Both the position numbers and the translations under genes were made by a program. The notes beneath the pieces were generated by a model. The model searched no databases. It worked only from the letters and a program-made list of their open reading frames with translations, and had not been told where the DNA came from. Source: Patescibacteria group bacterium (GTDB lineage: Bacteria > Patescibacteriota > Gracilibacteria > UM-FILTER-43-11). Taken from it: a stretch of DNA of 64,000 bases. Positions within the stretch are counted from its first letter, which is position 1. Each line of letters starts with the position of its first letter. Where the stretch lies: assembly GCA_018817125.1 (NCBI GenBank), contig JAHIUN010000002.1, forward strand, positions 62,001 to 126,000. Direction: 5' to 3'. Of this stretch, positions 1 to 64,000 are shown piece by piece.

Positions 1-41
1 GCTGATTTCTACCCACGTTAAATCCATAAGATATAAGATAT

Positions 42-67
42 AAAAAAAGCTACTTAAACATAGTAGC
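42..67 (-). terminator. Intrinsic terminator after rsmH-ftsL
   Basis: On the minus strand GCTACT pairs with AGTAGC (49-54 with 62-67) around a 7-nt loop, and the stem is followed by seven T (42-48). It lies about 25 nt past the ftsL-like stop, so the rsmH-ftsL unit probably ends here and does not run directly into ftsI. Confidence 0.7.
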
Positions 68-89
68 AATGAAAATTGAAAACTGAAAA

Positions 90-479
90 TTATTTAGATG
101 CAATAGCTGTATCTCCGCGGACGAAGAGCGGCTTATCGGTTTTGACCATTCGTTGGATCTTCGGGTCGTTCTGGATGCTGGCAAGCGCCTGCACGCGGGC
201 GATCTCCATATCCCACACTTCATTTTCCGTTAAAAGATGAGAGCGCTGAACTTCCAGATTCTTTAAAGCATAGCCCTTGGTGGCGTTTCGGTTGGAATTG
301 GCGAGATACGCAAGACTTATAAACGCTACAAGAGCAATAATTACAAATACGAGCGCATTAACACCCACCTCCACTTTATGAGATAGCGGATCTCTTCGCA
401 CTTTTGTTGGGTTATTGTCTATATAAAGTGCAGCAGACATGAACTTATGTGTTTGTGTCGGGCAGTTGAGGTTAATCAT
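90..479 (-). CDS. ftsL: FtsL-like divisome protein
   Basis: A 129-residue bitopic protein: a short basic N-terminus, one hydrophobic segment (about residues 38-60, VGVNALVFVIIALVAF region) and a polar, heptad-like extracytoplasmic part. This is the architecture of FtsL, the small divisome scaffold that works with FtsB and FtsQ. The family has little sequence conservation, so the call rests on topology and on the position directly after rsmH, whose stop overlaps this start by 4 nt (ATGA). A later Met at residue 14 (position 440) is an alternative start. Translational coupling to rsmH is inferred from the overlap. No ftsI follows; a terminator comes after the gene. Confidence 0.65.
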   Translation of the reverse strand: MINLNCPTQTHKFMSAALYIDNNPTKVRRDPLSHKVEVGVNALVFVIIALVAFISLAYLANSNRNATKGYALKNLEVQRSHLLTENEVWDMEIARVQALASIQNDPKIQRMVKTDKPLFVRGDTAIASK

Positions 480-1426
480 AATCGCTCGGCAGCCCGCAAT
501 TTCGCACTACGCGAACGCGGATTCTGCGCGACCTCAATACCTGTTGGTATTATAGGCCGTTTGGTTAAGAGATAAAGTTTTTTTTGAAAATCGCATTGAC
601 AGAGAGGTAATTCCTTTGGGCAAATACAATCTCTGGTGTAATAACGGAAAATGTTTTTAACAAGTCGGTCTTCGAGCGAGTGGTAGGAGATAACAACGAT
701 CCGGCCTTTCGGCGCCAGTGCGTTAATAGCCTGATGCAGGGCGTTTTCCAGCACTTCCAGTTCACGGTTTACATAAATCCTGAGCGCCTGAAAGGTTTTG
801 GTGGCGGGATGATGTCCTATTTTTCCTTTGGTGGCAGCCTTGATGATGTCAGCTAATTGTAATGTGTTTGTAATGGAGTGTTTTTTGCGTTCGTTCACAA
901 TGGCCCTTGCTATCACTCTTGACCTCCTCTCTTCACCATATTGATAAATAAGATCGGCTAATTTCTTTTCGTCATAGGTGTTGATGACTATTTGGGCGGT
1001 TAATTCCTGAGTTTGGTCATAGCGCATATCGAGTGACCCTTCTTTCTGAAAAGAAAAACCGCGTTCGGGCTTATCTACATGGGGCGAGGAAAGACCGAGG
1101 TCAAACAGAATCGCGTCAGGGGCTCCGAATTTTAAATTTTCAATTTTCAATTTTAAATTTTCAAAATTGGAGTGGACGTAAGTGACTTGTTTCTCAAATT
1201 TTTTCAGACGCTGTTTCGCTTTTTTCAAATTCGTTTCATCCTGGTCAAAAGCCATCAATTTTCCGCTTTTACCGATTTTTTTTAAGATCGCTTCGCTATG
1301 ACCGCCTAATCCAAGGGTGCAGTCCACCACTTTGTTACCGGCCTGCCTGCCGGCAGGCATGGCTCGAAGATTTAAAAGATCAAGGGTCTCAGAAAGCAAA
1401 ACTGGAACATGCAAAAAATCAGTCAT
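476..1426 (-). CDS. rsmH: 16S rRNA (cytosine1402-N4)-methyltransferase RsmH
   Basis: SAM-dependent methyltransferase that modifies C1402 of 16S rRNA in the ribosomal P site. The 316 residues match the usual family length. SAM motif I VVDCTLGLGGHS lies at about 33-44, ILFDLGLSSPHVD forms the next core motif, and ISYHSLEDRLVK and the C-terminal NPRSRSAKLRAAER are family signatures. Oddity: just before motif I, where homologues usually have a short Pro-Gly turn, the protein reads AMPAGRQAGNK. PAGRQAG is encoded by a 16-bp perfect palindrome (1344-1359) and looks inserted. A second low-complexity word (about 1129-1167, encoding ENLKLKIENLKF) resembles the intergenic repeat words. The gene is coupled to ftsL downstream; no mraZ precedes it. 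Confidence 0.95.
   Translation of the reverse strand: MTDFLHVPVLLSETLDLLNLRAMPAGRQAGNKVVDCTLGLGGHSEAILKKIGKSGKLMAFDQDETNLKKAKQRLKKFEKQVTYVHSNFENLKLKIENLKFGAPDAILFDLGLSSPHVDKPERGFSFQKEGSLDMRYDQTQELTAQIVINTYDEKKLADLIYQYGEERRSRVIARAIVNERKKHSITNTLQLADIIKAATKGKIGHHPATKTFQALRIYVNRELEVLENALHQAINALAPKGRIVVISYHSLEDRLVKNIFRYYTRDCICPKELPLCQCDFQKKLYLLTKRPIIPTGIEVAQNPRSRSAKLRAAERL
1344..1359. repeat. Intragenic palindrome encoding PAGRQAG
   Basis: TGCCTGCCGGCAGGCA is a perfect 16-bp palindrome inside rsmH. In frame it gives PAGRQAG immediately before SAM motif I. From general knowledge, peptides of this type recur in unrelated proteins of Patescibacteria, so it is probably an inserted palindromic repeat. 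No second copy was seen in this window. Confidence 0.75.
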
Positions 1427-1756
1427 GACACTCGGATATTACATAAATAATGGTGTGCCAGACGGAGTTGAATTTGCTAGAAAAATTCATCGTGTATTTT
1501 TTAGTTTTTGCCCTTCAGTTACCAATCTAAGCTGTATACATTTTTTGGTCAATAACAAATTTTGTGTTCAACTTTTGACACCGTGTCTAAGTTGTACACA
1601 AAAATGGTTCAAGAAAGCGAAAAAGTAACAATTTTGTTACAGAAAAAATTGGTTGTCATATATATAAAATATTTTTAAATAACTAAATTTTTCTATTGTG
1701 CTTGATGAACGATGATTTTTTCGTTATGCTTTCACACGCAAATTTAAAAAAAATAC
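1427..1756. promoter_or_regulatory. Divergent intergenic region, rsmH / M16 peptidase
   Basis: A gap of 330 bp with no supported gene. Facing right, TTGATG (1702-1707), a 17-nt spacer and TATGCT (1725-1730) is a plausible promoter for the peptidase. Facing left, TTGACC with a 16-nt spacer and TTAGAT (about 1525-1553) could serve rsmH. A direct repeat CTAAGYTGTAYACA occurs at 1527-1540 and 1587-1600, 60 bp apart, and could be an operator. No MraZ-type repeat array was recognised. Confidence 0.45.
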
Positions 1757-3022
1757 ATGCATCAATCCACCACATTAAAAAATGGCCTTCAGCTCATCAC
1801 CACTCCTATCGAGGGCACTAAATCGGTCACGGTTTTGTGTTTAGTGGGGGCGGGTTCCCGTTATGAGAATAAAAAGATCAACGGCATCTCCCATTTTCTG
1901 GAGCATCTGTTTTTTAAGGGGGCGGAGCGGTATCAGAACGCGGCTGAAGTGTCATCTGCCATTGATTCAGTGGGTGGGGATTTTAACGCGTTCACGGGCA
2001 AGGAATACGCCGGGTATTATGTAAAACTAGCCTCCGATAAAAAAGAAGTGGCCTTCGATGTAATCGGCGACATGATGCTGAACGCTACTTTTCTCCCGCA
2101 TGAAATCGACAAGGAAAGGGGCGTGATTTTAGAAGAGTTCAATATGTATCAGGACACTCCCATGTATCAGGTGGGGTGGGATTTTGAAAAACTGCTGTTT
2201 GGCGATCAGCCTATGGGATGGGATCAGATCGGCGAAAAAGAGATCATCAAAACCCTCACGCGGGATCAGATCGTGGATTATAAAGAAGCGCTGTACACAC
2301 CGGACAATACAATCATCAGTGTGGCGGGGGATATTACACAAGAGGAGGCGAAAAAATTAGTGGAAAAGTATTTCCCGTTTGAAGACGGAAAGAGGGCATT
2401 GGATCCGGCTCCGTATCATCCTGTTAAAGGAGATGAAAAAGCGATTCTGCAGGAAAAAAAGACGGAGCAGGCCCACATCATTGTCGGGGTCGAAGGGGTG
2501 CCGGCTCGCCACGAAGATAATTACACTGAAAAAATCCTCAGTATTATTTTGGGCGGAAATATGAGCTCACGCATGTTCCTGAATGTGCGGGAGGCCAAAG
2601 GATTGGCTTATTACATCCGCACCACCACCGATGATTACATCGATACCGGTACGCTCAGCACGGCCGCCGGTGTAGATTTAACCCGTATCGATCTGGCGAT
2701 CGAGGCGATCCTGGTGGAATACCGGAAGATGATGGAAGAAAAAGTAGGGGAGGAAGAGTTAAAAAAAGCAAAAGATTTTATGAAAGGGAAGATCATCCTG
2801 CGCCTGGAAGACAGTGAAGAGTATGCCCATTTAATGGGGAAGCAGGCTTTGTTATTTCCTGCAATCGACACCCTGGAAGACATTTTAAAAAAGATCGATG
2901 CCGTGACCGCCGATAGCGTTTTCCGCTTAAGTCAGAAAATCCTGAAAGAAAAAAACTTGCGCGTGGCCCTGATCGGACCGTATAAAGATAAGGAACATTT
3001 TGCTAATTTATTACATTACTAA
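1757..3022 (+). CDS. M16B family zinc peptidase
   Basis: A processing-peptidase-like zinc protease (PqqL/YmxG/mitochondrial MPP-beta type). The inverted zinc motif HFLEH is at residues 46-50, and the third ligand glutamate is in ERGVILEE at about 126, the expected distance. The C-terminal half has the conserved GLAYYIRTTT region of the R/Y pair, so both M16 halves are present and the active site looks intact. The 421 residues match single-chain M16B enzymes. No signal peptide is visible, so a cytoplasmic or self-exported role is open. No Shine-Dalgarno sequence precedes the ATG; the upstream stretch is A-rich. The likely role is peptide processing; the substrate is unknown. Confidence 0.92.
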   Translation: MHQSTTLKNGLQLITTPIEGTKSVTVLCLVGAGSRYENKKINGISHFLEHLFFKGAERYQNAAEVSSAIDSVGGDFNAFTGKEYAGYYVKLASDKKEVAFDVIGDMMLNATFLPHEIDKERGVILEEFNMYQDTPMYQVGWDFEKLLFGDQPMGWDQIGEKEIIKTLTRDQIVDYKEALYTPDNTIISVAGDITQEEAKKLVEKYFPFEDGKRALDPAPYHPVKGDEKAILQEKKTEQAHIIVGVEGVPARHEDNYTEKILSIILGGNMSSRMFLNVREAKGLAYYIRTTTDDYIDTGTLSTAAGVDLTRIDLAIEAILVEYRKMMEEKVGEEELKKAKDFMKGKIILRLEDSEEYAHLMGKQALLFPAIDTLEDILKKIDAVTADSVFRLSQKILKEKNLRVALIGPYKDKEHFANLLHY

Positions 3023-3026
3023 TAAT

Positions 3027-3076
3027 CTGAAAGCGCGACGTTAACGTCGCGCCTGCAGTCGCCGTGTGCAACTGCA
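3027..3076. repeat. CTGAAGGCGCGA hairpin family, copy A
   Basis: The sequence opens with CTGAAAGCGCGACG and forms a perfect hairpin GCGCGACGTT/AACGTCGCGC (3033-3052), followed by a second hairpin TGCAGT...ACTGCA. It is one of five related copies in the window. It sits between the M16 peptidase and ndk and may also stop transcription. Confidence 0.75.
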
Positions 3077-3110
3077 CAAAAAATCTTAAATTTTTAATTT
3101 TCAATTTACT

Positions 3111-3572
3111 ATGGAACGAACATTGATTTTAATTAAGCCCGACGCCCTCCAGCGCGGATTAGTCGGCAGAGTAATGAGCTATTTGGAAGACAAAGGGCTG
3201 ACACTGGTCGGCAACAAGATGATGCAGTTAGATGACAGTCTTCTGCACGAACATTACGCCCACCTGGTCGACAAACCTTTTTTTAAAGGCATTGCTGATT
3301 TTATGAAAAGTACCCCTGTCATCGTGCAATGCTGGGAAGGACAGGAATGTGTGGAAGTCGTCCGTAAATTATGCGGCGTGACCAATGCCCGTGAGGCCGC
3401 CTCCGGCACCATCCGCGGGGACTTGGGGATGAGTGTGCAAAGCAATCTGATCCATGCCTCCGATAGTCTGGAAACCGCCAAGGTGGAAGTTCCACGGTTT
3501 TTTAAAGACGACGAACTTTTCAGTTACGACAAAAAGAATTACGAGTACATCTACGCCCCGGACGAGAAATAA
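3111..3572 (+). CDS. ndk: Nucleoside diphosphate kinase
   Basis: Transfers the gamma phosphate from NTPs to NDPs through a phosphohistidine. The 153 residues are the standard length. The active site region is SNLIHASDSLETA, with the catalytic His at about residue 115 (consensus NxxHGSDS; here Ala replaces the Gly). The N-terminal ERTLILIKPDALQRGLVG and the GTIRGDLG region are intact. The gene begins right after an AT-rich word repeat (about 3085-3108) without a visible ribosome binding site. It ends at a long inverted-repeat element that separates it from the convergent SLH gene. Confidence 0.96.
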   Translation: MERTLILIKPDALQRGLVGRVMSYLEDKGLTLVGNKMMQLDDSLLHEHYAHLVDKPFFKGIADFMKSTPVIVQCWEGQECVEVVRKLCGVTNAREAASGTIRGDLGMSVQSNLIHASDSLETAKVEVPRFFKDDELFSYDKKNYEYIYAPDEK

Positions 3573-3574
3573 TT

Positions 3575-3688
3575 GTCTGCACCGTGATTATTATGATGTA
3601 ATGATTTTTGTGATTAGCATTTTTTCAATTTATTCGAAAAAATGAAAAATCATGTTAATCAATTAATCACACAAATCACAGTTCAGAC
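3575..3688. repeat. GTCTGAACTGTGATT inverted-repeat element, copy 1
   Basis: The left end is GTCTGCACCGTGATT and the right end is AATCACAGTTCAGAC, with flanks that extend the palindrome (AATT on both sides). The middle carries AT-rich words repeated in the other copies. It fills the gap between the convergent ndk and the SLH/CAP gene and could act as a bidirectional terminator. Three other copies lie at 7010, 49168 and 52689. Confidence 0.85.
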
Positions 3689-3690
3689 AA

Positions 3691-6447
3691 TTATTCGGTA
3701 TAAATAAGTGTGATTTTAATGATCCCCAGGTTGTCCTGCTTGATCCCGATCCCGATATCTTTCCACTTACCATCTTTCAGTTGGGTGTTTTCGCTCGCCT
3801 GATCTAATGCATCGGTGAAACTGGAATTCCCCATAATATAGGTGCCGAGAGCTACATTGACCCCCGCGTTCCGGATCGTGTCTACCAAGGCCCCTCCGCT
3901 GCCATCGGTGAAATCAAAAAAATCTTCATCCACCATTTTTTGACTCCAGGTTTGGGAGAGGGTATTTAAATTATCTTTTAGGATCAGGTCACTGCTCCGT
4001 CCGCCGTTGATTATTTCAAGCAGACTGTTGCGGAGACCGCTTAAATCACTCAGGTCGAGAGGGTCGGTAGAAAAAAGCTGAACCACAATATAACTGCCGT
4101 CGCTGTCTTTAGTAATGCCAAAACCGACACGTGTCCATTCATCAGACAGGATATTGGATCGGTGGATAGCACTCCGCATCAAGCCATACTCCGCGAGAGT
4201 CAGATTGATGTCCTTAGCCAGGTTTTCACCGATCTGCGTCCGGACACCGTAATTGGCGCGCAGATCATTGACCGTGCGGCCTTGTTTGTCCCAATGACTG
4301 AAATAATTGTTTTGTGCCATGTCATCACTGCGGGCCTGTGCCAGACCGTTTAAACTGTCATCTATTTTTAAAGGCGCCATCTGATATTCGTTCCGGTCGC
4401 GGTTTACCAGGCTTAAAAGCTGGAGTTTTAAATCAGACAGATTATCACCAAGGTCTTCCGACTGGCCGGAGGACAGATCCCGCGGACTGGGGAGGAGTGG
4501 GAATTGATTACGAATATAGATCGGGACATTCAGAACTGCCAGACCTTCGGCATTGTTTATCTCCATAAAATGAATGCCGGTTTTTTCGGTTGTGTAGCGG
4601 GCGGTTAAAGAGGTATTGCCGGAGGAAAAAACATCAACACCCATGGCATTTTCATGAGGGGTTACAGAAGCACTGGCCAATTCGATTTCATACACTTTTC
4701 CGCTTGGCAGAATGACTGCCGCCTTGGAGCGGAGGTCGACTTTAGGCTTAAAGACTGCCTGAATATCATTCTTCAAAATAGAATTTTCTGTCAGGCTGAT
4801 AAGGTCGATTTCATTTCCATTCAGCTGATATTCATAATGATTGCTGGCCAGAAAAGTTTTTTCAGCCGCCACACTCCAGATGATCTGGGCGGGTTCCAGG
4901 AGGGAGTTGTTATTAAGCGTTGAACCCCTGAGCGATAAATCGACATTACCCGTGTTAAAAGCGGTAAATTCTCTGTAGATTGGTGACCATTGGGTCAGGT
5001 CGTGGAGGATATAGCTTTTATGCAGTCCTCCTTGGGAAAAAGTCAGTTTAAAAAGATTATAATTTCCCTGATCCCATCGGATCACTGTATCGCCTTCCTG
5101 ATAATCCAGTTCCAGGCCGGCCACGGACGGTAAGTTTATACTTTGTACTTCTTCAATACAGGTGTTTTTTAGCACCTTGATTTCACGGATGTTGCTGTTG
5201 CCGGACTCTCCGGGCAGAAGCCCCAGGCGGAAATCACCTTGTTCAGGAAAGCGGACTGAAAGGGTAAAACGCCCGCTTTTAACAGTGCCGTAAAACGCGG
5301 TCTGATTGTCATCGCTGTCCACCAGGAAAGCGCTGACCGTATCAGCTCCGGAAGAGGTAGTTCCGCGCAGAGTAAGCACATCATTCATGATCATTCGTGT
5401 CGGGATGGTTTCATCCAGTGTGATTTTATCGAAAGCGTTCTTTTCGATGTATTTTAAGCTATCCGCATCCGGGCAATACGTTTTAGAGGTATTGAGAATG
5501 TCACTTGTCAAAAGGTCTGTTAACGATGATGAAGAAGTGGTAACCAGCTCTTGGGTGACGTCGACTTTAACCTCAATAATCCCGCGGGAAAGCGGAGCGA
5601 TGTATTCGAAAGCCGCTTTGGAGAGGTCGATAATACGATTGGGATCGGATACATACGGCCCGCGATCGTTCACGCGTACCACCACCGATTTTCCTGTTTC
5701 CACACTCGTCACTTTAAGCCGGGTGCCAAACGGATACGTCAGGTGGGCAGCCGTGAAAGCGGAAGCATCAAAGATCTCACCGCTGGCAGTCGTTTTGCCA
5801 TGGAATTTTTCTCCGTAATAACTGGCCTTTCCATCCGCCATAACAAAATCATTCGTGGCGAGCCGGTACATCAGTTCTGCCAAAAGCCCACGGGTAACAG
5901 GGGTGGCCGGATAGACGTTTTCGTTGGAGGATTGGTCGAGGAGCCCGGCCAGGTGCGCGTATTCAAAATACGGACCGAACCACGCGTCTTTTGACACATC
6001 CCAATACGGATTAGAAGAAGGAGCGGGAGAGTCGACAGCATTGGTTTTTAAAAGCATCTTGAGCGCCTCCGCCAGATTAACTGTGTCTCCGGGGCGGAAC
6101 ATTCCCGAGCCGTCATCCCCTTTAACGATCGTCAGATTTTTGGCTTTTAAAACAAATTTACCGTACCAGGTATCGTGCAGAACATCCGGGAAGATTTCCT
6201 GAGGCTGAATATCCGGCACAAAGACGTCTGATCCCAGCAGAAGGATCTTTAAAGCTTCGGCGCGATTGACCGCCTGATCCGGGCGGAAAGTGTTGTCGCC
6301 ATAGCCTTCCACAATGCCATTCTCATACAGGTAGGTAATGGCATCGAAGTTTGGATGGTTGCTGGCTACATCGGAAAAAACCGACGCGGAGGCGGATGGG
6401 GAGGCAAGAAAAAAACAAAGGGCAATGGCCAATAAAAGACGTCGCAT
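3691..6447 (-). CDS. SLH / RlpA-like / CAP-domain secreted wall protein
   Basis: A secreted protein of 918 residues. Order: signal peptide (1-21), three SLH repeats (about 22-70, 85-135, 147-198) that would bind secondary wall polymer, an RlpA-like double-psi beta-barrel (about 207-297, with ASYYGEKFHGKTTASGE and VRVNDRGPY), a long stretch of probable beta-sandwich, then a CAP/SCP domain (about 675-793, with FSHWDKQGRT, GENLA and HRSNIL). A second, degenerate CAP-like domain (about 809-918) lacks these signatures. RlpA-like domains cleave or bind peptidoglycan, and CAP domains are common in secreted bacterial proteins of uncertain activity. The role is probably wall remodelling or anchoring. 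The fusion is unusual. The stop codon abuts the inverted-repeat element at its 3' end. Confidence 0.9.
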   Translation of the reverse strand: MRRLLLAIALCFFLASPSASASVFSDVASNHPNFDAITYLYENGIVEGYGDNTFRPDQAVNRAEALKILLLGSDVFVPDIQPQEIFPDVLHDTWYGKFVLKAKNLTIVKGDDGSGMFRPGDTVNLAEALKMLLKTNAVDSPAPSSNPYWDVSKDAWFGPYFEYAHLAGLLDQSSNENVYPATPVTRGLLAELMYRLATNDFVMADGKASYYGEKFHGKTTASGEIFDASAFTAAHLTYPFGTRLKVTSVETGKSVVVRVNDRGPYVSDPNRIIDLSKAAFEYIAPLSRGIIEVKVDVTQELVTTSSSSLTDLLTSDILNTSKTYCPDADSLKYIEKNAFDKITLDETIPTRMIMNDVLTLRGTTSSGADTVSAFLVDSDDNQTAFYGTVKSGRFTLSVRFPEQGDFRLGLLPGESGNSNIREIKVLKNTCIEEVQSINLPSVAGLELDYQEGDTVIRWDQGNYNLFKLTFSQGGLHKSYILHDLTQWSPIYREFTAFNTGNVDLSLRGSTLNNNSLLEPAQIIWSVAAEKTFLASNHYEYQLNGNEIDLISLTENSILKNDIQAVFKPKVDLRSKAAVILPSGKVYEIELASASVTPHENAMGVDVFSSGNTSLTARYTTEKTGIHFMEINNAEGLAVLNVPIYIRNQFPLLPSPRDLSSGQSEDLGDNLSDLKLQLLSLVNRDRNEYQMAPLKIDDSLNGLAQARSDDMAQNNYFSHWDKQGRTVNDLRANYGVRTQIGENLAKDINLTLAEYGLMRSAIHRSNILSDEWTRVGFGITKDSDGSYIVVQLFSTDPLDLSDLSGLRNSLLEIINGGRSSDLILKDNLNTLSQTWSQKMVDEDFFDFTDGSGGALVDTIRNAGVNVALGTYIMGNSSFTDALDQASENTQLKDGKWKDIGIGIKQDNLGIIKITLIYTE

Positions 6448-6499
6448 ATGAATGGGGATAATTTTAAAGCTTATTCATTATACCAATAAGATATGAAAC

Positions 6500-6609
6500 T
6501 TGGAATTTATAATTTGGCTTCGCCGTAATTCGTAACTTGTAATTTGAAATTGATTTAAATTATTATCATTTACAAATTACGAGTTACAAATTACAAATTA
6601 CAAGCTACA
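6500..6609. repeat. GTAATTTGTAATTTG palindromic family, copy 1
   Basis: Words such as CGTAATTCGTAACTTGTAA on the left pair with TTACAAATTACGAGTTACAA on the right, giving a long imperfect hairpin of about 110 nt between two divergent genes. Related copies lie at 25527-25637 and 29527-29647. Confidence 0.75.
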
Positions 6610-7005
6610 ATGAATAGTGTTATTCAGTCTTTTATGGCTCATATTTATTACATCATCAGCATCTTTGCCATCAGTATTCTGGGCTGGGTCTCGTGGATTG
6701 TCGTGATCAATAACTTAAGCCCTTTTATGTCTGGTTATCTGGCTTTAGGGTTTTTTTATGGCAGCCTGTTTATTGCCCTCACCGGCACGTTTTCCATTCT
6801 GAATTATTATCTGCGGATCAGTCTGGATAAGGGGGGCAATTATTTCAAACATTTAAATATCGCCCTGCGTCAGGGGAGTCTGCTTTCTATAATGGTCTGT
6901 GTGGGGCTGGCTTTTCAGCGTTTGCGGGTGCTGACCTGGTGGGACGCGCTTCTACTGCTGATGATCGTGCTGTTGGTTGAATATTATTTTATGTCGCGCG
7001 AATAA
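6610..7005 (+). CDS. Four-helix membrane protein, unknown function
   Basis: 131 residues that are almost entirely membrane-embedded: hydrophobic segments at about 9-31, 38-62, 88-104 and 111-127, separated by a polar loop (RISLDKGGNYFKHLNI). I do not recognise a named family. Small four-helix proteins of this kind are frequent and uncharacterised in Patescibacteria. It stands alone between a divergent SLH gene and the convergent glyS. The start follows the AT-rich palindrome directly, with no ribosome binding site. Confidence 0.75.
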   Translation: MNSVIQSFMAHIYYIISIFAISILGWVSWIVVINNLSPFMSGYLALGFFYGSLFIALTGTFSILNYYLRISLDKGGNYFKHLNIALRQGSLLSIMVCVGLAFQRLRVLTWWDALLLLMIVLLVEYYFMSRE

Positions 7006-7009
7006 GGAT

Positions 7010-7134
7010 GTCTGAACTGTGATTCTTATGATTTATTGATTTAACATGATCCTATTCTATTGTTCATGTTGATCATTTTTAATCATGAAAATCAATCATG
7101 ACCATCATTTAATCAAGCGAATCACAGTTCAGAC
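7010..7134. repeat. GTCTGAACTGTGATT inverted-repeat element, copy 2
   Basis: Begins GTCTGAACTGTGATT and ends AATCACAGTTCAGAC, a 15-bp perfect terminal inverted repeat around an AT-rich core. It lies between two convergent genes. Its right terminus supplies the glyS stop codon: the minus-strand reading of the last bases is GTC TGA. Confidence 0.88.
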
Positions 7135-8520
7135 CCTGTTTTTCAGATAATCCTTCAGCTCCGCAATTTTTACCCGGTCCTGCTGCATCGAATCCCGGTC
7201 ACGCACTGTAACAGACTGATCCTCAAGTGTGTCAAAATCAACCGTGATGGCAAAAGGAGTACCTATTTCATCCTGCCGGCGATAGCGTTTGCCGATACTG
7301 CCGGTTATATCAAAATCAAGTGCGAATTCATCTTTTAGCACATCAAACACCGCATCCGCTTTTTTAAGCAGTTCCGGTTTTTTCATTAAGGGCAGAATGG
7401 CTGCTTTATAAGGAGCAACATTCGGTTTAAAACGAAGGACGGTCCGGACTTCTTTATTCCCTTTGGCGTCTTCAACTTCTTCTTCGTCATAAGCACTCAA
7501 AAGCACCATTAAAATAGTTCGGCTAAGTCCAAAAGTAGGTTCCAGTACATGCGGGATGAATTTTTCATTTGTTTCAGGGTCCAGATAGCTCATGTCCTGG
7601 CCACTGGCTTCCTGATGTTTTTTCAGGTCAAAATCGGTACGGTAAGCCAGACCGTAAAGCTCTTTCCAGCCAAACGGTGTCTCGTATTCGATATCGATGG
7701 TGCGTTTGGAATAATGAGACAGTTCATCTTCGGTATGTTCCCGCACACGGGTTTTTTCCTTGCGGATGCCGATGAGCTCAAGCCATTTTTTCATTTCCTT
7801 CACCCAGTAGTCAAACTGCTTCTCCCATTGGTCTTCTTTAATAAAATATTCAAATTCCATCAGTTCGAATTCCAGAGTGCGGAAGATGAAGTTGCCGGGT
7901 GTGATCTCGTTTCGGAAGGCCTTACCCATGGCGGCGATGCCAAAAGGCACCCGTTTGCGGCTGCTGTTGAGAATGTTTTTAAAATTCACAAACATGCCCT
8001 GGGCGATCTCGCCACGCAGGTAAACCGGTTCACTGTTAGCGGTTGTCGGACCGATGGAAGTTTGGAAAAGAAGGTTGAATTTTCGGACTTCTGTGAAGTT
8101 TTTTGCCCCGCATCCAGGACAGCGGATATTGTTTTCGTCGATGAGTTTTTTTAAGTCCTCCAGGCTTAATCCTTCCACTTTTACATCTTTTAAAGCATCT
8201 TCTATCAAATGATCTGCGCGGAAACGTTTTTTACAGTCTTTACAGTCGATCTGAGCATCGTTAAAGCAATCCACATGCCCGGACGCCTGCCATACTTTGG
8301 GATTCATCAGGATGGCCGGGTCTATTCCCATCATATCTTTACGGCTTTGTACAAAAAACTTCCACCATGCCTGGAAAATATTGTTTTTAAGCTCTGTACC
8401 TAAAGGTCCCAGATCCCAGGTGTTGGCCAGGCCGCCGTAGATCTCTGAACCGGGAAATACAAATCCGCGGCGTTTACATAAGGATACGACTTTTTCCATC
8501 AGACCGTTTGTTTCAGACAT
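7129..8520 (-). CDS. glyS: Glycyl-tRNA synthetase, single-chain type
   Basis: Charges tRNA-Gly. It is the alpha2 class II enzyme of archaea, eukaryotes and many bacteria, not the alpha2beta2 form. Visible: SLCKRRGFVFPGSEIYGG near the N-terminus, a Cys4 zinc-like insert (CKDCKKRF ... CPGCGAKNF), motif 2 AMGKAFRNEITPGNF and motif 3 PTFGLSRTILMVLL, followed by the anticodon-binding domain. About 463 residues from the chosen start. The ATG at 8520 (MSETNG...) is preferred because upstream in-frame codons lie in a promoter-leader that is also found before purL, where translation starts at the equivalent point. The TGA stop falls in an inverted-repeat element. Two tRNA-Gly genes lie at 34 kb. Confidence 0.95.
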   Translation of the reverse strand: MSETNGLMEKVVSLCKRRGFVFPGSEIYGGLANTWDLGPLGTELKNNIFQAWWKFFVQSRKDMMGIDPAILMNPKVWQASGHVDCFNDAQIDCKDCKKRFRADHLIEDALKDVKVEGLSLEDLKKLIDENNIRCPGCGAKNFTEVRKFNLLFQTSIGPTTANSEPVYLRGEIAQGMFVNFKNILNSSRKRVPFGIAAMGKAFRNEITPGNFIFRTLEFELMEFEYFIKEDQWEKQFDYWVKEMKKWLELIGIRKEKTRVREHTEDELSHYSKRTIDIEYETPFGWKELYGLAYRTDFDLKKHQEASGQDMSYLDPETNEKFIPHVLEPTFGLSRTILMVLLSAYDEEEVEDAKGNKEVRTVLRFKPNVAPYKAAILPLMKKPELLKKADAVFDVLKDEFALDFDITGSIGKRYRRQDEIGTPFAITVDFDTLEDQSVTVRDRDSMQQDRVKIAELKDYLKNRV

Positions 8521-8686
8521 AATTTGTTGTAATAAATGGGAGTTGTGTGAGTTGCAGGAGTTGTGTGAGCTTTGAGATAACCACGAAAAGTGTGTTTTTC
8601 CCGCAACTCTCACAAATCGCACAATTCTCACCATTCCCACAATAAAAAAGCACAATTATTATAGAGGAATAGTGTGGACGGCTAAA
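8521..8686 (-). promoter_or_regulatory. Promoter and ~131-nt leader of glyS, shared with purL
   Basis: On the minus strand: TTTAGC (8681-8686), a 17-nt spacer, TATAAT (8658-8663), then a leader full of GTTGTG/CACAAC words that can fold on itself (GTGAGAATTGTG against CACAACTCCC). The same sequence, with only a few differences by eye, precedes purL at 62904-63072 in the same orientation to its gene. No T-box signature was found. Confidence 0.75.
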
Positions 8687-8693
8687 GAGAAAA

Positions 8694-8912
8694 TTAGTCT
8701 AAAATCGTTTCAGCTTTATAAAAGCTGTTGAAGAAAAGGGCGTCCAGCCTGTCCCGCATGCTCAGGATTGTTTGTACATCTCCTTCGACTTCCGCCTCAG
8801 TAGATTTAAAAGGGATTGTACAAACGACTTCGGCACCATGGTCACGTAAAATCTGTTCAATACCGCGCGGTTGGTAGATCGGGCTTCGGAAGGTCAGCTT
8901 AAAAGTAGGTAT
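8694..8912 (-). CDS. Small conserved-looking ORF lacking a standard start codon
   Basis: An open frame of 72 codons that translates to a well-composed peptide (TFKLTFRSPIYQPRGIEQI, then RDHGAEVVCTIPFKSTEAEVE, ending in ALFFNSFYKAETILD). It opens after an in-frame TAA and has no ATG, GTG or TTG before residue 47. The position where a start would fit reads ATA CCT ACT, so either an ATG has mutated to ATA or a rare start is used. A TATAAT lies just upstream. It sits 47 nt after the dtd stop on the same strand. The function is unknown; a recent pseudogene is an equal possibility. Confidence 0.45.
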   Translation of the reverse strand: MPTFKLTFRSPIYQPRGIEQILRDHGAEVVCTIPFKSTEAEVEGDVQTILSMRDRLDALFFNSFYKAETILD

Positions 8913-8959
8913 GAGGAGGGAATTAGCAGGGGGTTATTATAGGGAAAATAAGGGAAATA

Positions 8960-9406
8960 TCAATCCGATTTAGACTCCATCATCAGAGTAACCGGCCCGT
9001 CATTCACAAGCTCCACATCCATCATAGCGCCGAACCGGCCTGTAGCTACCGTAAAGCCTTTCTCACAAGCCTTTTTAATAAAGTGGTCATAAAGCCTTTC
9101 CGCCAGTTCTGGTCGTGCGGAGGCCGTAAAATCAGGTCGTCGTCCCTTTTTGGTGGAGCCGTATAAGGTAAACTGGGAAACCACGAGCAAATCGCCCTTC
9201 ACGTCTTCCAGCGATTGATCAAATCCGCTGGTTTCCGACGGAAAAATACGAAGCTGGGTGATCTTATCTACCAGATAATCAGCGTCCTTTTCATCGTCCT
9301 TTTGCCCCACCCCCAAAAGCACCAGAATCCCTTTCTTGATCTCGCCAGCCACCTCACCATCAATGGTCACCTTCGCCCGATTAACCCGTTGAATTAAAGC
9401 TTTCAT
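8960..9406 (-). CDS. dtd: D-aminoacyl-tRNA deacylase
   Basis: Removes D-amino acids (and glycine mischarged on tRNA-Ala) from tRNA, a proofreading step in trans. The 148 residues are the usual length. The N-terminal MKALIQRVNRAKVTIDGE, the catalytic SQFTLYGSTKKGRRPDF and the C-terminal cross-subunit motif NDGPVTLMMESK are all present. It lies upstream of the small start-less frame and of glyS on the same strand, a plausible translation-quality neighbourhood. Confidence 0.96.
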   Translation of the reverse strand: MKALIQRVNRAKVTIDGEVAGEIKKGILVLLGVGQKDDEKDADYLVDKITQLRIFPSETSGFDQSLEDVKGDLLVVSQFTLYGSTKKGRRPDFTASARPELAERLYDHFIKKACEKGFTVATGRFGAMMDVELVNDGPVTLMMESKSD

Positions 9407-9634
9407 AACTAAAAAACGTTATAACGTAGTAACGAAATAACGTTATAACGAAATAAACAAAATATCAAAATATAAATAAGTGAGCCCGGAAGGAAGCGAA
9501 CCTGCGTAACGGAAACCCGAGCGGGTCTTGCGGGCCCCGCGAAGGGAAGTTCGCGAAGCCGAGTGAGCTTTCTGGAGGGCGAAGACACCTGTTTGGAAAG
9601 ACAGAAAACCTTTTTGAAAGGTTTTCTGAATACT
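9407..9634. other. Intergenic: CGAAATAACG words, GC-rich hairpin island, short hairpin
   Basis: No gene seen. 9417-9462 carries the words CGTTATAACG and CGAAATAACG, a family also found at 36890-36982 and 46393-46490. 9480-9590 is sharply GC-richer than its surroundings and self-complementary (GCGAAC at 9494-9499 with GTTCGC at 9549-9554; inner CCCGAGCGGG). 9602-9628 is a perfect hairpin with AGAAAACCTTT arms. Confidence 0.6.
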
Positions 9635-9669
9635 TTAAAACCCCCCGCCTGGGGTGAATAGGCAGGGGG
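9634..9669 (-). terminator. Terminator of the 1161-residue surface protein
   Basis: On the minus strand CCCCCTGCCT pairs with AGGCGGGGGG (9641-9669, one G-U type mismatch) and is followed by TTTT. It lies about 35 nt past the stop of the gene at 9703-13188. Confidence 0.8.
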
Positions 9670-9702
9670 TCATCAACCGTAGATAAGGGAGGGGGTGTGG
9701 TC

Positions 9703-12700
9703 TTAGAATTTCAGAGCTTCTTTTTTCAGAGCCTGGTAACGGCGCTTCTGTATGGCTCCGTAGCCAAGGTAAGCCAGGAGGCTCAGAAGCAGGCTCATCA
9801 GTAAGCCGGAACCGGTTTGGGCTAAGCGGTAGTCAGGGCCGGCAGGGGCGGTTCCGCCCGCGATCATCAGGTAGCTTTCAGCCGGAGAGATATTCTCAAA
9901 TTCATTGACCAGGACGCGGGTCAGGCTTCGGACGACTTGCCCGGCGCTGCCGCTGACCACTTTGGCGCTGAATTGCAGGCTAACGCTTTCGCCCGGGCGC
10001 ATAATGGCTCGGCTGAAGTGGAGTTCACGGCCATCGTCGCGTCCGCCACCGGTGTTTATCACATCCAGTTCAGCGGCGTAGCTGTGGGCGATCAGTAAGT
10101 TAGTCAGGTCAATATCACTTACGTTCTGCAGGGTCACGGTATAATTCACCGTTTCACCGATGCGGGCTTCCGCGCGGTCCGCACTGACCTGGATAGAAAG
10201 GACATCGGAATCGTTGCCGGAATCTTTGCCCACCGGTTTGATCACCGCGGCCGGGATCTGACCGGCATAGATATAGGTAACAAACTGTTCGCCTTTGGTC
10301 ACATAAGTCAGGCCGTCCTGAGAAATGGGCAGAGTGGATTCATAATCCACCACTTCCACGCCGTCAAAAGCGGGGTTTGAGTTTTGGCCGTTTTCATGGA
10401 CCAGGACGCTGTAGCTGAATTCCACCGTCTCACCGGCTTTGATTTTTTCAATGATAAGGTTGCCGTTAGTGAGTTTAGCCCCTTGAATATCTTCGATCTC
10501 ATTCGCGGTCATATCACTGTCGCCGGTATCGAAGAAAGGATTGAATTTTACATTTTTAGCGGAAACGTCATTGTCGTTGGTGATCCGCACTTTGGTATAC
10601 AGGCGGGTACTCTTGTTTTCGGGTACTACCACCGCCAAATCATGAGAGCTGGCGTCGCGGTAATCCACGCCGTTTAAGGAAATGAGTTTTTCGACCAGGA
10701 GCTCCATATCACCCAGCATCATAATCATTCCGCCTCCTCCACCGCCACCACCGCCGCAATTTACAGTACAACCGGAGTTGTTATTACCGCTCTGAGGTCC
10801 GGCAACCGTAACCGTAACACTAGCGGTCGCTGTCTGACCATTGCTGTCTAATATGTTTACAGTATTAATCACGGCAGAATTCTGATTATTCGGAATGCCC
10901 GCGTTAACCGCCTGGACACGATAGATAATCTGTACAGAGCTATTCGCATTTGGCAGGTTAATGTTCATGCCACCGGCATTGGTGATTAAACCGAGTCCGC
11001 ATTGACCGTTATTAGCAGCGGTACAACCGGCACTGTTCGGTATCAGGCTGAGCTGTCCGCCGTTGTTGCCGGTTAAAGCATTGGCGCCGCTGATCGTATC
11101 CACCACATCCACGTTCACTGCGGTATTCAGATTGTCGGAACGGGCGATCATGATGGTGTACTGCGCATATTCTCCATTCTGGCGGGTCGCAAAGTCGACG
11201 GCTTTGGAAACCGTGACGACCGGGTTATTGACCGCTGTGTAATTAACATTATAGGTAATTTGCCCATTAATATTCAGGCTCTGTGCAAAAGGAACTGCCA
11301 GTGCCACGCCGTTTCCATCGGTTACATTCGTCAGCTGAAAACCGGCAGGAGCAGTAATGGTGCCCAGCGTGTAAGCGCCGGCTGGAGCGCTGGCGTTGTC
11401 GTACACGGCCTGATTGACGGAAACCGTCACTGGGCCGGGCAGGATCAATTCCACCGTTCCCACGGCACCGTTCTGATTCACGGTCACACGGCCGGTAGTG
11501 GGCTGGATTTTGGTATAAGCTAAGTCGAACTCCACGACATCCCCTTGGTTCACAATGCTATCACTAGCGCTGATCAGGGTTATAGCAGGGTTATAATCGG
11601 CTCCGCCGATATTGACGGAACGGGCGTTGACAGAATACTGGCCGGAACGCTGACTTCCCTGATTGAAGCTGTCATTAAGGGGGCCATGTACAATCGTGCC
11701 GTTTCTTAAAATGTCATAATCGGCTGAACTAAAGGCATTACCCTGATCATCTTTCACATTCACGATGACCTGGCCATACACGCCTGTTGAGGTGTAAGTG
11801 CCTGTGTATTGGTAGATTTCTCCTGCAGTCAGACTATTGGCAGGAATAACAATGTCAGCGGGTGTGTTGTAATTCATTTCTGTCTCAAAAGAGATCACAT
11901 TCTCTTCCGCAGCATTCACCAGGTAAGGAGTGGCAGGGATGTAATCGCCCGCATTGGAAGGCTTGCCGATGGGTTGACCGTTGATGCGGACACCGCCGGC
12001 AATCGGCTGAGTTGTTACTTGGATGCCAGCCAGTTCATCGACCACCGTTTCTTCAACATACATAATGGTAAAGGCGATCGTATTGCCAGCTTCTAAATCT
12101 TGAGGATTAAGACTGATAATAGTCCGGGCAGAATACCCCGGTGTCAGTTCAGCAGAAATACCATAGATTCCTTCCGGAACATTCAAAAGCGTGCGGTCAG
12201 CTATACCGTTGGCGTGAAAAACAGTACATGAATTAACATCGTTCACATCGGTACAGCTGTTGATTTCCCAGTCACCGTCATTGATGGTTTCATAATCCTG
12301 GTTGACCAGGCGGACGACGACCGTACCAGTGCCGGGGACGGTGGTGTAATTCCCCACGACTGTTTCTTCCAGATTATCCGGCCCGAGATCGAATTCCACA
12401 TCGGCCGGCGTGATATATTCATCGCTGATGTCTTTAAAGGTCACCACGTAATCACCGAAATCCAGGTTGGTGCTTAAATTGCCGGACCGTTCAGGAATAA
12501 CCACGGCACCTGTCACATTGTTCAGCACTTCATAGCGTCCTTCAGCAGGGCTGACAAAGACGTTCAAAATACCCTGGTCGGCACTTTCGATAAATTCATA
12601 ATTCCCCACGACTGTTTCTTCCAGATTATCCGGCCCGAGATCGAATTCCACATCACCCGGAGTGATGTACTCATCACTGATATCTTTAAAGGTCACCACG

Positions 12701-13188
12701 TAATCACCGAAATCCAGGTTGGTGCTTAAATTGCCGGACCGTTCAGGAATAACCACGGCACCTGTCACATTGTTCAGCACTTCATAACGGCCTTCAGCCG
12801 GGCTGACAAAGACGTTCAGAATCCCTTCTGTAACAGGATTCAAATCTTCATAAGTACCGATAATGGAAACCTCTCCACCAGCAGGCAGTCGGAACGGTTC
12901 ATCCGCGGGCGGAGCATAGCCATCGACCACATCCTGATATTGGATCAGGTAATCACCCGCGTCCAGGGTAGTGGAAAGATTTCCGGAACGCATGGAAATA
13001 ACAGTTTCGCCTGTTACATCATTGAGCACCTGATAGGTGCCTTCCGGCGGATTCACAAAGATATTGAGGACGCCCTTACTGGCATCATCGGCCACAGCGT
13101 TCAGCGGAGACAGCATGCCTGTCAGCATGATGAGGGTCGCCACTTTCGCGGTTAATTTACGTAAGGTGTTTGAAATGGTGGATTTCAT
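9703..13188 (-). CDS. Giant surface protein with LAQTG anchor (1161 aa)
   Basis: A secreted protein: signal peptide (1-34), then three repeats of about 80 residues with the core RYEVLNNVTGAVVIPERSGN (about 38-280; copies 2 and 3 are nearly identical in DNA), several beta-sandwich modules, a DUF11-like domain (NPVVTVSKAVDFATRQNG region), a Cys-flanked poly-Gly hinge (about 808-818), two further DUF11-like modules shared with the neighbour gene, and the C-terminal LAQTG (about 1120) followed by a hydrophobic helix and a basic tail. That last arrangement is a sortase-type sorting signal, so wall anchoring is likely; no sortase lies in the window. It is probably a paracrystalline or adhesive surface component. 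It has its own promoter, a hairpin leader and a terminator. Confidence 0.88.
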   Translation of the reverse strand: MKSTISNTLRKLTAKVATLIMLTGMLSPLNAVADDASKGVLNIFVNPPEGTYQVLNDVTGETVISMRSGNLSTTLDAGDYLIQYQDVVDGYAPPADEPFRLPAGGEVSIIGTYEDLNPVTEGILNVFVSPAEGRYEVLNNVTGAVVIPERSGNLSTNLDFGDYVVTFKDISDEYITPGDVEFDLGPDNLEETVVGNYEFIESADQGILNVFVSPAEGRYEVLNNVTGAVVIPERSGNLSTNLDFGDYVVTFKDISDEYITPADVEFDLGPDNLEETVVGNYTTVPGTGTVVVRLVNQDYETINDGDWEINSCTDVNDVNSCTVFHANGIADRTLLNVPEGIYGISAELTPGYSARTIISLNPQDLEAGNTIAFTIMYVEETVVDELAGIQVTTQPIAGGVRINGQPIGKPSNAGDYIPATPYLVNAAEENVISFETEMNYNTPADIVIPANSLTAGEIYQYTGTYTSTGVYGQVIVNVKDDQGNAFSSADYDILRNGTIVHGPLNDSFNQGSQRSGQYSVNARSVNIGGADYNPAITLISASDSIVNQGDVVEFDLAYTKIQPTTGRVTVNQNGAVGTVELILPGPVTVSVNQAVYDNASAPAGAYTLGTITAPAGFQLTNVTDGNGVALAVPFAQSLNINGQITYNVNYTAVNNPVVTVSKAVDFATRQNGEYAQYTIMIARSDNLNTAVNVDVVDTISGANALTGNNGGQLSLIPNSAGCTAANNGQCGLGLITNAGGMNINLPNANSSVQIIYRVQAVNAGIPNNQNSAVINTVNILDSNGQTATASVTVTVAGPQSGNNNSGCTVNCGGGGGGGGGMIMMLGDMELLVEKLISLNGVDYRDASSHDLAVVVPENKSTRLYTKVRITNDNDVSAKNVKFNPFFDTGDSDMTANEIEDIQGAKLTNGNLIIEKIKAGETVEFSYSVLVHENGQNSNPAFDGVEVVDYESTLPISQDGLTYVTKGEQFVTYIYAGQIPAAVIKPVGKDSGNDSDVLSIQVSADRAEARIGETVNYTVTLQNVSDIDLTNLLIAHSYAAELDVINTGGGRDDGRELHFSRAIMRPGESVSLQFSAKVVSGSAGQVVRSLTRVLVNEFENISPAESYLMIAGGTAPAGPDYRLAQTGSGLLMSLLLSLLAYLGYGAIQKRRYQALKKEALKF

Positions 13189-13234
13189 GGTGGTGAAATA
13201 AGGTAATAAGGTGGTTGTAAATAATAATTGATAT

Positions 13235-13304
13235 AAAAAAGCAGACCAAAAGGTTGATTTTTCAGTTTGCTTTTTATTTTTGATTTATGGCTTTTTCAAG
13301 CCAT
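13235..13304 (-). promoter_or_regulatory. 5' leader hairpins of the 1161-aa surface gene
   Basis: The leader (about 154 nt) holds a hairpin with arms AAAAAGCAAAC/GTCTGCTTTTT (13236-13246 with 13265-13275), followed by a T-run on the transcript, and an upstream hairpin ATGGCTT/AAGCCAT (13287-13304). The larger surface gene has the same kind of hairpin at 19776-19814, so the structure appears conserved. An attenuator or an mRNA-stabilising stem are both possible. Confidence 0.5.
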
Positions 13305-13349
13305 TTTTCCTATATGTTAGCGCATTTGAGAGCGGGCATATTGGAGATT

Positions 13350-13377
13350 ATTATAACAAAAATAAATAGTTTGTCAA
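13350..13377 (-). promoter_or_regulatory. Sigma70-type promoter of the 1161-aa surface gene
   Basis: Minus strand TTGACA (13372-13377), a 16-nt spacer and TATAAT (13350-13355): consensus in both boxes. Transcription would start near 13342. Confidence 0.85.
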
Positions 13378-13422
13378 GCATTTGTGTAAAAAAAGTTTCT
13401 ATTTAAAAACTTTTCCTTAAAC

Positions 13423-13829
13423 CCCGCCCAATAACCATTGTGAGCAATTCTGATGTTTTTTTGTTTTTTGTGACCCCCTCCCCGATTGCATCGGGGCTCC
13501 CCCTCACCTGAGGGGGAGATTGTTTGTTATTTTTTTTCAGGCTCGCAGTGCGAATACAGCACAGACCTTTTGAATGTACTGCAGAAGTTAAAAGGCAAAA
13601 GGGGGTCTGGGGGGCAGCGGCCGTGTACAACGATGATATTCTGCACTACGATGATTAACTGGCTCGCGGACCCCCAGGGCTTTTGCTACTTTTGGTCACA
13701 AAAGTAGAAAGAAAAAAGCAATACAGAAAAAAAGACCGTCGGCGCCGTTAGGCGACGGAAAGGACGGCAAAAAGATGTGAGATGAAGGGTCAGAATTTGC
13801 CGTATACCGGAGAATGGTTATTGGGCGGG
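13423..13829. mobile_element. 407-bp region bounded by 17-bp inverted repeats (MITE-like)
   Basis: CCCGCCCAATAACCATT (13423-13439) is exactly inverted at 13813-13829, and the match continues imperfectly inwards (GCAATTCTGA against the inverse of TCAGAATTTGC). The interior has hairpins (CCCCGATTGCATCGGGG; CTCCCCCTCACCTGAGGGGGAG; GCCGTTAGGCGACGG) but no convincing gene; a 75-codon open frame here has a composition unlike neighbouring proteins. No clear target duplication flanks it. Confidence 0.5.
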
Positions 13830-13852
13830 ACAAGCTAAAAATTATTAATAAA

Positions 13853-13879
13853 GCCCCCCCGATGTAACATCGGGGGGGC
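13853..13879 (-). terminator. Terminator of the 1941-residue surface protein
   Basis: A perfect stem GCCCCCCCGATG/CATCGGGGGGGC, followed on the minus strand by TTTATTAATAATTTTT. It lies about 30 nt past the stop at 13911. Confidence 0.85.
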
Positions 13880-13910
13880 CATCAACCACCAGTAAAACAA
13901 AATCTTTCTC

Positions 13911-16900
13911 CTAGAGGCTCTGCAGTGCGAACCTCTTTCCGCGAACGTAACGTCCATGGCGGATACCGATGCGGGATAAATAGGTCAGTCCGGTAATCAG
14001 TATAAGTACGATCATCCATCCCATCGGACCGGTCTGAGCCAGTTCGAACCCACGGCCGGGTTCTACCGTTGTAGAAGGACCAGCTATGATATAGATCAGG
14101 CTTTCATACGGTACCAAGCCCTCATATTGGCTCACGAGAGCACGGGTAAGGTTGTGCACAGTCGTGCTAACTGGCGCGCCGGCTTTTACCCTCAGGCTGA
14201 AATTCAAAGTCAGGGTTTCACCTGGGCGGAGCAGAGCCCGTTTCCAGGCCAGCGACCTTCCGTCATCACTTGCACCCATGGCACTAGTAACCTCAAAGGC
14301 ATTACTATCGTAATCATGGTTTACAAACAGATTGGTCAGGTCAATATCCGTTTTGTTGATCAGTGTCGCTGTAAAGTTTATAACGTCTCCCACAGCGGCT
14401 TCAACGCGGTCAGCGCGGACTTTAATATCTAAAACCGGGGAATCTCCTATAGACGGGATCGGGTCATAACCCTCGATATCGTTCACATTTGCCGGGATAC
14501 GGCCACCATAGATATACGTCTGGATCTTATCGCCGATACCGAGATAGGTCAGACCATCCTGCATACGGGGCAGTCTGCTGCCAAAACTGGTCAGTTCCAG
14601 ACCGTCGATAGCAGGATTAGGGTTACTGCCGTCTTCACGCACAAGCACATTATAAGTAAAGGTATACGTTTCACCCACTTTAACGCGATCCACGATCATT
14701 AATTTGCCGTTATTATCCCAGCGGGCGCCTATCAGATCATTCACGTTTTCGGCGGTCAGGTCGCTTTTGCCTTCATCGAAGAAATGGTCGAATTTGATGT
14801 CGGCGGCCGAGACCTGGCCAAGGTTTTTAATGGTCACTTTATAGAATAGGCGGGTGCTCTTGTTTTCGGGAACCACCATCGCCAGAGGTTTTACATTGGC
14901 ATTCTGATAGTTCACACCGTCTTTCGAAACGAGTTTTTCGATTTCCAGTTTCATATCGCCTTTCTTCACTGCGTAACTGCCTCCTCCTCCGCCTCCGCCA
15001 GGAGTGCCGGGATCAACGATCACCGTCTGGGCAGGAACACTCACCACCGCCTGAGCGGTGATCGGGCTGGCCAGACCAGGATAGGTCACAGACGCGGTAT
15101 TGATCATGCTGGTGCCCACGGCCGGGTTGTAACCCGGACCAGATACGCCGGACATCAGGCGATAGGTAATGGTAGCGGTGCTGCCCACGTTATCCAGAGC
15201 GACTTCAATCGCTTCTTCCTCCAGATTCGGGTCAGGATTGCCGGTAGTAGCGCCGGTGCAGACCACGCCGCTGCAGGTTGTGTCGCTAGGGCCGCCGGGA
15301 ACAACGACCATCACACCACCCTGAGTGCCGTTTACACGGCCGGTGTTAGTAATGGTGTCACGCACCGTGGCGGTAATAGAACCGGGGATTGTCATGTTGG
15401 TGCGGGCCACCGTGATGGTGTAATCCACCCACTGGCCGTCTCCGGTCACCTGAACTGGATTCACGGTTTTAGTCACCGTTAATTCCGGCGGGATCACCGT
15501 GACGGACGCGCTGGCGGTGTTATCAGCCGGGTTCGCGTCCACTTCTGCTGAAGTGATCGTCGCGGTATTGTTGATAATATCTCCATTCGGGAGCCCCATG
15601 GCCACCACACCGGTATAGGTTACGGTCAGGCCGGTGATACCGGGAGCTAAATCGTTCAGTACACAAGTGATCTGCGTGCCGTTATCGGTACAGCCGGGGT
15701 CATTTAAAGTAATGTTGGTAAGCCGGGTCTCATCGTAATTATCCACAATCGTTACATTGGTCGCATTGCCGGCAGCCAGTGCGCCGTCGTTGCCATACCT
15801 TAGTGTGTAAGTCAGTGTTTGGCCGGGTTCGGTGGTAGCCGCGTTCACGCTCTTAGCGAGCGTCAGGTCAGGATTGCTGACTACATAATCGATGCGGTAT
15901 TCAACCGTGTCATCCTGCACAGCGATGGTATCGCTGGCGCTTTCCAGAACAATAACAGGAGCGTAGGTCGTTCCGCCAACGGTCACATTGCGGGCCGCAA
16001 GCGTGTACGCACCTGCCGGCTGGAGCAGTTGGTCGAAATCAGCCGTCTGGAACACGTAAGCAAGGTTAGTATTGTATAAAATATCGTAATCACCGGGGTT
16101 ACCAAAGGCGCCGCCCAAACCGTCTTCCAGGGTAACAATGACTTCTCCGGTAACGGCAGAAGCGGTGTAGTCGATACGGTATTCGATGACTTCATCCTGA
16201 ACATCCAGCGTGTTATCGGCGCTTTCCAGAGTAACAGCAGGGGCATAGGTAGTGCCGCCGACCGTTACCGGGCGGGCTGCCACAGTATATACACCAGCCG
16301 GTTCACCGGTCTGGTCAAAGTCGGCTATTAAGCCCGCATGGGCCATGGCGCCGTCCAGTAAAATATCAAAGTCACCCGGATTGCCGAACGCGCCGCCTAA
16401 GCCATCTTCCACCGTTACGACCACACGGCCGGTAACAGGAGGAGCGAGGTAATCAATGCGGTATTCAACCGTGTCGTCTTGTACAGCAATGGTATCGCTG
16501 GCGCTTTCCAGCACAACGGTAGGCGTGTAAATGGTACCGCCCACGGTCACATTGCGGGCCGTTACCGTGTAGGTTCCGGCAGGCTGGTCGGCTAAATTTA
16601 CATCATCGGTCTCTCCTACATAAGTAAGAGCGCCGTTCCATTCAATATCAAAATCGCCGGGATCAAAACTGTTGCCGGCTCCGTCTTCCAGGGTCACCAC
16701 CACATTGCCGGTTACCGCAACAGCGGTATAGTCTACACGATATTCCACTACGTCGTTTTGTGCCACGATGGTATCACTGGCGCTTTCCAGGGTAACAGCA
16801 GGGGCGTAGGTGATGCCGCCGATAGTCACAGGCCGCGCGGCAATGGTATAGGTGCCGACTGGCTGGTCGGTATAGTTAACATCAAGCGTCTCGGTGTAGG

Positions 16901-19736
16901 TCACCGCGCCACTCAACAGAATGTCGTAATCACCGGGGTTGGTGAAGGCAACGCCCGCACCATCTTCCAGTGTAACAATAACTGTGCCAGTCACGGAAGC
17001 GGCCACATAATCAATACGGTATTCAACCGTGTCATCCTGCACAGCGATCGTATCACTGGCGCTTTCCAGAACAATAGTAGGATTGTAATCGGTACCGCCC
17101 ACATTCACAGGGTGTGCGGTAACCGTGTACTGCCCCGCGGGCTGGTCGGCTAAATTTACATCATCGGTCTCTCCTACATAAGTAAGAGCGCCGTTCCATT
17201 CAATATCAAAATCGCCGGGATCAAAACTGTTGCCGGCTCCATCCTCCAGAGTCACGATGACTGTGCCAGTCACGGAAGCGGCCACATAGTCGATGCGGTA
17301 TTCGATGGTCTCATTTTGAGTATCTAAAACATTGTCCGCGCTTTCCATAACCACAATAGGCGCATAAGTGATACCGCCAACGGTTACAGACCGTGCGGCA
17401 ATGGTATAGGTACCGGCAGGCTGAGAAGCTAAATTCACATCAAGGGTCTCAGTATAAGCCACTACGTCATCCAGCAGAATGCTGTAATCACCCGGGTCGG
17501 CAAAGGAATTGCCGGCTCCATCCTTCAGAGTCACTACCACATTACCGGTTATGGCTACCGCGGTGTAATCCACACGATATTCCACGATGTCATCCTGCAC
17601 AGCGATCGTATCACTGGCGCTTTCCAGCACAACGGTAGGCGTGTAAATGGTACCGCCCACATTCACAGGGTGTGCGGTAACCGTGTACTGCCCCGCGGGC
17701 TGGTCGGCCAGATCCACATCGTCCGTCTGGTTTATATAAGTAGGATTGCCGTTCCATTCAATATCAAAATCACCAGGATCGAAGCTGTTGCCGGCCCCGT
17801 CTTCCACAGTCACGATGACTGTACCAGTCACCGCTGCAGCGACATAGTCGATACGGTATTCCACCACGTCGTCTTGTACAGCAATGGTATCACTGCCGCT
17901 TTCCAGAACAACCGCAGGGGCATACGTGATACCGCCAATGACTACTGGGCGTGCGGCAATCGTATAGGTGCCGGCAGGCTGGCTGCTATACGTCACATCA
18001 CCGGTTTCGGTGTAGGTCACCGCGCCGTCCAGCAAAATATCGTAATCGCCCGGATCGGCAAAGGCAACGCCCGCACCATCTTCCAGTGTAACAATGACTG
18101 TACCAGTCACAGCTGCCGCTGTGTAATCGATACGGAATTCAATGATTTCATCCTGAACATCTAAAGTATTGTCCGCGCTCTCTAAAGTAACGGCAGGCGC
18201 GTAAGTCGTACCGCCCACAGTCACCGGGCGGGCCACAATCGTATAAGTACCGGCGGGCTGGTCAGCATAATTGACGTCACCCGTTTCGGTGTAAGTCACC
18301 GCGCTGTCCAGTAAAATGTCGTAATCGCCCGGATCGGCAAAGGCATTGCCCGCACCGTCTTCAAGAGTCACGATGACATTCCCGGTCATGGCGACAGGGG
18401 TATATTGTATTAAATATTGGACTTCATCGCCCGGGTTAGCGATTTCATTACTGACGCTTACGAGAGTGACATTGACGGCATAATCCACGCCTGCCACGTT
18501 CACCGTGCGGGCATCGACTGTATAAACGCCTCCCGGCATATTGATTTCATCGAAACCGGCTGTCAGACCGGCCTGGTAAACAATGCTGTCCAGCAGAAGA
18601 TCATAATCCGCGTCTGTAAACGCGTTGCCCAGGTCGTCTTCCACATGCACGATCACGCGGCCGGTGATCGGAGACAGGGTATAGATCCCGTCAACCGTTT
18701 CTTCCAGATTGTCAGGGCCGAGAGTAAAAGGAACATCGGCGGGCGTAATATAATTGGTAATATCTTTAAAATCCACCAGATAATCCCCGAAATCGAGATT
18801 AAAGCTGTCGGAGCCGGCCTGCTCAGACACCACCACGGCGCCTGTCACGTCATTCAGCACTTCATAGCGTCCGTTTGCCGGGCTGACATTTACATTCAGG
18901 ACACCGGTATTGCCCAAGGGCATGTAATTGCCCTCAACGATTATGTCCGGATCAGCAACACTCAGTCTTATTTCAGCATCCGCGGGGGTTGTGTAATTAG
19001 GAATATCTTTAAAATCCACCAGATAATCCCCGAAATCCAATACGGTGCTTAAATTACCGGCCCGTTCGCTGATGACCACGGCACCGGTCACATCATTCAG
19101 TACTTCATAACGCCCTTCCGTCGGGCTGACCATAATGGTTAAAATACCGGTATTGCCGGGTTGGGTGTACATCCCGTTTACGGTTTCTTCCAGGTTGTCC
19201 GGCCCAAGGGCAAATTCCACATCCGCCGGCGTCACATAATTGCCGGCAATGTCTTTAAAGTCCACTACATAATCCCCAAAATCCAGATTCGTGCTTAAAT
19301 TACCGATCCGTTCGCTGATGACCACGGCACCAGTCACATCATTCAGCACTTCATACCGTCCGTTGCTGGGATTGACCAGTACATTGAGGATCCCGCTGGT
19401 AGGCGAGGATTCGCTGTAAAGGCCGGTAATCGTTACATTTCCTCCCGGATAAAGGCGGAATTCTTCGTCAGCCGGTGTTGTATAGCCGGCGATATCCTTA
19501 AAATCCACCAGATAATCCCCAGCATCCAGCGTGGTGCTTAAATTGCCGGCGCGTTCAGGAATAACGACTTCGCCGGTCACATCATTCAGCACTTCATATC
19601 GCCCCTCCGGAGGATTGACGATGACCGTCAAAGAGCCCGTACTCGCCTGCGCGGTGTTGGCAAACGGAAGCAGGAGTGTGGCTAATAAGGTGATCGAGGC
19701 CAGTTTGGCCATAAGTGTGCGAAACCTTTTAAACAT
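13911..19736 (-). CDS. Giant repeat surface protein with LAQTG anchor (1941 aa)
   Basis: A secreted protein: signal peptide (1-31), four repeats of about 78 residues with the core RYEVLNDVTGAVV (32-345), ten tandem repeats of about 93 residues (355-1288; each begins near VTGTVIVTLEDGAG and ends near VEYRIDY), a DUF11 domain (DLTLAKSVNAATTEPGQTL region), a second DUF11-like module, a poly-Gly hinge (about 1581), the C-terminal module shared with the 1161-residue neighbour (KLEIEKLVSKDGVNYQNAN, VPENKSTRL), and LAQTG (about 1897) plus membrane helix and basic tail. The two proteins are clearly paralogous at both ends and differ in the middle. The long repeat rod suggests a stalk that holds the N-terminus away from the cell. 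The length of the repeat array could vary by recombination. Confidence 0.88.
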   Translation of the reverse strand: MFKRFRTLMAKLASITLLATLLLPFANTAQASTGSLTVIVNPPEGRYEVLNDVTGEVVIPERAGNLSTTLDAGDYLVDFKDIAGYTTPADEEFRLYPGGNVTITGLYSESSPTSGILNVLVNPSNGRYEVLNDVTGAVVISERIGNLSTNLDFGDYVVDFKDIAGNYVTPADVEFALGPDNLEETVNGMYTQPGNTGILTIMVSPTEGRYEVLNDVTGAVVISERAGNLSTVLDFGDYLVDFKDIPNYTTPADAEIRLSVADPDIIVEGNYMPLGNTGVLNVNVSPANGRYEVLNDVTGAVVVSEQAGSDSFNLDFGDYLVDFKDITNYITPADVPFTLGPDNLEETVDGIYTLSPITGRVIVHVEDDLGNAFTDADYDLLLDSIVYQAGLTAGFDEINMPGGVYTVDARTVNVAGVDYAVNVTLVSVSNEIANPGDEVQYLIQYTPVAMTGNVIVTLEDGAGNAFADPGDYDILLDSAVTYTETGDVNYADQPAGTYTIVARPVTVGGTTYAPAVTLESADNTLDVQDEIIEFRIDYTAAAVTGTVIVTLEDGAGVAFADPGDYDILLDGAVTYTETGDVTYSSQPAGTYTIAARPVVIGGITYAPAVVLESGSDTIAVQDDVVEYRIDYVAAAVTGTVIVTVEDGAGNSFDPGDFDIEWNGNPTYINQTDDVDLADQPAGQYTVTAHPVNVGGTIYTPTVVLESASDTIAVQDDIVEYRVDYTAVAITGNVVVTLKDGAGNSFADPGDYSILLDDVVAYTETLDVNLASQPAGTYTIAARSVTVGGITYAPIVVMESADNVLDTQNETIEYRIDYVAASVTGTVIVTLEDGAGNSFDPGDFDIEWNGALTYVGETDDVNLADQPAGQYTVTAHPVNVGGTDYNPTIVLESASDTIAVQDDTVEYRIDYVAASVTGTVIVTLEDGAGVAFTNPGDYDILLSGAVTYTETLDVNYTDQPVGTYTIAARPVTIGGITYAPAVTLESASDTIVAQNDVVEYRVDYTAVAVTGNVVVTLEDGAGNSFDPGDFDIEWNGALTYVGETDDVNLADQPAGTYTVTARNVTVGGTIYTPTVVLESASDTIAVQDDTVEYRIDYLAPPVTGRVVVTVEDGLGGAFGNPGDFDILLDGAMAHAGLIADFDQTGEPAGVYTVAARPVTVGGTTYAPAVTLESADNTLDVQDEVIEYRIDYTASAVTGEVIVTLEDGLGGAFGNPGDYDILYNTNLAYVFQTADFDQLLQPAGAYTLAARNVTVGGTTYAPVIVLESASDTIAVQDDTVEYRIDYVVSNPDLTLAKSVNAATTEPGQTLTYTLRYGNDGALAAGNATNVTIVDNYDETRLTNITLNDPGCTDNGTQITCVLNDLAPGITGLTVTYTGVVAMGLPNGDIINNTATITSAEVDANPADNTASASVTVIPPELTVTKTVNPVQVTGDGQWVDYTITVARTNMTIPGSITATVRDTITNTGRVNGTQGGVMVVVPGGPSDTTCSGVVCTGATTGNPDPNLEEEAIEVALDNVGSTATITYRLMSGVSGPGYNPAVGTSMINTASVTYPGLASPITAQAVVSVPAQTVIVDPGTPGGGGGGGSYAVKKGDMKLEIEKLVSKDGVNYQNANVKPLAMVVPENKSTRLFYKVTIKNLGQVSAADIKFDHFFDEGKSDLTAENVNDLIGARWDNNGKLMIVDRVKVGETYTFTYNVLVREDGSNPNPAIDGLELTSFGSRLPRMQDGLTYLGIGDKIQTYIYGGRIPANVNDIEGYDPIPSIGDSPVLDIKVRADRVEAAVGDVINFTATLINKTDIDLTNLFVNHDYDSNAFEVTSAMGASDDGRSLAWKRALLRPGETLTLNFSLRVKAGAPVSTTVHNLTRALVSQYEGLVPYESLIYIIAGPSTTVEPGRGFELAQTGPMGWMIVLILITGLTYLSRIGIRHGRYVRGKRFALQSL
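15880..18670 (-). repeat. Ten tandem ~279-bp coding repeats
   Basis: Ten successive copies of a repeat of about 93 codons inside the 1941-residue gene. Two subtypes alternate in part: GDYDILLDGAVTYTET and GDFDIEWNGALTYVGE. Several copies are nearly identical over long DNA stretches (for example around 16600-16680 and 17140-17230), which favours slippage and gene conversion. Confidence 0.9.
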
Positions 19737-19775
19737 AGTATTGGGTTATTAGGTGGAAATTTAAATTGCTTATAC

Positions 19776-19814
19776 AAAAACAAACACGAATTCAGGTGAA
19801 GTGTGTTTGTTTTT
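19776..19814 (-). promoter_or_regulatory. 5' leader hairpin of the 1941-aa surface gene
   Basis: A perfect 12-bp stem AAAAACAAACAC/GTGTTTGTTTTT with a 15-nt loop, placed about 40 nt before the start codon. It matches in position and arm composition the hairpin at 13236-13275 of the paralogous gene. Confidence 0.55.
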
Positions 19815-19879
19815 ATTTTTCCCTTATTTAAGCCATAAATCAGCTTATTACAAGGGCGGTTTTATAAGGGTTGGAGTTC

Positions 19880-19908
19880 AATCTATATAATATTTGACTT
19901 TTTGTCAA
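19880..19908 (-). promoter_or_regulatory. Probable promoter of the 1941-aa surface gene
   Basis: Minus strand TTGACA (19903-19908), a 17-nt spacer and TAGATT (19880-19885), or TATAGA with a 15-nt spacer. The -35 box lies in a dyad TTGAC AAAAA GTCAA. The -10 is weak. Confidence 0.55.
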
Positions 19909-19963
19909 GAATATTTTTTAGATTTTATTATTTATATATAAATAGGTATAGGTAGTGGTAGGC

Positions 19964-20077
19964 AAGTCCGGACTCCGGCAGAGTCCGGACTTTGGGGGAA
20001 TTACATCCCTCAAAGTATTATCGGGATAATACGCTGGGGGATGTCCTGCAGGGCAGGACATGAAAGTTGTGAACTTC
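19964..20077. repeat. String of four perfect hairpins
   Basis: In a row: AAGTCCGGACTC/GAGTCCGGACTT (19964-19992), GTATTATC/GATAATAC (20015-20032, itself enclosed by ACATCCC...GGGATGT), ATGTCCTGC/GCAGGACAT (20041-20061) and GAAAGTT/GAACTTC (20062-20077, imperfect). They lie between the surface gene promoter and the 3' end of the lipoprotein gene; no gene is present. The first hairpin recurs three more times in the next 7 kb. Confidence 0.75.
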
Positions 20078-20138
20078 AATTCAGCAAGTAGTATGCGAAG
20101 TGGAGCAATCACGCTCATCACTGTAAGTAAGGTTGATG

Positions 20139-20166
20139 CCCCGAGGCGGTTGTAGCCGCCCCGGGG
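20139..20166 (-). terminator. Hairpin after the coiled-coil lipoprotein gene
   Basis: CCCCGAGGCGG pairs with CCGCCCCGGGG around TTGTAG. It lies 14 nt beyond the stop at 20180. No T-run follows on the minus strand, so termination is uncertain. Confidence 0.45.
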
Positions 20167-20179
20167 ACTTGGTAGATGG

Positions 20180-21397
20180 TTACGGACAGAAACCGGTGTC
20201 GCCGGCGCGGACGGACGAAACGCACGTCAGGCCGTTGATGCTGACCTGGAAAGTGCCGCACCCGTCGCTGATTTGGCTCAGGGGCACACACGTCGGGTCG
20301 ATACTGAAGTATTCGACCCCAGTCAGCACTGTGCAGTGGGCGGCCGCCCGCTCGTCGGCGGTGAGGGTGCGCTTCACGCCCCCTTCCCAGACGAAGGTCC
20401 GGTCGAGAGCGTCTTCCCTGACTTCACCGGTATCCAGCCGGAAGTCCTGGCACTCGATGGTGCCGTCCGGCTGGTCCGCGCTCAGGCGGAACTGGAAACT
20501 GCGCGGCCGGTTGGCCGGCAGGCTGAGGAAGACTTCGTCGGAGGCGTATCCTACCGCTTCCGCGCGGAAGCGGAGCGATTCGCCTTCCAGCAAATCGCTT
20601 GCCGGAAGCAGGTACTCAATCGTACAATTGCCGTCGGCGCCGGTGGTGCACGTACGGGCGAAGTTCTCGCCCTCCGGAAATTCCGACCAGGCAATTCCTG
20701 TCTCGCTAACCTGGCAGCCAGCGATGGGGTTGCTACTGGACGGGTCGATGCACGTCGCGTTGAGACTGGCGGTAAACGTCAGAGCCAGCTTCAACTCTTC
20801 GAGGGCTTTCTTCACATCCTCGAGGACTCCGTCGACCTTGCCAATGAGCTCATCGATCTTGGCCAGCAGGTCGTCGACCTTGCCTTCGAGGGCGGTCAGG
20901 TCGAACGCCTCAATGGCGTCGATCGCGTCGAGCAGGTCCTGCTTCAGCGCCTCCAAGTCTTCCTTGGAGACGTTGTTGGCCAGTGCTTCCTGAAGGGCCG
21001 CAATGGCGTCGTTGAGGGCCGCGATGGCGTCCTCGATGGCGCCGGTGTTGGCGGCGAAATCGATGGACTTCTCGGTGGTCTCTCCGGGCGCCACGCTGAT
21101 GTCGTACAGGGTGGTGGCCAGAAAGGTCACGTCGTCGTCGGGCAGCGCGGTCGCCACGTAGACGTTCTCCCACGGAACCTCGAAGGTCGCCATGAGGTTG
21201 TCGTCGGCGTGCGCGACTTCCTCGAAGGTCACATCGTCCGGCGTGGTCAGGGTGACCTCACCAGGGTGGGAGAGATTGAACACGATGGTACCGGTCTCGG
21301 AGACCGATGCGTTGTGGCTTTCGTCGCCACAGGCGGCGAACAGCAGGGTGGCCGCGAGGGCCAGAAACAGAAACAGCACGTTGGCAGCCTTTTTCAT
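20180..21397 (-). CDS. Secreted coiled-coil lipoprotein, unknown
   Basis: 405 residues from the ATG at 21397, chosen because AGGAGG lies 7 nt before it and a clean lipoprotein signal follows (KKAANVLFLFLALAATLLF, AAC at about 21-23). Order: signal peptide and Cys, a short beta-rich part, then a strongly heptad-like helix (about 120-205; NDAIAALQEALANNV, VDDLLAKIDELIGKVDGV), then a domain with spaced Cys (ATCIDPSS, ARTCTTGADGNCTIEYLL) that looks like a Cna-B or carboxypeptidase-regulatory type fold. No family was recognised with confidence. Codons are visibly GC-rich compared with flanking native genes. It follows the barrel-protein gene by about 120 nt on the same strand, probably in one transcript. 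Confidence 0.75.
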   Translation of the reverse strand: MKKAANVLFLFLALAATLLFAACGDESHNASVSETGTIVFNLSHPGEVTLTTPDDVTFEEVAHADDNLMATFEVPWENVYVATALPDDDVTFLATTLYDISVAPGETTEKSIDFAANTGAIEDAIAALNDAIAALQEALANNVSKEDLEALKQDLLDAIDAIEAFDLTALEGKVDDLLAKIDELIGKVDGVLEDVKKALEELKLALTFTASLNATCIDPSSSNPIAGCQVSETGIAWSEFPEGENFARTCTTGADGNCTIEYLLPASDLLEGESLRFRAEAVGYASDEVFLSLPANRPRSFQFRLSADQPDGTIECQDFRLDTGEVREDALDRTFVWEGGVKRTLTADERAAAHCTVLTGVEYFSIDPTCVPLSQISDGCGTFQVSINGLTCVSSVRAGDTGFCP

Positions 21398-21518
21398 GGC
21401 ATACCTCCTATATCCAAAAGGGTTTTTTGTCAGTACAGAAACAGGTGGACGAACGGGGGAGCGGCCCCCCGTCCATCCGAAATGAATGAAAGGGTCGCGC
21501 TCCCCGGTTGTATGAGTA

Positions 21519-23243
21519 TCAGAACCGAAGGCCCATGAGCACGCGCACCATGGGGCCGTCCGGATTGACCGGATCACCGCTGGTGAACGCGCTGGTGGCG
21601 TTGTCGAGACTGAAGTGTTTGCCGCCCTCAATGCCGATAAACATGGCATCGAGACCGGTCAGCTCCAGCCCGCCCACGAGGCCCCACCCGTCGGGGTTGG
21701 GCTGTCCGTAGGCTCGCATGTAGGCGCTGACCCAGCCGGCGAAATTCACGCCGACCCGGCCACCGGCCTGGAAAACCAGGCTGGTGTCCACGGAGCGCCC
21801 ATCGGCACGACTGTCGTACACGATGGTTTCCTGGTGGGCCAGTTCCATGTGAAATCCACTGAACAGCGTCAGGTAGTTTATGATGTTCCACTCGAAGTCC
21901 AGACCGACGATACCGCCGCCAGTCCAGCCTTCGTGGTCTACCGATGCCTCGATGCCGCGGAAGCTCTGGGAAGAACTCCCGTTGAACCCGGACCACACAA
22001 ACCCCGCGTAGAGGTTCATATAGCCAGGCAGCAGAGGCTTGCTGTTGCTGGTGAACCAGGCCGAGACCGTGGGCGAACCCACGTGGCCGTAGTTAAACTT
22101 ACTCAGGCGGGTTTCGCCCGAGCACTCAGGGCATTCCGGACAATCCGGACATTCATTATTCTCACAGAAGGACTCGGCCACGTACAGCTTGACCTCACCC
22201 TTCTGGAAATTATCGAAGGGGATGGCGCGGGTAACACCCTTCGCCACCTCCACCACTGCCTGCTTCTCCGACAGGTCCGAGACCGTGCCGAAGAACGAGC
22301 CGTCACGGCTCACCGCTTCAACGGGCATGTCCTTCTTCAGGTCAGCCCATTTCGTCAAGCGGGGGCGGTGGTCACGCTCGTCGCCCGCGACCGAAAAGCT
22401 TTTCAGCTCCTCGGGAAGCGCGGAAAAACAAGCGCAGCTGGCCATCTCGAGCGCGAGCGGATCGTTTAGCTCACTCAGATCCTCGCAGAGGAAGGTGAGC
22501 TTTTCGCTCCGATCCTTCTCCGGAATCGAGTCCCGGAGGGAGATGGCAGCCTTGGCCATGGCCTTGGATCGGCCGGTGGGGTCTGCCCACGCGGCGTCAG
22601 CCGACGGCCGGTTGTAGAACTTGCTCATGTGAGCTGCGACACTGGGGCCGAGCTCGGTAGGGTCACCGATGCGGCGATACTGACCAAAGGCCTTCGTATT
22701 ACTTCCGTTGGGGCCTGCGTACCTACCCCACCACTCATTGTTAGAGAGGCGTTCCTCCTTGACAATTTTTAATACATTATTCCTGTTGAATTGTTCTCGG
22801 AGGGTGGCCTTCTGACCGAGGACGATGTCCGCGGAGCGCGGATGGCAGGTCGAGAAATCGACCAGCACGGGCTGGCGTTCGCTGTCATCGGCCGGCTTGG
22901 CCTTTTCAGCGACTTTGCCCTTGTCCGCCACGGGGGCGGGGGACTTGGTCTTGGCGACCTCACCCTTGTCCGCGGGAGCGGGGGGCTTGGTGCACGAGCT
23001 GAAGTCGGCCTTGAAGTCGGCCGGCGTGCAGCCGGCGTCGGCCAGGGCCTTGTCGACTGCGGCCTTGTTGGTCAGGTAGGGGGTACAGAAGTCGCCCTTC
23101 TTGGCGACGGTGACGAGCACCGTCTGGGCGTTGGCGTCGCTCAGGACGCCGCGCTTGTTGCACTCGGCGAGTGCGGGGTTTGCGAACAGGGTGGTGGCCA
23201 GCATGGCCGCCACGGCGAACATCACGATTGTGCTTCGTGCCAT
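21519..23243 (-). CDS. Secreted protein with C-terminal porin-like beta-barrel
   Basis: 574 residues from the ATG at 23243 (AAGGAGG 5 nt upstream). Signal peptide ARSTIVMFAVAAMLATTLF...ALA, a Cys-containing N-terminal domain, a Lys/Pro/Ala linker, a middle domain, then NECPDCPECPECSG and a region of about 180 residues of alternating beta-strands with many Gly and aromatic residues (YMNLYAGFVW, GGGIVGLDFEW, AGGRVGVNFAGW) ending in MVRVLMGLRF. A terminal Phe after amphipathic strands is the outer-membrane-barrel insertion signal. That is unexpected beside LAQTG and SLH proteins of a presumed single-membrane cell. A 20-codon in-frame extension with its own GGAGG begins at 23303. GC-rich codons suggest a foreign origin. 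Confidence 0.7.
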   Translation of the reverse strand: MARSTIVMFAVAAMLATTLFANPALAECNKRGVLSDANAQTVLVTVAKKGDFCTPYLTNKAAVDKALADAGCTPADFKADFSSCTKPPAPADKGEVAKTKSPAPVADKGKVAEKAKPADDSERQPVLVDFSTCHPRSADIVLGQKATLREQFNRNNVLKIVKEERLSNNEWWGRYAGPNGSNTKAFGQYRRIGDPTELGPSVAAHMSKFYNRPSADAAWADPTGRSKAMAKAAISLRDSIPEKDRSEKLTFLCEDLSELNDPLALEMASCACFSALPEELKSFSVAGDERDHRPRLTKWADLKKDMPVEAVSRDGSFFGTVSDLSEKQAVVEVAKGVTRAIPFDNFQKGEVKLYVAESFCENNECPDCPECPECSGETRLSKFNYGHVGSPTVSAWFTSNSKPLLPGYMNLYAGFVWSGFNGSSSQSFRGIEASVDHEGWTGGGIVGLDFEWNIINYLTLFSGFHMELAHQETIVYDSRADGRSVDTSLVFQAGGRVGVNFAGWVSAYMRAYGQPNPDGWGLVGGLELTGLDAMFIGIEGGKHFSLDNATSAFTSGDPVNPDGPMVRVLMGLRF

Positions 23244-23303
23244 CGTGGCCTCCTTAGGGTTTCGGGTTCGTTTCGAGAACTTCGAGTTCAGGTTCAGGTT
23301 CAT

Positions 23304-23736
23304 GAGAATTCGTACCTCCTTCCTCCGTATCGGAGGACGTTAAGATGCACTCTCCGATACGGTATCGGGAGCGTGCGGTTTAAAGCAATATGTGAATACT
23401 AACTTTGTCTGGTTAGCAGGGGCCAATCCCCTAAGTCTGTAAGTCTAAGTCCGGACTCCGTTGGAGTCCGGACTTGACCTAAATTTGACCTAAAAGATTA
23501 AACTCTGCTAACCAGCAGGGGGTACAAAAAACTGTTTCTGTTGTGTAGCATCAGGGCAATACCCTTGGGGGGCGGCCCTGTGCTGGTTCAATAGGGTCCG
23601 AAGTAACATCGGACTCGCTACTTAGCTTACAGTAATGAGTTGTTAAAGATCATCTAAACATGAGAGGACTTCCTGCCCTTACCCTCAAAACCAGTGGTTT
23701 TCAGGGGGGAACAGAAAGTGTTCTACGGTGTTTAGG
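23304..23736 (-). promoter_or_regulatory. Long structured 5' leader of the barrel-protein operon
   Basis: About 430 nt of non-coding leader. It contains the hairpin GTCCGATGttactTCGGAC preceded by GTAGCGA (about 23590-23622), the AAGTCCGGACTCC hairpin (23447-23475) and, next to the upstream start, CTCCGATACCGTATCGGAG and CCTCCGATACGGAGG stems beside the GGAGG. The GTAGCGAGTCCGATG part recurs in the leaders at 25.8 and 26.95 kb. Confidence 0.6.
23447..23475. repeat. AAGTCCGGACTCC hairpin, copy 2
   Basis: AAGTCCGGACTCC, a 3-nt loop, GGAGTCCGGACTT: perfect. Here it lies inside the leader; in the two cassette copies it lies just upstream of the promoter. Confidence 0.85.
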
Positions 23737-23742
23737 TTCCCA

Positions 23743-23771
23743 ATTCTATAACAAAAAATTAAAAGTGTCAA
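23743..23771 (-). promoter_or_regulatory. Promoter of the barrel-protein / lipoprotein operon
   Basis: Minus strand TTGACA (23766-23771), a 17-nt spacer and TAGAAT (23743-23748). Transcription would start near 23736. Confidence 0.7.
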
Positions 23772-23810
23772 GGCTTTTTATATAAAAAATAGTATTTTTT
23801 TACTGCATCC

Positions 23811-23840
23811 AAAAACCCCCTTTTATAAAAGGGGGTTTTT
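23811..23840. terminator. Bidirectional terminator-like palindrome
   Basis: AAAAACCCCCTTTT / AAAAGGGGGTTTTT, a perfect 30-bp palindrome with T-runs in both directions. A second hairpin GCCGG...CCGGC lies at 23856-23873. Confidence 0.7.
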
Positions 23841-23965
23841 GTGCATCGGATTTTGGCCGGTTTTTGAACCGGCTGATAAAATAAATCGGATAATAAATAT
23901 TTAATCCGCTTTGATCATAAGTCTTTTTAAGCACATGACTTATCAGCAAAGGTGATTAAAAGGGC

Positions 23966-24002
23966 CCCCACCCACCGTCGCGTAAAGCTATGGTGGGTGG
24001 GG
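23966..24002 (-). terminator. Terminator of the Cys-rich membrane protein gene
   Basis: CCCCACCCACC pairs exactly with GGTGGGTGGGG (23966-23976 with 23992-24002), followed on the minus strand by CCCTTTTAATC. It lies 27 nt past the stop at 24029. Confidence 0.85.
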
Positions 24003-24028
24003 ACAAGGAAAGGGTTCCCCCTTTCTAG

Positions 24029-25372
24029 CTAACTGTCATCCTCCTCGTCGGGAAGAGCGAGCGCTTGGACTCGCTTATCAGCCCTATCGAGAGAGAGCTG
24101 ATATGACCGCAACTCTATCTCGAGAATCTGGAGCTGAGCGGGGTCTGCGGCCTCGCCCTGGGCCTTGAGCTCATCGATTTGCTTGGTGAGCTCATTGATT
24201 GTGTCGCGGTGCTCCTGGGCTAAATCGAAAAAGATATCCCGGGCCAACTCGCGGACTAAGTCCTTCCTGATGGCGTCCAGCAGGGACTCCGGAGGTGCTT
24301 CGAGCGCCTCGTCGAAGTCGGTCTTGGAAACCATGAGCGCGCCGAGTGCCGCGAGCGCCCCCTTCATGAAGGGGTGCTCGGGGTGCAGGAAACCACCCTC
24401 TTCGGCCGAGGTGAGCTCGTTGACCAGCTTGACCTCGAGAGCCTCGTAGCTCTGGGCATCCACTGGGGGCAGGTCGGGAACATCATCTGCCACGATGACG
24501 GTCTCGCTGCCGGTAGGAGCGTCGGGGGTACCGGGCCCCTCGGAGTCATCATCCTTCTTCCGTCGGGTGACGAAGAAGAAGATGACGGCGGCCAGGACGA
24601 TTAGCAGCAGAGCAAGGCCAAGGATCCAGGGCCAGTAGTAACTGAACCAGCTCGGACATTCTTCGTTTCCACCTGCCTTGAGGACCCAGGGGCCGCTCGG
24701 ATGAAGGTCATCGCGGAGTGACTCAGGGCAGTTTGTGCATAGGCACACTTCGGGGAAGTCCGGAGTCTTGCATGCCACCTTTTCGGTGGTGTCCGGGCAG
24801 GTGTCGGCGAAGCCGTCCTCGCTGGGATGGAGCTTGGCCTGATGCCAGGCATTCCAGCACTTGGCGGCCTCGTAGGCCTCGCGGTCTTTCTTGTTCTTGA
24901 GCGCGGCCAGGCGGTCGGCCTTGTCCTTGCGAGCCTTCTCGGCGGCGGCCAGTTCGGCCTTGGTCATGCAGACGTCGTCTACGTCCCGGCCGACGGTCAC
25001 GAAGGTGCCGGCCAGTTCGGGTTCGTCGCACTCACAGTGCGACTTGTCCGCTGTCTCGTGCGTGCCTTTGGGGCACTTGATGGTCGGTTTGGCTACTCTG
25101 ACCGCTTTGCAAGCCGGCAGAGCACTGAAGGCTTCGTTGACCACCTTCCGGCAGGCCTTCAAACACAAAGGATCGCCGGCGCAGCTCATTTCGCAGCCAT
25201 TTAGCGTACTGCTCATAAGGTTTTTGGCCTTATGGGACTGGCACTGCTGCTGGGTGAGCTTTACGTAGTAGGGGAATTTCTGGATTTCATGGTCGATGGC
25301 CGCCATTGCGGCCGGAGTGAGGCCGGTCAGGCCGAAGACCATCAGGGTCAGCAACAGAATTCTCCGTTTCAT
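24029..25372 (-). CDS. Cys-rich single-pass membrane protein with cytoplasmic coiled coil
   Basis: 447 residues from the ATG at 25372 (AAAGGAG 9 nt upstream). Signal peptide RRILLLTLMVFGLTGLTPAAMAA, an ectodomain of about 200 residues with some 20 cysteines (NGCEMSCAGDPLCLKACRK, HCECDEPE, VCLCTNCPE) and a Lys/Glu/Ala helix in the middle, a membrane helix (about 246-270, WPWILGLALLLIVLAAVIFF) followed by RRKKDDD as stop-transfer, then an acidic linker and a C-terminal helical region rich in heptads (ELTKQIDELKAQGEAADPA). The topology resembles a receptor or adhesin with an inside tail. I recognise no family. A 20-codon in-frame upstream extension with a strong GGAGG starts at 25432. Codons are GC-rich. 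Confidence 0.72.
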   Translation of the reverse strand: MKRRILLLTLMVFGLTGLTPAAMAAIDHEIQKFPYYVKLTQQQCQSHKAKNLMSSTLNGCEMSCAGDPLCLKACRKVVNEAFSALPACKAVRVAKPTIKCPKGTHETADKSHCECDEPELAGTFVTVGRDVDDVCMTKAELAAAEKARKDKADRLAALKNKKDREAYEAAKCWNAWHQAKLHPSEDGFADTCPDTTEKVACKTPDFPEVCLCTNCPESLRDDLHPSGPWVLKAGGNEECPSWFSYYWPWILGLALLLIVLAAVIFFFVTRRKKDDDSEGPGTPDAPTGSETVIVADDVPDLPPVDAQSYEALEVKLVNELTSAEEGGFLHPEHPFMKGALAALGALMVSKTDFDEALEAPPESLLDAIRKDLVRELARDIFFDLAQEHRDTINELTKQIDELKAQGEAADPAQLQILEIELRSYQLSLDRADKRVQALALPDEEDDS

Positions 25373-25432
25373 GGTAACTTCTCCTTTCAAAAAACAGTTA
25401 TTAGTCTGAAGACACAGTTTCGTTCCAGTCAT
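25373..25432 (-). other. 20-codon in-frame upstream extension (alternative start)
   Basis: GGAGG, 6 nt, then ATG at 25432, in frame with the main start at 25372 and without a stop: MTGTKLCLQTNNCFLKGEVT. Nearly the same peptide precedes the gene at 26168-26659, and a different peptide of exactly the same length precedes the barrel gene (23244-23303). It is either an N-terminal extension or a leader peptide read through to the gene. Confidence 0.55.
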
Positions 25433-25999
25433 TTTTTACCTCCTCCCCGTAAAGGGATGTGAACTCCCCAACGGGGGAGAGGATTCAAGGGAAATTACTA
25501 ACAAGCCGTATTTATTTTTTTATATAGTCGTAATTTGTAATTTGTTCGCTCGTGGCGAACGTAACTTGTAACTGGTAATTTTTGCCTCATATTTTTATAA
25601 ATTACGAGTTACTAGTTGCGAGTTACAAATTACGAACAATAAATTAAAAACAAATATAGCTTGTCAGTATCTCCCGGTAAGCTAGAAAAAAGTGTAAGTT
25701 TATAAAACATCCAAAAGCATCCGCACCCTCCGTTAAGAGGGACGAATCAGCTCATTGGATAATTATAAATCTTACTATCAATAGGGTCCGATGTCCATCG
25801 GACTCGCTACTTATAACCCTATCCTGTAAAAGATCATATCCCGCTCTGAGAGCTGGGATTCCGACGATATCATTCAGTCAAAAAAGCGCAGGCAATAAAA
25901 GCCGGATGGCTTTAAAAAAAGTTGCGCGTTGTGTCCGCCCGGTGATGGGGGATCAGGTTGGTTCGAACCAAAGTTTTTGACTTAAATGATAAAAGTCGG
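25433..25999 (-). promoter_or_regulatory. Long structured leader, cassette copy 1
   Basis: About 620 nt from the predicted start site to the main ATG. Recognisable parts in transcript order: GGTTCGAACC, GCTCTCAGAGC inside ATCCC...GGGAT, GTAGCGAGTCCGATGGACATCGGAC (25780-25811), CTCTTAACGGAGGG, CTCCCCCGTTGGGGAG and GGGGAGGAGG at the start site. It is near-identical to 26720-27171 except for an AT-rich palindrome (25527-25637) present only here. Confidence 0.65.
25527..25637. repeat. GTAATTTGTAATTTG palindromic family, copy 2
   Basis: GTCGTAATTTGTAATTTG on the left, TTACAAATTACGAAC on the right. The duplicated leader at 26720-27171 lacks it and has only a short unrelated stretch at the same place (about 26795-26815), so this copy looks like an insertion or a precise loss. 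Confidence 0.8.
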
Positions 26000-26005
26000 A
26001 TTGCA

Positions 26006-26034
26006 ATTGTAGGTTATTTTATAAAATTTGTCAA
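26006..26034 (-). promoter_or_regulatory. Promoter, cassette copy 1
   Basis: Minus strand TTGACA (26029-26034), a 17-nt spacer and TACAAT (26006-26011). Identical to the promoter at 27178-27206. Confidence 0.82.
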
Positions 26035-26053
26035 GATAAAAAGTCTTACGTCT

Positions 26054-26082
26054 AAGTCCGGACTCCGTTGGAGTCCGGACTT
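26054..26082. repeat. AAGTCCGGACTCC hairpin, copy 3
   Basis: A perfect hairpin with a 3-nt loop, about 20 nt upstream of the -35 box of cassette copy 1 and just past the terminator of the preceding gene. Confidence 0.85.
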
Positions 26083-26102
26083 TACTTTATTACTAAGAAA
26101 AT

Positions 26103-26130
26103 CCCCGCCCCGGCAGATGCCGAAGCGGGG
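26103..26130 (-). terminator. Terminator of the small Cys-rich secreted protein
   Basis: CCCCGC..CGGC AGAT GCCG..GCGGGG, followed on the minus strand by ATTTTCTT. A copy lies at 27274-27303. Confidence 0.75.
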
Positions 26131-26167
26131 AGAATAGGGGGCAGAGGGGCGACTACTATAGAGGGTG

Positions 26168-26659
26168 CTATTGACTGGTGGCCTGGATGACAGCTTTCAT
26201 ACACAACTCGTACAGGGCGTCGTCATCCCCGTGCAGGGTGCCGCAATTTCCTTCGATGACACCTCTCATGGAACGATCTACCTTGTCAAGAAGACTCCTG
26301 AATCGGGGATGGCTCTGGGGATGATTCTTGTACTTCTGAACCCAGTTCTCTTCGGCCTTGCAGGTGTACTTTTCCGGCACCTTGGCCACCCACTCTTTGC
26401 ACTTCCTGAGCAGGGTGTCATCGTCCAGGTATCCGTTGCAGGACGAGCGAGCGAAAGCTTTTTCTCTGGCGACATTGGCATTGAGCCATCTCTTGAGCCG
26501 GCAGTCATTGCCGCAGTCCCCTCCAGGGCACTTTGCGGCTTTCTGAAGCAGTTGGTCAGCCTCCGCAGCCCCCTTGAAATTGGGCGCGTCGGCCCAAGCG
26601 GTGGCGGTCAGGCTCATCAGAGCTGCCACCAGAGCGATCAGCAGGATTCCTCGTTTCAT
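26168..26659 (-). CDS. Small Cys-rich secreted protein, unknown
   Basis: 163 residues from the ATG at 26659 (AAAGGAG upstream). Signal peptide RGILLIALVAALMSLTATAWA, then a mature part with about nine cysteines (AAKCPGGDCGNDCRLKRW, SSCNGYLDD, RKCKEW, KYTCKAEENW, GNCGTLHGDDDALYELC) and predicted helices. I recognise no family. A 20-codon in-frame extension with GGAGG begins at 26719. The leader and promoter are duplicates of those of the membrane protein at 24029-25372, and a 5'-truncated paralogue of this gene follows at 27335. The arrangement suggests a small family of co-expressed secreted factors. Confidence 0.7.
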   Translation of the reverse strand: MKRGILLIALVAALMSLTATAWADAPNFKGAAEADQLLQKAAKCPGGDCGNDCRLKRWLNANVAREKAFARSSCNGYLDDDTLLRKCKEWVAKVPEKYTCKAEENWVQKYKNHPQSHPRFRSLLDKVDRSMRGVIEGNCGTLHGDDDALYELCMKAVIQATSQ

Positions 26660-26719
26660 GGTAAGTTCTCCTTTCAAAAAACAGTTATTAGTCTGAAGAC
26701 ACAGTTTCGTTCCAGTCAT

Positions 26720-27171
26720 TTTTTACCTCCTCCCCGTAAAGGGATGTGAACTCCCCAACGGGGGAGAGGATTCAAGGGAAATTACTAACAAGCCAGATCC
26801 GCCTCTTAAAAATAAGAAACAGATACGGCCTGTCAGTACTTCCCGGTAAGCTAGAAAAAAGTGTAAGTTTATAAAACATCCAAAAGCATCCGCACCCTCC
26901 GTTAAGAGGAACGAATCGGCTCATTGAATAATTATAAATCTTACTATCAGTAGGGTCCGATGTCCATCGGACTCGCTACTTATAACCCTATCCTGTAAAA
27001 GATCATATCCCGCTCTGAGAGCTGGGATTCCGACGATATCATTCAGTCAAAAAAGCGCAGACAATAATAGCTCAAAAGCTTTATTGAAAGTTGCGCGTTG
27101 TTTCCGCCCGGTGATGGGGGATTAGGTTGGTTCGAACCAAAGGTTTTTTGACTTAAGTAAATAAAAGTCGG
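26720..27171 (-). promoter_or_regulatory. Long structured leader, cassette copy 2
   Basis: About 510 nt from the predicted start site to the main ATG. It carries the same blocks as copy 1: GGTTCGAACC, GCTCTCAGAGC, GTAGCGAGTCCGATGGACATCGGAC (26949-26979) and CCCCGTTGGGGAG. It lacks the AT-rich palindrome. Conservation of this non-coding stretch at near-coding level argues for an RNA or DNA function, or for a recent duplication. Confidence 0.65.
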
Positions 27172-27177
27172 ATTGCA

Positions 27178-27206
27178 ATTGTAGGTTATTTTATAAAATT
27201 TGTCAA
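27178..27206 (-). promoter_or_regulatory. Promoter, cassette copy 2
   Basis: Minus strand TTGACA (27201-27206), a 17-nt spacer and TACAAT (27178-27183). Confidence 0.82.
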
Positions 27207-27225
27207 GATAAAAAGTCTTACGTCT

Positions 27226-27254
27226 AAGTCCGGACTCCAACGGAGTCCGGACTT
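27226..27254. repeat. AAGTCCGGACTCC hairpin, copy 4
   Basis: AAGTCCGGACTCC, a loop AAC, GGAGTCCGGACTT. The loop differs from copies 2 and 3 (GTT) while the arms are intact. Confidence 0.85.
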
Positions 27255-27273
27255 TACTTTATTACTAAGAAAA

Positions 27274-27303
27274 CCCCCGCCCCGGCAGATGCCGAAGCGG
27301 GGG
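27274..27303 (-). terminator. Terminator of the truncated paralogue
   Basis: CCCCCGC..CGGC AGAT GCCG..GCGGGGG, followed by GTTTTCTT on the minus strand. A duplicate of 26103-26130 with one more base pair. Confidence 0.75.
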
Positions 27304-27334
27304 AATAGGGGGCAGAGGGGCGACTACGTGGAGC

Positions 27335-27597
27335 CTATCGACCAGTGGCCTGGATGACAGCCTTCATACACAGTTCGTACAGGGCGTCGTCATCCCCGTG
27401 CAGGGTGCCGCAGTTTCCTTCAATGATTCCTCTCATGGAACGATCTGCCTTGTCAAGAAGACTCCTGAATCGAGGATGACTCTGGGGATGATTTTTGTAC
27501 TTCTGAACCCAGTCCTCTTCGGCCTCGCAGGCGTACTTCTCGGGAAGGCCGGCAACCAGCGTCTTGCACTTCTTAAGATCAGAATCGCTCTTATAAG
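27335..27597 (-). pseudogene. 5'-truncated copy of the small Cys-rich secreted gene
   Basis: Reads in frame to the same C-terminus as the intact gene (EKYACEAEEDWVQKYKNHP, DKADRSMRGIIEGNCGTL, MKAVIQATGR and stop) with scattered substitutions, but begins abruptly near YKSDSDLKKCK without signal peptide or start. The reading frame is undisturbed, so the truncation is recent or the fragment is a donor for gene conversion. The break lies against the promoter of aroD, which runs the other way. Confidence 0.8.
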
Positions 27598-27603
27598 AGA
27601 CAA

Positions 27604-27632
27604 TTGATGTTTTTTACTGAATAACCTACAAT
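27604..27632 (+). promoter_or_regulatory. Promoter of aroD
   Basis: TTGATG (27604-27609), a 17-nt spacer, TACAAT (27627-27632). Its AATAACCTACAATT core is the same as in the two cassette promoters, here facing right, at the edge of the truncated copy. Confidence 0.7.
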
Positions 27633-27675
27633 TAGTCCATCGATCAGACCCTCAATTAACTCCTCAATCAGTACC

Positions 27676-28347
27676 ATGCTCATCTGTACCCCGGTTCAGG
27701 AAAAAACGCAGGAGAAAGCCTTAAAACGGCTCCAGGAGCTTAAAAATCAGGTCGATTTAGCCGAAGTGTGGATCGATTCGGTCAAAGATCTGGACCTGCC
27801 GCTTCTTATAAAACAGGCCGCCTTACCTTTGGTCGTCGTCTGCAAAAAACCCGCTGAAAAAGGCGCTTTTAAGGGTTCCCGGGCCGATTTGGCCGCCCAA
27901 CTGGAAAATGCGTGCAAATGTGGAGCTGAATATGTGGATATTCCCTTTAATATGCCGAAAAATATGAGAAAAAAAGTTATTCAAAAGGCCAAAAAGACCC
28001 AAATCATCATCTCACATCACGATTTTAAGAAAACCCCCACACTTTCATGGATGCTGAAAACGGCCCGTATGATGAAAAAAAGCGGCGCGGACATTGTTAA
28101 AATGGCGGTCATGGCGCACTCCCTGGAAGACACATTTAGCCTTATTCTACTGGCCCAGCGCCTGCAAGCCGAAAAGATCCCCCATATTCTGATCGCCATG
28201 GGCAAAGAGGGGATTTTAAGCCGAGTCATCACTCCCTTTCTGGGCGGAACCATCATGTTCGCTCCCCTTAAAGCCTCCCGGGCCACCGCCAGCGGGCAGT
28301 TAACCGTTAAAGAGCTTAAAAAGGCGTGGAGTTTGATTAAAAAATAA
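27676..28347 (+). CDS. aroD: Type I 3-dehydroquinate dehydratase
   Basis: Third step of the shikimate pathway, by the Schiff-base mechanism. 223 residues. Visible: AEVWIDS (Glu/Asp of the first strand), IIISHHDF with the catalytic His, DIVKMAVMAHS with the Schiff-base Lys, and SRVITPFLGGTIMFAPL plus ATASGQLTV at the C-terminus. No other shikimate gene is nearby. The spacer to ychF is a word-repeat palindrome (AAGAATAGC, GCAATTCTTA). Confidence 0.92.
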   Translation: MLICTPVQEKTQEKALKRLQELKNQVDLAEVWIDSVKDLDLPLLIKQAALPLVVVCKKPAEKGAFKGSRADLAAQLENACKCGAEYVDIPFNMPKNMRKKVIQKAKKTQIIISHHDFKKTPTLSWMLKTARMMKKSGADIVKMAVMAHSLEDTFSLILLAQRLQAEKIPHILIAMGKEGILSRVITPFLGGTIMFAPLKASRATASGQLTVKELKKAWSLIKK

Positions 28348-28349
28348 GT

Positions 28350-28425
28350 AGAATTGATAAAGAATAGCCAAAGAATTGTTTAAAGAATAGCAATTCTTAT
28401 GCAATACTTAAGCAATTCTTATCCC
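28350..28425. repeat. GAATAGC / GCAATTCTT word palindrome
   Basis: AAAGAATAGC and AAGAATTG words on the left are answered by GCAATTCTTA on the right. The same words fill 54544-54625 after eno. Confidence 0.6.
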
Positions 28426-28431
28426 ATCTTT

Positions 28432-29526
28432 ATGAGTTTAAAAATCGGCATCGTCGGCCTTCCGAATGTGGGAAAATCCACCCTTTTTAACGCGCTGACC
28501 CGCAGTAAAGGGGCTCAGGCCGCTAATTATCCTTTCTGCACCATCGATCCGAACGTGGGCGTGGTGGAAGTGCCCGATGAGCGTTTGAATGTTTTGGCAG
28601 ACCTTGTGAAGCCTGAAAACGTCATTCCGGCCGTGGTTGAATTTGTGGATATCGCCGGGTTGGTAAAAGGTGCTTCGGAGGGAGAAGGATTGGGCAATAA
28701 ATTTCTGGCTAATATTCGCGAGTGCCACGCGATCGCTCAGGTCATCCGGTTCTTTGAAGACCCGGATGTTACCCATGTTCACGGCGGTATCAATCCGAAA
28801 CTGGATATGGATGTGATCCACCTGGAACTGATTCTGGCAGACTTAGACACCGTCAGCCGGCGGCTTTCGGAGGCGGAAAAAAAGGCCAAATCCGGAGACA
28901 AAGAACTCATCGCTCAGGCAGGCATGCTGAATCGGCTGAAAGAACATCTGGAGGCGGAAAAGCTGGCCATCAACCTTGATTTTTCAGAAAAAGAGCAGGA
29001 ATTTATTAAGGATCTTCATTTGCTCACCAATAAGCCTTTTATCTACATCGCCAATCTCAAAGAAGAGGAATTAGCCGCTTTTGACGCGGAAAAAGTCAAA
29101 AAAGATCTGGCTTTAGGCCCTCATGAAAAGCTTTTGCCCATTTCCGCTAAAGTGGAAGAGGATCTGGTCGGATTCAATGTCCAGGAAGCCGGGGAATACC
29201 TGAAAGAATTAGGTCTTAAAGAATCAGGTCTGAACGCTTTTATCCGGGCCGCTTACAGCCTTTTAGGGCTGATGACCTTCTTCACGGCTGGCCCGAAAGA
29301 AACCCGTGCCTGGACAGTTAAAAAAGGGGCTAGAGCTCCTCAGGCAGCGGGTGTGATTCACACGGATTTTGAAAAAGGCTTTATCAAGGCCGAGACCATC
29401 AGTTACGATGATTTTGTGACCTGTAAGGGGGAGCAGGAGGCCCGTGATCGCGGTAAACTGCGGCAGGAGGGGAAGGAGTATGTGGTACAGGATGGAGATG
29501 TGATGCACTTTAAATTTAATAATTAA
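28432..29526 (+). CDS. ychF: Redox-regulated ATPase / GTPase YchF
   Basis: Obg-family P-loop protein (OLA1 in eukaryotes) that binds ribosomes and prefers ATP. About 364 residues from the ATG at 28432, chosen because [20 protein letters not shown] begins there as in the family. G1 [10 protein letters not shown]3 [17 protein letters not shown], a variant G4 (NLKEEE) linked to ATP preference, and the C-terminal TGS domain ([21 protein letters not shown]...) are complete. Confidence 0.96.
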
Positions 29527-29647
29527 TTGTAATTTGTAATTTGCTCCCCCGCGGCAAACGCGGGATCGCGTAACTTGTAACTGGTAATTTTTGTTTAATG
29601 CTTTATTAAATTACGAATTACAAGTTACGAATTACAAGTTACAATTA
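29527..29647. repeat. GTAATTTGTAATTTG palindromic family, copy 3
   Basis: TTGTAATTTGTAATTTG, then CGCGTAACTTGTAACTGG, then TTACGAATTACAAGTTAC. The part GTAACTTGTAACTGGTAATT is identical in the copy at 25 kb. It occupies the whole gap before the phosphorylase. Confidence 0.8.
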
Positions 29648-29666
29648 TTAAAAAGTCAAAACAGCA

Positions 29667-31319
29667 ATGTCATCAAATAACGTGAAAATAGCATATTTCA
29701 GTATGGAGATCGCCCTGAAATCCGAAATGCCCAATTACGCGGGCGGATTAGGGGTGCTGGCCGCGGACATTTTAAAATCCTGTGCAGATTTGGCTGCACC
29801 CGTGTGCGGGGTGAGTTTGATGTATCATGTTAGTGAAGACCCTCAGCATGCTTTTAGACCGGGTCAGGAATTTAAAAAACGTCCGGAAACTGTGCAGATG
29901 CACATTGAAGACCGCCTGGTCACTATCGGCGTATGGGAATATATTATGAGAGGGGAAAAAGGAGAGATCCCGCTTTATTTTTTGGATACAAACCTGCCGG
30001 AAAACAAGCGCTGGGATCGTGATATCACCAATGGTTTATACGCGTCTGACCGCTACACCCGCCTGTGCCAGGAGGTGATTTTAGGGATTGGAGGCGTGCG
30101 AATGCTGAGAGAGCTGGGGCATGATTCCATCGAAACCTTCCACATGAACGAGGGTCACGCAGCCATGCTTACCCTCGCGCTTTTAAAAGAAAATGAGTTT
30201 AAAGATGAGCCGGTGAAGGCGCTTTGCGCGTTCACTACTCATACACCCGTGCCGGCCGGCCACGATCATTTTGATTACAAATTGGTCGATCGGGTACTGA
30301 CTCAGAAAGTACCGTGGCATATTAAAAAGCTGGCCGGCAATGATGACCTGAATATGACCCGTTTGGCCCTGTCGCTAAGCCGGAAAGTCAATGGGGTGGC
30401 CCGAAAACACGCGCAGGTCTGCAACCAGATGTTCCCGGAGTACACATTTCAGGCGGTCACCAATGGTATCCACGTAAAAACATGGGCTGGGAAAAGCATG
30501 GCTCAGCTTTTTGATAAAGAATTGTCCGGCTGGGCGCAGGATCCTGAAAAACTGAAAGGGGCGGTTGACCTGCAGGATGAATCGCTTATCGAAGCGCATA
30601 ATACCGGCAAAAAAGTGCTCATCGATCACATCAACAACAATCCGGATTTCTTTCCGATTCCATCAAATGAACTGGAAGATGGTGATCTTTTTGATATGGA
30701 CACCCTCACCATCACATTCGCACGGCGTTTTGTATCGTATAAAAGACCGCTTTTAATCTTCCACGACCTCGATCGCCTGCGTGATCTGGGGTACGAAAAA
30801 CTCCAATTGATCTTCGCCGGTCCGTATCACCCGGACAACCACTATGCCATGGAAATCCTGAATCAACTCAGCCATTATGGGCATGGTCTGCGGGGGCAGA
30901 TAAAAATCGCTATTTGCTCGGATTACAATCTGGCCACGTCTCAGTATCTGGTGCGGGGAACGGATGTGTGGCTCAATAATCCTCAGCCCCCCATGGAGGC
31001 CAGCGGGACGAGCGGGATGAAAGCCGCGCTGAATGCCGCCCTCAACTTATCCATTTTAGATGGCTGGTGGATTGAGGGATTTGAACAGGACCCTAAAAGC
31101 GGCTGGGCATTTGGCCAGGAGCCTTCTGGCATCATCCAGCCTCAAGAAGACAAGGTAGATGCGGACGCGCTATACAACACGCTCGAGGACGTGATTGACT
31201 GTTACTATAAACGGAAAGACGAATGGGTGGAGCGCATGAAGCACGCTGTTTCTTTGGGTGCCTATTTCAACACCCACCGTTGTGTGAAAGAATACATGGA
31301 AAAGATGTGGACTATATAA
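29667..31319 (+). CDS. glgP: Alpha-glucan phosphorylase, GT35 short form
   Basis: Releases glucose-1-phosphate from alpha-glucans, using pyridoxal phosphate. The 550 residues match the short bacterial/archaeal form rather than the 800-residue glycogen phosphorylase. Visible: YFSMEIAL and NYAGGLGVLAADILKS at the N-terminus, ETFHMNEGHAA, FTTHTPVPAGHD, and the PLP-lysine region EASGTSGMKAALNAALN. It suggests stored or scavenged glucan use and fits with galU further on. Confidence 0.92.
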   Translation: MSSNNVKIAYFSMEIALKSEMPNYAGGLGVLAADILKSCADLAAPVCGVSLMYHVSEDPQHAFRPGQEFKKRPETVQMHIEDRLVTIGVWEYIMRGEKGEIPLYFLDTNLPENKRWDRDITNGLYASDRYTRLCQEVILGIGGVRMLRELGHDSIETFHMNEGHAAMLTLALLKENEFKDEPVKALCAFTTHTPVPAGHDHFDYKLVDRVLTQKVPWHIKKLAGNDDLNMTRLALSLSRKVNGVARKHAQVCNQMFPEYTFQAVTNGIHVKTWAGKSMAQLFDKELSGWAQDPEKLKGAVDLQDESLIEAHNTGKKVLIDHINNNPDFFPIPSNELEDGDLFDMDTLTITFARRFVSYKRPLLIFHDLDRLRDLGYEKLQLIFAGPYHPDNHYAMEILNQLSHYGHGLRGQIKIAICSDYNLATSQYLVRGTDVWLNNPQPPMEASGTSGMKAALNAALNLSILDGWWIEGFEQDPKSGWAFGQEPSGIIQPQEDKVDADALYNTLEDVIDCYYKRKDEWVERMKHAVSLGAYFNTHRCVKEYMEKMWTI

Positions 31320-31411
31320 CTAATAACCAATAGAGGGCCCGTCGAGGACCCAATTGATTGCAAATCTGATATTCAGTCAATTGGGCCTTCAATGGGTCTT
31401 CAATCGGAATC

Positions 31412-31735
31412 ATGGATAAACGAAAAAATCCCATCACCATCAACGAAGGTTTTAAGTGCCTGAAATGCAAAATGGACGTAAAGCCCCATCCTGAAGGCAG
31501 CTGCCGGAACCATTGCCCGTACTGTCTTTTTTCCCTTCATGTGGATTTAGACGTGCCGGGCGATAGGCTATCGGAATGTCAGGGGTTTATGAAACCGATC
31601 GGAATGGAAATAAACAAGAAAAAAGGCGTGCGCATCATTCATATGTGTCAAAAATGCGGACTTAAAAATTTCAACCGCTCCGCCCCCGATGATAACTGGG
31701 ATTTAATATGTGAACTCAGCAGAATGCCGCATTAA
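31412..31735 (+). CDS. RNHCP domain protein
   Basis: 107 residues with paired zinc-binding cysteines: FKCLKCKMDV, CRNHCPYCLFSLHVD, and HMCQKCGLKNFNR. The RNHCP motif that names the family (PF12647) is intact. Its molecular role is unknown; the zinc-ribbon layout suggests nucleic acid or ribosome contact. The gap before it is a palindrome of CAATTGGGCC-type words. Confidence 0.88.
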   Translation: MDKRKNPITINEGFKCLKCKMDVKPHPEGSCRNHCPYCLFSLHVDLDVPGDRLSECQGFMKPIGMEINKKKGVRIIHMCQKCGLKNFNRSAPDDNWDLICELSRMPH

Positions 31736-31771
31736 TAGTGTAATGTTTTGAGTTTTTGGTCGTTTTAAATA

Positions 31772-31800
31772 CTGAAGGCGCGATTTCACAATCGCGCTGA
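31772..31800. repeat. CTGAAGGCGCGA hairpin family, copy B
   Basis: CTGAAGGCGCGATTTCACAA TCGCGC: one hairpin (GCGCGATT/AATCGCGC, 31778-31797). Half of the full 54-nt element seen at 36411 and 56298. Confidence 0.75.
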
Positions 31801-31816
31801 TTGCTAACCCAACCAT

Positions 31817-33214
31817 ATGCTCAATCATTACCCAAAGCTTAAAAATACCCTCATCATTTGTATTGTTTTTTTAGTGACCCTGGGCTGGCCGGCGAGAACA
31901 GGAGAGGCGCAGGTGATTTTTTCCGATACCGAAGGTCATCCTTATGAAACCAGCATTGAGTTTTTATATAACCGTGGCGTAGTAGAAGGATATCCCGACG
32001 GCAGTTTTGGCCCCGACCGCGAAGTGAACCGCGCGGAGATCATGAAGATCATTTTAGAGGCCAGTTTTGAAGGCGAGATCGGCCATCAGCTCAATTGTTT
32101 TCCGGATGTGCGCGGGGACTGGTTCGCTAAATACGTCTGCCTCGCCAAAGAAGAGGGGATTATTGAAGGGTATCCCGATGGCAAGTTTAAACCGGCTCAA
32201 AATGTGAATATGGTGGAAGCGCTGAAAATGGGGATCGAGAGTTTTCCGGTAACAGTCGGCTCTGCCAATAACCCCTGGTATCAGAAATACATCGACTTTG
32301 TGCACGACAACAATATTTTCTCCCGCTACAGCGTACTTCCCCAGAAGAACATGACGAGGGGGGAGATGGCTTATCTCATCCACCAGCTGATGCTGGATAA
32401 AGAAGGTACGAAAAAGTTCACAGGAGTGCATGACAGTAAGTCATCCGGCTGTGGTAAAACTCCACCCAGCTCCAAAATTTCCAATGTAGTTGTTAATGGT
32501 TTAACTCGTAATTTCATCACAGTGATTCCGAGCGGTTACAGCAAAGATACCCCCATTAGCTTTATCTTCGCTCCTCATGGACGCACCAATTCTAATTCGA
32601 TGGTACAGGGCTATTATGGTCTGAATAAGGCAACAGCCGGCAAAGCGATCATCGTCTACCCCAGTGGCCTACCGGAAGGGACCAGCCCCCGGAATTGGAG
32701 CGATCCGGGCGATCCTCCCGATCAGCTCAGAGATTTTGCTCTGTTTGATGAGATCGTCGAGACCTTTGAAGAGAATTATTGTATCGATGAAGACCGTATT
32801 TACGTGGTCGGCCACTCGCTCGGCGCCTGGTTTACCAACACGCTTTCATGTGCTCGCGGCAATATCATCCGTGCCATTGGCAGTGTGGGTGGTGGTACGA
32901 CCATCAACAATTGCACTGGCCCCGTTGCCGCCATGGTGATGCATAATCCGGAAGACCGCCTTGCCCCTTTTAGTAGTGGCGAAACAGCGCGTAATCAGCT
33001 GATCAGTCAAAATCAATGCAGTACTCAAACGGTTTCCGCTAGCCCGGGCAGCTTAAATTGCGTGACTTATCAGGATTGCAATGAAATAGCCCCATTAATC
33101 TGGTGTCCGCACAGCGATAGCACCTCTTACGATGGCTCTTATTATCCTCACACCTGGCCGGATAATGCCGGTTCAGAGATCTGGAAGTTTTTTGAGAGTT
33201 TAGAGAAGGATTGA
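31817..33214 (+). CDS. Secreted SLH-anchored esterase (PHB depolymerase / feruloyl esterase type)
   Basis: 465 residues: signal peptide (about 1-32), three SLH repeats (about 35-80, 95-140, 152-195; GVVEGYPDGSFGPDREVNRAE is typical), then an alpha/beta hydrolase with FAPHGRTNSN (oxyanion region), VYPSGLPEG, the nucleophile elbow VVGHSLGAW and a late Asp/His (NPEDRLAPF; PHTWPD). The order matches the LpqC/PHB-depolymerase esterases, which act on polysaccharide-linked esters. It is probably a surface-bound carbohydrate esterase. The SLH part ties it to the same wall polymer as the proteins at 3691 and 46519. Confidence 0.88.
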   Translation: MLNHYPKLKNTLIICIVFLVTLGWPARTGEAQVIFSDTEGHPYETSIEFLYNRGVVEGYPDGSFGPDREVNRAEIMKIILEASFEGEIGHQLNCFPDVRGDWFAKYVCLAKEEGIIEGYPDGKFKPAQNVNMVEALKMGIESFPVTVGSANNPWYQKYIDFVHDNNIFSRYSVLPQKNMTRGEMAYLIHQLMLDKEGTKKFTGVHDSKSSGCGKTPPSSKISNVVVNGLTRNFITVIPSGYSKDTPISFIFAPHGRTNSNSMVQGYYGLNKATAGKAIIVYPSGLPEGTSPRNWSDPGDPPDQLRDFALFDEIVETFEENYCIDEDRIYVVGHSLGAWFTNTLSCARGNIIRAIGSVGGGTTINNCTGPVAAMVMHNPEDRLAPFSSGETARNQLISQNQCSTQTVSASPGSLNCVTYQDCNEIAPLIWCPHSDSTSYDGSYYPHTWPDNAGSEIWKFFESLEKD

Positions 33215-33328
33215 CAAACAATAAAATATCTGATTTAATAATTGCCAACATTTAATCAGATTGGTATGAATTCACATCTCGATTGCCCTTCAGACACTTC
33301 CGAAACTCATAGGTGGACGGATTTTTTT

Positions 33329-33886
33329 ATGAAAGGGCAGAGAATCCGCCTTTTCGCGGCTTTGGGGGCATTGGCTTTAATTATTTCTGTCTCACGGGAC
33401 TCTGCGGCAGGCGACTCTATTCCTTTTTGCCATGATTTAAATGGATATAGATCTCCTCAAAAAGGTCCTTTTTTAGAAGGTAACGAAGAAGGGGTTGTAC
33501 ATTGTATTGTGGATGGGGATACCATTGACGTTAAACTTAAAAACCATGATGGCCGAATTGTCCGTGTACGTTTATGGGGGGTGGATTGTCCGGAATCCAG
33601 CATGAATAACAAATGTATGAAAAAAGGATGGGGACGGTGTAAGCAGGAAAACGAGTACGGCAAAAAAGCTTCAGGAAAAGTCCGGGAGCTTTTAGGGGAT
33701 GGGCGAGTAACCCTTCAGTCTCCTTATAAAAATAACGGGAAACGTAAATTAGCTTATATGAAGCGTAAAAAAGGCGGTGTGGACATCGGTCGGGCTCTTA
33801 TCAAATCCTGCTTATGTAAGGAGGGGTATAAACACGAGAGAAAGAAAGCTTACAAAAAAACTGCCAGGCGTTGTAGTCGTAGATAA
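33329..33886 (+). CDS. Secreted thermonuclease (SNase-like)
   Basis: About 185 residues from the ATG at 33329, chosen because a signal peptide (KGQRIRLFAALGALALIISV) begins there; an upstream Met at 33242 gives a less likely N-terminus. The domain has CIVDGDTIDVKL, VRLWGVDCPE and a basic C-terminal region (KKAYKKTARRCSRR), as in Staphylococcus nuclease-like proteins (PF00565), which cut DNA and RNA with calcium. The C-terminal YxxxL part is divergent. It could supply scavenged nucleotides to a cell with limited biosynthesis. Confidence 0.88.
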   Translation: MKGQRIRLFAALGALALIISVSRDSAAGDSIPFCHDLNGYRSPQKGPFLEGNEEGVVHCIVDGDTIDVKLKNHDGRIVRVRLWGVDCPESSMNNKCMKKGWGRCKQENEYGKKASGKVRELLGDGRVTLQSPYKNNGKRKLAYMKRKKGGVDIGRALIKSCLCKEGYKHERKKAYKKTARRCSRR

Positions 33887-34116
33887 GAGATTTTGCTATT
33901 AGTGGATGGGGCAAAGGGATTCCTACTCCGGGGATAAATTCCTCATCCATTCGTTGGATCTCACCTTCGGCTTATGTAGCCGCTAAGGTCCCCGCGAAAT
34001 GCGAGGTGGTTGGTTTTCGGTGAGGGGTGTTTCGCGGGGCGGGGCCCCAAACCGAGCAAATAAGCGAAAGCCTCGACGAAAAGGCGACGCTGTAGCGACG
34101 ACGCTCGGAATTGGGG
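33887..34116 (-). other. Two-stem element after tRNA-Gly(CCC)
   Basis: On the minus strand the tRNA is followed directly by CCCCAATTCCGAGC, a core GTCGTCGCTACAGCGTCGCC, then GCTCGGTTTGGGG closing the first stem, and then CCCCGCGAAA...TTTCGCGGGG as a second stem (to about 33990). The same arrangement with changed bases follows the other tRNA-Gly. 33887-33990 holds nothing recognised. Confidence 0.6.
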
Positions 34117-34190
34117 TGGAGCGGGTAACGGGAGTCGAACCCGTCTCTCAGCCTTGGGAAGGCTGCATAATACCGATATACTATACCCGC
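34117..34190 (-). tRNA. tRNA-Gly(CCC)
   Basis: A 74-nt cloverleaf that includes an encoded CCA: acceptor GCGGGTA/TACCCGC, anticodon arm CAGCC TTCCCAA GGCTG with anticodon CCC, and T arm GACGGGTTCGACTCCCGT. The discriminator base is U. Confidence 0.93.
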
Positions 34191-34244
34191 AAAATACTTT
34201 TTTATTTTAATCGAAGGATTGTTTTTAGCAATTCTTTTTCCTGA

Positions 34245-34383
34245 GCCCGCTCAAAAAGGGTCCCCACAAAATGTGAAGCGAACATAGTGAGCGGATTTTG
34301 TGGGGTAGGGGCCCAAAAGCGACGGAGTAAACGAAGGCCTCGCCAAAAGGGCGATGCCGTAGAAACGACAATCGCTTTTGGGA
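34245..34383 (-). other. Two-stem element after tRNA-Gly(GCC)
   Basis: Minus strand: CCCAAAAGCGA...TCGCTTTTGGG closes a first stem around GTCGTTTCTACGGCATCGCC and TTTTGGCGAGGC, then CCCCACAAAAT...ATTTTGTGGGG forms a second stem. It shares layout and core with the element after tRNA-Gly(CCC). Stem arms differ between copies while pairing is kept. Confidence 0.65.
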
Positions 34384-34460
34384 TGGAGCGGGCAAAGGGA
34401 TTCGAACCCTCGACCTTCGCCATGGCAAGGCGACGCTCTAGCCAACTGAGCTATACCCGC
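34384..34460 (-). tRNA. tRNA-Gly(GCC)
   Basis: 77 nt with encoded CCA: acceptor GCGGGTA/TGCCCGC, D arm AGCTCAGTTGGCTAGAGC, anticodon arm TCGCC TTGCCAT GGCGA with anticodon GCC, and T arm GAGGGTTCGAATCCCTT. It lies upstream of tRNA-Gly(CCC) on the same strand. Confidence 0.95.
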
Positions 34461-34516
34461 AAATTTCAAACAGCGAAAAAAGTTTAGCAAATTGTCATGA
34501 AAATGCAAACCATTTT

Positions 34517-35257
34517 TTAATTAACCGATTGCAAAAATGCCTCCGATTTCAGCGGGCTGCTGAGGAGATTTTCCAGAACGCTTTGCAGCCATATCCAGAC
34601 AGACTGGTTGTCTTCTTCCGCCACTCTCACTCTCAGCGTATCCGAAAGAGGGTAATTCTGCATAAAGTTCACCCATTTAATCAGCGCAATAGAAAGCTGG
34701 CTATCTGCTGATGAACTGCATTCATGGCACACTAGATGTCCGTCGGTAGCATGCAGGCAGATGGCATTATTCAGGCTCAACGATGCATCACAAATCCCGC
34801 ATTTGTTCCAGGGGGAGAGAAAGCCGGTCAGGGTCAGCAGTTTGGTCAGGTAAGCGTGCAGAACGGTTTCCAGCCGGTCGGTTTTCTGAAGATGGTAAAG
34901 CGTTTCCTGAAGGAGTGGATAAACCCCCTCCACTTGCTGGTCGGATTGTATCAGCCGATTGGTAAGTTCAGCCAGATAGAAAAGAATGCGGTGCCGTCCA
35001 ACGTCTTTTTCTTCCGGATAGGCTTTGATCAGGTCCGCCTCATCCAGATAATGGAGGTCGCGCCCGGCAAAACCCATGAGTTCGATTTCATTAAAAAGCT
35101 CCAGTCGGCCACAGAACTTACTTTTTAGCCGTCGTGCCCCCTTAGCCAGAAGGTCGATCTTACCGTAATCATCGCACAGCACGGTGACAATCCGGTCCGC
35201 TTCGCCAAAATCGCATTTGCGTATGACCAGCCCGATGGTTTTTATATTTTTCTTCAT
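34517..35257 (-). CDS. recO: DNA repair protein RecO
   Basis: Loads RecA with RecF/RecR at gaps. 246 residues: the N-terminal OB fold (IGLVIRKCDFGEADRIVTVL, LLAKGARRLKSKFCGRLE), a helical middle, and a zinc module CGICDASLSLNNAI...CHEC. A complete family member. The preceding gap (35258-35351) is a GGATAAATGGGATAAATG word palindrome. Confidence 0.93.
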   Translation of the reverse strand: MKKNIKTIGLVIRKCDFGEADRIVTVLCDDYGKIDLLAKGARRLKSKFCGRLELFNEIELMGFAGRDLHYLDEADLIKAYPEEKDVGRHRILFYLAELTNRLIQSDQQVEGVYPLLQETLYHLQKTDRLETVLHAYLTKLLTLTGFLSPWNKCGICDASLSLNNAICLHATDGHLVCHECSSSADSQLSIALIKWVNFMQNYPLSDTLRVRVAEEDNQSVWIWLQSVLENLLSSPLKSEAFLQSVN

Positions 35258-35351
35258 AATCCTGAGGGATAAATGGGATAAATGTGACGAATGGGATAAG
35301 TGTCAAATCCCATTTATCACATTTATCCCAACAAATCCCATTTGTCCTAAT
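35258..35351. repeat. GGGATAAATG word palindrome
   Basis: GGGATAAATGGGATAAATG on the left is answered by CATTTATCACATTTATCCC and CAAATCCCATTTGTCC on the right. It is another intergenic region built from iterated complementary words. Confidence 0.65.
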
Positions 35352-36335
35352 TTAAAACGAGAATCGTTTCCGTAAATAAAGTTCAATGGCCATAAAACTG
35401 CTCACCAGCCCCACCAAAACCACTCCCACAAACTGCCAGCCGAAGGTCAGCCAGAAGTTGTCTTCAAAATGGAGCAAAATAGCATCCAGGCCTACCAGCA
35501 GACTTTCATTGCTGATGACACCGAGCAGATTTTTGCTCAAATAAAGCAAAGTCAGCTGGGAAAGGATGGTGCTCAGAAGCAGAGCGAAGACCGCGTACAG
35601 GATCCCTTCAAACAAAAATCCACCCCGGATGTAGCCGGTATTGGCTCCCACCAGGCGCATAATGTTGATCTCGTGGCGATGAGTGTGAATGCTTAAATTG
35701 ATGCTGTTTAAAATAATCAGCACGGCTACAATCGCAAAAATCAGGTTCAGCCAGAAGCCGATTCCCCGGATAAATTGGGTGATATTAAGCACTTTCTCAT
35801 TCCGGCTTTTTTGCTCCGTATCACTTTTTATTTTTTCCTGATTGACGATACGGGAGAATTCACTGCTTTCCAAAAACATGATAATCCGGTCATTAGAGGA
35901 CACATCACGCCCCACAATCCGTATCACGTCCGGCAGGGGATTCTGAAGGCTGTTCCGGTCCAGGAACGAGATGACATTGGGGTATTTTTGACCGAAATTC
36001 TGAAGCGCTTCTGATTTACTGATATAGATCACAGCACTGACGTCGGGTGACTGTTTTAAACGGTTGACCAGTGTTTGGATGCTGTAATTTTCCACACCCG
36101 GCAGGATCTCCGCCCGGATGTCCACTTTTTTGCCGACTGCCTGAATCACGGAATCGCTCGCGTAACTTAAGGCCAGTATCAGATTAAACACAAAAAACAT
36201 CAGAGCGATGATGAGCGTGGTGGCTACCGTCAGGATTTTGTTGCGCATTAAATTATGCCACCCGTTTTTAAGCATACGGCCCAGTCCGATCCACTTTTTT
36301 TTGAAGCCATCTTTTTTAGACCCTAAAAGCCCCAT
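35352..36335 (-). CDS. ftsX: Cell division protein FtsX
   Basis: ABC-type membrane subunit that, with FtsE, controls wall hydrolases at division. 327 residues: a cytoplasmic N-terminus (NGWHNLMRNKILTVATTLII), TM1 (about 37-60), an extracytoplasmic domain (DIRAEILPGVENYS, ISKSEALQNFGQKYPN), then three TM helices with HRHEINIMRLVGANTGYIRG (the coupling loop). Intact. ftsE, normally just upstream, is not adjacent; the upstream neighbour is a repeat and a nucleotidyltransferase. Confidence 0.93.
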   Translation of the reverse strand: MGLLGSKKDGFKKKWIGLGRMLKNGWHNLMRNKILTVATTLIIALMFFVFNLILALSYASDSVIQAVGKKVDIRAEILPGVENYSIQTLVNRLKQSPDVSAVIYISKSEALQNFGQKYPNVISFLDRNSLQNPLPDVIRIVGRDVSSNDRIIMFLESSEFSRIVNQEKIKSDTEQKSRNEKVLNITQFIRGIGFWLNLIFAIVAVLIILNSINLSIHTHRHEINIMRLVGANTGYIRGGFLFEGILYAVFALLLSTILSQLTLLYLSKNLLGVISNESLLVGLDAILLHFEDNFWLTFGWQFVGVVLVGLVSSFMAIELYLRKRFSF

Positions 36336-36410
36336 TTGGTTTTATTTTTTATGTTGATTCGATTATACCTTAATTCCGATTAATTATAAATTTTAAATAA
36401 TTCAATTTTT

Positions 36411-36464
36411 CTGAAGGCGCGATTTCGCAATCGCGCCGGCGCGGATTATTATCCGCGCCTTCAG
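36411..36464. repeat. CTGAAGGCGCGA double-hairpin family, copy C (full)
   Basis: A 54-nt element: CTGAAG at the left end, CTTCAG at the right, with two hairpins inside, GGCGCGATT/AATCGCGCC and GGCGCGGAT/ATCCGCGCC. The whole also pairs end to end, giving a cruciform-like fold. Confidence 0.85.
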
Positions 36465-36492
36465 AGTGAATGGTTATTATTTTATTTAAAAT

Positions 36493-36888
36493 TTATTTAA
36501 GGAGACTCGATTTATACTTCTCCGGCTGATAAGGCTTTAATCGCACCACTTTAATATGCGGGAATTTCACTTTAAGAACTTTGGTGTCCGCCTTCTGATC
36601 ATATCCTAAACCGATCACATCCGGCTGATGGTCGACGAGACATTGGTAAAAATGATCCTTATGCCCCAAAAGGATCTTATCGATCAATTTGATTTTTTTA
36701 AGCGCCTCGTATCGCTCTTCTTCTTTATGTTTGGGTGGACGGCATTTTGATATTTTTACATTTTTATCCCGCGCGACCACAATATATAACTTATCTCCTA
36801 ATTCCTTAAGCTGCCGGAAAAAATCCATATGTCCCTCATGGATCCCGTCGAACGTGCCGAATCCCATTACTTTTAGCTTTTTGTTCAT
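36493..36888 (-). CDS. Cytidylyltransferase-like nucleotidyltransferase (FAD synthetase type)
   Basis: 131 residues from the ATG at 36888 (KLKVMGFGTFDGIHEGHMDF). The HxGH nucleotide-binding motif is HEGH. KHKEEERYEALKKIKLIDKIL and DVIGLGYDQ follow the pattern of glycerol-3-phosphate cytidylyltransferase and archaeal RibL-type FAD synthetases. The exact substrate cannot be told from sequence alone. An upstream Met (36942) adds an unlikely N-terminus overlapping the CGAAATAACG repeat. Confidence 0.82.
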   Translation of the reverse strand: MNKKLKVMGFGTFDGIHEGHMDFFRQLKELGDKLYIVVARDKNVKISKCRPPKHKEEERYEALKKIKLIDKILLGHKDHFYQCLVDHQPDVIGLGYDQKADTKVLKVKFPHIKVVRLKPYQPEKYKSSLLK

Positions 36889-36889
36889 A

Positions 36890-36982
36890 ATGAAATAACG
36901 AAATAACGACATGACGATATGACAAAAAAGAAATGATTTCAACTTATAAATCTTGTCATTTCGTTACAGCGTCATTTCGTTA
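36890..36982. repeat. CGAAATAACG word palindrome, copy 2
   Basis: GAAATAACGAAATAACGACATGAC on the left (in two words) is answered by GTCATTTCGTTACAGCG and GTCATTTCGTTAG on the right. Related to 9417-9462 and 46393-46490. Confidence 0.65.
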
Positions 36983-37636
36983 GTTAAATGATTTCCGCTG
37001 AGGGGTTCGTTTTTTAGCAGGGAAAGACAGGGTGGAATAACGTTCGCTGAATCCTTTGGCTGCCTGATAACATTCCTGAATACGTTTGTTATCGGGGTCG
37101 ATTTCCATCGCCTTTTTTAAAAGTTCAACCGCTTTAGTGAAGCTTTTGGTCTGCAAATAGCAGATACCCAGATCACATAAAGTAAGGCTGTTGTCCGGAT
37201 CAAGGTTGAGCGAGCGCTCCAGAACAATAATACCCTGAGTGCGTTTACCGGCATTGAAAGTAGACCAGCCGAGACAGCGGAGGATTTCAGGATTGTTTGG
37301 ATGAAGCGCGTTGGCTTTTTTTAAATACTCAACGGCCTGTTCCCATTTTTGCTGATGAGAAACCAGAAAACCGAGAATATAATAGCCGGTATAACTTTCT
37401 TTATCTAATTTAAGGACCCGTTTTGCCGCCTTCTCTGCCCGGTCGAATTTATCCAGACTGACATAGTTATCAGCGATCTCCTCTAAAGCCGCCACACAAT
37501 TAGGATCTTCAATAAGCAGTTTTTCTGCTTCACTAATCGATTTTTCATGCTCCCCGCTCAGCTTCAGGCTTTCAATGTTTTCTAAAGCATCGAGGATATG
37601 GGCCGGATATTTGGATTCATCGGGGTCAGACAGCAT
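36980..37636 (-). CDS. TPR repeat protein
   Basis: 218 residues made of about five tetratricopeptide repeats (for example FDRAEKAAKRVLKLDKESY, QAVEYLKKANALHPNNPEIL, KAVELLKKAMEIDPDNKRI). Cytoplasmic, with a basic C-terminal tail (FPAKKRTPQRKSFN). A scaffold role is likely; the partner is unknown. It has its own promoter upstream (37663-37691). Confidence 0.85.
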   Translation of the reverse strand: MLSDPDESKYPAHILDALENIESLKLSGEHEKSISEAEKLLIEDPNCVAALEEIADNYVSLDKFDRAEKAAKRVLKLDKESYTGYYILGFLVSHQQKWEQAVEYLKKANALHPNNPEILRCLGWSTFNAGKRTQGIIVLERSLNLDPDNSLTLCDLGICYLQTKSFTKAVELLKKAMEIDPDNKRIQECYQAAKGFSERYSTLSFPAKKRTPQRKSFN

Positions 37637-37662
37637 ATTTCAATAAATTAAATGGTTATTTT

Positions 37663-37691
37663 AGTATACCTTATTTTACTCTGATTCTCAA
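37663..37691 (-). promoter_or_regulatory. Promoter of the TPR gene
   Basis: Minus strand TTGAGA (37686-37691), a 17-nt spacer and TATACT (37663-37668). Further upstream, TTGTGTACAA (about 37719-37728) matches a motif in front of rsmH. Confidence 0.65.
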
Positions 37692-37749
37692 GGTAATTGT
37701 ACCAAAAATAGAGAGACGATTGTACACAAAAGTCGTGTAAATATAATTC

Positions 37750-38187
37750 TTACTGCATTTCGGATAAAATCCGGTCAATTTCATTTATAAAAGATTGTAG
37801 GATTTCATCCCCCCTTTTGATATCTTCTTGTGAGACTAAGTGTCGTTTTGTTCCGAGATCCGTCCGTCTTCTTTTTTGAATATCAAGAGATAAGTTGCCT
37901 GCCAAGCTTATCCATTTTGTTAGCTCATCTGTTCCCAGTTCATCAGGCAGAAATTTTTCTAAACGATCAGTATGTGCGGCAATATGAGCAAACCAGGCTA
38001 TTTGACACTTGTATTTAAAAGGTGGGCCGGAAAAAATAATATTGGGATCATTATCTTTATATTCTGGATATTTTGAAAAAAGTTCAACTAGCCACTTTCT
38101 TACACTTTTAAGAAGTTTTATACCTTCTGGCATTGTTAGCTCCCTTGGCTCGCTTTCTAGTATTCCATTTTTATCCAGCCTGCTCAT
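37750..38187 (-). CDS. Hypothetical protein, 145 aa
   Basis: From the ATG at 38187 (SRLDKNGILESEPRELTMPE). Helical, with no signal peptide or membrane segment. IAWFAHIAAHTDRLEKF and a charged C-terminal half (IQKRRRTDLGTKRHLVSQED). I recognise no family. The composition is normal for a real cytoplasmic protein. An upstream in-frame Met at 38238 gives a less credible N-terminus. Confidence 0.65.
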   Translation of the reverse strand: MSRLDKNGILESEPRELTMPEGIKLLKSVRKWLVELFSKYPEYKDNDPNIIFSGPPFKYKCQIAWFAHIAAHTDRLEKFLPDELGTDELTKWISLAGNLSLDIQKRRRTDLGTKRHLVSQEDIKRGDEILQSFINEIDRILSEMQ

Positions 38188-38273
38188 AGTTATAACTTTA
38201 AAAGATATCTTTATAACAGATAAGATATTTTTGCGCAAGGGTATACGCTGTTAGATGTAGTTGCGCTGATTTT

Positions 38274-38822
38274 TTAGTTTATGAATTTTAAAGTTGATAA
38301 CATTCCGTTTTCGATCATTTTACCTCCGGTTGTAATTAAATAAAATCTATTTTTATGCCTAGTGGCAATAATTTTTTGGGAAAATTCGGAAATATCCAAT
38401 CTTAAAGCTTCCTGACCATCAACTATCAATTCAGATTTTTTTAAAATTATTGACTTATCAAAATCATTTAACCATTCGGTTAATGTAAGGTCTGTTTCAT
38501 CCACCCTTATTCCCTCGTGGGTTGCAAGGTTGTCGGTGGCAAAGACAATATCGCTACCGGATGTTTCTTTATTGCTGCGTAATTTATCAATTTTCCAATT
38601 TGTCGGATATTGTATCTCAAAACCATATTCTTCACTACTATAAGTTTGCCAGTCAGTTGATGATTCAACTTTATCAGCTTCAGTAGATTTATTAGGCGAT
38701 TTTGTTTCTGCTTCAGGCTTAGTTAGTTTCTCTAAGCTTTGATTTTTAGTTGGAGTTTGTTGAATGCAACCGAGTAATACTAAACTAAAACCCAAAAGTG
38801 TGAGTAAAATTGTTTTTTTCAT
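38274..38822 (-). CDS. Lipoprotein with PsbP-like domain
   Basis: 182 residues. Lipoprotein signal KKTILLTLLGFSLVLLGC (lipobox LLGC, Cys 19), a Lys/Glu/Thr linker (about 20-55), then DWQTYSSEEYGFEIQYPTNW, the typical opening of PsbP-like/DUF domains in lipoproteins of Patescibacteria. The function is unknown. It lies directly downstream of galU on the same strand. Confidence 0.82.
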   Translation of the reverse strand: MKKTILLTLLGFSLVLLGCIQQTPTKNQSLEKLTKPEAETKSPNKSTEADKVESSTDWQTYSSEEYGFEIQYPTNWKIDKLRSNKETSGSDIVFATDNLATHEGIRVDETDLTLTEWLNDFDKSIILKKSELIVDGQEALRLDISEFSQKIIATRHKNRFYLITTGGKMIENGMLSTLKFIN

Positions 38823-38839
38823 AATATTTAGCTTGATTA

Positions 38840-39640
38840 TTATAAAAAAGCGTTCGCAGCCGCGGCCAGCCCTCCAGGATGACCGGTATCAAAACGCTCT
38901 CCTTCGATCTCTACTGCCCATATTTTCTGATCTTCCTGCAGCTTAATAAACCCGTCGATCAGCCGTTTTTCTCCTCCTTTGCTATTGGTTGCTTTTTTAA
39001 GAGCATTAAAGATCTCTGGCGAGCAGACATATTTGCCGATGATTCCAAGGTCGCTCGGCGATTCTTCGGGGCGGGGTTTCTCTACCATTTCCAAGACTTC
39101 ATACAATCTGCCTTGATGCTCGCCGGGTCTGATCATGCCATACAGCACACTTTTTTCTTTTGGGATCCGCTCCACGGCCAGTAGGCTTTCACCTTTAAAT
39201 TGGTCTATTAGCTGTTTGGCGGCAGGAACGTCGCCTTTAACAATATCATCCCCAAAAAGCACCAGGAAAGGCTCACCGCCCACCGCTTCTTCCGCCATCA
39301 GGACGGCATGTCCGTCGCCGAGGGGTTCATCCTGATACACAAAGGTGAATTGGGCGGTTTTATGAATCGGTTTCACTTTTTCCAGAAGGTCATACCTTCC
39401 TTTACTTTCCAGAAAAATCTCCAGTTCCGGATGATGGGAGAAGTGGTCCCTGATCAGTTCTTTTCCTTTGGAGATCACAAAAATAATCTCTTCAATTCCG
39501 CTCAGCACTGCTTCTTCCACCAAATACTGGATTACCGGTTTATCCACAATCGGGAGCAGTTCTTTGGGGACGACTTTAGTGGCCGGCAGGAAGCGGGTGC
39601 CCATGCCCGCGACAGGCAGGACGGCTTTTCTTATCTTCAT
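38840..39640 (-). CDS. galU: UTP-glucose-1-phosphate uridylyltransferase
   Basis: Makes UDP-glucose. 266 residues. Signature AVLPVAGMGTRFLPATKVVP, then KELLPIVDKPVIQYLVEEA, LVLFGDDIVKGD for metal binding, and VEKPRPEESPSDLGIIGKY. Complete. With the glucan phosphorylase (29667), which supplies glucose-1-phosphate, it could feed surface polysaccharide. Confidence 0.95.
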   Translation of the reverse strand: MKIRKAVLPVAGMGTRFLPATKVVPKELLPIVDKPVIQYLVEEAVLSGIEEIIFVISKGKELIRDHFSHHPELEIFLESKGRYDLLEKVKPIHKTAQFTFVYQDEPLGDGHAVLMAEEAVGGEPFLVLFGDDIVKGDVPAAKQLIDQFKGESLLAVERIPKEKSVLYGMIRPGEHQGRLYEVLEMVEKPRPEESPSDLGIIGKYVCSPEIFNALKKATNSKGGEKRLIDGFIKLQEDQKIWAVEIEGERFDTGHPGGLAAAANAFL

Positions 39641-39745
39641 AATATAATTTAAGACTTTTATGACTTTTAAGACTTTTACGATTATTACGATTATGTATTT
39701 TATTCGATCCTAATAGTCGTAATAATCTTCACTGTCCTAAAAGTC
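39641..39745. repeat. AAGACTTTTA word palindrome
   Basis: AAGACTTTTATGACTTTTAA and ACGATTATTACGATTATG on the left are answered by TAGTCGTAATAATC and CCTAAAAGTCTTAAG on the right. Confidence 0.65.
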
Positions 39746-40180
39746 TTAAGTTTTTATCTTCACAATCCGCATCTGAATAGCACTGCGCTTAGGGATCCGG
39801 ATGTAAAGCACATGGTCTTTTTGGGTGGCTTCGATTTTTTGAGAATTGACGTTGGCCGGCAGAATAACGGATCGGCTGAACCGTCCCCAAAAACATTCCT
39901 GAACATAATAATCCCGTTTTTTAAACTCAAAATCACTCAGATCCGTCTGGCGTTCACCCCGTATGGTCAACACATCATTGGTCACGATCACTTCGGTTTT
40001 GTCCAGATTCACCCCGGCGATAGGAGTGATGACCAGGATCTCTTTTTCGTTTTCCAGAATATCGATGGGTAACTGCCCGAAGCCTTCAGGTGACTGAGAT
40101 AAAGCGCTCGCATCATTCACATCCACCTCTCTCGAGGCAGGAATAATGTTGACTGGCGGTTTGATCTGCACATGCTTCAT
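39746..40180 (-). CDS. Small heat shock protein, Hsp20 family
   Basis: ATP-independent holdase chaperone. 144 residues with an alpha-crystallin domain (about 50-140): ILVITPIAGVNLDKTEVIVT, LTIRGERQ, ECFWGRFSRSVILPANV and ATQKDHVLYIRIPK. The N-terminal arm is short and the C-terminal I-x-I is weak. It lies upstream of galU and downstream of ftsH; the gap to ftsH is a 200-nt palindrome of GGTGATC/GATCACC words. Confidence 0.9.
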   Translation of the reverse strand: MKHVQIKPPVNIIPASREVDVNDASALSQSPEGFGQLPIDILENEKEILVITPIAGVNLDKTEVIVTNDVLTIRGERQTDLSDFEFKKRDYYVQECFWGRFSRSVILPANVNSQKIEATQKDHVLYIRIPKRSAIQMRIVKIKT

Positions 40181-40383
40181 AATACTAATAGGTGATCTAA
40201 TTGGGGCCTGATTGGTGACCTAATGGAGAACCTAATTGTTTGTTTTATCACTGGACCACTTTTCACTGGATCACCAGCTCACTTGTGAACAGGTGAATAC
40301 GTGATCCAGTGTTCTAGTGAAAACTACAATTAGACCTCCCATTAGATCTCCTTCGCCGTAGGCGAAAGGCCTCCAATCAGTAA
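40181..40383. repeat. 200-nt word palindrome between ftsH and hsp20
   Basis: Words such as CACTGGACCACTTTTCACTGG and GGTGATCTAATTGGGG are mirrored by GATCCAGTGTTCTAGTG and CAATTAGACCTCCCATTAGA. No gene or clear promoter was seen in it. Confidence 0.6.
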
Positions 40384-42258
40384 TTATTTTTTAGCTTTTT
40401 TGGTTTTCGGAAAGAATTTATTGAATTCCTCCTTATTCAGAACTTCTTTTTTCAGAAGGGCGGTGGCGATTTTATCCATCAGAGCTTTATTGTCCGAAAC
40501 TAGCTTAGTGGTTCGTTCTTCCGCTTCGTTGATAATCTTCCGGATAGCCTCATCGATTTTGCCAGCGATGGCTTCGCTGTAGTTTTTAGAATAGCCCATA
40601 TCCGTCCCCATAAAGCTGCCGGTGCTTTTATCTCCGAAGATCATCAGGCCCAACTCAGGGCTCATTCCATATTCGGTGACCATGGCCCGTGCGATGGCGG
40701 TAGCCCGCTGGAGGTCGCTACTGGCGCCGGTAGTCACTTCGCCAAAGAAAGTTTTCTCGGCTACATAACCTCCGAGAAGGGAGCAGATATCATCTTTGAA
40801 TTTAGAAACGGATTTTAAGTGCACATCCTGTTCCGGCATGGCCCAGGTAACGCCCAACGCCATACCGCGCGGGATGATGGTGACTTTGTGAATAGGGTCG
40901 CATTTGGGCAGAAGTTTGCCCACCAGCGCGTGACCCACTTCGTGATAAGCCGTGATCTTCTTCTCTTCTTCCGATAAGCGCCGGGATTTCCTTTCCGGCC
41001 CTAAACCCACTTTTTCCACCGCTGTTTCCAGATCCTGATGCACCACTTTTTTACGGTCGTTTTTGCCGGCCAGAAGCGCGGCTTCATTAACAAGATTCTC
41101 CAGATCGGCTCCGGAAAAACCCGGAGTCTGCTGAGCGATCTTCTTTAAATCCACTTTTTTATCCAGAGGCTTGTCGCGTACATGGACCTCAAGAATGGCT
41201 TCACGTTCAATTAGATTGGGCATGTCGATAATCACACGGCGGTCAAAACGGCCGGGACGGGTTAAAGCTGAATCCAGGATATCAGGCCGGTTGGTAGCGG
41301 CCATTACAATCACGTTGGTCTCTTTCTCAAAACCATCCATTTCCGTCAGAATCTGATTCAAAGTCTGTTCCCGTTCGTCGTGTCCGCCTCCCATGCCGAA
41401 TCCGCGCTGCCGGCCCACGGCATCGATTTCATCGATAAAAATGATGCAGGGAGCATTTCGTTTAGCTTTTTGAAAAAGGTCACGCACACGGCTGGCGCCG
41501 ACTCCTACAAACATCTCTACAAATTCCGAGCCGGAGATACTGAAAAACGGAACATTCGCTTCGCCGGCCACGGCTCGTGCCAGCAGGGTTTTACCGGTGC
41601 CGGGCGCGCCTATCAGCATCACACCGCGAGGGATCTTTGCCCCGATCTTGGTGTATTTTTTTGGGTTTTTTAAGAAATCCACTACCTCCACCAGCTCCTC
41701 CTTAGATTCTTCCATGCCGGCCACGTCTTTAAACGTCGTCTTTTTTTTGCCGTTTCCCGAGTAAACGCGCGCCTGGGATTTGCCGAAGCTGAACGCGCTG
41801 TTCGCCCCTTTTCCAAGCTGTTTAGCCATAAAAATAATAAGGGCTATAAACAGGATGATCGGCAGCCAGCCCGAAATCACGTTCAGCCAGAAAGCGGCGG
41901 CTTCGGTGCTGATGGCTTTGATCTCGGTAGGATTTTCAGGGTCGCTGAAGCCAAGATCTTTCAGGCTTTCACCTTCCGGACGAACCGCGAAATAACTTTT
42001 ACTGTTCTTGTCGGTCGCATAGATCTTGCTGTTTTTGATCTCGAGTTCCGAAAAACGCTGATCCTGGTAATAGGCGGTCATCTGGCTGATAGGGATCTCC
42101 TCGGCTCGTTTATCTTCCGTAGCCCCCTGGGGATTAAAAAGGTAATAGACCACCGTTAAAATCAGGGCGATCAGAAGAACATACCCCAAACTGTTGTTCC
42201 GTTTAGGGGGGCGGAACTGAGGATTCTGATGGGGGGGCTGAGGGGGCATTTGTGGCAT
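40384..42258 (-). CDS. ftsH: ATP-dependent zinc metalloprotease FtsH
   Basis: Membrane-bound AAA+ protease for quality control. 624 residues: two TM helices (about 24-41 and 125-145) around a short extracytoplasmic domain, Walker A GAPGTGKT (217-224), Walker [38 protein letters not shown], and zinc motif HEVGH with the third ligand in [13 protein letters not shown]. The N-terminus is Pro/Gln-rich ([13 protein letters not shown]). Complete. Confidence 0.97.
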
Positions 42259-42302
42259 ATCTTTTGGTGGTTTATTCGTGTATAACTTTACCCTATTTGC
42301 TG

Positions 42303-42386
42303 TCTAAAATTCAAGACGCAAAAAGTCTTAAGCCTTAAGCCGTAAGTCATAAGCTAGTCATCAGCTTAAGGCTTAAGACTTACAGC
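42303..42386. repeat. TTAAGCCTTAAGC word palindrome
   Basis: AAGTCTTAAGCCTTAAGCC is mirrored by GGCTTAAGACTTACAGC and CTTAAGGC. It fills the gap between serS and ftsH. Confidence 0.65.
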
Positions 42387-43658
42387 TTAAGGCTTTGGCT
42401 TGATTTCCTTCACGCCTCCCATAAAAGGCCAGAGCACTTCCGGCACCACCACCGTTCCGTCCTTTCTTTGATTATTTTCGAGTAAAGCGATGATCGTTCG
42501 GGTAGAAGCCATGGCCGTTCCGTTTAAAGTGTGCATAAAATGGGTACCGTTTTCATCTTTGAACCGAATGCCGCCCCGGCGTGCCTGAAAATCCGTGCAA
42601 TTCGAACATGACGTTAGTTCGCGATAATTTTCCTGAGTCGGGATCCACACTTCACAGTCATATTTTTTGGCCGCCGGTGCTCCCAGATCTCCGCCGCAGA
42701 TATTCACCACCTGATAGGGGAGTTTGAGCTCCTGCAGGATCTCTTCTTCGATGCTGAGTAAAAATTCATGTTCTTCCCAGGATTTATCCGGATGGCAGAA
42801 GGAAAACATCTCCATTTTGTCGAATTGATGAACCCGCAAGATTCCCCGTGTGTCCTTGCCGTAACTGCCGGCCTCGCGCCTAAAACAGCTGGAAAAACCG
42901 ACATAGCGCTTGGGCAGTTCATCGGCCTTGGTAGCTTTAAACATATGCAGACCCGAGAGCGGCACTTCCGACGTCCCCACCAGAAACAGGTTGTCATCGT
43001 TGGAATTGACACAGTAGATCTCGTTCCGGTCTGCCGGAAAGAAGCCGGTGGCATACATCATATCTTCTTTGACCAGCATCGGAACCGTAACAGGAGTAAA
43101 ACCTTTGCTGATGTATTTCTGAAGCAGCCATTGGATGAGGGCGAATTCCAATTGTACTGCCTCATTCTTCAGATAATAAAAACGGGCTCCGCTCACTTTG
43201 GCAGCGGTTTCTGTATCGATTAAGTCCAGAAGGGCTCCCAGTTCCAGATGGTCTTTCGGTTTAAAATCAAAAACAGGTTTCTCTCCCACTGTCCGCACCA
43301 CCGCGTTTTCGTTTTCATCTTTTCCTTCCGGCACGCTCTCGTGCGGGGGATTGGGGATCTGATCGGTCAATTCCTTAAGTTGAACAAAAAATTTGTTCAA
43401 TTCCTTTTCAGCCTCATCCAGTTTTCCATCCAAAGTTTTCATTTCCGCGATCTTGCTTTGTCGCTGGCCGGGCGGAAGGTTGGGAATTTGTTTGGAAACC
43501 GAGTTCTTTTCGGCCCGGAATTCTTCCACTTTCTGGAGGACTCCGCGGTATTCCTCATCCAGTTTTAAAACACGGGGAATATCCGCTTCCACGCCTTTTT
43601 TAGCAAAACCTTTGGCGTATAGTTCCTGGTTTTCACGGAGGTCTTTAAGGTCGATCAT
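42387..43658 (-). CDS. serS: Seryl-tRNA synthetase
   Basis: Class II synthetase, 423 residues. N-terminal long coiled-coil arm (about 30-105) that grips the tRNA-Ser extra arm, motif 2 SSCFRREAGSYGKDTRGI, and motif 3 TLNGTAMASTRTIIALLE. Complete. The start is at the ATG followed by IDLKDLRENQELY as in homologues. A word-repeat (GATTAAAGATTAAGG) precedes it. Confidence 0.96.
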   Translation of the reverse strand: MIDLKDLRENQELYAKGFAKKGVEADIPRVLKLDEEYRGVLQKVEEFRAEKNSVSKQIPNLPPGQRQSKIAEMKTLDGKLDEAEKELNKFFVQLKELTDQIPNPPHESVPEGKDENENAVVRTVGEKPVFDFKPKDHLELGALLDLIDTETAAKVSGARFYYLKNEAVQLEFALIQWLLQKYISKGFTPVTVPMLVKEDMMYATGFFPADRNEIYCVNSNDDNLFLVGTSEVPLSGLHMFKATKADELPKRYVGFSSCFRREAGSYGKDTRGILRVHQFDKMEMFSFCHPDKSWEEHEFLLSIEEEILQELKLPYQVVNICGGDLGAPAAKKYDCEVWIPTQENYRELTSCSNCTDFQARRGGIRFKDENGTHFMHTLNGTAMASTRTIIALLENNQRKDGTVVVPEVLWPFMGGVKEIKPKP

Positions 43659-43832
43659 TCTTGAAACCGATTAAAGATTAAGGATTAAAGATTAAAGTTA
43701 TAGGCTCTTAAACCCTTCAGCTTAAATCTTAAATCTACAGGAAAAAGCTTACCTAAAAAGAGCCCTGCTGGCAAGGAGGGTTTAAGTTTGACCCTTCAAG
43801 GTTTTCAGGGTCAACATGAATCCAATTGAATG

Positions 43833-43861
43833 TTGACAAAAATTAAAATACTAGATAAGAT
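43833..43861 (+). promoter_or_regulatory. Promoter of the dGTPase-like gene
   Basis: TTGACA (43833-43838), a 17-nt spacer, TAAGAT (43856-43861). The start codon is 29 nt further. Confidence 0.75.
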
Positions 43862-43889
43862 AACTCCCTTTGTCATTTAATATCATTTT

Positions 43890-45392
43890 ATGAAGTTTGA
43901 TCTGAAAAACATCTGCAGTGATGAACTGTCTGATGGGGAAGTTAAGGATATTTGTAAAGAAATCAAAGCCCGCAATCTTGGAAAGGAAAAAAAACCATCT
44001 AAATTTGCCGCCAGAAATAGAGATGCCGAACGTCTTCATGGGTCGGATGAGCCGCGTCAAACCGCTTATGGTTATGAGTATGCTCGTGACCCTTTCCGTG
44101 AAGACTGTGAACGAATCGTATACAGCAATGCGTCTGAACGGATGGGGGGAAAGACTCAGATGATCCCGCTTCCTCAGCGTGCGCACATCACCAACAGAGG
44201 AATCCATACGGATCGCGTTTCCCAGACAGCCCGTTCGGTTGCGCGTGAACTTGGGATGAACGAAGATCTGACAGAGGCGATCGGCCGCGGGCATGACCTT
44301 GGCCATCCGCCGCTGGGCCATCAGGGTGAAATACTTCTTACAACCGCAATATTCTCAGCATTGGCAAGGGCTAAAAAAGAAGATGGGGAGGTTCGAGAAT
44401 TATTAGAATTGCTGGGTGAAGACCGGCAGGATCTGCTGAAAGTCCTTGGCATGTTCAAACACAATATTCAGGGGCTTAATGTCGTGGATCGCGTGGAAGG
44501 CAGACGAGGTTTTCCTAAGGCTGGCCTGAATCTGACCAATCAGGTGCGGCATGGGATTATATCGCATGACGGAGAAAAAGATGTCTATGGGGTAAAGCCG
44601 AGACTGCACATTAAAGGAAAAACCATTGAAAGGGATATTAAAAGATACCGAAAGAGGATCATAGAAGCATCGGCATCCTTGGATTTTGAAGGGGATTTGC
44701 ATGACGCGAGTGACGATGAGATTAAAAAATTTGTAGAACAAGTAGATAATAGAATCCATAAGGGGGTAAAAAGAAACAAAAAGAAAGAAGTTAAAGGAGC
44801 TAAGCCTGTCACGATCATTCCGGTTACGATGGAAGGGGGGATAGTCATGATGATCGATGTTCTGCAGTACGTGGGGGAAGACTTGGAAGATCTGATCAGC
44901 TTGGGGGTGGTTGAACGCAAACATATTCTACCGGAAATAGTCCAGGTGTTAGGCAATAATGGTTCGGATATCATCCATACCTTATTATCCGATCTGGTGG
45001 TGCATAGTTATGGGAAAGACCATCTTTGCTACAGTAAAAAAGTCGCTGACGCCCTGCATAAGCTCAAACGAAACTTTCTATATGAGTATTATGATAAGGT
45101 GAATTCCTGGGTGGAGGCGGAAGCGCAGGATCCCCGTATTGCAAAACAGGCAGGCAATTTACAGGAACGGATGAACTATTTATTCCGGAAATATCTAAAG
45201 GCGTTAAGCTATACTTATAAACATCCTGGCTGCCAGATCGTCAGAGGGTATATGGAAGACCGGGATATGCATGATTATTATGCAAAAATGGACTTGGAAT
45301 ATCCTGTCAGCATTTGTCAGACCGTAGTAGATTATATTGCCGGCTTTACGGACAAGTTCTTCTTTGAGGAATCCGGGAAGCTGGACGAATAG
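43890..45392 (+). CDS. dGTPase-like HD-domain triphosphohydrolase
   Basis: 500 residues. Hydrolyses dNTPs to nucleoside and triphosphate in characterised relatives. The HD metal site is intact: RGIHTDRVSQTARSVARELG gives the first His, GRGHDLGHPPLGHQGE the HD pair, and MFKHNIQGLNVV a later His region. SERMGGKTQMIPLPQ is the family start of the domain. The first 50 residues are a charged extension. The family also includes phage-defence dNTPases, but nothing else here supports that role. The next gene is convergent. Confidence 0.88.
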   Translation: MKFDLKNICSDELSDGEVKDICKEIKARNLGKEKKPSKFAARNRDAERLHGSDEPRQTAYGYEYARDPFREDCERIVYSNASERMGGKTQMIPLPQRAHITNRGIHTDRVSQTARSVARELGMNEDLTEAIGRGHDLGHPPLGHQGEILLTTAIFSALARAKKEDGEVRELLELLGEDRQDLLKVLGMFKHNIQGLNVVDRVEGRRGFPKAGLNLTNQVRHGIISHDGEKDVYGVKPRLHIKGKTIERDIKRYRKRIIEASASLDFEGDLHDASDDEIKKFVEQVDNRIHKGVKRNKKKEVKGAKPVTIIPVTMEGGIVMMIDVLQYVGEDLEDLISLGVVERKHILPEIVQVLGNNGSDIIHTLLSDLVVHSYGKDHLCYSKKVADALHKLKRNFLYEYYDKVNSWVEAEAQDPRIAKQAGNLQERMNYLFRKYLKALSYTYKHPGCQIVRGYMEDRDMHDYYAKMDLEYPVSICQTVVDYIAGFTDKFFFEESGKLDE

Positions 45393-45395
45393 ATA

Positions 45396-45668
45396 TTAAA
45401 CGGTGAGTCGGATCAGCTTTACGCTGTCGCGTCCTCCGCTGACGATCTGGATATCGGAAAGGCCAAGATTCTTTTTCAGGAATTTTAAAAGTTCCGCATT
45501 CGCCGCGCCGCGTATCGGCTGGGCCGCCACTTTGACCTTATACGTCCCGTCTTCCAGCTGGTCCGCGATCTCGGTTTTAGGCGCTTTGCTTTGAACTTTT
45601 ACCTTTATATATAAAGGACTTTTCTTTTTTAGGTCATCAGCGATTTGTTGAACAAATTTTGTATTCAT
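45396..45668 (-). CDS. DUF167 (YggU) family protein
   Basis: 90 residues with the family core YKVKVAAQPIRGAANAELL and VSGGRDSVKLIRL. Widespread small alpha/beta protein of unknown function. It overlaps nothing; its stop lies 3 nt from the convergent dGTPase-like stop, so this boundary has no room for a terminator. Confidence 0.9.
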   Translation of the reverse strand: MNTKFVQQIADDLKKKSPLYIKVKVQSKAPKTEIADQLEDGTYKVKVAAQPIRGAANAELLKFLKKNLGLSDIQIVSGGRDSVKLIRLTV

Positions 45669-45741
45669 AATCCTATACGAAAAAAAGAAAATATTTCAGA
45701 TTTCTGAATTCTGATTTAAATCTCAAATCTCAAATCAGAAA

Positions 45742-46392
45742 TCATTGTAAATGATTTCTGCGCCATTTCTCAATCTCTGCATGGTGTCCGGAAAGCAACA
45801 CCTCCGGTACCTTCATTCCGTGGAACATCTCTGGTTTGGTGTAATGCGGATACTCTTTTTTCCGCCCTAATTTTTTCGAAAAAGTCTCCTCCTCGTGAGA
45901 GGCCTCTTTCCCTATCGCGCCGGGCACCAGCCGGCTTACCGCATCCACCACCACCATCGCTGCCAGCTCCCCGCCGGACAAAACATAATCGCCGATTGAG
46001 ATTTCCTGGTCCACCAACGAATCGATTACCCGCTGATCAATGCCCTCATAATGGCCGCATAACAGAATTAATTGAGTAAATTTTTTGTTCAATCTTTCCA
46101 CTTTTGTTTGCGTGAGTCGCTGGCCTTTTGGAGTCAGATAAATCACAGGCGCTTTCTTAGCTTTTTTCTTCACATCTTCAATACAGTCGAAAAGCGGCTG
46201 AGGGGTAAACACCATGCCCGCTCCGCCCCCATACGGCGTGTCATCCACTTTCTTATGTTTATCTTTGCTGTAATCACGGATGTCGTGGATCTTGATTTTA
46301 ATCACCCCTTTTCCCTGCGCTTTCTTTAAAATGGATTCATTCAGGAATCCTTTAAACATTTCCGGGAAAATGGTGAGAATGTGAAAAGTCAT
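45742..46392 (-). CDS. trmD: tRNA (guanine37-N1)-methyltransferase
   Basis: Prevents frameshifting by methylating G37. About 216 residues from the ATG at 46392 (TFHILTIFPEMFKGFLNES). SPOUT knot motifs are intact: DTPYGGGAGMVF, LLCGHYEGIDQRVIDSLVD, and EISIGDYVLSGGELAAM. The usual C-terminal helical domain is shortened, ending in KWRRNHLQ. Confidence 0.95.
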   Translation of the reverse strand: MTFHILTIFPEMFKGFLNESILKKAQGKGVIKIKIHDIRDYSKDKHKKVDDTPYGGGAGMVFTPQPLFDCIEDVKKKAKKAPVIYLTPKGQRLTQTKVERLNKKFTQLILLCGHYEGIDQRVIDSLVDQEISIGDYVLSGGELAAMVVVDAVSRLVPGAIGKEASHEEETFSKKLGRKKEYPHYTKPEMFHGMKVPEVLLSGHHAEIEKWRRNHLQ

Positions 46393-46490
46393 AGCAAAAC
46401 AACGATACAACGACATAACTTTATTTGCAATTAGCGACGGTTGGTTAATTAAATTGTTATTTCGTTATTTCGTTATTTCGTCTATAATAA
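46393..46490. repeat. CGAAATAACG word palindrome, copy 3, with -10 box
   Basis: AACAACGATACAACGACATAAC opposite TTATTTCGTTATTTCG. A TATAAT at 46485-46490 would serve the SLH gene that starts at 46519; its -35 would fall in the repeat. Confidence 0.55.
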
Positions 46491-46518
46491 ACACCGTTAA
46501 AAAATAAACATCAAAATC

Positions 46519-47736
46519 ATGAAAAAATTAATGATATCAATCATTATTTTATCAATCCTGGCGTTGCCATCAGGAGTTTTAGCGCTGTCCACCCCCACCG
46601 TGTCAGCACCGTCTAAGATGGATGCGGATTTTTACACATTTACAATCAGCGTTCCGATTGGTTCGACCGTGAGTGTGCTGGGCGGTCCCAGTTTTCTTCC
46701 GCCCGTCACCGATGGTGCGGGCAGTGATGAGCTGGATGGCGAAGTGGAAGTGATGGTCGGGCTGGCTCAGGAGCAGGTGAATGTATTCTCCATTACGGCT
46801 GAACGGGAAGGGGAATTCAGCGATTCGGTGGAAGTAACGATTCATGAAACGAGCGGTGCCTCAGGCGGCCAAAACCCACAGGGCGATATTACGGCGCCGG
46901 ACGCTCCGGTTCTTCAGGATATCGAGAACCCAATCACCGCTTATCAGTACACAATTAAGGGCTCATGCGAGGCAGACGCCAATATCTATGTGCGGGACAC
47001 GGAAGGGAATGTGGTTGGCAGCACTCAGGCGAATTCCAATGGAATTTTTCAGGTGACCGTTGATCTGGAAGTCGGAAAGACCAATCGTCTGAACGTTTCC
47101 GCGGAAGACGCGGCCGGCAATGAAGGGTCGGCGGCCCAGGCCGTGATTCAGGCGGTTCAGCCCGATTATCCGGAGGAACAGGAATCGCCAGCCGTTTCAG
47201 ACTGCCCTTTTAAAGATGTAGACGGTCATTGGGCGGAAGATTATATCTGCACGATGTATGAAGAGGAGATCGTGAGAGGGCGAACCGAAACAACATTTGA
47301 CCCCAACGCCAACATCACCCGCGCGGAACTCACTAAGATCGCTTTGAATACCTTTGGCCATTCTGTTTATTCCGCGGTTTCCGAACCGCCATTTGCGGAT
47401 GTGCCGGTCAGTGCCTGGTATGCCCCGTATGTGCAGACGGCCAAAGAGATGGCGATCGTCGGCGGGTTTCCGGATGGCACCTTCGGTCCCGATAAACCCA
47501 TCACCCGCGCCGCCACCATGAAGATATTAGTGGTCGCCTCTGAACTGGATGATGTGGGATACGTCGCGGATTTTCCGGATGTCCAGGATGATGACTGGTT
47601 TTCCAAATACGTGGGTTTCGCGCAGGTAAATGAAATCGTTGGCGGTTACGCGGATGGTAAATTCCATCCCGACAGCCTGATCACCCGCGCGGAAGTGGCG
47701 AAGATCGCCATGAAACTGCTGGAATTAACGGAATAA
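46519..47736 (+). CDS. Secreted SLH protein with Ig-like domains
   Basis: 405 residues: signal peptide (KKLMISIIILSILALPSGVLA), a first beta-sandwich (about 25-115), a bacterial Ig-like domain (about 128-215; YTIKGSCEADANIYVRD, LNVSAEDAAGNEGSA), then three C-terminal SLH repeats (about 230-275, 296-340, 355-402; PDGTFGPDKPITRAATMKIL). Unlike the proteins at 3691 and 31817, the SLH part is at the C-terminus. Probably a structural surface protein. Confidence 0.88.
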   Translation: MKKLMISIIILSILALPSGVLALSTPTVSAPSKMDADFYTFTISVPIGSTVSVLGGPSFLPPVTDGAGSDELDGEVEVMVGLAQEQVNVFSITAEREGEFSDSVEVTIHETSGASGGQNPQGDITAPDAPVLQDIENPITAYQYTIKGSCEADANIYVRDTEGNVVGSTQANSNGIFQVTVDLEVGKTNRLNVSAEDAAGNEGSAAQAVIQAVQPDYPEEQESPAVSDCPFKDVDGHWAEDYICTMYEEEIVRGRTETTFDPNANITRAELTKIALNTFGHSVYSAVSEPPFADVPVSAWYAPYVQTAKEMAIVGGFPDGTFGPDKPITRAATMKILVVASELDDVGYVADFPDVQDDDWFSKYVGFAQVNEIVGGYADGKFHPDSLITRAEVAKIAMKLLELTE

Positions 47737-47775
47737 TTTCATTTATCATTTATCATTTATCATTTATCATTTGTT
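47737..47775. repeat. Short tandem repeat TTTATCA
   Basis: Four to five head-to-tail copies of a 10-mer (CATTTATCAT phase) right after the SLH gene stop. A simple repeat with slippage potential. Confidence 0.7.
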
Positions 47776-47828
47776 TTGAATTCTGATTTTTTCGTATTTC
47801 GGATTTAGTATTTAGAATTTTAGAAAAT

Positions 47829-49163
47829 ATGGATTACAAAATCGCTGACATCAAACTCGCCGATTGGGGCCGAAAAGAAATCGACTTGGCGGAAAAGGAA
47901 ATGCCGGGCCTGATGGCACTGCGTAAAAAATACGGCAAAACAAAACCCCTGAAAGGCGCCCGCATCGCCGGTTGTATCCATATGACCATCCAGACCGCTG
48001 TTCTGATTGAAACGCTGAAGGAATTAGGCGCTGACGTCAGGTGGTCGAGCTGTAACATATTCTCCACTCAGGACCACGCCGCGGCCGCCATGGCTAAAGC
48101 CGGTGTACCTGTTTTTGCATGGAAAGAGGAATCAGAAAAAGAATACTGGTGGTGTATTGATCAGACGCTGAAGTTTAAAATGGGGGCGAAGCCCACCAAA
48201 GTTTCAGCGACGGTGGGACCTAATATGATCCTCGATGACGGAGGGGATTTAACCCAGGTCGTTTACAAACGTCCGAAGTTCCTGAAAGATATAAAGGGCA
48301 TCACCGAAGAAACCACAACCGGTGTTCACCGGCTGTATGAGATGATGAAAAAGGGAAAACTCAAAAATCCCGCCATCAATGTGAACGACAGCGTCACCAA
48401 ATCCAAATTTGACAATCTCTACGGTTGCCGGGAATCCTTGGCCGACGGTATTAAGCGTGCCACCGATATAATGGTGGCCGGCAAAGTCGTAATTATCGCT
48501 GGCTTCGGAGACGTTGGAAAGGGATGTGCGAAGTCGATGTCAGGACTCGGCGCTCGTATCATCATAACGGAAATCGACCCCATTAACGCTTTGCAAGCCG
48601 CAATGGAAGGGTATCAGGTGATGACCATGGATGAGGCTTGTAAAATCGGCGATATCTTCGTTACTGCCACGGGTAATTACCACGTAATAAATGCCAAACA
48701 CCTGCGCGCCATGAAGGATCAGGCGATTGTGTGCAACATCGGGCACTTCGACAGCGAAATCGATGTCGCATCGCTGAAGAAATACAAAAAGATCAACATC
48801 AAGCCTCAGGTCGACAAGTATATTATAGGTAACCCGCCTTCGCGTCGTTCCGGACGGGCAGGCAAGGAAATCATCCTTCTGGCCGAAGGGCGATTGGTCA
48901 ATTTAGGCTGTGCCACTGGCCATCCCAGTTTTGTGATGAGCAATTCCTTCACCAATCAGGTGCTGGCGCAGATCGAACTGTTTACCAAATTCGAAAAATA
49001 TCCCCCCGGCGTGTACATGCTCCCCAAAAAACTCGACGAAGAAGTCGCCCGCCTGCATCTGCCGAAAATCGGTGTAAAATTGGATAAACTGACCCCGAAA
49101 CAGGCTAAATACATCGGCGTTTCCCCAAACGGCCCGTTCAAACCGGATCATTATAGGTATTAA
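47829..49163 (+). CDS. ahcY: Adenosylhomocysteinase
   Basis: Splits S-adenosylhomocysteine to adenosine and homocysteine with bound NAD. 444 residues. [51 protein letters not shown], the NAD site [13 protein letters not shown] and the C-terminal Lys-Tyr tail (KPDHYRY) are in place. It sits just before metK, so two steps of the methyl cycle are neighbours. An inverted-repeat element and a separate riboswitch-controlled promoter lie between them. Confidence 0.97.
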
Positions 49164-49167
49164 GGCT

Positions 49168-49305
49168 GTCTGAACTGTGATTTATGTGATTAAATGATGG
49201 TCATGATTTGATTGCCATGATTGACCACTGATTAAAAATATTTTTGTAATTCAAAAATAGACATATCATGTTAAATCAATGAATCATAATAATCACAGTT
49301 CAGAC
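49168..49305. repeat. GTCTGAACTGTGATT inverted-repeat element, copy 3
   Basis: A perfect 15-bp terminal inverted repeat around a core with ATGATTGACC and TCATGTTAAATC words. It follows ahcY directly and precedes the metK promoter by 7 nt. Confidence 0.87.
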
Positions 49306-49311
49306 ATTGGG

Positions 49312-49340
49312 TTGACGAAAAAGGGAGTATTTTGTAAACT
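49312..49340 (+). promoter_or_regulatory. Promoter of the SAM riboswitch-metK unit
   Basis: TTGACG (49312-49317), a 17-nt spacer, TAAACT (49335-49340). The predicted start is about 10 nt before the aptamer. Confidence 0.7.
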
Positions 49341-49352
49341 GTAGTCACATCA

Positions 49353-49455
49353 TCACTCATTACGAGCAGCCGTTAGGGATTTGGCCCTGTGACCGGCTCC
49401 GCAACCCCATCCAACTGACGACGGACGGAAGGTGCGAAATCCAATTAAGATGAGC
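49353..49455 (+). promoter_or_regulatory. SAM-I (S-box) riboswitch
   Basis: An aptamer with the S-box layout. P1 is CTCAT (49356-49360) with ATGAG (49450-49454). P2 is AGCCG with CGGCT, capped by AGGGATTTGGCCCT. The pseudoknot TTGG (loop) pairs with CCAA in AAATCCAATT. GCAACC and AGGTGCGAAATCC correspond to the conserved GCAACC and GGUGCUAAUUCC. The GUGACCGGCUCC part departs from the usual AUGAAACCCGG. SAM binding would stabilise P1 and favour the terminator that follows, switching metK off. Confidence 0.88.
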
Positions 49456-49464
49456 AGTCATAAG

Positions 49465-49491
49465 ACTTCTCATTGCAGAAGTTATTTTTTT
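49465..49491 (+). terminator. Riboswitch-controlled terminator before metK
   Basis: ACTTCT/AGAAGT with a 6-nt loop, followed by TATTTTTTT. CTCAT (49469-49473) inside the stem is the same as the 5' strand of P1, so ATGAG (49450-49454) can pair with either one: a classic switch between P1 plus terminator and antiterminator. Confidence 0.85.
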
Positions 49492-49504
49492 ACCAGAAAA
49501 AACA

Positions 49505-50656
49505 ATGTCCAAATATTTTTTCACCTCCGAATCCGTGACCGAAGGCCACCCCGATAAGATCTGCGACCAGATTAGCGACGCGGTGCTGGATGAAGTGCTG
49601 AAAAGCGATCCCGACGGGGCGTGCTGTTGTGAGGTATACACCACGACCGGCATGGTGCTGGTGGGCGGGGAGATTACCACCGAAGCCTATGTGGATATCC
49701 AGAAAGTCGTCCGTGGCGTGCTGAAAGACATCGGTTACAACAATTCGGATTACGGGATGGATTACAAAAGCTGCGCGGTGCTGAATGTGATTCACGAACA
49801 AAGTGAAGATATCGCTCAGGGTGAAGACCCGGATAAAGCCCCGCACAAGGCGCAGGGAGCAGGGGATCAGGGGATTATGATGGGGTACGCCTGCACGGAA
49901 ACGCCGGAGCTGATGCCGCTCCCTATTATGCTGGCCCATAAACTGGCTAAACGATTGGCCGAGGTACGGAAAGACGGCACACTGTCTTACCTCCGCCCTG
50001 ACGGCAAAAGTCAGGTGACGGTTGAATATGAGGACGGGAAGCCGATCGGCGTGGAGGCGGTAGTGATTGCCGCCCAGCACGATCCCGATGTGGAATATGA
50101 GAATTTGAAAGCTGACATCATCGAGCATGTTATTAAACCGGCTTGCGGCAATCTGATCACAGATAAGACCAAGTTTTTAATCAACGAAACCGGCAAGTTT
50201 GTGGTGGGTGGACCTCAGGGGGACACGGGCATGACCGGCCGGAAGATTATTGTTGATACTTACGGCGGTATGGGTAGGCACGGCGGCGGCGCGTTCAGCG
50301 GAAAAGTGCCCAATAAACAAGACAGGAGCGGAAGTTATATGGCCCGCTACATCGCCAAAAACGTAGTAGCCGCGGGTCTGGCAGATAAATGCGAGATCCA
50401 GTTGGCGTACGCCATTGGTTATCCCGAACCGGTATCTGTTCACATAACTACATTTGAGACAGGCAAGGTGTCTGATGAAAAAATTGAGGAAGCCATTAAA
50501 AAAGTATTCGACATGACGCCCGCCGGCATCATACAGACCTTAGATCTGAAACGGCCCATTTACCGAAAAACCGCCTGCTACGGCCACTTCGGCCGTCCGG
50601 AATTCAGCTGGGAACAGACGGATAAGGTGGAGGAGCTGAGGAAGGTAATCGGTTAG
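49505..50656 (+). CDS. metK: S-adenosylmethionine synthetase
   Basis: Makes SAM from methionine and ATP. 383 residues. [58 protein letters not shown] and [20 protein letters not shown] cover the three repeats and metal sites. Complete. Controlled by the upstream SAM-I riboswitch. No ribosome binding site is visible before the ATG; the preceding bases are A-rich. Confidence 0.97.
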
Positions 50657-50705
50657 TTAAAGGTTGTTGTAGGCAGTGTTGCAAATTTGATCCGCTATAC
50701 AGAGG

Positions 50706-51224
50706 CTACCTTAGACTACCTCTGTAATGTTTGATCATATACCCTGGAATTACTCTTTTATTAACCATCCTATCAGTTTTTTGTTGAACTGTTTGGAACC
50801 TGTCTGTACCGCTAAAATGTTCAACTAAGTCTATAACGTTACCGATAATAGTATCATGGAGACCATGTTCATATATTTCTCCCTTGAATCTAATTTGACT
50901 AGCCATCTGAATATCCTCTTTGGCTCCAAGAAGCATACCTTTTATCACATGTCCGGTTAGATTAGCTGAGGTAGTTCTATGGCTACCATTCAACAAAAAA
51001 TACTCAACTCGCGGATTTTGTCTTAGATATTCTTGAAGAAGAGCACTATCTGTTCCTTCAAAATGAGAAGTTACAAGATTTCTGTGTATTAACGGAACAG
51101 GTGGGAGTTCATCTCCATTGCCATTTCGATAAATTTCAAAATACCTTTCTAAAACTTCCGCACTGTGTACCGGAAAATCCCTTGTGGTAATGACCTGTGT
51201 TGGACTTAATTCTTTGAATTTCAT
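50706..51224 (-). CDS. Hypothetical protein, ParB/sulfiredoxin-like fold possible
   Basis: 172 residues. VPLIHRNLVTSHFEGTD and EYFLLNGSHRTTSANLTGHV recall the GxHRxxAA motif of ParB-like nuclease/kinase folds, but the full pattern is not certain. No signal peptide or TM. The hairpin ACAGAGG/CCTCTGT overlaps its 3' end. AT-rich, and isolated between metK (convergent) and a VOC protein. Confidence 0.55.
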   Translation of the reverse strand: MKFKELSPTQVITTRDFPVHSAEVLERYFEIYRNGNGDELPPVPLIHRNLVTSHFEGTDSALLQEYLRQNPRVEYFLLNGSHRTTSANLTGHVIKGMLLGAKEDIQMASQIRFKGEIYEHGLHDTIIGNVIDLVEHFSGTDRFQTVQQKTDRMVNKRVIPGYMIKHYRGSLR

Positions 51225-51402
51225 GTTTAGAATATGACATGAAATACTATAATTGTCAATTAATACTGCGATAGTGTAAAATGACTCAATTTAAAACGGA
51301 TAAGGAAGAAGATGATCCGAGGCGAAGGATATTACGGTCAGTTAATTAACGGCTGTTATGTGAACCGATCGTAACACGATGAACCGAGACAATTTCTAAA
51401 AA

Positions 51403-51765
51403 TCAATTCTCCTTTTGGTAAAATTCTATGATATTTCCTTCCGTATCTTTGGCTTGAAAGATTTGGTATTTCTCAATTTTTTCCAGTAGCATGACAATTT
51501 CACAATTTTTGCTTTTCACAAGCTCCAGCATTTTGTTTATATTTTTAACTTGAATATTTGGTACAACATTATTGCCACTGGAAACTTCTTCACCATCAAC
51601 CGCCGGATTAAAAAGAAGAAAGGAAATGTTCTCAAAGTCAAACGAACTCATGCGTTCGTCTTTTGAAGATACTTTAACATCAAAAATATCTTCATAGAAT
51701 TTTACCGCTCTGTCCATATCTTTGACTGATAAATACATAGCTTTGATTTGTGGTTTCATATTCAT
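51403..51765 (-). CDS. VOC family protein (glyoxalase/bleomycin resistance fold)
   Basis: 120 residues with the paired beta-alpha-beta-beta-beta units: KAMYLSVKDMDRAVKFYEDI, DERMSSFDFENISFLLF, and a second half ending in DTEGNIIEFYQKE, where the last Glu is a usual metal ligand. The substrate cannot be deduced. Stands alone. Confidence 0.85.
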   Translation of the reverse strand: MNMKPQIKAMYLSVKDMDRAVKFYEDIFDVKVSSKDERMSSFDFENISFLLFNPAVDGEEVSSGNNVVPNIQVKNINKMLELVKSKNCEIVMLLEKIEKYQIFQAKDTEGNIIEFYQKEN

Positions 51766-51803
51766 AAGTTAATTGTGAATGTTCTAGCCAGACATAATAA
51801 AGC

Positions 51804-52631
51804 CTAAATCTCCACTTTCTCCCCTTTAATTCTTTCCCCCAAAAACCTGCTTCCCAAATCTCCAAATCGTTCAGGACAGTCGGTTGTGTAGTAGATTCGT
51901 TTTCCTTTTTTAGAGAGGCTTTTTTCTAGATCCGGATGGCGTTTAAAGTAATCCTCAATCGCGTCAGCTGCGGCTTTGGCGGATGAGATCACGACGACCT
52001 GCCTCCCCATCATCCGTTCGATCTCTTTCTGGAGCAGGGGATAGTGGGTACAGCCAAGGATCAGGGTATCCACATGGGCGTGTTTAAGTGGCCGTAAATA
52101 AGTTTTAAGCATCATGCGTGTAACGGTCGTTTTGATCATCCCTTCTTCCACAAGCGGAACAAGAAGCGGGCAGGCTTTTTCGATTATTTTGACTTTATTA
52201 AGAGCACGCTTGTCTTTTGGTTTATATAAATCGGATTCGTATTTTTTAAGCTCCCGTTCGTAAGCCCCGCTCTGGATGGTACCGCGTGTTCCGATGACAC
52301 CGATTTGCCCGAGACGAGTCGACCTTAAAGCTTCCTCAGCCGCCGGGATCAAAACGCCCAGAATAACCAGCTTACCTTTATATATACTTTGTACATGCCG
52401 AAGGGCGTCGGCCGAGGCGGTGTTGCAGGCCACGATGATGAGCTTACAGCCTTGTTTAGTCAGGAAGTCTACGTTCTGAACAACTAATTTGTTCACAAGT
52501 TCAGTAGAACGGCTTCCGTAAGGCATATTCGCCTGGTCTCCTAAATACACATAATCAAAATCCGGATACTTTTTTAAGTATTCTTTCATCACGGTCAGTC
52601 CGCCGAAACCTGAGTCAAAAATGCCAATCAT
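51804..52631 (-). CDS. murI: Glutamate racemase
   Basis: Gives D-glutamate for peptidoglycan. 275 residues. IGIFDSGFGGLTVMKEYLK, IIVACNTASADALR (first Cys) and LILGCTHYPLLQKEIE (second Cys) are complete. Supports a peptidoglycan wall. Confidence 0.96.
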   Translation of the reverse strand: MIGIFDSGFGGLTVMKEYLKKYPDFDYVYLGDQANMPYGSRSTELVNKLVVQNVDFLTKQGCKLIIVACNTASADALRHVQSIYKGKLVILGVLIPAAEEALRSTRLGQIGVIGTRGTIQSGAYERELKKYESDLYKPKDKRALNKVKIIEKACPLLVPLVEEGMIKTTVTRMMLKTYLRPLKHAHVDTLILGCTHYPLLQKEIERMMGRQVVVISSAKAAADAIEDYFKRHPDLEKSLSKKGKRIYYTTDCPERFGDLGSRFLGERIKGEKVEI

Positions 52632-52688
52632 CTATTTACATATTAAATGCGCAAATAAGATTACAACAAAAACTCAAAAACATCCACT

Positions 52689-52772
52689 GTCTGAACTGTG
52701 ATTTTTATCATTTATAATAATCATGATCATCAATCATGACCATCATTTAATCAGAAAAATCACAGTTCAGAC
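52689..52772. repeat. GTCTGAACTGTGATT inverted-repeat element, copy 4 (short)
   Basis: The 84-bp form: both 15-bp ends intact, with a core of TCATGATCATCAATCATGA words. It lies between murI and a small membrane protein gene on the same strand. Confidence 0.87.
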
Positions 52773-52852
52773 AATTACAGACTGAGCCAAACAAAAATCA
52801 GGAGAAGCTGCTGGAGCTTCTTTAAGCCCTGTCTTTGGTCCATGAAGGTGTA

Positions 52853-53089
52853 TTAAACCTGAGGGGCGGGAGGCTGAGGGGCTGAGCCTTTAAGAACGGG
52901 CCACTGGCCGAAAGCGAATATCAAAAAGATAATCAGGTTAATAGCAGGAATAATCATTAAAATGACGTACCAGCCCGGATAGCCTGCCTTTTTGAAGATC
53001 TTGTACCAGGCAATCAAAAAAACGACAGCGACAACAAGCATAACGATGAGGCTTGTAACACCTGTCTGCATGAGAGAAGAAATATCCAT
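52853..53089 (-). CDS. Small two-helix membrane protein (DUF5684-like)
   Basis: 78 residues, two TM segments (about 14-32 and 39-60) around WYKIFKKAGYPGWYVILMII, a pattern of small DUF5684/DUF805-like proteins, with a Pro-rich end (APQPPAPQV). The function is unknown. Confidence 0.75.
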   Translation of the reverse strand: MDISSLMQTGVTSLIVMLVVAVVFLIAWYKIFKKAGYPGWYVILMIIPAINLIIFLIFAFGQWPVLKGSAPQPPAPQV

Positions 53090-53238
53090 AACGATTTAAG
53101 GTTAAATTTTATTTTTATAACATTTATAGTTTTGCATAAAAAAGCTAAAAAATGCAAATTTTTTTTCGGCCGGCTTGCCCATAAATAGGGATGGCGTTAT
53201 ATTAAATTTAAATTACGATTAATCTTGTAATTTTGTAA

Positions 53239-54543
<1,305 letters not shown>

Positions 54544-54630
54544 GACTTAAGAATAGCTAAAAGAATTGTCCAAGAATTGTTCCACAGCAATACTTTGGCG
54601 ATTCTTAAGCAATTCTTTCTTATTAAAAAA
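54544..54630. repeat. GAATAGC / GCAATTCTT word palindrome, second copy
   Basis: TAAGAATAGC and AAGAATTG words against GATTCTTAAGCAATTCTT, as after aroD at 28350-28425. Confidence 0.6.
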
Positions 54631-54720
54631 TAATATTTCAAATCTGCAAAGCAATTCAATTGCCCTTCCTGTATTTTGGTGCTAATCTTTTGCGCGACTT
54701 TTTATCTTTAATCAAGTTCT

Positions 54721-55719
54721 ATGAATAAACGAACTTTTTCAAAATTAACCGCTCTTTTAGTAGCCGTCTTTTTCGGCCTGACAGCATGCGGCGGCAGCGG
54801 TTCAGAATCTCCCGAAACCGTGATGCAGAAATTCAAAGACACAGCCAAAGACATTAAAGCCGCTGATTTTTCAGTCACATTGGCTATGAAGGGGGTGGAT
54901 AAAGAAGATAATATTGATTTTGATCTGTATGGGGACATCAAACTGGATCGGCGCGAGGATGTGGAGCGGAAAGCTGATGCTGATGTGAAAGTCGAAGGAG
55001 TTTTGAACGCCGGTGGCAAGAGCTTGGATGGCCGTCTCGACTTTAAGATCCGAACGCTGGGTGAAAATTTTTACTTTAATCTGATGGCGCTTGAGGCCAA
55101 TGACCCGGGTTTTGAAAACCTTAAACCAATCATTGAGCCTCTTAAAACAAAATGGCAGCATCTGGCCAGCGACTTTGTTCCCGAAAGCATTCGCGAGCTT
55201 CAGCAAAAAGATCCGGAGACCCTTGAAAGAGAGGCTCAGTTAAAAGAATTATTTGTAAAAACCAAATTATTTGATGTGATAAAGGAATACGGAGATGAAA
55301 GCCTGAAGGGTAAGAAGGTCTATCATTACGGTCTTCGTATCAATAAAGACGGCTTAAAGGCTTATACCAGCAAAGCCGCGGCCATCAATGGCCGGGAGAT
55401 GACGGACGCGGAGGCAGAAGAAGCCGCCTTGTTTGCTGATTCAGTCACGAATATGGAGATGTGGATCGGTGTTAAAGATTATTACCTATATAAAGGCGTA
55501 GTCACGCTCGGTTCCGATAATCCCGAGAACAATGTAAGTTCCGAAGTCAGCCTGACGTATTTGGCCAACAGCTACGACACAGATATGAATATCGAGCCGC
55601 CGGCAGCGTTTGAGGAGTTTAACCCGATCACACTGATGATGGGCCTGCAGATGCCTGTGATGAGCGATGAGGAAGGGGCGATAACAGATGAGGAGAATGA
55701 TATGACGGAAGCGGAATAA
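54721..55719 (+). CDS. Lipoprotein, unknown function
   Basis: 332 residues. Lipoprotein signal with lipobox LTAC (NKRTFSKLTALLVAVFFGL then TAC, Cys 22). The mature part looks like a LolA/LppX-type beta sheet with amphipathic helices (ETVMQKFKDTAKDIKAADFS, KGKKVYHYGLRINKDGLKAY), a fold seen in many small-ligand or lipid-binding lipoproteins; this is a structural guess. An acidic tail (DEEGAITDEENDMTEAE) ends the protein. Confidence 0.75.
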   Translation: MNKRTFSKLTALLVAVFFGLTACGGSGSESPETVMQKFKDTAKDIKAADFSVTLAMKGVDKEDNIDFDLYGDIKLDRREDVERKADADVKVEGVLNAGGKSLDGRLDFKIRTLGENFYFNLMALEANDPGFENLKPIIEPLKTKWQHLASDFVPESIRELQQKDPETLEREAQLKELFVKTKLFDVIKEYGDESLKGKKVYHYGLRINKDGLKAYTSKAAAINGREMTDAEAEEAALFADSVTNMEMWIGVKDYYLYKGVVTLGSDNPENNVSSEVSLTYLANSYDTDMNIEPPAAFEEFNPITLMMGLQMPVMSDEEGAITDEENDMTEAE

Positions 55720-55732
55720 TCATAAAAACCTA

Positions 55733-55789
55733 AAAGCCCCGCCCCAGATCCTGAAACAAGTTCAGGATGACAATGGGGCGGGGCTTTTT
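55733..55789 (+). terminator. Strong intrinsic terminator after the lipoprotein gene
   Basis: AAAGCCCCGCCCC pairs with GGGGCGGGGCTTT, with an inner ATCCTGAA/TTCAGGAT stem, followed by TTTTT. Confidence 0.88.
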
Positions 55790-55846
55790 GATGGCTTGTC
55801 ATTGATTTCTTTTTCCGATATTCTGATGGGCGTAAAACAAAGACAC

Positions 55847-56296
55847 ATGACCTCCGTTATAATCATTTATGGAAGCACAGGCGGGAACACCGAAATGGTC
55901 GCTGAAACCGTGGCGGATTTTCTGAAAGAAAAAAAAGTCAGAGTCGATGTTAAACGCGCGGAACAAAGCACCGCCAAAGACCTTCTAAAATACGATGTCT
56001 GTATTCTGGCCAGCCCTACGTATGGTCATGGACTCCTGCAAGAACACATGGCAAAATTTATGAAAGGGATTAAAGACATCGACCTGAAGGGCAAACCCTG
56101 TGCGGTGATCGGCCTGGGGGATCCGAAATATGAGATGCAGTATCACATCGAATCCGCCCCGATTTTAGAAAAGAAGCTGACGGGTGCCGGTGGGAAGATC
56201 CTGCTGCCAGCTCTCCGCATCAGCCGGACACCGGTGATGCATCTGAAAGGGATTATTCCGCATTGGACGAAGCAATTAATTAATTTAATCATATAA
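55847..56296 (+). CDS. Flavodoxin
   Basis: 149 residues from the ATG at 55847 (TSVIIIYGSTGGNTEMVAET, the FMN phosphate loop); an earlier Met at 55796 adds 17 unlikely residues that overlap the terminator. ASPTYGHGLLQEHM gives the isoalloxazine-stacking region and GLGDPKYEMQYH a further loop. A short-chain flavodoxin. Next to the 2-oxoacid oxidoreductase it is the likely electron acceptor in place of ferredoxin. Confidence 0.9.
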   Translation: MTSVIIIYGSTGGNTEMVAETVADFLKEKKVRVDVKRAEQSTAKDLLKYDVCILASPTYGHGLLQEHMAKFMKGIKDIDLKGKPCAVIGLGDPKYEMQYHIESAPILEKKLTGAGGKILLPALRISRTPVMHLKGIIPHWTKQLINLII

Positions 56297-56297
56297 T

Positions 56298-56351
56298 CTG
56301 AAGGCGCGATTAATTAATCGCGCCGGCGAGGATAATTATCCTCGCCTTCAG
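56298..56351. repeat. CTGAAGGCGCGA double-hairpin family, copy D (full)
   Basis: 54 nt, CTGAAG to CTTCAG, with hairpins GGCGCGATTA/TAATCGCGCC and GGCGAGGAT/ATCCTCGCC. It fills the gap between flavodoxin and the oxidoreductase alpha gene; the next ATG is 5 nt away. Confidence 0.87.
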
Positions 56352-56356
56352 TAGAT

Positions 56357-58111
56357 ATGACGTTTGTAAAAAATATGAACAGAACCACCTTAAAAGTAGC
56401 GGGCGAAAGCGGAATGGGCCTCCTGAGTGTCGGGAGGATTGTGGCAAAAGTGCTGAAGCACATGGGCTTTTATGTGCATTCCGACCGCGAATATCCCTCG
56501 CTGATTAAGGGCGGGCATTCTAATCTGCAGATAGACTTTGACTTAAAGCCCATTCACTCGCTTTCGCGCGAGGTGGATTTGGTGATCGCACTGGATAGAT
56601 CAGGTTTGATGGAATATCTGGATGTTATAAAGAAAGGCGGTGTGCTGGTGCACGGTTATGAACGTCATCATTTAATAAAAGATCTGCACACCAAAGCCAA
56701 GAAACGGAATATTAAATTGATGTACCTGCCGGCGCATACGATTGCCCGCAGTCTCGGCGGAAGTGATGTGATGGTAAACATGGTGTTGCTTGGTCTGATA
56801 TGGAGGATTTTAGGCTTCAGCCTAAAGCCTTTGGAGGACGCTATTAAAAAGCAATTCGCCACCAAGCCTGAGCTTTTAAAGATCGATTTAAAATGCGTAC
56901 AGGCCGGCTATAAACCGCATGAGCTTAAAAAAATCCCGCAATATAAAATCCCGCTTCCTAAAAAAGTTCCTAAAACACTGCTTTTAGATGGAAACATGGG
57001 CGTGGCGCTCGGCGCGATCGAAGCGGGCGTACGGTCTTATTTTATGTACCCGATGAGTCCGGCCAGTTCGATTCTGATGCACCTGGCTGATTTTAGCCAC
57101 GAGACGAAAATGGTGGTCAAGCAGGCGGAAGATGAGATCACCGCCGCTCAGATGACACTTGGCGCTATGTTTATGGGAAGCCGTTCATTTACAGCGACGT
57201 CCGGTGGCGGATATGATCTGATGACGGAAACGGTTTCGCTCGCAGGAATGACAGAAACGCCGTGGGTCTGTGTCGTGTGTCAGCGGCCGGGGCCGGCAAC
57301 AGGCCTTCCGACCTGGACGGGGCAGGGGGATTTGAATATGGTCATCAATTCAAGTCATGGAGAGTTCGCCCGTCTGGTGATGTCCGCCTCGGATCCGACC
57401 TCCTGTTACGAAGGCATACAGCACGCATTTAATTATGCCGAAGAGTTCCAGATTCCGGTTATCTTTTTAAGTGAAAAGACGATTGCTGAAGCGCAGACTA
57501 TGGTGGATGTGTTTAAATCCAAAATTCCGATTAAACGCGGTTTGGTCACTGGTAAAAATCTAGAAAAGTTACAGCCATCCGACCGCTTTAAGCTCACGAA
57601 AAGCGGAGTATCGTTCCGTTGGCTGCCCGGCACCTCAGAAATTGGCTATTACGGTAACGGAGACGAGCACAAAGAAGACGGTACACTGACAGAAAAAGGG
57701 CCGGAATGCGCGGCGATGTACGATAAACGTATGAGGAAGATGGAAACCTTGAAGAATGCTCTGCCTGCCCCAGTGGTCTACGGCGTTAAAAAGGGCGCGG
57801 ATATCTCCTTTATAGGCTGGGGAAGCAGTAAGGGGACTATGCTGGATGTAATCGAAGAAATGAAAAAGGAAGGTATTAAAGTCAATTATCTGCATTACGA
57901 ATATCTTTGGCCGCTTAAAGAAAAACCAGCTGCTCTATTTTTTAAAGAAAATAAAAAGGTCCACATTCTGGAGGGTAATCATCAGGGTCAATTAGCCACT
58001 ATGATCGAGGCGGCAACCGGCTTAAAATTTAAAGGACGTCTGCTTAAATACAACGGCCGGCATTTCTTTTTAGAGGATGTGATGGAATACACACTGAAAG
58101 CGCGACATTGA
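56357..58111 (+). CDS. korA: 2-oxoacid:ferredoxin oxidoreductase, gamma-alpha fusion subunit
   Basis: 584 residues: an N-terminal gamma domain (about 8-190; VAGESGMGLLSVGRIVAKVL, REYPSLIKGGHSNLQIDF), then the alpha domain (about 205-584; LLDGNMGVALGAIEAGVRSY, YPMSPASSILMHLA, VVKQAEDEITAAQMTLGA, CQRPGPATGLPTWTGQGDL). With the beta subunit it oxidatively decarboxylates a 2-oxoacid with CoA or runs in reverse. No [4Fe-4S] delta subunit is adjacent. The substrate (2-oxoglutarate or pyruvate) is not certain. The last codons (LKARH) and the TGA lie inside a hairpin element that overlaps the 3' end. Confidence 0.9.
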   Translation: MTFVKNMNRTTLKVAGESGMGLLSVGRIVAKVLKHMGFYVHSDREYPSLIKGGHSNLQIDFDLKPIHSLSREVDLVIALDRSGLMEYLDVIKKGGVLVHGYERHHLIKDLHTKAKKRNIKLMYLPAHTIARSLGGSDVMVNMVLLGLIWRILGFSLKPLEDAIKKQFATKPELLKIDLKCVQAGYKPHELKKIPQYKIPLPKKVPKTLLLDGNMGVALGAIEAGVRSYFMYPMSPASSILMHLADFSHETKMVVKQAEDEITAAQMTLGAMFMGSRSFTATSGGGYDLMTETVSLAGMTETPWVCVVCQRPGPATGLPTWTGQGDLNMVINSSHGEFARLVMSASDPTSCYEGIQHAFNYAEEFQIPVIFLSEKTIAEAQTMVDVFKSKIPIKRGLVTGKNLEKLQPSDRFKLTKSGVSFRWLPGTSEIGYYGNGDEHKEDGTLTEKGPECAAMYDKRMRKMETLKNALPAPVVYGVKKGADISFIGWGSSKGTMLDVIEEMKKEGIKVNYLHYEYLWPLKEKPAALFFKENKKVHILEGNHQGQLATMIEAATGLKFKGRLLKYNGRHFFLEDVMEYTLKARH

Positions 58112-58125
58112 TGTCACGCCTGCAG
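58094..58125. repeat. CTGAAGGCGCGA family, copy E, overlapping a gene end
   Basis: CTGAAAGCGCGACATTGATGT then CACGCCTGCAG: the same start and end words as copy A (3027-3058). It encodes the last residues and the stop of the alpha subunit gene. Confidence 0.75.
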
Positions 58126-58143
58126 AATAACTGTAATAACTGT

Positions 58144-59043
58144 ATGACGAACAGCGACTACAAAAAATTAGCGGATCGTAAATCCGATTACCTCGCCTAC
58201 GAAGGGAATGAGATCATTACCTGGTGCGCCGGGTGCGGGAATTACGGTATTCAGAAGGCGTTGGAACGCGCGATGGTGCTGGAAGGGATTAAGCCGAAAG
58301 ACGCTCTGTTCTGCTACGACATCGGCTGTCATGGGAATGGGTCGGATAAGATCGGAAATAAAGTCGTTTACACCCTGCATGGTCTGCATGGCCGGGTGCT
58401 TCCCGTCGCCGCAGGAGCCTGTATCGCCAATCCGACTATAAAAGTAATTGCGGAAGGAGGGGATGGCGGGACCATGAGCGAAGGGGTGAATCATTTAGTT
58501 CACGCCGTTCGCAGTAATTACCCCATGGTTTTTATTCTGCACAACAACGAAAACTATGGCCTGACCACCGGTCAGGCGTCGGCTTGTACCCGAAAGAACC
58601 GCCCCATGAACGGGTCGCCGGATGGAGTTATAAGCAATCCAATGAATTGTTGTGATTTTGTAATGGGATTAAACCCCACCTTTGTCGCCCGGTCGTTTTC
58701 CGGGGATGTGAAACATATGACTGGCATCCTGCGCGCCGCGTTAAAGCACAACGGATTCGCCTTTGTCGAGATCATGCAGGTCTGCCCCACCTACAACCGC
58801 GCCACCCCGCAGGAATGGTATCTGGAACGGGTCAATTATCTGAAAACGACTCCAAAAACCATTGATCTGGCACGCAAGGCCTGCGCGGACCTGAATAATA
58901 AAATAAATCTCGGCATTTTTTATCAGCACAAAAAGGCTCCCAACTACATGGAGATGCTGGTAAACCGGAAGGGCGTTAAAACTACTCCCATGGAAGAGGT
59001 AGAACGATTTGATATCAAACCATTATTGAAACAGTTCGAATAA
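58144..59043 (+). CDS. korB: 2-oxoacid:ferredoxin oxidoreductase, beta subunit
   Basis: About 299 residues from the ATG at 58144 (TNSDYKKLADRKSDYLAY); an upstream in-frame ATG at 58108 lies in the repeat element and is less likely. TPP site: ITWCAGCGNYGIQKALERA (first Fe-S cysteines), IGCHGNGSDKIG, VIAEGGDGGTMSEGVNH and LHNNENYGLTTGQASAC. MQVCPTYNRATPQEWY provides the last cysteine. It forms the complex with the preceding gene. Confidence 0.92.
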   Translation: MTNSDYKKLADRKSDYLAYEGNEIITWCAGCGNYGIQKALERAMVLEGIKPKDALFCYDIGCHGNGSDKIGNKVVYTLHGLHGRVLPVAAGACIANPTIKVIAEGGDGGTMSEGVNHLVHAVRSNYPMVFILHNNENYGLTTGQASACTRKNRPMNGSPDGVISNPMNCCDFVMGLNPTFVARSFSGDVKHMTGILRAALKHNGFAFVEIMQVCPTYNRATPQEWYLERVNYLKTTPKTIDLARKACADLNNKINLGIFYQHKKAPNYMEMLVNRKGVKTTPMEEVERFDIKPLLKQFE

Positions 59044-59092
59044 TTAGTTATCTGGCTTAAAGATAGCGCTTTTTTGGCGTGAATGATTATAT

Positions 59093-59120
59093 TTGACAAT
59101 TATAAAAAATAAGTTATAAT
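59093..59120 (+). promoter_or_regulatory. Consensus promoter of the transglutaminase-like gene
   Basis: TTGACA (59093-59098), a 16-nt spacer, TATAAT (59115-59120). Transcription would start near 59127, about 25 nt before the first start codon. Confidence 0.88.
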
Positions 59121-59151
59121 ATTATCTAATTTAATTTTTGACTAGAATTTT

Positions 59152-60630
59152 GTGGCATCTGACAAAGGTTTGAATTCAGCTGAATTAAAAACCGATTCCT
59201 TAGCAAGGGGGAAGATGGACATGAGTCCGCGCCAAAAAAAAGCGTTTCTGGCTGCCCTTATTTTATCCGGTGCTTTGCATACCGGGGCGCTTTTCGGCCC
59301 TAAAATCGTGCCGGATGGGCTTTTCGCCCGCGCGCGCGATAAAATTGTGAGCCTGTTCCGCTCCAGGGCCGGATTCGTCGAACAACTGAGGGAATCTAAG
59401 GAGATGCGGGAAAATATGGGATTATTTTTTTTAAAAAGCGAATACTATGAGGGCGGCATCGATGAAGATGAATTGGATAAGGCTGAAAAAAAACTGGAGG
59501 AAATCATCGAAAACTTCCGGCAAATGGCAGAAAAAGATAAAAATGTTTATCGGGTACTGCATGAGCTGATCCAGGAGCAGGCAGCCTACAAAGGCAGCAG
59601 CAGTTATTTAAGCCGCTTGCTGCTTACCAGAAAAGGGAATTGTGAGGCGAGGGCAAAATTAATGATCAGTGTCACCAATAAAATTTATCCTGATTTGCCC
59701 GTCAAATTACAGATGTACCGCGATCACATACGCGCCATTGTTCAAATTGGCGGCCAATGGTATTCCATGGAAAAGCCGTCACTTGAACCTATTATGGAGG
59801 ATGATTTAAAAAACACGGTTTTGGCAGAATCATCAATTTTTGTGCAGTCCTATCTTAATGAAGATATGTCTGCAGAAGAAGTAGAGGTGACCGGCAACCC
59901 GAATCCGGCAAAGAAATTTGTCACCGATTCGTTTTTTACTGGTCTTGTCGATCCTGAGACAAACCAGAAACTGGCGGATTATTCAGAGGCGCTGCCCCCG
60001 GATGAGATGGAAGAAGGGCGTTATGAATTTGAGGAGGTGTCACAGATCCCGCAACGCAAAAAACCTGAAGAGCCGATAAGATCCGTGCCGCCAAGGGAAA
60101 GAAAGAATATCCGGGTAACCCTGCTGACCCGACAGCAGACGGAGGAACTGCTGTCCAGCAGAAACTGGTTTCCGGAAGAATGGTACGAACAGCTGAACGA
60201 AAGGGAGAAAGGGCTGGTGGTTTTGTACCGCGAAAAAAAATATGAAACCCTTATCGGAAGAATCGATTTTGTCCCGCTGAAGAGCGCGATCGCTAAAGAG
60301 GCGAAAGGGCATCACAGGATTTTGAACCGATTGCAGAAAACAGCCCGGAAGATAGCGGCGGAAAAGGACATCAGTCAGCGCCGGTTGATCTTATGTAAGT
60401 TCAAAGAGTCATTAGGCGGATTCGAGGAGCCGGACTGCTGTAAAAAGGACTATAACAGATGGAGAGAATTTCAGAAGCTGGGAGAACAGGGCCTGAAGAT
60501 CAGATTAGACGAAACCGTGGACTTTTTCATCCTTTGGCAGTCTTTGCAGGAACTGTGCGATTTTCCGGAAAGTGAGTTCGGTCCCGATGAAGAAGAATGC
60601 AATGAGGTTTTTAAAAATAAAGGACAATAG
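59152..60630 (+). CDS. Membrane-anchored transglutaminase-like protein, unknown
   Basis: 492 residues if the GTG at 59152 is used; the ATG at 59215 (DMSPRQKKAFLAALIL) has a purine-rich AGGGGG before it and is an alternative. One N-terminal TM helix (about 31-50, AFLAALILSGALHTGALFG), then an extracytoplasmic helical region (ELDKAEKKLEEIIENFRQMA) and a transglutaminase-like core: Cys164 in LLTRKGNCEARAKLMI, His192 in YRDHIRAIVQIGGQW, Glu207 in YSMEK. The spacing suits a Cys-His-acid triad. The C-terminal 200 residues (RRKKPEEPIRSVPPRERKN type linker, then a helical domain) are unrecognised. First of three neighbouring genes for anchored proteins. Confidence 0.7.
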   Translation: MASDKGLNSAELKTDSLARGKMDMSPRQKKAFLAALILSGALHTGALFGPKIVPDGLFARARDKIVSLFRSRAGFVEQLRESKEMRENMGLFFLKSEYYEGGIDEDELDKAEKKLEEIIENFRQMAEKDKNVYRVLHELIQEQAAYKGSSSYLSRLLLTRKGNCEARAKLMISVTNKIYPDLPVKLQMYRDHIRAIVQIGGQWYSMEKPSLEPIMEDDLKNTVLAESSIFVQSYLNEDMSAEEVEVTGNPNPAKKFVTDSFFTGLVDPETNQKLADYSEALPPDEMEEGRYEFEEVSQIPQRKKPEEPIRSVPPRERKNIRVTLLTRQQTEELLSSRNWFPEEWYEQLNEREKGLVVLYREKKYETLIGRIDFVPLKSAIAKEAKGHHRILNRLQKTARKIAAEKDISQRRLILCKFKESLGGFEEPDCCKKDYNRWREFQKLGEQGLKIRLDETVDFFILWQSLQELCDFPESEFGPDEEECNEVFKNKGQ

Positions 60631-60634
60631 CCAT

Positions 60635-60662
60635 CTGGCAAATGAATTATTGTTTGCATAAT
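60635..60662 (+). promoter_or_regulatory. Promoter of the zincin-like gene
   Basis: CTGGCA (60635-60640), a 16-nt spacer, CATAAT (60657-60662). With the ATG at 60672 the transcript would be almost leaderless. It matches the promoter at 61825-61852 in layout and in the AATAAACAACyTATG tail. Confidence 0.6.
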
Positions 60663-60671
60663 AAACAACCT

Positions 60672-61808
60672 ATGAAAAAAAGCCCCCGCTCAAATAATCA
60701 TCGGGAAAAGCTGAATGAAAATTCAAGTCCGGAAAAAGGAAATGAGAAAGAAAAATCTCTAACAGCGAGAAGATTTGGCTTGTCCATTGTGATATTGGGC
60801 GTGCTTTTGGGTGTCAGCGCCCACGTTTGCAAAAAATGGTTTTTTGACAGTCAAGAGGGGCGGGCAGAGGCTATAAAACCTCCGGTACCTGTCCAGAAAA
60901 AAGTTGAAGTAAATGATTCTCAGGAGATGGCAAAAGAGGAGATAATCAGGGATTTGATTGCAAGGCAATATATTAAAGAGATTCTGATAAATAAACGGGC
61001 AATAAGAGAATTAAATTATGATAAAGAAAAAATAACCCCATTGTCCGAAGCAATTCCCCAAGAGGCTATATCGATGATTAAAGAATACGATCCGGAGAAA
61101 TCAAATATATTAGATAAGATATTTGTTATTACGGATGACCGGCTGGATGATATTAGGAGAGGTGAATACCTCAGGAAGATGCAAATCGATAAAAATGGGC
61201 AAATATCTTTTTCTTCAGATGATGAAGGTCATTTAATTGCATTACCGCCAATTAAACAGGGAGATTCTCCTTTTCGGCTTGCCCAGACACTTGTTCATGA
61301 GATTTTTGGTCATGCCATGGATAATTCAGACGGTAATTTTTCAGAATTTTTTGAAGAACCGGAGGATGGGGTAATTGAAGATCCGATGAAGCTTTGTGAA
61401 TTTTTTTCAATGAGACTGCAATCGGAATTTAAATCTTATTTCATAGAAAATCATTTTCGTGAATGGGCAATAAAAAATAAAATACCCTCTTTTACTTCAT
61501 ACCAAGAGGAAATGGAGCAAAGACGGAAAAGTGACCCGGAGCTGGACCTGCCTGATTTTGATTTGTTTGAAATTTATAAGCGCGCCAGGGAAACAGGGGA
61601 CTGGACAAAGTTTAAAGAGACAATAATATTTATTAATATCACTGGTAAAAAAAGAATTTTCACGCTCTATCTGTTTTGCCAGATAATCCAAAAAGATAAT
61701 CTTGATGCTTTGCATGAATATCGGGACGGCCCAAAAGGAGACAAAGAACTTGAGAAATTCCTAAAAGAGTTTTTCGGAGATTTCTTAACACCTGAAGCGC
61801 CAGAATAG
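60672..61808 (+). CDS. Membrane-anchored protein with zincin-like HExxxH motif
   Basis: 378 residues from the ATG at 60672 (KKSPRSNNHREKLNENSSPE); an in-frame Met at 60642 is less likely because it precedes the promoter-derived start. A charged N-terminal segment, one TM helix (about 35-53, FGLSIVILGVLLGVSAHV), then an extracytoplasmic domain with LAQTLVHEIFGHAMDNSDGN: H209, E210, H214. This is one residue longer than the HExxH of zincins; related spacing (HExxGH) is known in some secreted toxin-type proteins, so activity is possible but unproven. EEPEDGVIEDPMKLCEFFS follows with candidate acidic ligands. No family named. Confidence 0.65.
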   Translation: MKKSPRSNNHREKLNENSSPEKGNEKEKSLTARRFGLSIVILGVLLGVSAHVCKKWFFDSQEGRAEAIKPPVPVQKKVEVNDSQEMAKEEIIRDLIARQYIKEILINKRAIRELNYDKEKITPLSEAIPQEAISMIKEYDPEKSNILDKIFVITDDRLDDIRRGEYLRKMQIDKNGQISFSSDDEGHLIALPPIKQGDSPFRLAQTLVHEIFGHAMDNSDGNFSEFFEEPEDGVIEDPMKLCEFFSMRLQSEFKSYFIENHFREWAIKNKIPSFTSYQEEMEQRRKSDPELDLPDFDLFEIYKRARETGDWTKFKETIIFINITGKKRIFTLYLFCQIIQKDNLDALHEYRDGPKGDKELEKFLKEFFGDFLTPEAPE

Positions 61809-61824
61809 TGACAAATAGTATCAA

Positions 61825-61852
61825 TTGACAAATAAGTAGAATTTTGTATAAT
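61825..61852 (+). promoter_or_regulatory. Consensus promoter giving a leaderless mRNA
   Basis: TTGACA (61825-61830), a 16-nt spacer, TATAAT (61847-61852). The ATG at 61861 is about where transcription should start. Confidence 0.85.
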
Positions 61853-61860
61853 AAACAACT

Positions 61861-62895
61861 ATGGAAAATAGCCCTCGCACAAATAGTCATCGGGAATCTT
61901 TTGCCAAAACTCCTGCTTTTGCCTTAAAATTCCGCTTAGCCATAACGTTTATTCTGGGAATGATAGCTGGTGGAATAGTAGTTGATCAGTGTTCCGACAA
62001 TAAGTCATGCCAGCCAAAACAGCCCGGCATCGCAGATACAGGCGGAGCGCAGGGCGGGAAAGGTGGACCGGATGATGGCGATAAAAAACCATGGCATCCT
62101 AATTTAGTTCCATCGGATGATTTTGATAAGGCCCCGGAAGAATATGTGGATATAGCTAAATGCCGTGAACTCCTTTTCAGGATGACAGGTGATCCGAATT
62201 GCAAATCCGCTTTAACAGATGAAGAAGTTTTGGAGAAGGCGCATCAAATTGAAACAGAAAGGCGGATAGCTAAAGCTGAGGAGATTATTGATTCCTTTTG
62301 CATAAGCAATTTACAAGATCAGGATGCAATTCGGAATATTGTTTTAAAGGGATATTTGGAAGTAAAAGAGGTTGAAGGATGGGCTATGTGGCTTAATGAT
62401 CCCAAAAACGATGCCTCTATATCTATAAATCTCATTGAAAAACCTCCTTGCGTAGAATTCCCAGAAAAAACACCTACAGAAAAGGAGATTGAAAGAATGA
62501 CCAAGGAAAATAATTTTTCGGATATCCTTAAGATCCATATTAATCAAATGCGTGAAGAAGTAAGAGCTGCCGGTATCGTGGATGAATTCGATGAACTATT
62601 TGAACTTACGGAACGCATGCCCGAGCAAATCAAAAACATAGAAAATCCAATTGAGCGGAAGCTGATGGCTTGCAGGATGATGTATAAATTTACTATGATC
62701 ACGAGATCATTACAAAATCTCACATTCCCTTCGCATATTGAAGAAAGTTTGAATGCTACAGGAATACTGGGTAGAAAATTGGAGCAACTTGAATATATTT
62801 TAGTTGATTTTGCTAGAACTCAGGGGGTGCTTAATCTTAATGAGACTGACTGTGCTTTTTTAATAATGGAACGTGATAAAGGAAATTCTGAGTAA
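61861..62895 (+). CDS. Membrane-anchored helical protein, paralogous N-terminus
   Basis: 344 residues. The N-terminus ENSPRTNSHRESFAKTP parallels KKSPRSNNHREKLNENS of the previous gene. One TM helix (about 23-42, FRLAITFILGMIAGGIVV), a Gly/Lys/Pro linker (GGAQGGKGGPDDGDKKPWHP), then a helical extracytoplasmic region (about 80-344). I recognise no family and see no catalytic motif. Probably works with the two preceding genes, from context only. Confidence 0.65.
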   Translation: MENSPRTNSHRESFAKTPAFALKFRLAITFILGMIAGGIVVDQCSDNKSCQPKQPGIADTGGAQGGKGGPDDGDKKPWHPNLVPSDDFDKAPEEYVDIAKCRELLFRMTGDPNCKSALTDEEVLEKAHQIETERRIAKAEEIIDSFCISNLQDQDAIRNIVLKGYLEVKEVEGWAMWLNDPKNDASISINLIEKPPCVEFPEKTPTEKEIERMTKENNFSDILKIHINQMREEVRAAGIVDEFDELFELTERMPEQIKNIENPIERKLMACRMMYKFTMITRSLQNLTFPSHIEESLNATGILGRKLEQLEYILVDFARTQGVLNLNETDCAFLIMERDKGNSE

Positions 62896-62903
62896 TTTTC
62901 CCC

Positions 62904-63072
62904 TTTAGCCATCTTTATTATTCCTCTATAATAATCGTGCTTTTTTATTGTGGGAATGGTGGGAGTTGTGCGATTTGTGAGAGTCGCGGGAAAAACACAC
63001 TTTTCGTGGTTATCTCAAAGCTCACACAACTCCTGCAACTCACACAACTCCCATTTATCACAACAAAAAATT
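62904..63072 (+). promoter_or_regulatory. Promoter and ~134-nt leader of purL, shared with glyS
   Basis: TTTAGC (62904-62909), a 17-nt spacer, TATAAT (62927-62932), then a leader with GGGAGTTGTG...CACAACTCCC pairing (perfect here, imperfect in the glyS copy). Nearly identical by eye to 8521-8686 read on the minus strand. Confidence 0.78.
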
Positions 63073-64000
63073 ATGCCAGAAATTTTAGAATTCTCAAAAA
63101 TGAGCGACGAGGAAGTCGCAAACAAGCTGAAGGAATACCGGATTGTTCTTAAAGTATCTGAAGCCCGCCATATCGAGGAAATATTAGGCCGTCCCCCCAC
63201 GCTCACCGAAGCCGTGATCTGGGGCATACAGGGCTCGGAACATTCCTCCTATAAAAGTTCACGCCCGTTTTTAAAAACCCTTCCCACCAAAGCGCCCAAT
63301 GTCATCCTGGGGCCGGTGGAAGACGCGGGGGTGGTGGAGTTCGCGCGCGACGGAAATGACCGGTGGGGACTTGTTATGTCCCATGAAAGCCACAATCACC
63401 CCAGTCAGATCGTGCCCTACGAAGGTGCGGCCACGGGGATTGGCGGGAATGTGCGCGACGTGTGCTGTATGGGAGCCAAAGTTATCGGATGCTTAGATTC
63501 TTTGCGGTTCGGAAGCTTAGAAAATAACGAATCCCGCCTGATCGCCAACGAAGTGGTGCGGGGGATCGCCGGGTACGGCAATCCGATCGGCGTGCCGAAT
63601 TTGGGCGGAGACGTGCGCTTTGAATCGTCTTTCGATGACAACTGTCTGGTGAATGTGCTGACCTTCGGAATTGTGAAAGAAAGTGAACTCATTCATTCCT
63701 ACGCGCCGGATGAGGCGGCGGAGGTAGGGTACGACATGATCACTGTCGGTAAACCGACGGATAACAGCGGAATGGGGGGTGCTTCCTTTGCCAGTATCGA
63801 ACTGGACGAAGAGGATAAAGAAGCGAACAAGGGCGCGGTCCAGGAGCCGAATCCGTTTTTAAAGCGCCATATTTTAGCTTCGACTTACGATTTGTTTAAA
63901 CGTTTGAAAGAAAAAGGAAAACTGGATAAGGTCGGCTTTAAAGACATGGGCGCTGGCGGGAATATGTGCGCCACGGTGGAATTGGTGGCCAAAAAAGGGT
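63073..64000 (+). CDS. purL: Phosphoribosylformylglycinamidine synthase, PurL (3'-partial)
   Basis: Open from the ATG at 63073 to the window edge (309 codons seen). Purine synthesis: FGAR plus glutamine-derived ammonia to FGAM. Visible: a linker-like N-terminus (MSDEEVANKLKEYRIVLKVS), RPPTLTEAVIWGIQGSEHSS with YKSSRPFLK, SHESHNHPSQIVPYEGAATG, GGNVRDVCCMGAKVIG, YGNPIGVPNLGGDVRFE and DMGAGGNMCA. These fit the small PurL or the N-terminal part of a large PurL; the C-terminal end is outside the window. It begins right after the leader shared with glyS. Confidence 0.93.
   Translation, partial: MPEILEFSKMSDEEVANKLKEYRIVLKVSEARHIEEILGRPPTLTEAVIWGIQGSEHSSYKSSRPFLKTLPTKAPNVILGPVEDAGVVEFARDGNDRWGLVMSHESHNHPSQIVPYEGAATGIGGNVRDVCCMGAKVIGCLDSLRFGSLENNESRLIANEVVRGIAGYGNPIGVPNLGGDVRFESSFDDNCLVNVLTFGIVKESELIHSYAPDEAAEVGYDMITVGKPTDNSGMGGASFASIELDEEDKEANKGAVQEPNPFLKRHILASTYDLFKRLKEKGKLDKVGFKDMGAGGNMCATVELVAKKG

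Follow-up and report, generated by a model that had tools for sequence, protein, structure and literature searches.

Small mobile repeats of bacteria are usually placed loosely between genes. The attC sites of integrons are conserved in structure rather than in sequence: an unpaired spacer lies between two paired boxes with the cores GTTRRRY and RYYYAAC, the terminal body is variable, one strand is folded and the site often adjoins a start codon. In the nut sites of phages and in rRNA leaders, the hairpin behind boxA belongs to the signal. ERIC/RU-1, Correia/NEMIS and YPAL/RU-2 share with the repeat described here a size of ~100–200 nt, the lack of a transposase gene, a dispersed and mostly intergenic location, 5′ and 3′ ends that pair into a long stem, and the occurrence of empty and filled sites. 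YPAL targets span or adjoin a dyad symmetry, with duplications of 3–26 bp (PMC2229807). REP sequences associated with RAYT (TnpA-REP) have an imperfect hairpin with GTAG at its foot and take a strand-specific single-stranded form (PMC8266576, PMC3733652).

The window (the whole stretch of DNA that was analysed, 64,000 nt) is carried by a genome of 1.03 Mb in 17 contigs that is 89% complete (G000). After a plus-strand aroD-like gene (27676), the minus strand carries a truncated paralogue of the small secreted protein (gene B), identified by comparing the sequence with the ORFs and the duplication described below and corresponding to the C-terminal part (~27340–27603). Leader B with its promoter follows at 26720–27206 (−10, 27178–27183; −35, 27201–27206) and precedes the small secreted protein, for which no relatives were found in a first scan of the genome contigs. 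Then come leader A (25433–26034 with its promoter; −10, 26006–26011; −35, 26029–26034) in front of a Cys-rich membrane protein and leader C (23304–23771 with its promoter; −10, 23743–23748; −35, 23766–23771) in front of the barrel-type protein of the barrel operon. The two leaders that were folded, B and C, gave z values against shuffled sequences of −9.8 and −10.9, and both have counterparts in the sister species G001 of the same genus. In all six surface-protein leaders read, two in-frame start codons, each with a Shine-Dalgarno sequence, are separated by ~17–30 codons, and the downstream one lies at the signal peptide (25372–25432, 26659–26719 and 23240–23303 in the window; also in L042 and L133), which looks like a conserved dual start or an N-terminal extension.

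The initial annotation had pointed to A and B as near-identical leaders in front of different genes. Common to both are the promoter, GGTTCGAACC, GCTCTCAGAGC, the GTAGCGAGTCCGATG hairpin and the start-site stems, and self-BLAST of the region bore out the similarity, aligning 25641–26371 with 26809–27538 at 92% and 25352–25507 with 26639–26794 at 97%. They are near-identical because both sit in a minus-strand tandem duplication (copy 1, 25352–26371; copy 2, 26639–27538), the unit of which (~1 kb) comprises the gene start region, the leader, the promoter and the terminator and 3′ end of the preceding gene. The repeat unit thus reaches into the preceding gene, and a truncated paralogue is left; the similarity of leaders A and B reflects one local tandem duplication, of which each represents one half, and not the retention of a leader before unrelated genes. 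An alignment of A, B and G1a, a full-length A-type relative in G001 that is 75% identical, delimited a ~133-nt stretch rich in inverted repeats that is found in leader A only (25508–25640, minus strand); it consists of imperfect inverted repeats of GTAATTTGTAACTCG-like units. In the same alignment, G1a keeps GATCTTTTACA yet lacks the hairpin altogether.

Leader C had been described as keeping only the part that begins with GATCTTTwACA. With A and B it has in common a hairpin block of 37 nt (~90% identical), the 11-mer GATCTTTWACA and a 43-nt stretch containing the palindrome AAGTCCGGACTCCRACGGAGTCCGGACTT. The earlier observation of a changed loop on a kept stem was correct: the hairpin loop of leader C is unlike that of A and B, with the upper stem preserved. 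All three hairpins lie on the minus strand, at 26946–26983 in leader B (AUAAGUAG-CGA-GUCCGAUG-GA-CAUCGGAC-C-CUACUGAU; 64.9 bits with R1, a short model built from this copy among others; absent from G1a), at 25777–25814 in leader A (64.7 bits; the duplicate of the B copy) and at 23587–23625 in leader C (57.6 bits; alignment of the orthologous leaders). Flank comparison identified a right-hand extension of the C copy (..AACCAGCACAGGGCCGCCCCCCAAGGG; 23562–23586, minus strand), which is also present in long copies elsewhere. In G001, the orthologous leader C matches at 88% identity along the promoter and the first 140 nt and carries at the hairpin site a 144-nt copy, GTAG-CGA-GAAACGC ... GCGTTTC-C-CTATT, with ends and internal loop as in G000 and a wholly different upper stem and body. 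Judging from the promoters, the leader copies would be transcribed as part of their leaders.

These hairpins belong to a dispersed family of structured repeats. Searches with R1 and sequence patterns yielded first copies beside a tRNA gene in G001, in the rpsS–rplV spacer of G001 and G012 and, in G005, upstream of tuf. A long copy was then seen inside the 16S rRNA leader of G015; a structural filter over the loci gave more, including copies before ftsE in G000 and before rplB in G006. R1 matches within coding sequence (L085, L100) and one weak match (L088) were discarded as chance. A long model, R2, found matches in 39 of the 353 genomes of the class, distributed over about ten families, and G000, G001, G005, G006 and G012 contained at least nine copies each; since no more than nine candidates were scored in any genome, the true copy numbers may be higher. 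Frequent neighbours are tRNA, ribosomal-protein, tuf and rRNA genes, in both orientations, and head-to-tail copies a few nt apart also occur. The loose pattern RTAGYGAN{12,42}CCTAY stayed below its control in most genomes and gave no new copies by eye, and none of the 33 viral contigs scanned for AGTAGYGAGAAACGYG matched the long model. The folded repeat is undescribed; a full-text literature search on Peregrinibacteria/Patescibacteria repeats and RNAs returned no paper on such an element.

The full repeat measures ~130–160 nt: above the closing stem (AGTAG/CTAYT) come an asymmetric internal loop (YGA/C), a variable upper stem and two arms. Six long copies, aligned by sequence with MAFFT, fold into a three-way junction of 33 pairs, 20 of which are compensated; none of 500 shuffles reached this result, and slid controls were 37–49% paired compared with 95% observed. 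Double-sided changes were seen at 28 of the 33 pairs among 51 matches of R2 and at 29 of 33 in a second set of 31 matches from mostly other genomes and families, both alignments being fitted to the model and hence leaning towards it. In these model-fitted alignments the closing helices, which form terminal inverted repeats in an element of less than 200 nt, are paired in ~96–99% of cells. The GTAG is base-paired with CTAY and co-varies with it (ATTG/CAAT, AGATG/CATCT; AGTGG and AGTTG in further copies). Among wobble pairs on the GTAG strand, G.T outnumbers A.C by 83 to 16 in one set and by 38 to 5 in the other, an asymmetry to which the fitting of the alignments to this strand contributes in part; for the same reason, we read the bias only cautiously as a sign of a strand-specific folded form. 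The right-hand extension (CAGYACAGGGANGCTC) of many long copies can pair with the upper closing stem (e.g., L068 540–620), and this pairing would form an alternative hairpin, mutually exclusive with the closing-stem fold. Rfam gave no match at gathering score for the leaders or long copies searched; a relaxed E-value produced sub-threshold matches alone, which we read as chance, and assignment to a known RNA family was rejected.

The functional RNA suggested for the leaders is thus upheld in one respect, namely that the fold is maintained: the model search of related genomes that had been proposed as a check yielded many further copies, with compensatory changes far above controls. The further idea that the hairpin is nothing more than a leader RNA kept while its leader diverged is not supported: the repeat adjoins tRNA, ribosomal-protein, tuf and rRNA genes in either orientation, is absent from G1a and has a different 144-nt body in the C leader of G001. 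The hairpin is better read as the short form of a dispersed structured repeat that is probably mobile, and the case illustrates that, when leaders are compared, a dispersed repeat may be taken wrongly for a regulator passed on by descent.

Empty and filled sites were found when the ribosomal-protein operon, collinear in G000 and G001 with segments mostly 82–87% identical, was compared. The repeat precedes rplN and rplF in G000, where G001 has a short, empty spacer; likewise, ftsE is filled in G000 and empty in G001, and the A-type leader has the hairpin in G000 and is empty in G001 (G1a). At rplV, a short copy is present in G001, the site is filled in G012 and decayed in G000, where mainly the gene-proximal part TTTCTCACTACTAACTATG remains, and the spacers read in other family members are plain. 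With its size below ~200 nt, terminal inverted repeats and empty as well as filled sites, the repeat resembles MITE-like elements. At tuf, both G000 and G001 carry it, altogether three genomes of two genera; the two same-site copies compared are 58% identical, below average, compared with ~85% in the adjoining sequence. Such divergence fits replacement or fast turnover, and equally a conserved structure under functional constraint. The presence at tuf in two genera and in both sister C leaders could mean selection. For 20 of 49 copies the nearest relative lay in the same genome, against 7 expected.

The placement of the copies is exact. In 22 of 92 copies, the ATG of a gene that points away from the repeat is separated from the closing stem by exactly 4 nt; only five further copies have a start codon 30 nt away or less, 27 in all. 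At the 5′ ends of tRNA genes, another 13 of the 92 keep a distance of 2–5 nt (exactly 4 in seven of them, with one further copy at 18), and 16 lie 3–4 nt after a tRNA 3′ end. These counts rest on unannotated draft genomes and predicted gene starts; for rplN, rplF, rplB, rplO and rplV, which encode familiar proteins, the start codons are not seriously doubtful. Duplications of the tRNA start, 10–14 bp long, flank three copies that abut tRNA-Leu 5′ ends, and no clear target-site duplication was seen at start codons or at other tRNAs. To our knowledge, placement of such precision is not known for small bacterial repeats, and we know of no transposition mechanism that explains an exact 4-nt spacing to start codons. 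A tRNA cluster in G001 (contig C41, L043 3800–4210) is missing from the same place in G000; at least one of its tRNAs was matched only with a ~65-nt insert, which suggests an intron, and a short repeat copy lies directly in front.

Taken together, the hairpin of the three leaders represents a short, internally reduced member of a repeat family dispersed in Ca. Peregrinibacteria, and we consider it rather probable that this repeat is mobile but non-autonomous and acts as a folded single strand. The form recognised would be one folded single strand, the GTAGYGAG strand, moved as such by a putative enzyme acting in trans. Its left end would be attached beside gene boundaries, at ~4 nt from start codons and tRNA 5′ ends or 3–4 nt beyond tRNA 3′ ends. 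No mobilising enzyme was identified, and Y1-transposase (RAYT-type) genes do not track the repeat. More tentatively, the element may represent a new class in which a folded single strand is joined precisely at gene ends (4 nt before start codons, 3–4 nt from tRNA 5′ or 3′ ends, or adjoining other copies), with gene or RNA boundaries being recognised instead of a target sequence. Single-nucleotide placement and near-complete compensation imply either a boundary-recognising insertion mechanism or a common RNA-end function, and we know of neither. The repeat occurs in several families of a lineage with reduced genomes, and for copies upstream of essential ribosomal genes an effect on expression can be tested by comparing sister species with and without it.

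Compared with the systems mentioned above, the repeat differs from ERIC, Correia and YPAL in its exact spacing to start codons and tRNA ends, its three-way junction with compensatory changes in nearly every pair and the lack of visible constant TA ends; it is known from Peregrinibacteria, the one class searched. With attC sites it shares the conserved structure, the spacer between paired boxes, the variable body, one folded strand and the proximity to start codons, but it ends in AGTAGYGA and CTAYT without a GTTRRRY/RYYYAAC core, adjoins tRNA genes and was seen with neither cassette arrays nor an integrase.

The leader copies also resemble the boxA leaders of rRNA operons, suhB and lambda nut, in which a boxA-like motif is followed by a hairpin in a long leader RNA. 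On the minus strand of the window, the motif is GATCTTTTACA in leaders B (26994–27004) and A (25825–25835) and GATCTTTAACA in leader C (23641–23651), each agreeing at 11 of 11 positions with GNTCTTTWANA; the published boxA consensus is GYTCTTTAANA (PMC5725501). From sequence alone, such a motif lies 9–16 nt upstream of the modelled repeat in five leader families, comprising A/B, C with its G001 orthologue, leader 1 of G001, L199/L133 of G012 and an SLH-protein leader of G005 (10/11), whereas the non-leader copies tested reached at most 9/11 in the same interval. Because the motif is confined to leader copies, antitermination is a live rival for these. Motif and hairpin would then form a cis-acting RNA in which boxA recruits a NusB-S10/Nus complex, allowing RNA polymerase to pass the long, structured and untranslated leaders of abundant surface proteins; these are 430–600 nt long and strongly folded, and TGTTCTTTTGAAT and TGTTCATTAACAG in the rRNA leaders of relatives resemble the motif. 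Such a short, AT-rich motif is weak evidence by itself, however, G1a in G001 retains it without the hairpin, and most copies of what is the same dispersed repeat lack it, many being oppositely oriented at gene starts. A leader function of the hairpin together with the boxA-like motif is possible, but as an explanation of the hairpin we regard antitermination as somewhat unlikely.

A slightly weaker alternative, which we rate as unlikely, is that the repeat is a functional element of RNA processing or expression at gene boundaries that, in highly expressed genes, sets where RNAs end or translation begins and was spread by duplication and maintained by selection. It is favoured by the exact spacing to start codons and to both tRNA ends, the neighbourhood of tRNA, ribosomal-protein, tuf and rRNA genes, the very strong covariation and the survival of mainly the gene-proximal TTTCTCACTACTAACTATG at rplV of G000. 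It fits poorly with a sister species that has the same essential genes, rplN and rplF, without the repeat, with both orientations relative to tRNAs, with the interchange of long and short bodies in the C leader and with a wobble bias in favour of the strand that is antisense with respect to the genes whose start codons lie nearby.

An origin as a REP-type palindrome mobilised by a RAYT (Y1 HUH) transposase appears quite improbable, even if the repeat shares the GTAG at the 5′ foot, the imperfect hairpin with an internal loop, the strand asymmetry and the extragenic location, and even if Y1_Tnp genes of ~180–230 aa are present in G000 and G001. Here the GTAG is paired, variable and changes together with its partner, and the full repeat is 130–160 nt long instead of 20–40, a size that the short form alone fits. 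No such hairpin was found at the flanks of the 13 Y1_Tnp loci read, and a RAYT/REP origin was rejected. The repeat shows no association with RAYT genes: G005, G013 and G004 contain the repeat without a Y1 match, and G008, G014 and G010 show the reverse, the genomes being incomplete. Y1-type transposase genes of this family (loci L067, L068, L069, L071, L076 and L079) have in common a TATTTAAATGAATA-like motif immediately in front of the start codon.

Ordinary duplication alone, with the match in leader C due to chance, can hardly be right, for although the tandem duplication itself is real, the genome searches refuted this by giving the C block many independent relatives with compensated stems.

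The palindrome AAGTCCGGACTCC was rejected as the functional part common to the leaders, being a separate, widespread repeat. Four copies of the palindrome AAGTCCGGACTCCNNNNGGAGTCCGGACTT lie in the window (19964–19992, 23447–23475, 26054–26082 and 27226–27254). There are about nine in the genome and 22 + 25 half-site matches in G053, which belongs to another family, and the palindrome is probably a bidirectional terminator or a repeat.

Follow-up and report, generated by a model that had tools for sequence, protein, structure and literature searches.

The palindrome at positions 25530 to 25635 of the window (the entire 64,000-nt stretch of DNA analyzed here) belongs to a dispersed family of hairpins that shows gain or absence at several loci and covariation between its arms at position 5 of their repeat units, and most of the PF05635 genes tested in related genomes are framed by inverted arms. 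On balance, we lean toward the view that the window palindrome is MITE-like, lacks a gene, and belongs to a broad class of intergenic elements resembling the intervening sequences (IVSs) of rRNA genes.

Palindrome copies in the window and gain in a duplicated leader

A sequence-only reading of the window had placed a palindrome of about 110 nt at 25527 to 25637, with relatives at 6500 to 6609 and 29527 to 29647. All three were found, the first at 25530 to 25635 (plus strand; 106 to 111 nt), where the predicted fold is a three-way hairpin whose long stem consists of GTAAYTB units, each 7 nt; its 5' arm bears a small side hairpin rich in GC (TTCGCTCGTGGCGAAC, 25545 to 25560, plus strand), and its end loop is AT-rich. 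At the place of the side hairpin, other copies carry different yet self-complementary versions. The second copy (6500 to 6609, plus strand) lies between two divergently placed ORFs, with its last base directly preceding the ATG at 6610, and the third (29527 to 29647, plus strand) starts on the base that follows the stop of the ORF at 28399 to 29526. Calculated fold energies for the three, in the order given, were -45.1, -29.1, and -46.6 kcal/mol (z of -8.1, -6.3, and -7.9). Matches to the unit GTAATTTGTAATTTG at no more than 3 mismatches numbered 24 in the window versus 3.4 expected, a count reached by 0 of 100 shuffles. The three window palindromes are intergenic rather than inside a 23S rRNA gene, their inverted terminal arms pair into a single stem as those of an IVS do, and none of them holds a PF05635 ORF in its loop. 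Short length, lack of a gene, dispersal, and terminal inverted repeats are traits that the family shares with MITEs. An Rfam scan of window positions 19700 to 31500 listed six matches, none of which reached the gathering score. A second palindrome, AAGTCCGGACTCC...GGAGTCCGGACTT, occurs in four copies in the window (19964 to 19992, 23447 to 23475, 26054 to 26082, and 27226 to 27254).

The copy at 25530 stands in one of two leaders, A and B, that are true duplicates: a left block of 169 nt (25339 to 25507 in A, 26626 to 26794 in B) agrees at 94%, a right block of 300 nt (25641 to 25940 in A, 26810 to 27109 in B) at 92%, and another 142 nt at 97%. As the sequence-only reading had noticed, the palindrome is confined to leader A; the same point in leader B is occupied by a small stem-loop, CTAACAAGCC...CGGCCTGTCAG (26785 to 26836, plus strand), which is probably the older state. 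The same small stem-loop, in a more perfect form, is held by one leader copy of G001, a sister species of the same genus; a second G001 sequence aligned at this locus was too diverged there and was left uncounted. Since leader B and one sister leader are both without the palindrome, it was probably gained in leader A. The reading had also described the flanks as the same on both sides and the palindrome as behaving like an insertion. Base-level alignment upheld the presence and absence but, at this locus, neither identical flanks nor a clean insertion: the leaders agree on the left until ACAAGCC and on the right from about CTGTCAG/TTGTCAG, the roughly 30 nt between these ends differ, no target-site duplication was seen between A and B, and it is the tip of an older hairpin that appears replaced. 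The spacings of the two blocks, 1287 and 1169 nt, put the net gain at 118 nt, the palindrome itself measuring 106 to 111 nt.

A dispersed family and its sites in a sister species

The genome from which the window derives (G000; 1.03 Mb in 17 contigs), which judging by its size and gene content is probably that of a small-genome lineage of the CPR type, yielded 98 unit matches, in both orientations, in a search that allowed one mismatch, versus 0 for the reversed control pattern. These grouped into 17 sites plus two strays, the single weak matches at C2:44582 and C11:61007, which were kept out of the 17. Four copies at unrelated places (window 25530 and 29529, C7:28628, and C7:55611) have in common a 23-nt string, GTAACTTGTAACTGGTAATTTTT, with the unit order GTAACTT-GTAACTG-GTAATTT-TT, and the copies at C12:72746 and C13:36208 form a second subfamily. 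Long unit strings that are identical at unrelated sites, in two subfamilies, argue for copying and against independent slippage. All 16 copies that were folded (the list excludes C11:36194) had z values between -4.1 and -9.5. The exact two-unit pattern was found in 23 of 58 genomes searched, with a very uneven distribution. In one of the other genomes, G049, several contigs (L035 among them) open on a run of perfect GTAATTT units, about 12 of them, which makes it probable that such arrays break assemblies.

All 17 sites were located and aligned in the sister species. Three of them (C5:31064, C7:47203, and C10:31738) hold the same family there with altered units, and two are short or absent: C7:55611 spans 207 nt in G000 (some non-palindromic sequence included) versus 7 nt in G001, which is near-clean, and C11:36194 spans 433 versus 51 nt. 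The other 12 slots contain a different sequence, which by eye was another tandem or palindromic repeat in 8 (with units such as CACGAGT/A, TTAACTM, and CGAAATT), a small hairpin in 1 (the site at 25527), and nothing recognized in 3. In the reverse direction, a sister copy at C10:4102, nested within a second heptamer palindrome upstream of a gene that we take from its sequence to be lepA, is absent from G000, again near-cleanly (145 versus 8 nt); the G000 counterpart of a second sister copy, C36:14596, is unrelated sequence. Inspection by eye of the compared loci (the leaders, the G000/G001 sites, and C10:4102) revealed no target duplication. The suggestion that loci can gain or lose these palindromes is thus supported by leader B and one sister leader, both without it, and by the two near-clean absences elsewhere. 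A stronger rule, that sister slots are refilled by other palindromes, was rejected: it described 8 of 17 slots plus one short hairpin by eye, but 8 of 11 sister slots had a fold z below -3 versus 12 of 30 ordinary G001 gaps, some of which overlap slots (P = 0.065). This test leaves out 6 of the 17 slots: C11:21300, the three that keep the same family, and two that were too short (C7:55611 and C11:36194). Because the slots were not clearly above background, refilling is kept as a hint.

PF05635 genes between inverted arms

At one of the 17 sites (C11:36194 to 36608), heptamer arms of the same kind as those of the gene-less copies enclose a 120-codon ORF that matches PF05635, the 23S rRNA-intervening sequence protein (E = 9.7e-21), and TIGR02436 (2.3e-21); its sequence-nearest solved structure is 2RLD (E = 3e-4). 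PF05635 is a four-helix-bundle family that is not known to act as a transposase. It had 16 matches in G000, one of which (L249) is inside 23S rRNA, and 119 matches altogether in 17 of the 20 genomes searched. Across these 20 genomes, counts of GTAAYTB matches and of PF05635 were rank correlated (rho = 0.78, kinship being ignored). A PF05635 query had no match in phages and matched one plasmid record, from Pseudanabaena.

Framing of PF05635 genes was scored by comparing the 150 nt upstream of the start with the inverted 120 nt downstream of the stop, to which the final 9 nt of the ORF were added. The set comprised 61 loci (including L069), namely, all of those in G000 and G001 and 35 of the 46 from G002, G006, G008, and G010; with L236 dropped for want of a right flank, 60 loci from six related genomes were tested. 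Of these, 39 scored at least 15 and lay above the 99th percentile for 720 pairings of left and right flanks from different loci, versus 0 of 96 control ORFs of at least 200 codons from two of the genomes; among mechanically called ORFs of 100 to 200 codons, 2 of 106 passed, and both were PF05635 genes. In other groups, mostly Bacteroidota, 33 of 75 PF05635 loci (5 of 80 having been dropped) scored above 15 versus 1 of 92 control ORFs. The arm test was failed by 21 of the 60 related loci and by 42 of the 75 from other phyla, and Fisher values for framing are a guide only, the loci not being independent. Among related PF05635 ORFs, the arm words differ from genome to genome, and arms vary between copies while the ORF family stays constant. 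Bacteroidota arms (GGTCATT/AATGACC) are interrupted by small GC hairpins, like the window palindrome.

This framing bears on the alternative that the copies are REP- or MITE-type palindromes that owe their movement to a transposase, either a Y1 (REP-associated) enzyme or another, unrelated to PF05635, and that the gene-bearing copy arose by chance insertion of a gene into a palindrome. RAYT is the Y1 transposase associated with REP. In their small size, intergenic dispersal, hairpin arms, and related subfamilies, the palindromes do look like such elements, and PF05635 at a single site of 17 agrees with a chance insertion; yet PF05635 is the common partner of many arm families per genome, its genes have inverted arms far more often than the controls (39/60 versus 0/96), and the loci read revealed no target duplication, so we consider this alternative unlikely. 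Reverse transcriptase was rejected as the mover: RVT_1 (PF00078) had no match in G000 (88.7% complete) and was present in just 2 of 20 genomes, a scarcity that argues against cDNA mobility.

Several further observations concern PF05635 genes. Boxes of the GGTGAACATTTGTTT type, which in our judgment resemble LexA sites, occur upstream of those at L250, L251, L263, L267, and L273. An AT-rich leader, approximately TTTTGTATTTAAATGAAT, recurs within the last 20 to 25 nt before the PF05635 ATG in many copies with differing arms. At L148:1477 to 2535 (G000, C2), a PF05635 domain is fused in frame with what is presumably a type IV prepilin-like sequence, downstream of a presumed pilB-like ORF, and at their PF05635 matches G004 and G012 have open frames of comparable length.

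Other genes were found in similar frames in three cases (two GxxExxY, one GIY-YIG-like), all read by eye and without a control. A GxxExxY gene in G000 (C7:12725 to 13138, or L298:4726 to 5139; TIGR04256, 4.6e-40) has its own inverted arms, and the G001 counterpart of this slot, before a gene that we take to be radA-like, contains a PF05635 gene instead. Nearby, at L300:3899 to 4313 (G001, C23), an ORF with an in-frame stop, which we take to be GIY-YIG-like, lies between inverted arms of the TTGTCATTCC type; the matching G000 slot is a plain 48-nt palindrome. The third is a GxxExxY gene of G021 (L039:1063 to 1428), with inverted flanks. Separately, a repeat of about 93 nt at L103:15022 to 15114 (G000, C11) has some seven or eight further copies, at 84 to 92% identity, in G001.

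Repeat units and maintenance of the stem

In a test restricted to the arms, lag 7 was the strongest period in both the related and the other-phyla sets. Among the loci with a clear tandem array, 13 of 28 from related genomes and 9 of 46 from other phyla had lag 7, and 3 and 4 more, respectively, had double that lag; units of 8, 10, and 11 nt were also found. The arm-only test was used because autocorrelation over whole flanks was rejected as proof of a period of 7, control flanks from palindrome-rich regions having an equal lag-7 value (0.036 versus 0.035). It follows from this equality that the period is a habit of spacers and is not exclusive to the PF05635 gene. The length of the tandem unit was a multiple of 3 in just 11 of 74 loci (P = 0.0003, for loci that are not independent). 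As 7 is no multiple of 3 and three GTAAYTB units close all frames, one idea is a role in providing stop codons, and units of 10 to 11 nt could reflect helical pitch.

Position 5 of the unit covaries between the arms (0.89 versus 0.72 +/- 0.06 in 60 refolded resamplings of arms), whereas matching at position 7 falls below the control level (0.47 versus 0.62 +/- 0.06). A plain permutation gave a stronger effect at position 5 (48/54 versus 28), and the control with refolded, resampled arms was taken as the fair test; C11:36194 and C11:56261 are excluded from the covariation tests. The stem is thus maintained, apparently with one weak step per unit, and the combination of covariation at position 5 with below-control matching at position 7 is unlike what would result if one arm were simply copied from its partner. 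Arm-to-arm copying, which should repair position 7, is what would be expected if there were no mobility at all and the palindromes arose in place by heptamer slippage and quasi-palindrome template switching, with PF05635 genes gathering such arms because the RNA or protein tolerates them. Such an origin would account for the differing heptamer content of orthologous copies (C5:31064, C7:47203, and C10:31738) and for the resemblance of the left outer arm of leader A to the inverted right one, and it is made quite improbable by the long identical unit orders at unrelated sites, by the two subfamilies, and by the near-clean absences at C7:55611 and G001 C10:4102. It is very improbable that the copies are host hairpins of transcription or mRNA ends (bidirectional terminators, RNase III sites), exchanged since any strong hairpin serves: they do lie tight against stop or start codons, and 8 of 17 sister slots have a different repeat by eye and one a short hairpin, but copies also stand between divergent ORFs (6500) and, at 25530, within a leader that precedes a start, neither of them a place to expect a terminator, and the excess of folds in the slots over ordinary gaps is not clear.

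A proposed mobile element

Under the preferred reading, that of an IVS-like element class, the element would be a hairpin with a stem of short tandem units, most often of 7 nt, and an interior that is either a short loop or a small gene; the gene, when present, would most often belong to the 23S rRNA IVS protein family (PF05635, four-helix bundle). Gene-less copies may derive from gene-bearing ones or be served by them in trans. In 6 of 16 copies (C11:56261 left out), versus about 0.8 expected, the outer 40-nt flanks form an inverted pair of their own, and the leader A and lepA copies are hairpins nested in hairpins, which suggests to us that hairpin tips are where new copies land; they would settle in existing ones as IVSs do in rRNA helices. 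The arms would afterwards lengthen, shorten, and diverge by slippage of units, with most pairing retained.

More tentatively, and with somewhat less than even confidence, we propose that single-gene elements framed by palindromes are a general and largely unrecorded type of bacterial mobile element, of which rRNA IVSs would be the subset that landed in rRNA genes and GTAAYTB palindromes the gene-less form, with units of 7 to 11 nt, optional cargo (PF05635, GxxExxY, or a GIY-YIG nuclease-like protein), landing in hairpin tips, and arms that change faster than the cargo. If many PF05635 genes do sit in intergenic, heptamer-armed hairpins, then the function of a "four helix bundle protein" that is very common can be tested, one question being whether it binds and spreads its own stem, and the short intergenic repeats of small-genome bacteria gain a candidate agent. 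As such frames surround many copies of a small gene that was familiar until now chiefly from insertions in rRNA genes, the data hint that tiny mobile elements of this family are widespread and have drawn little notice.

Comparison with known systems

The PF05635 genes at L249 (G000), L258 (G001), and L268 (G008) lie within 23S rRNA, as we judge from the rRNA sequence of their flanks. IVSs are known already, and the intergenic, heptamer-armed, gene-less forms appear to be new here; a search of open-access literature by titles and abstract openings found no intergenic PF05635 elements with heptamer arms. MITEs and REP-type palindromes are likewise short, dispersed, intergenic, and without a gene, but the arms here are degenerate tandem heptamers and no target duplication was seen.

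Three other systems share single features with the elements. Avd of diversity-generating retroelements resembles PF05635, according to the accessible part of one report (PMC10053308), yet no reverse transcriptase was detected in G000. In the P6b region of the Nostoc tRNA-Leu intron, degenerate 7-nt repeats pair into a hairpin, vary in copy number, and are accompanied by additional inserts that deviate from the motif, all as seen here; P6b is fixed in a tRNA intron, and the available sections of its description mention no PF05635 gene, whereas the present elements are dispersed between genes (PMC3488679). Insertions in the 16S and 23S rRNA genes of CPR bacteria, mostly at the tips or bases of stem-loops, can encode IVP ORFs and so share PF05635 cargo with the elements here, although that study, as far as its accessible text goes, concerns rRNA genes and mostly LAGLIDADG and has nothing on intergenic copies or heptamer arms (PMC11270868).

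A close counterpart is the IVS of Coxiella burnetii, which is 428 nt long; it has a terminal stem of 28 bp, contains an S23p ORF, and carries the heptamer GACAGAT in two or three tandem copies (PMC4990558). In the sections of that report available, IVSs figure as a curiosity of rRNA genes whose ORF has no known function, and the authors bring up transposition or mobility only as hypotheses. The Coxiella IVS sits in an rRNA helix, whereas the elements here are mostly intergenic, and most GTAAYTB copies differ from it in being gene-less and in having arms with small GC side hairpins (PMC4990558). Excision by RNase III belongs to the IVS of 23S rRNA; the present elements are known from sequence alone. 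Like the gene-bearing site here, the whole Coxiella element measures about 430 nt, and both have inverted arms paired into one long stem, a PF05635-type ORF in the loop, and a variable number of tandem heptamers beside that ORF (PMC4990558).
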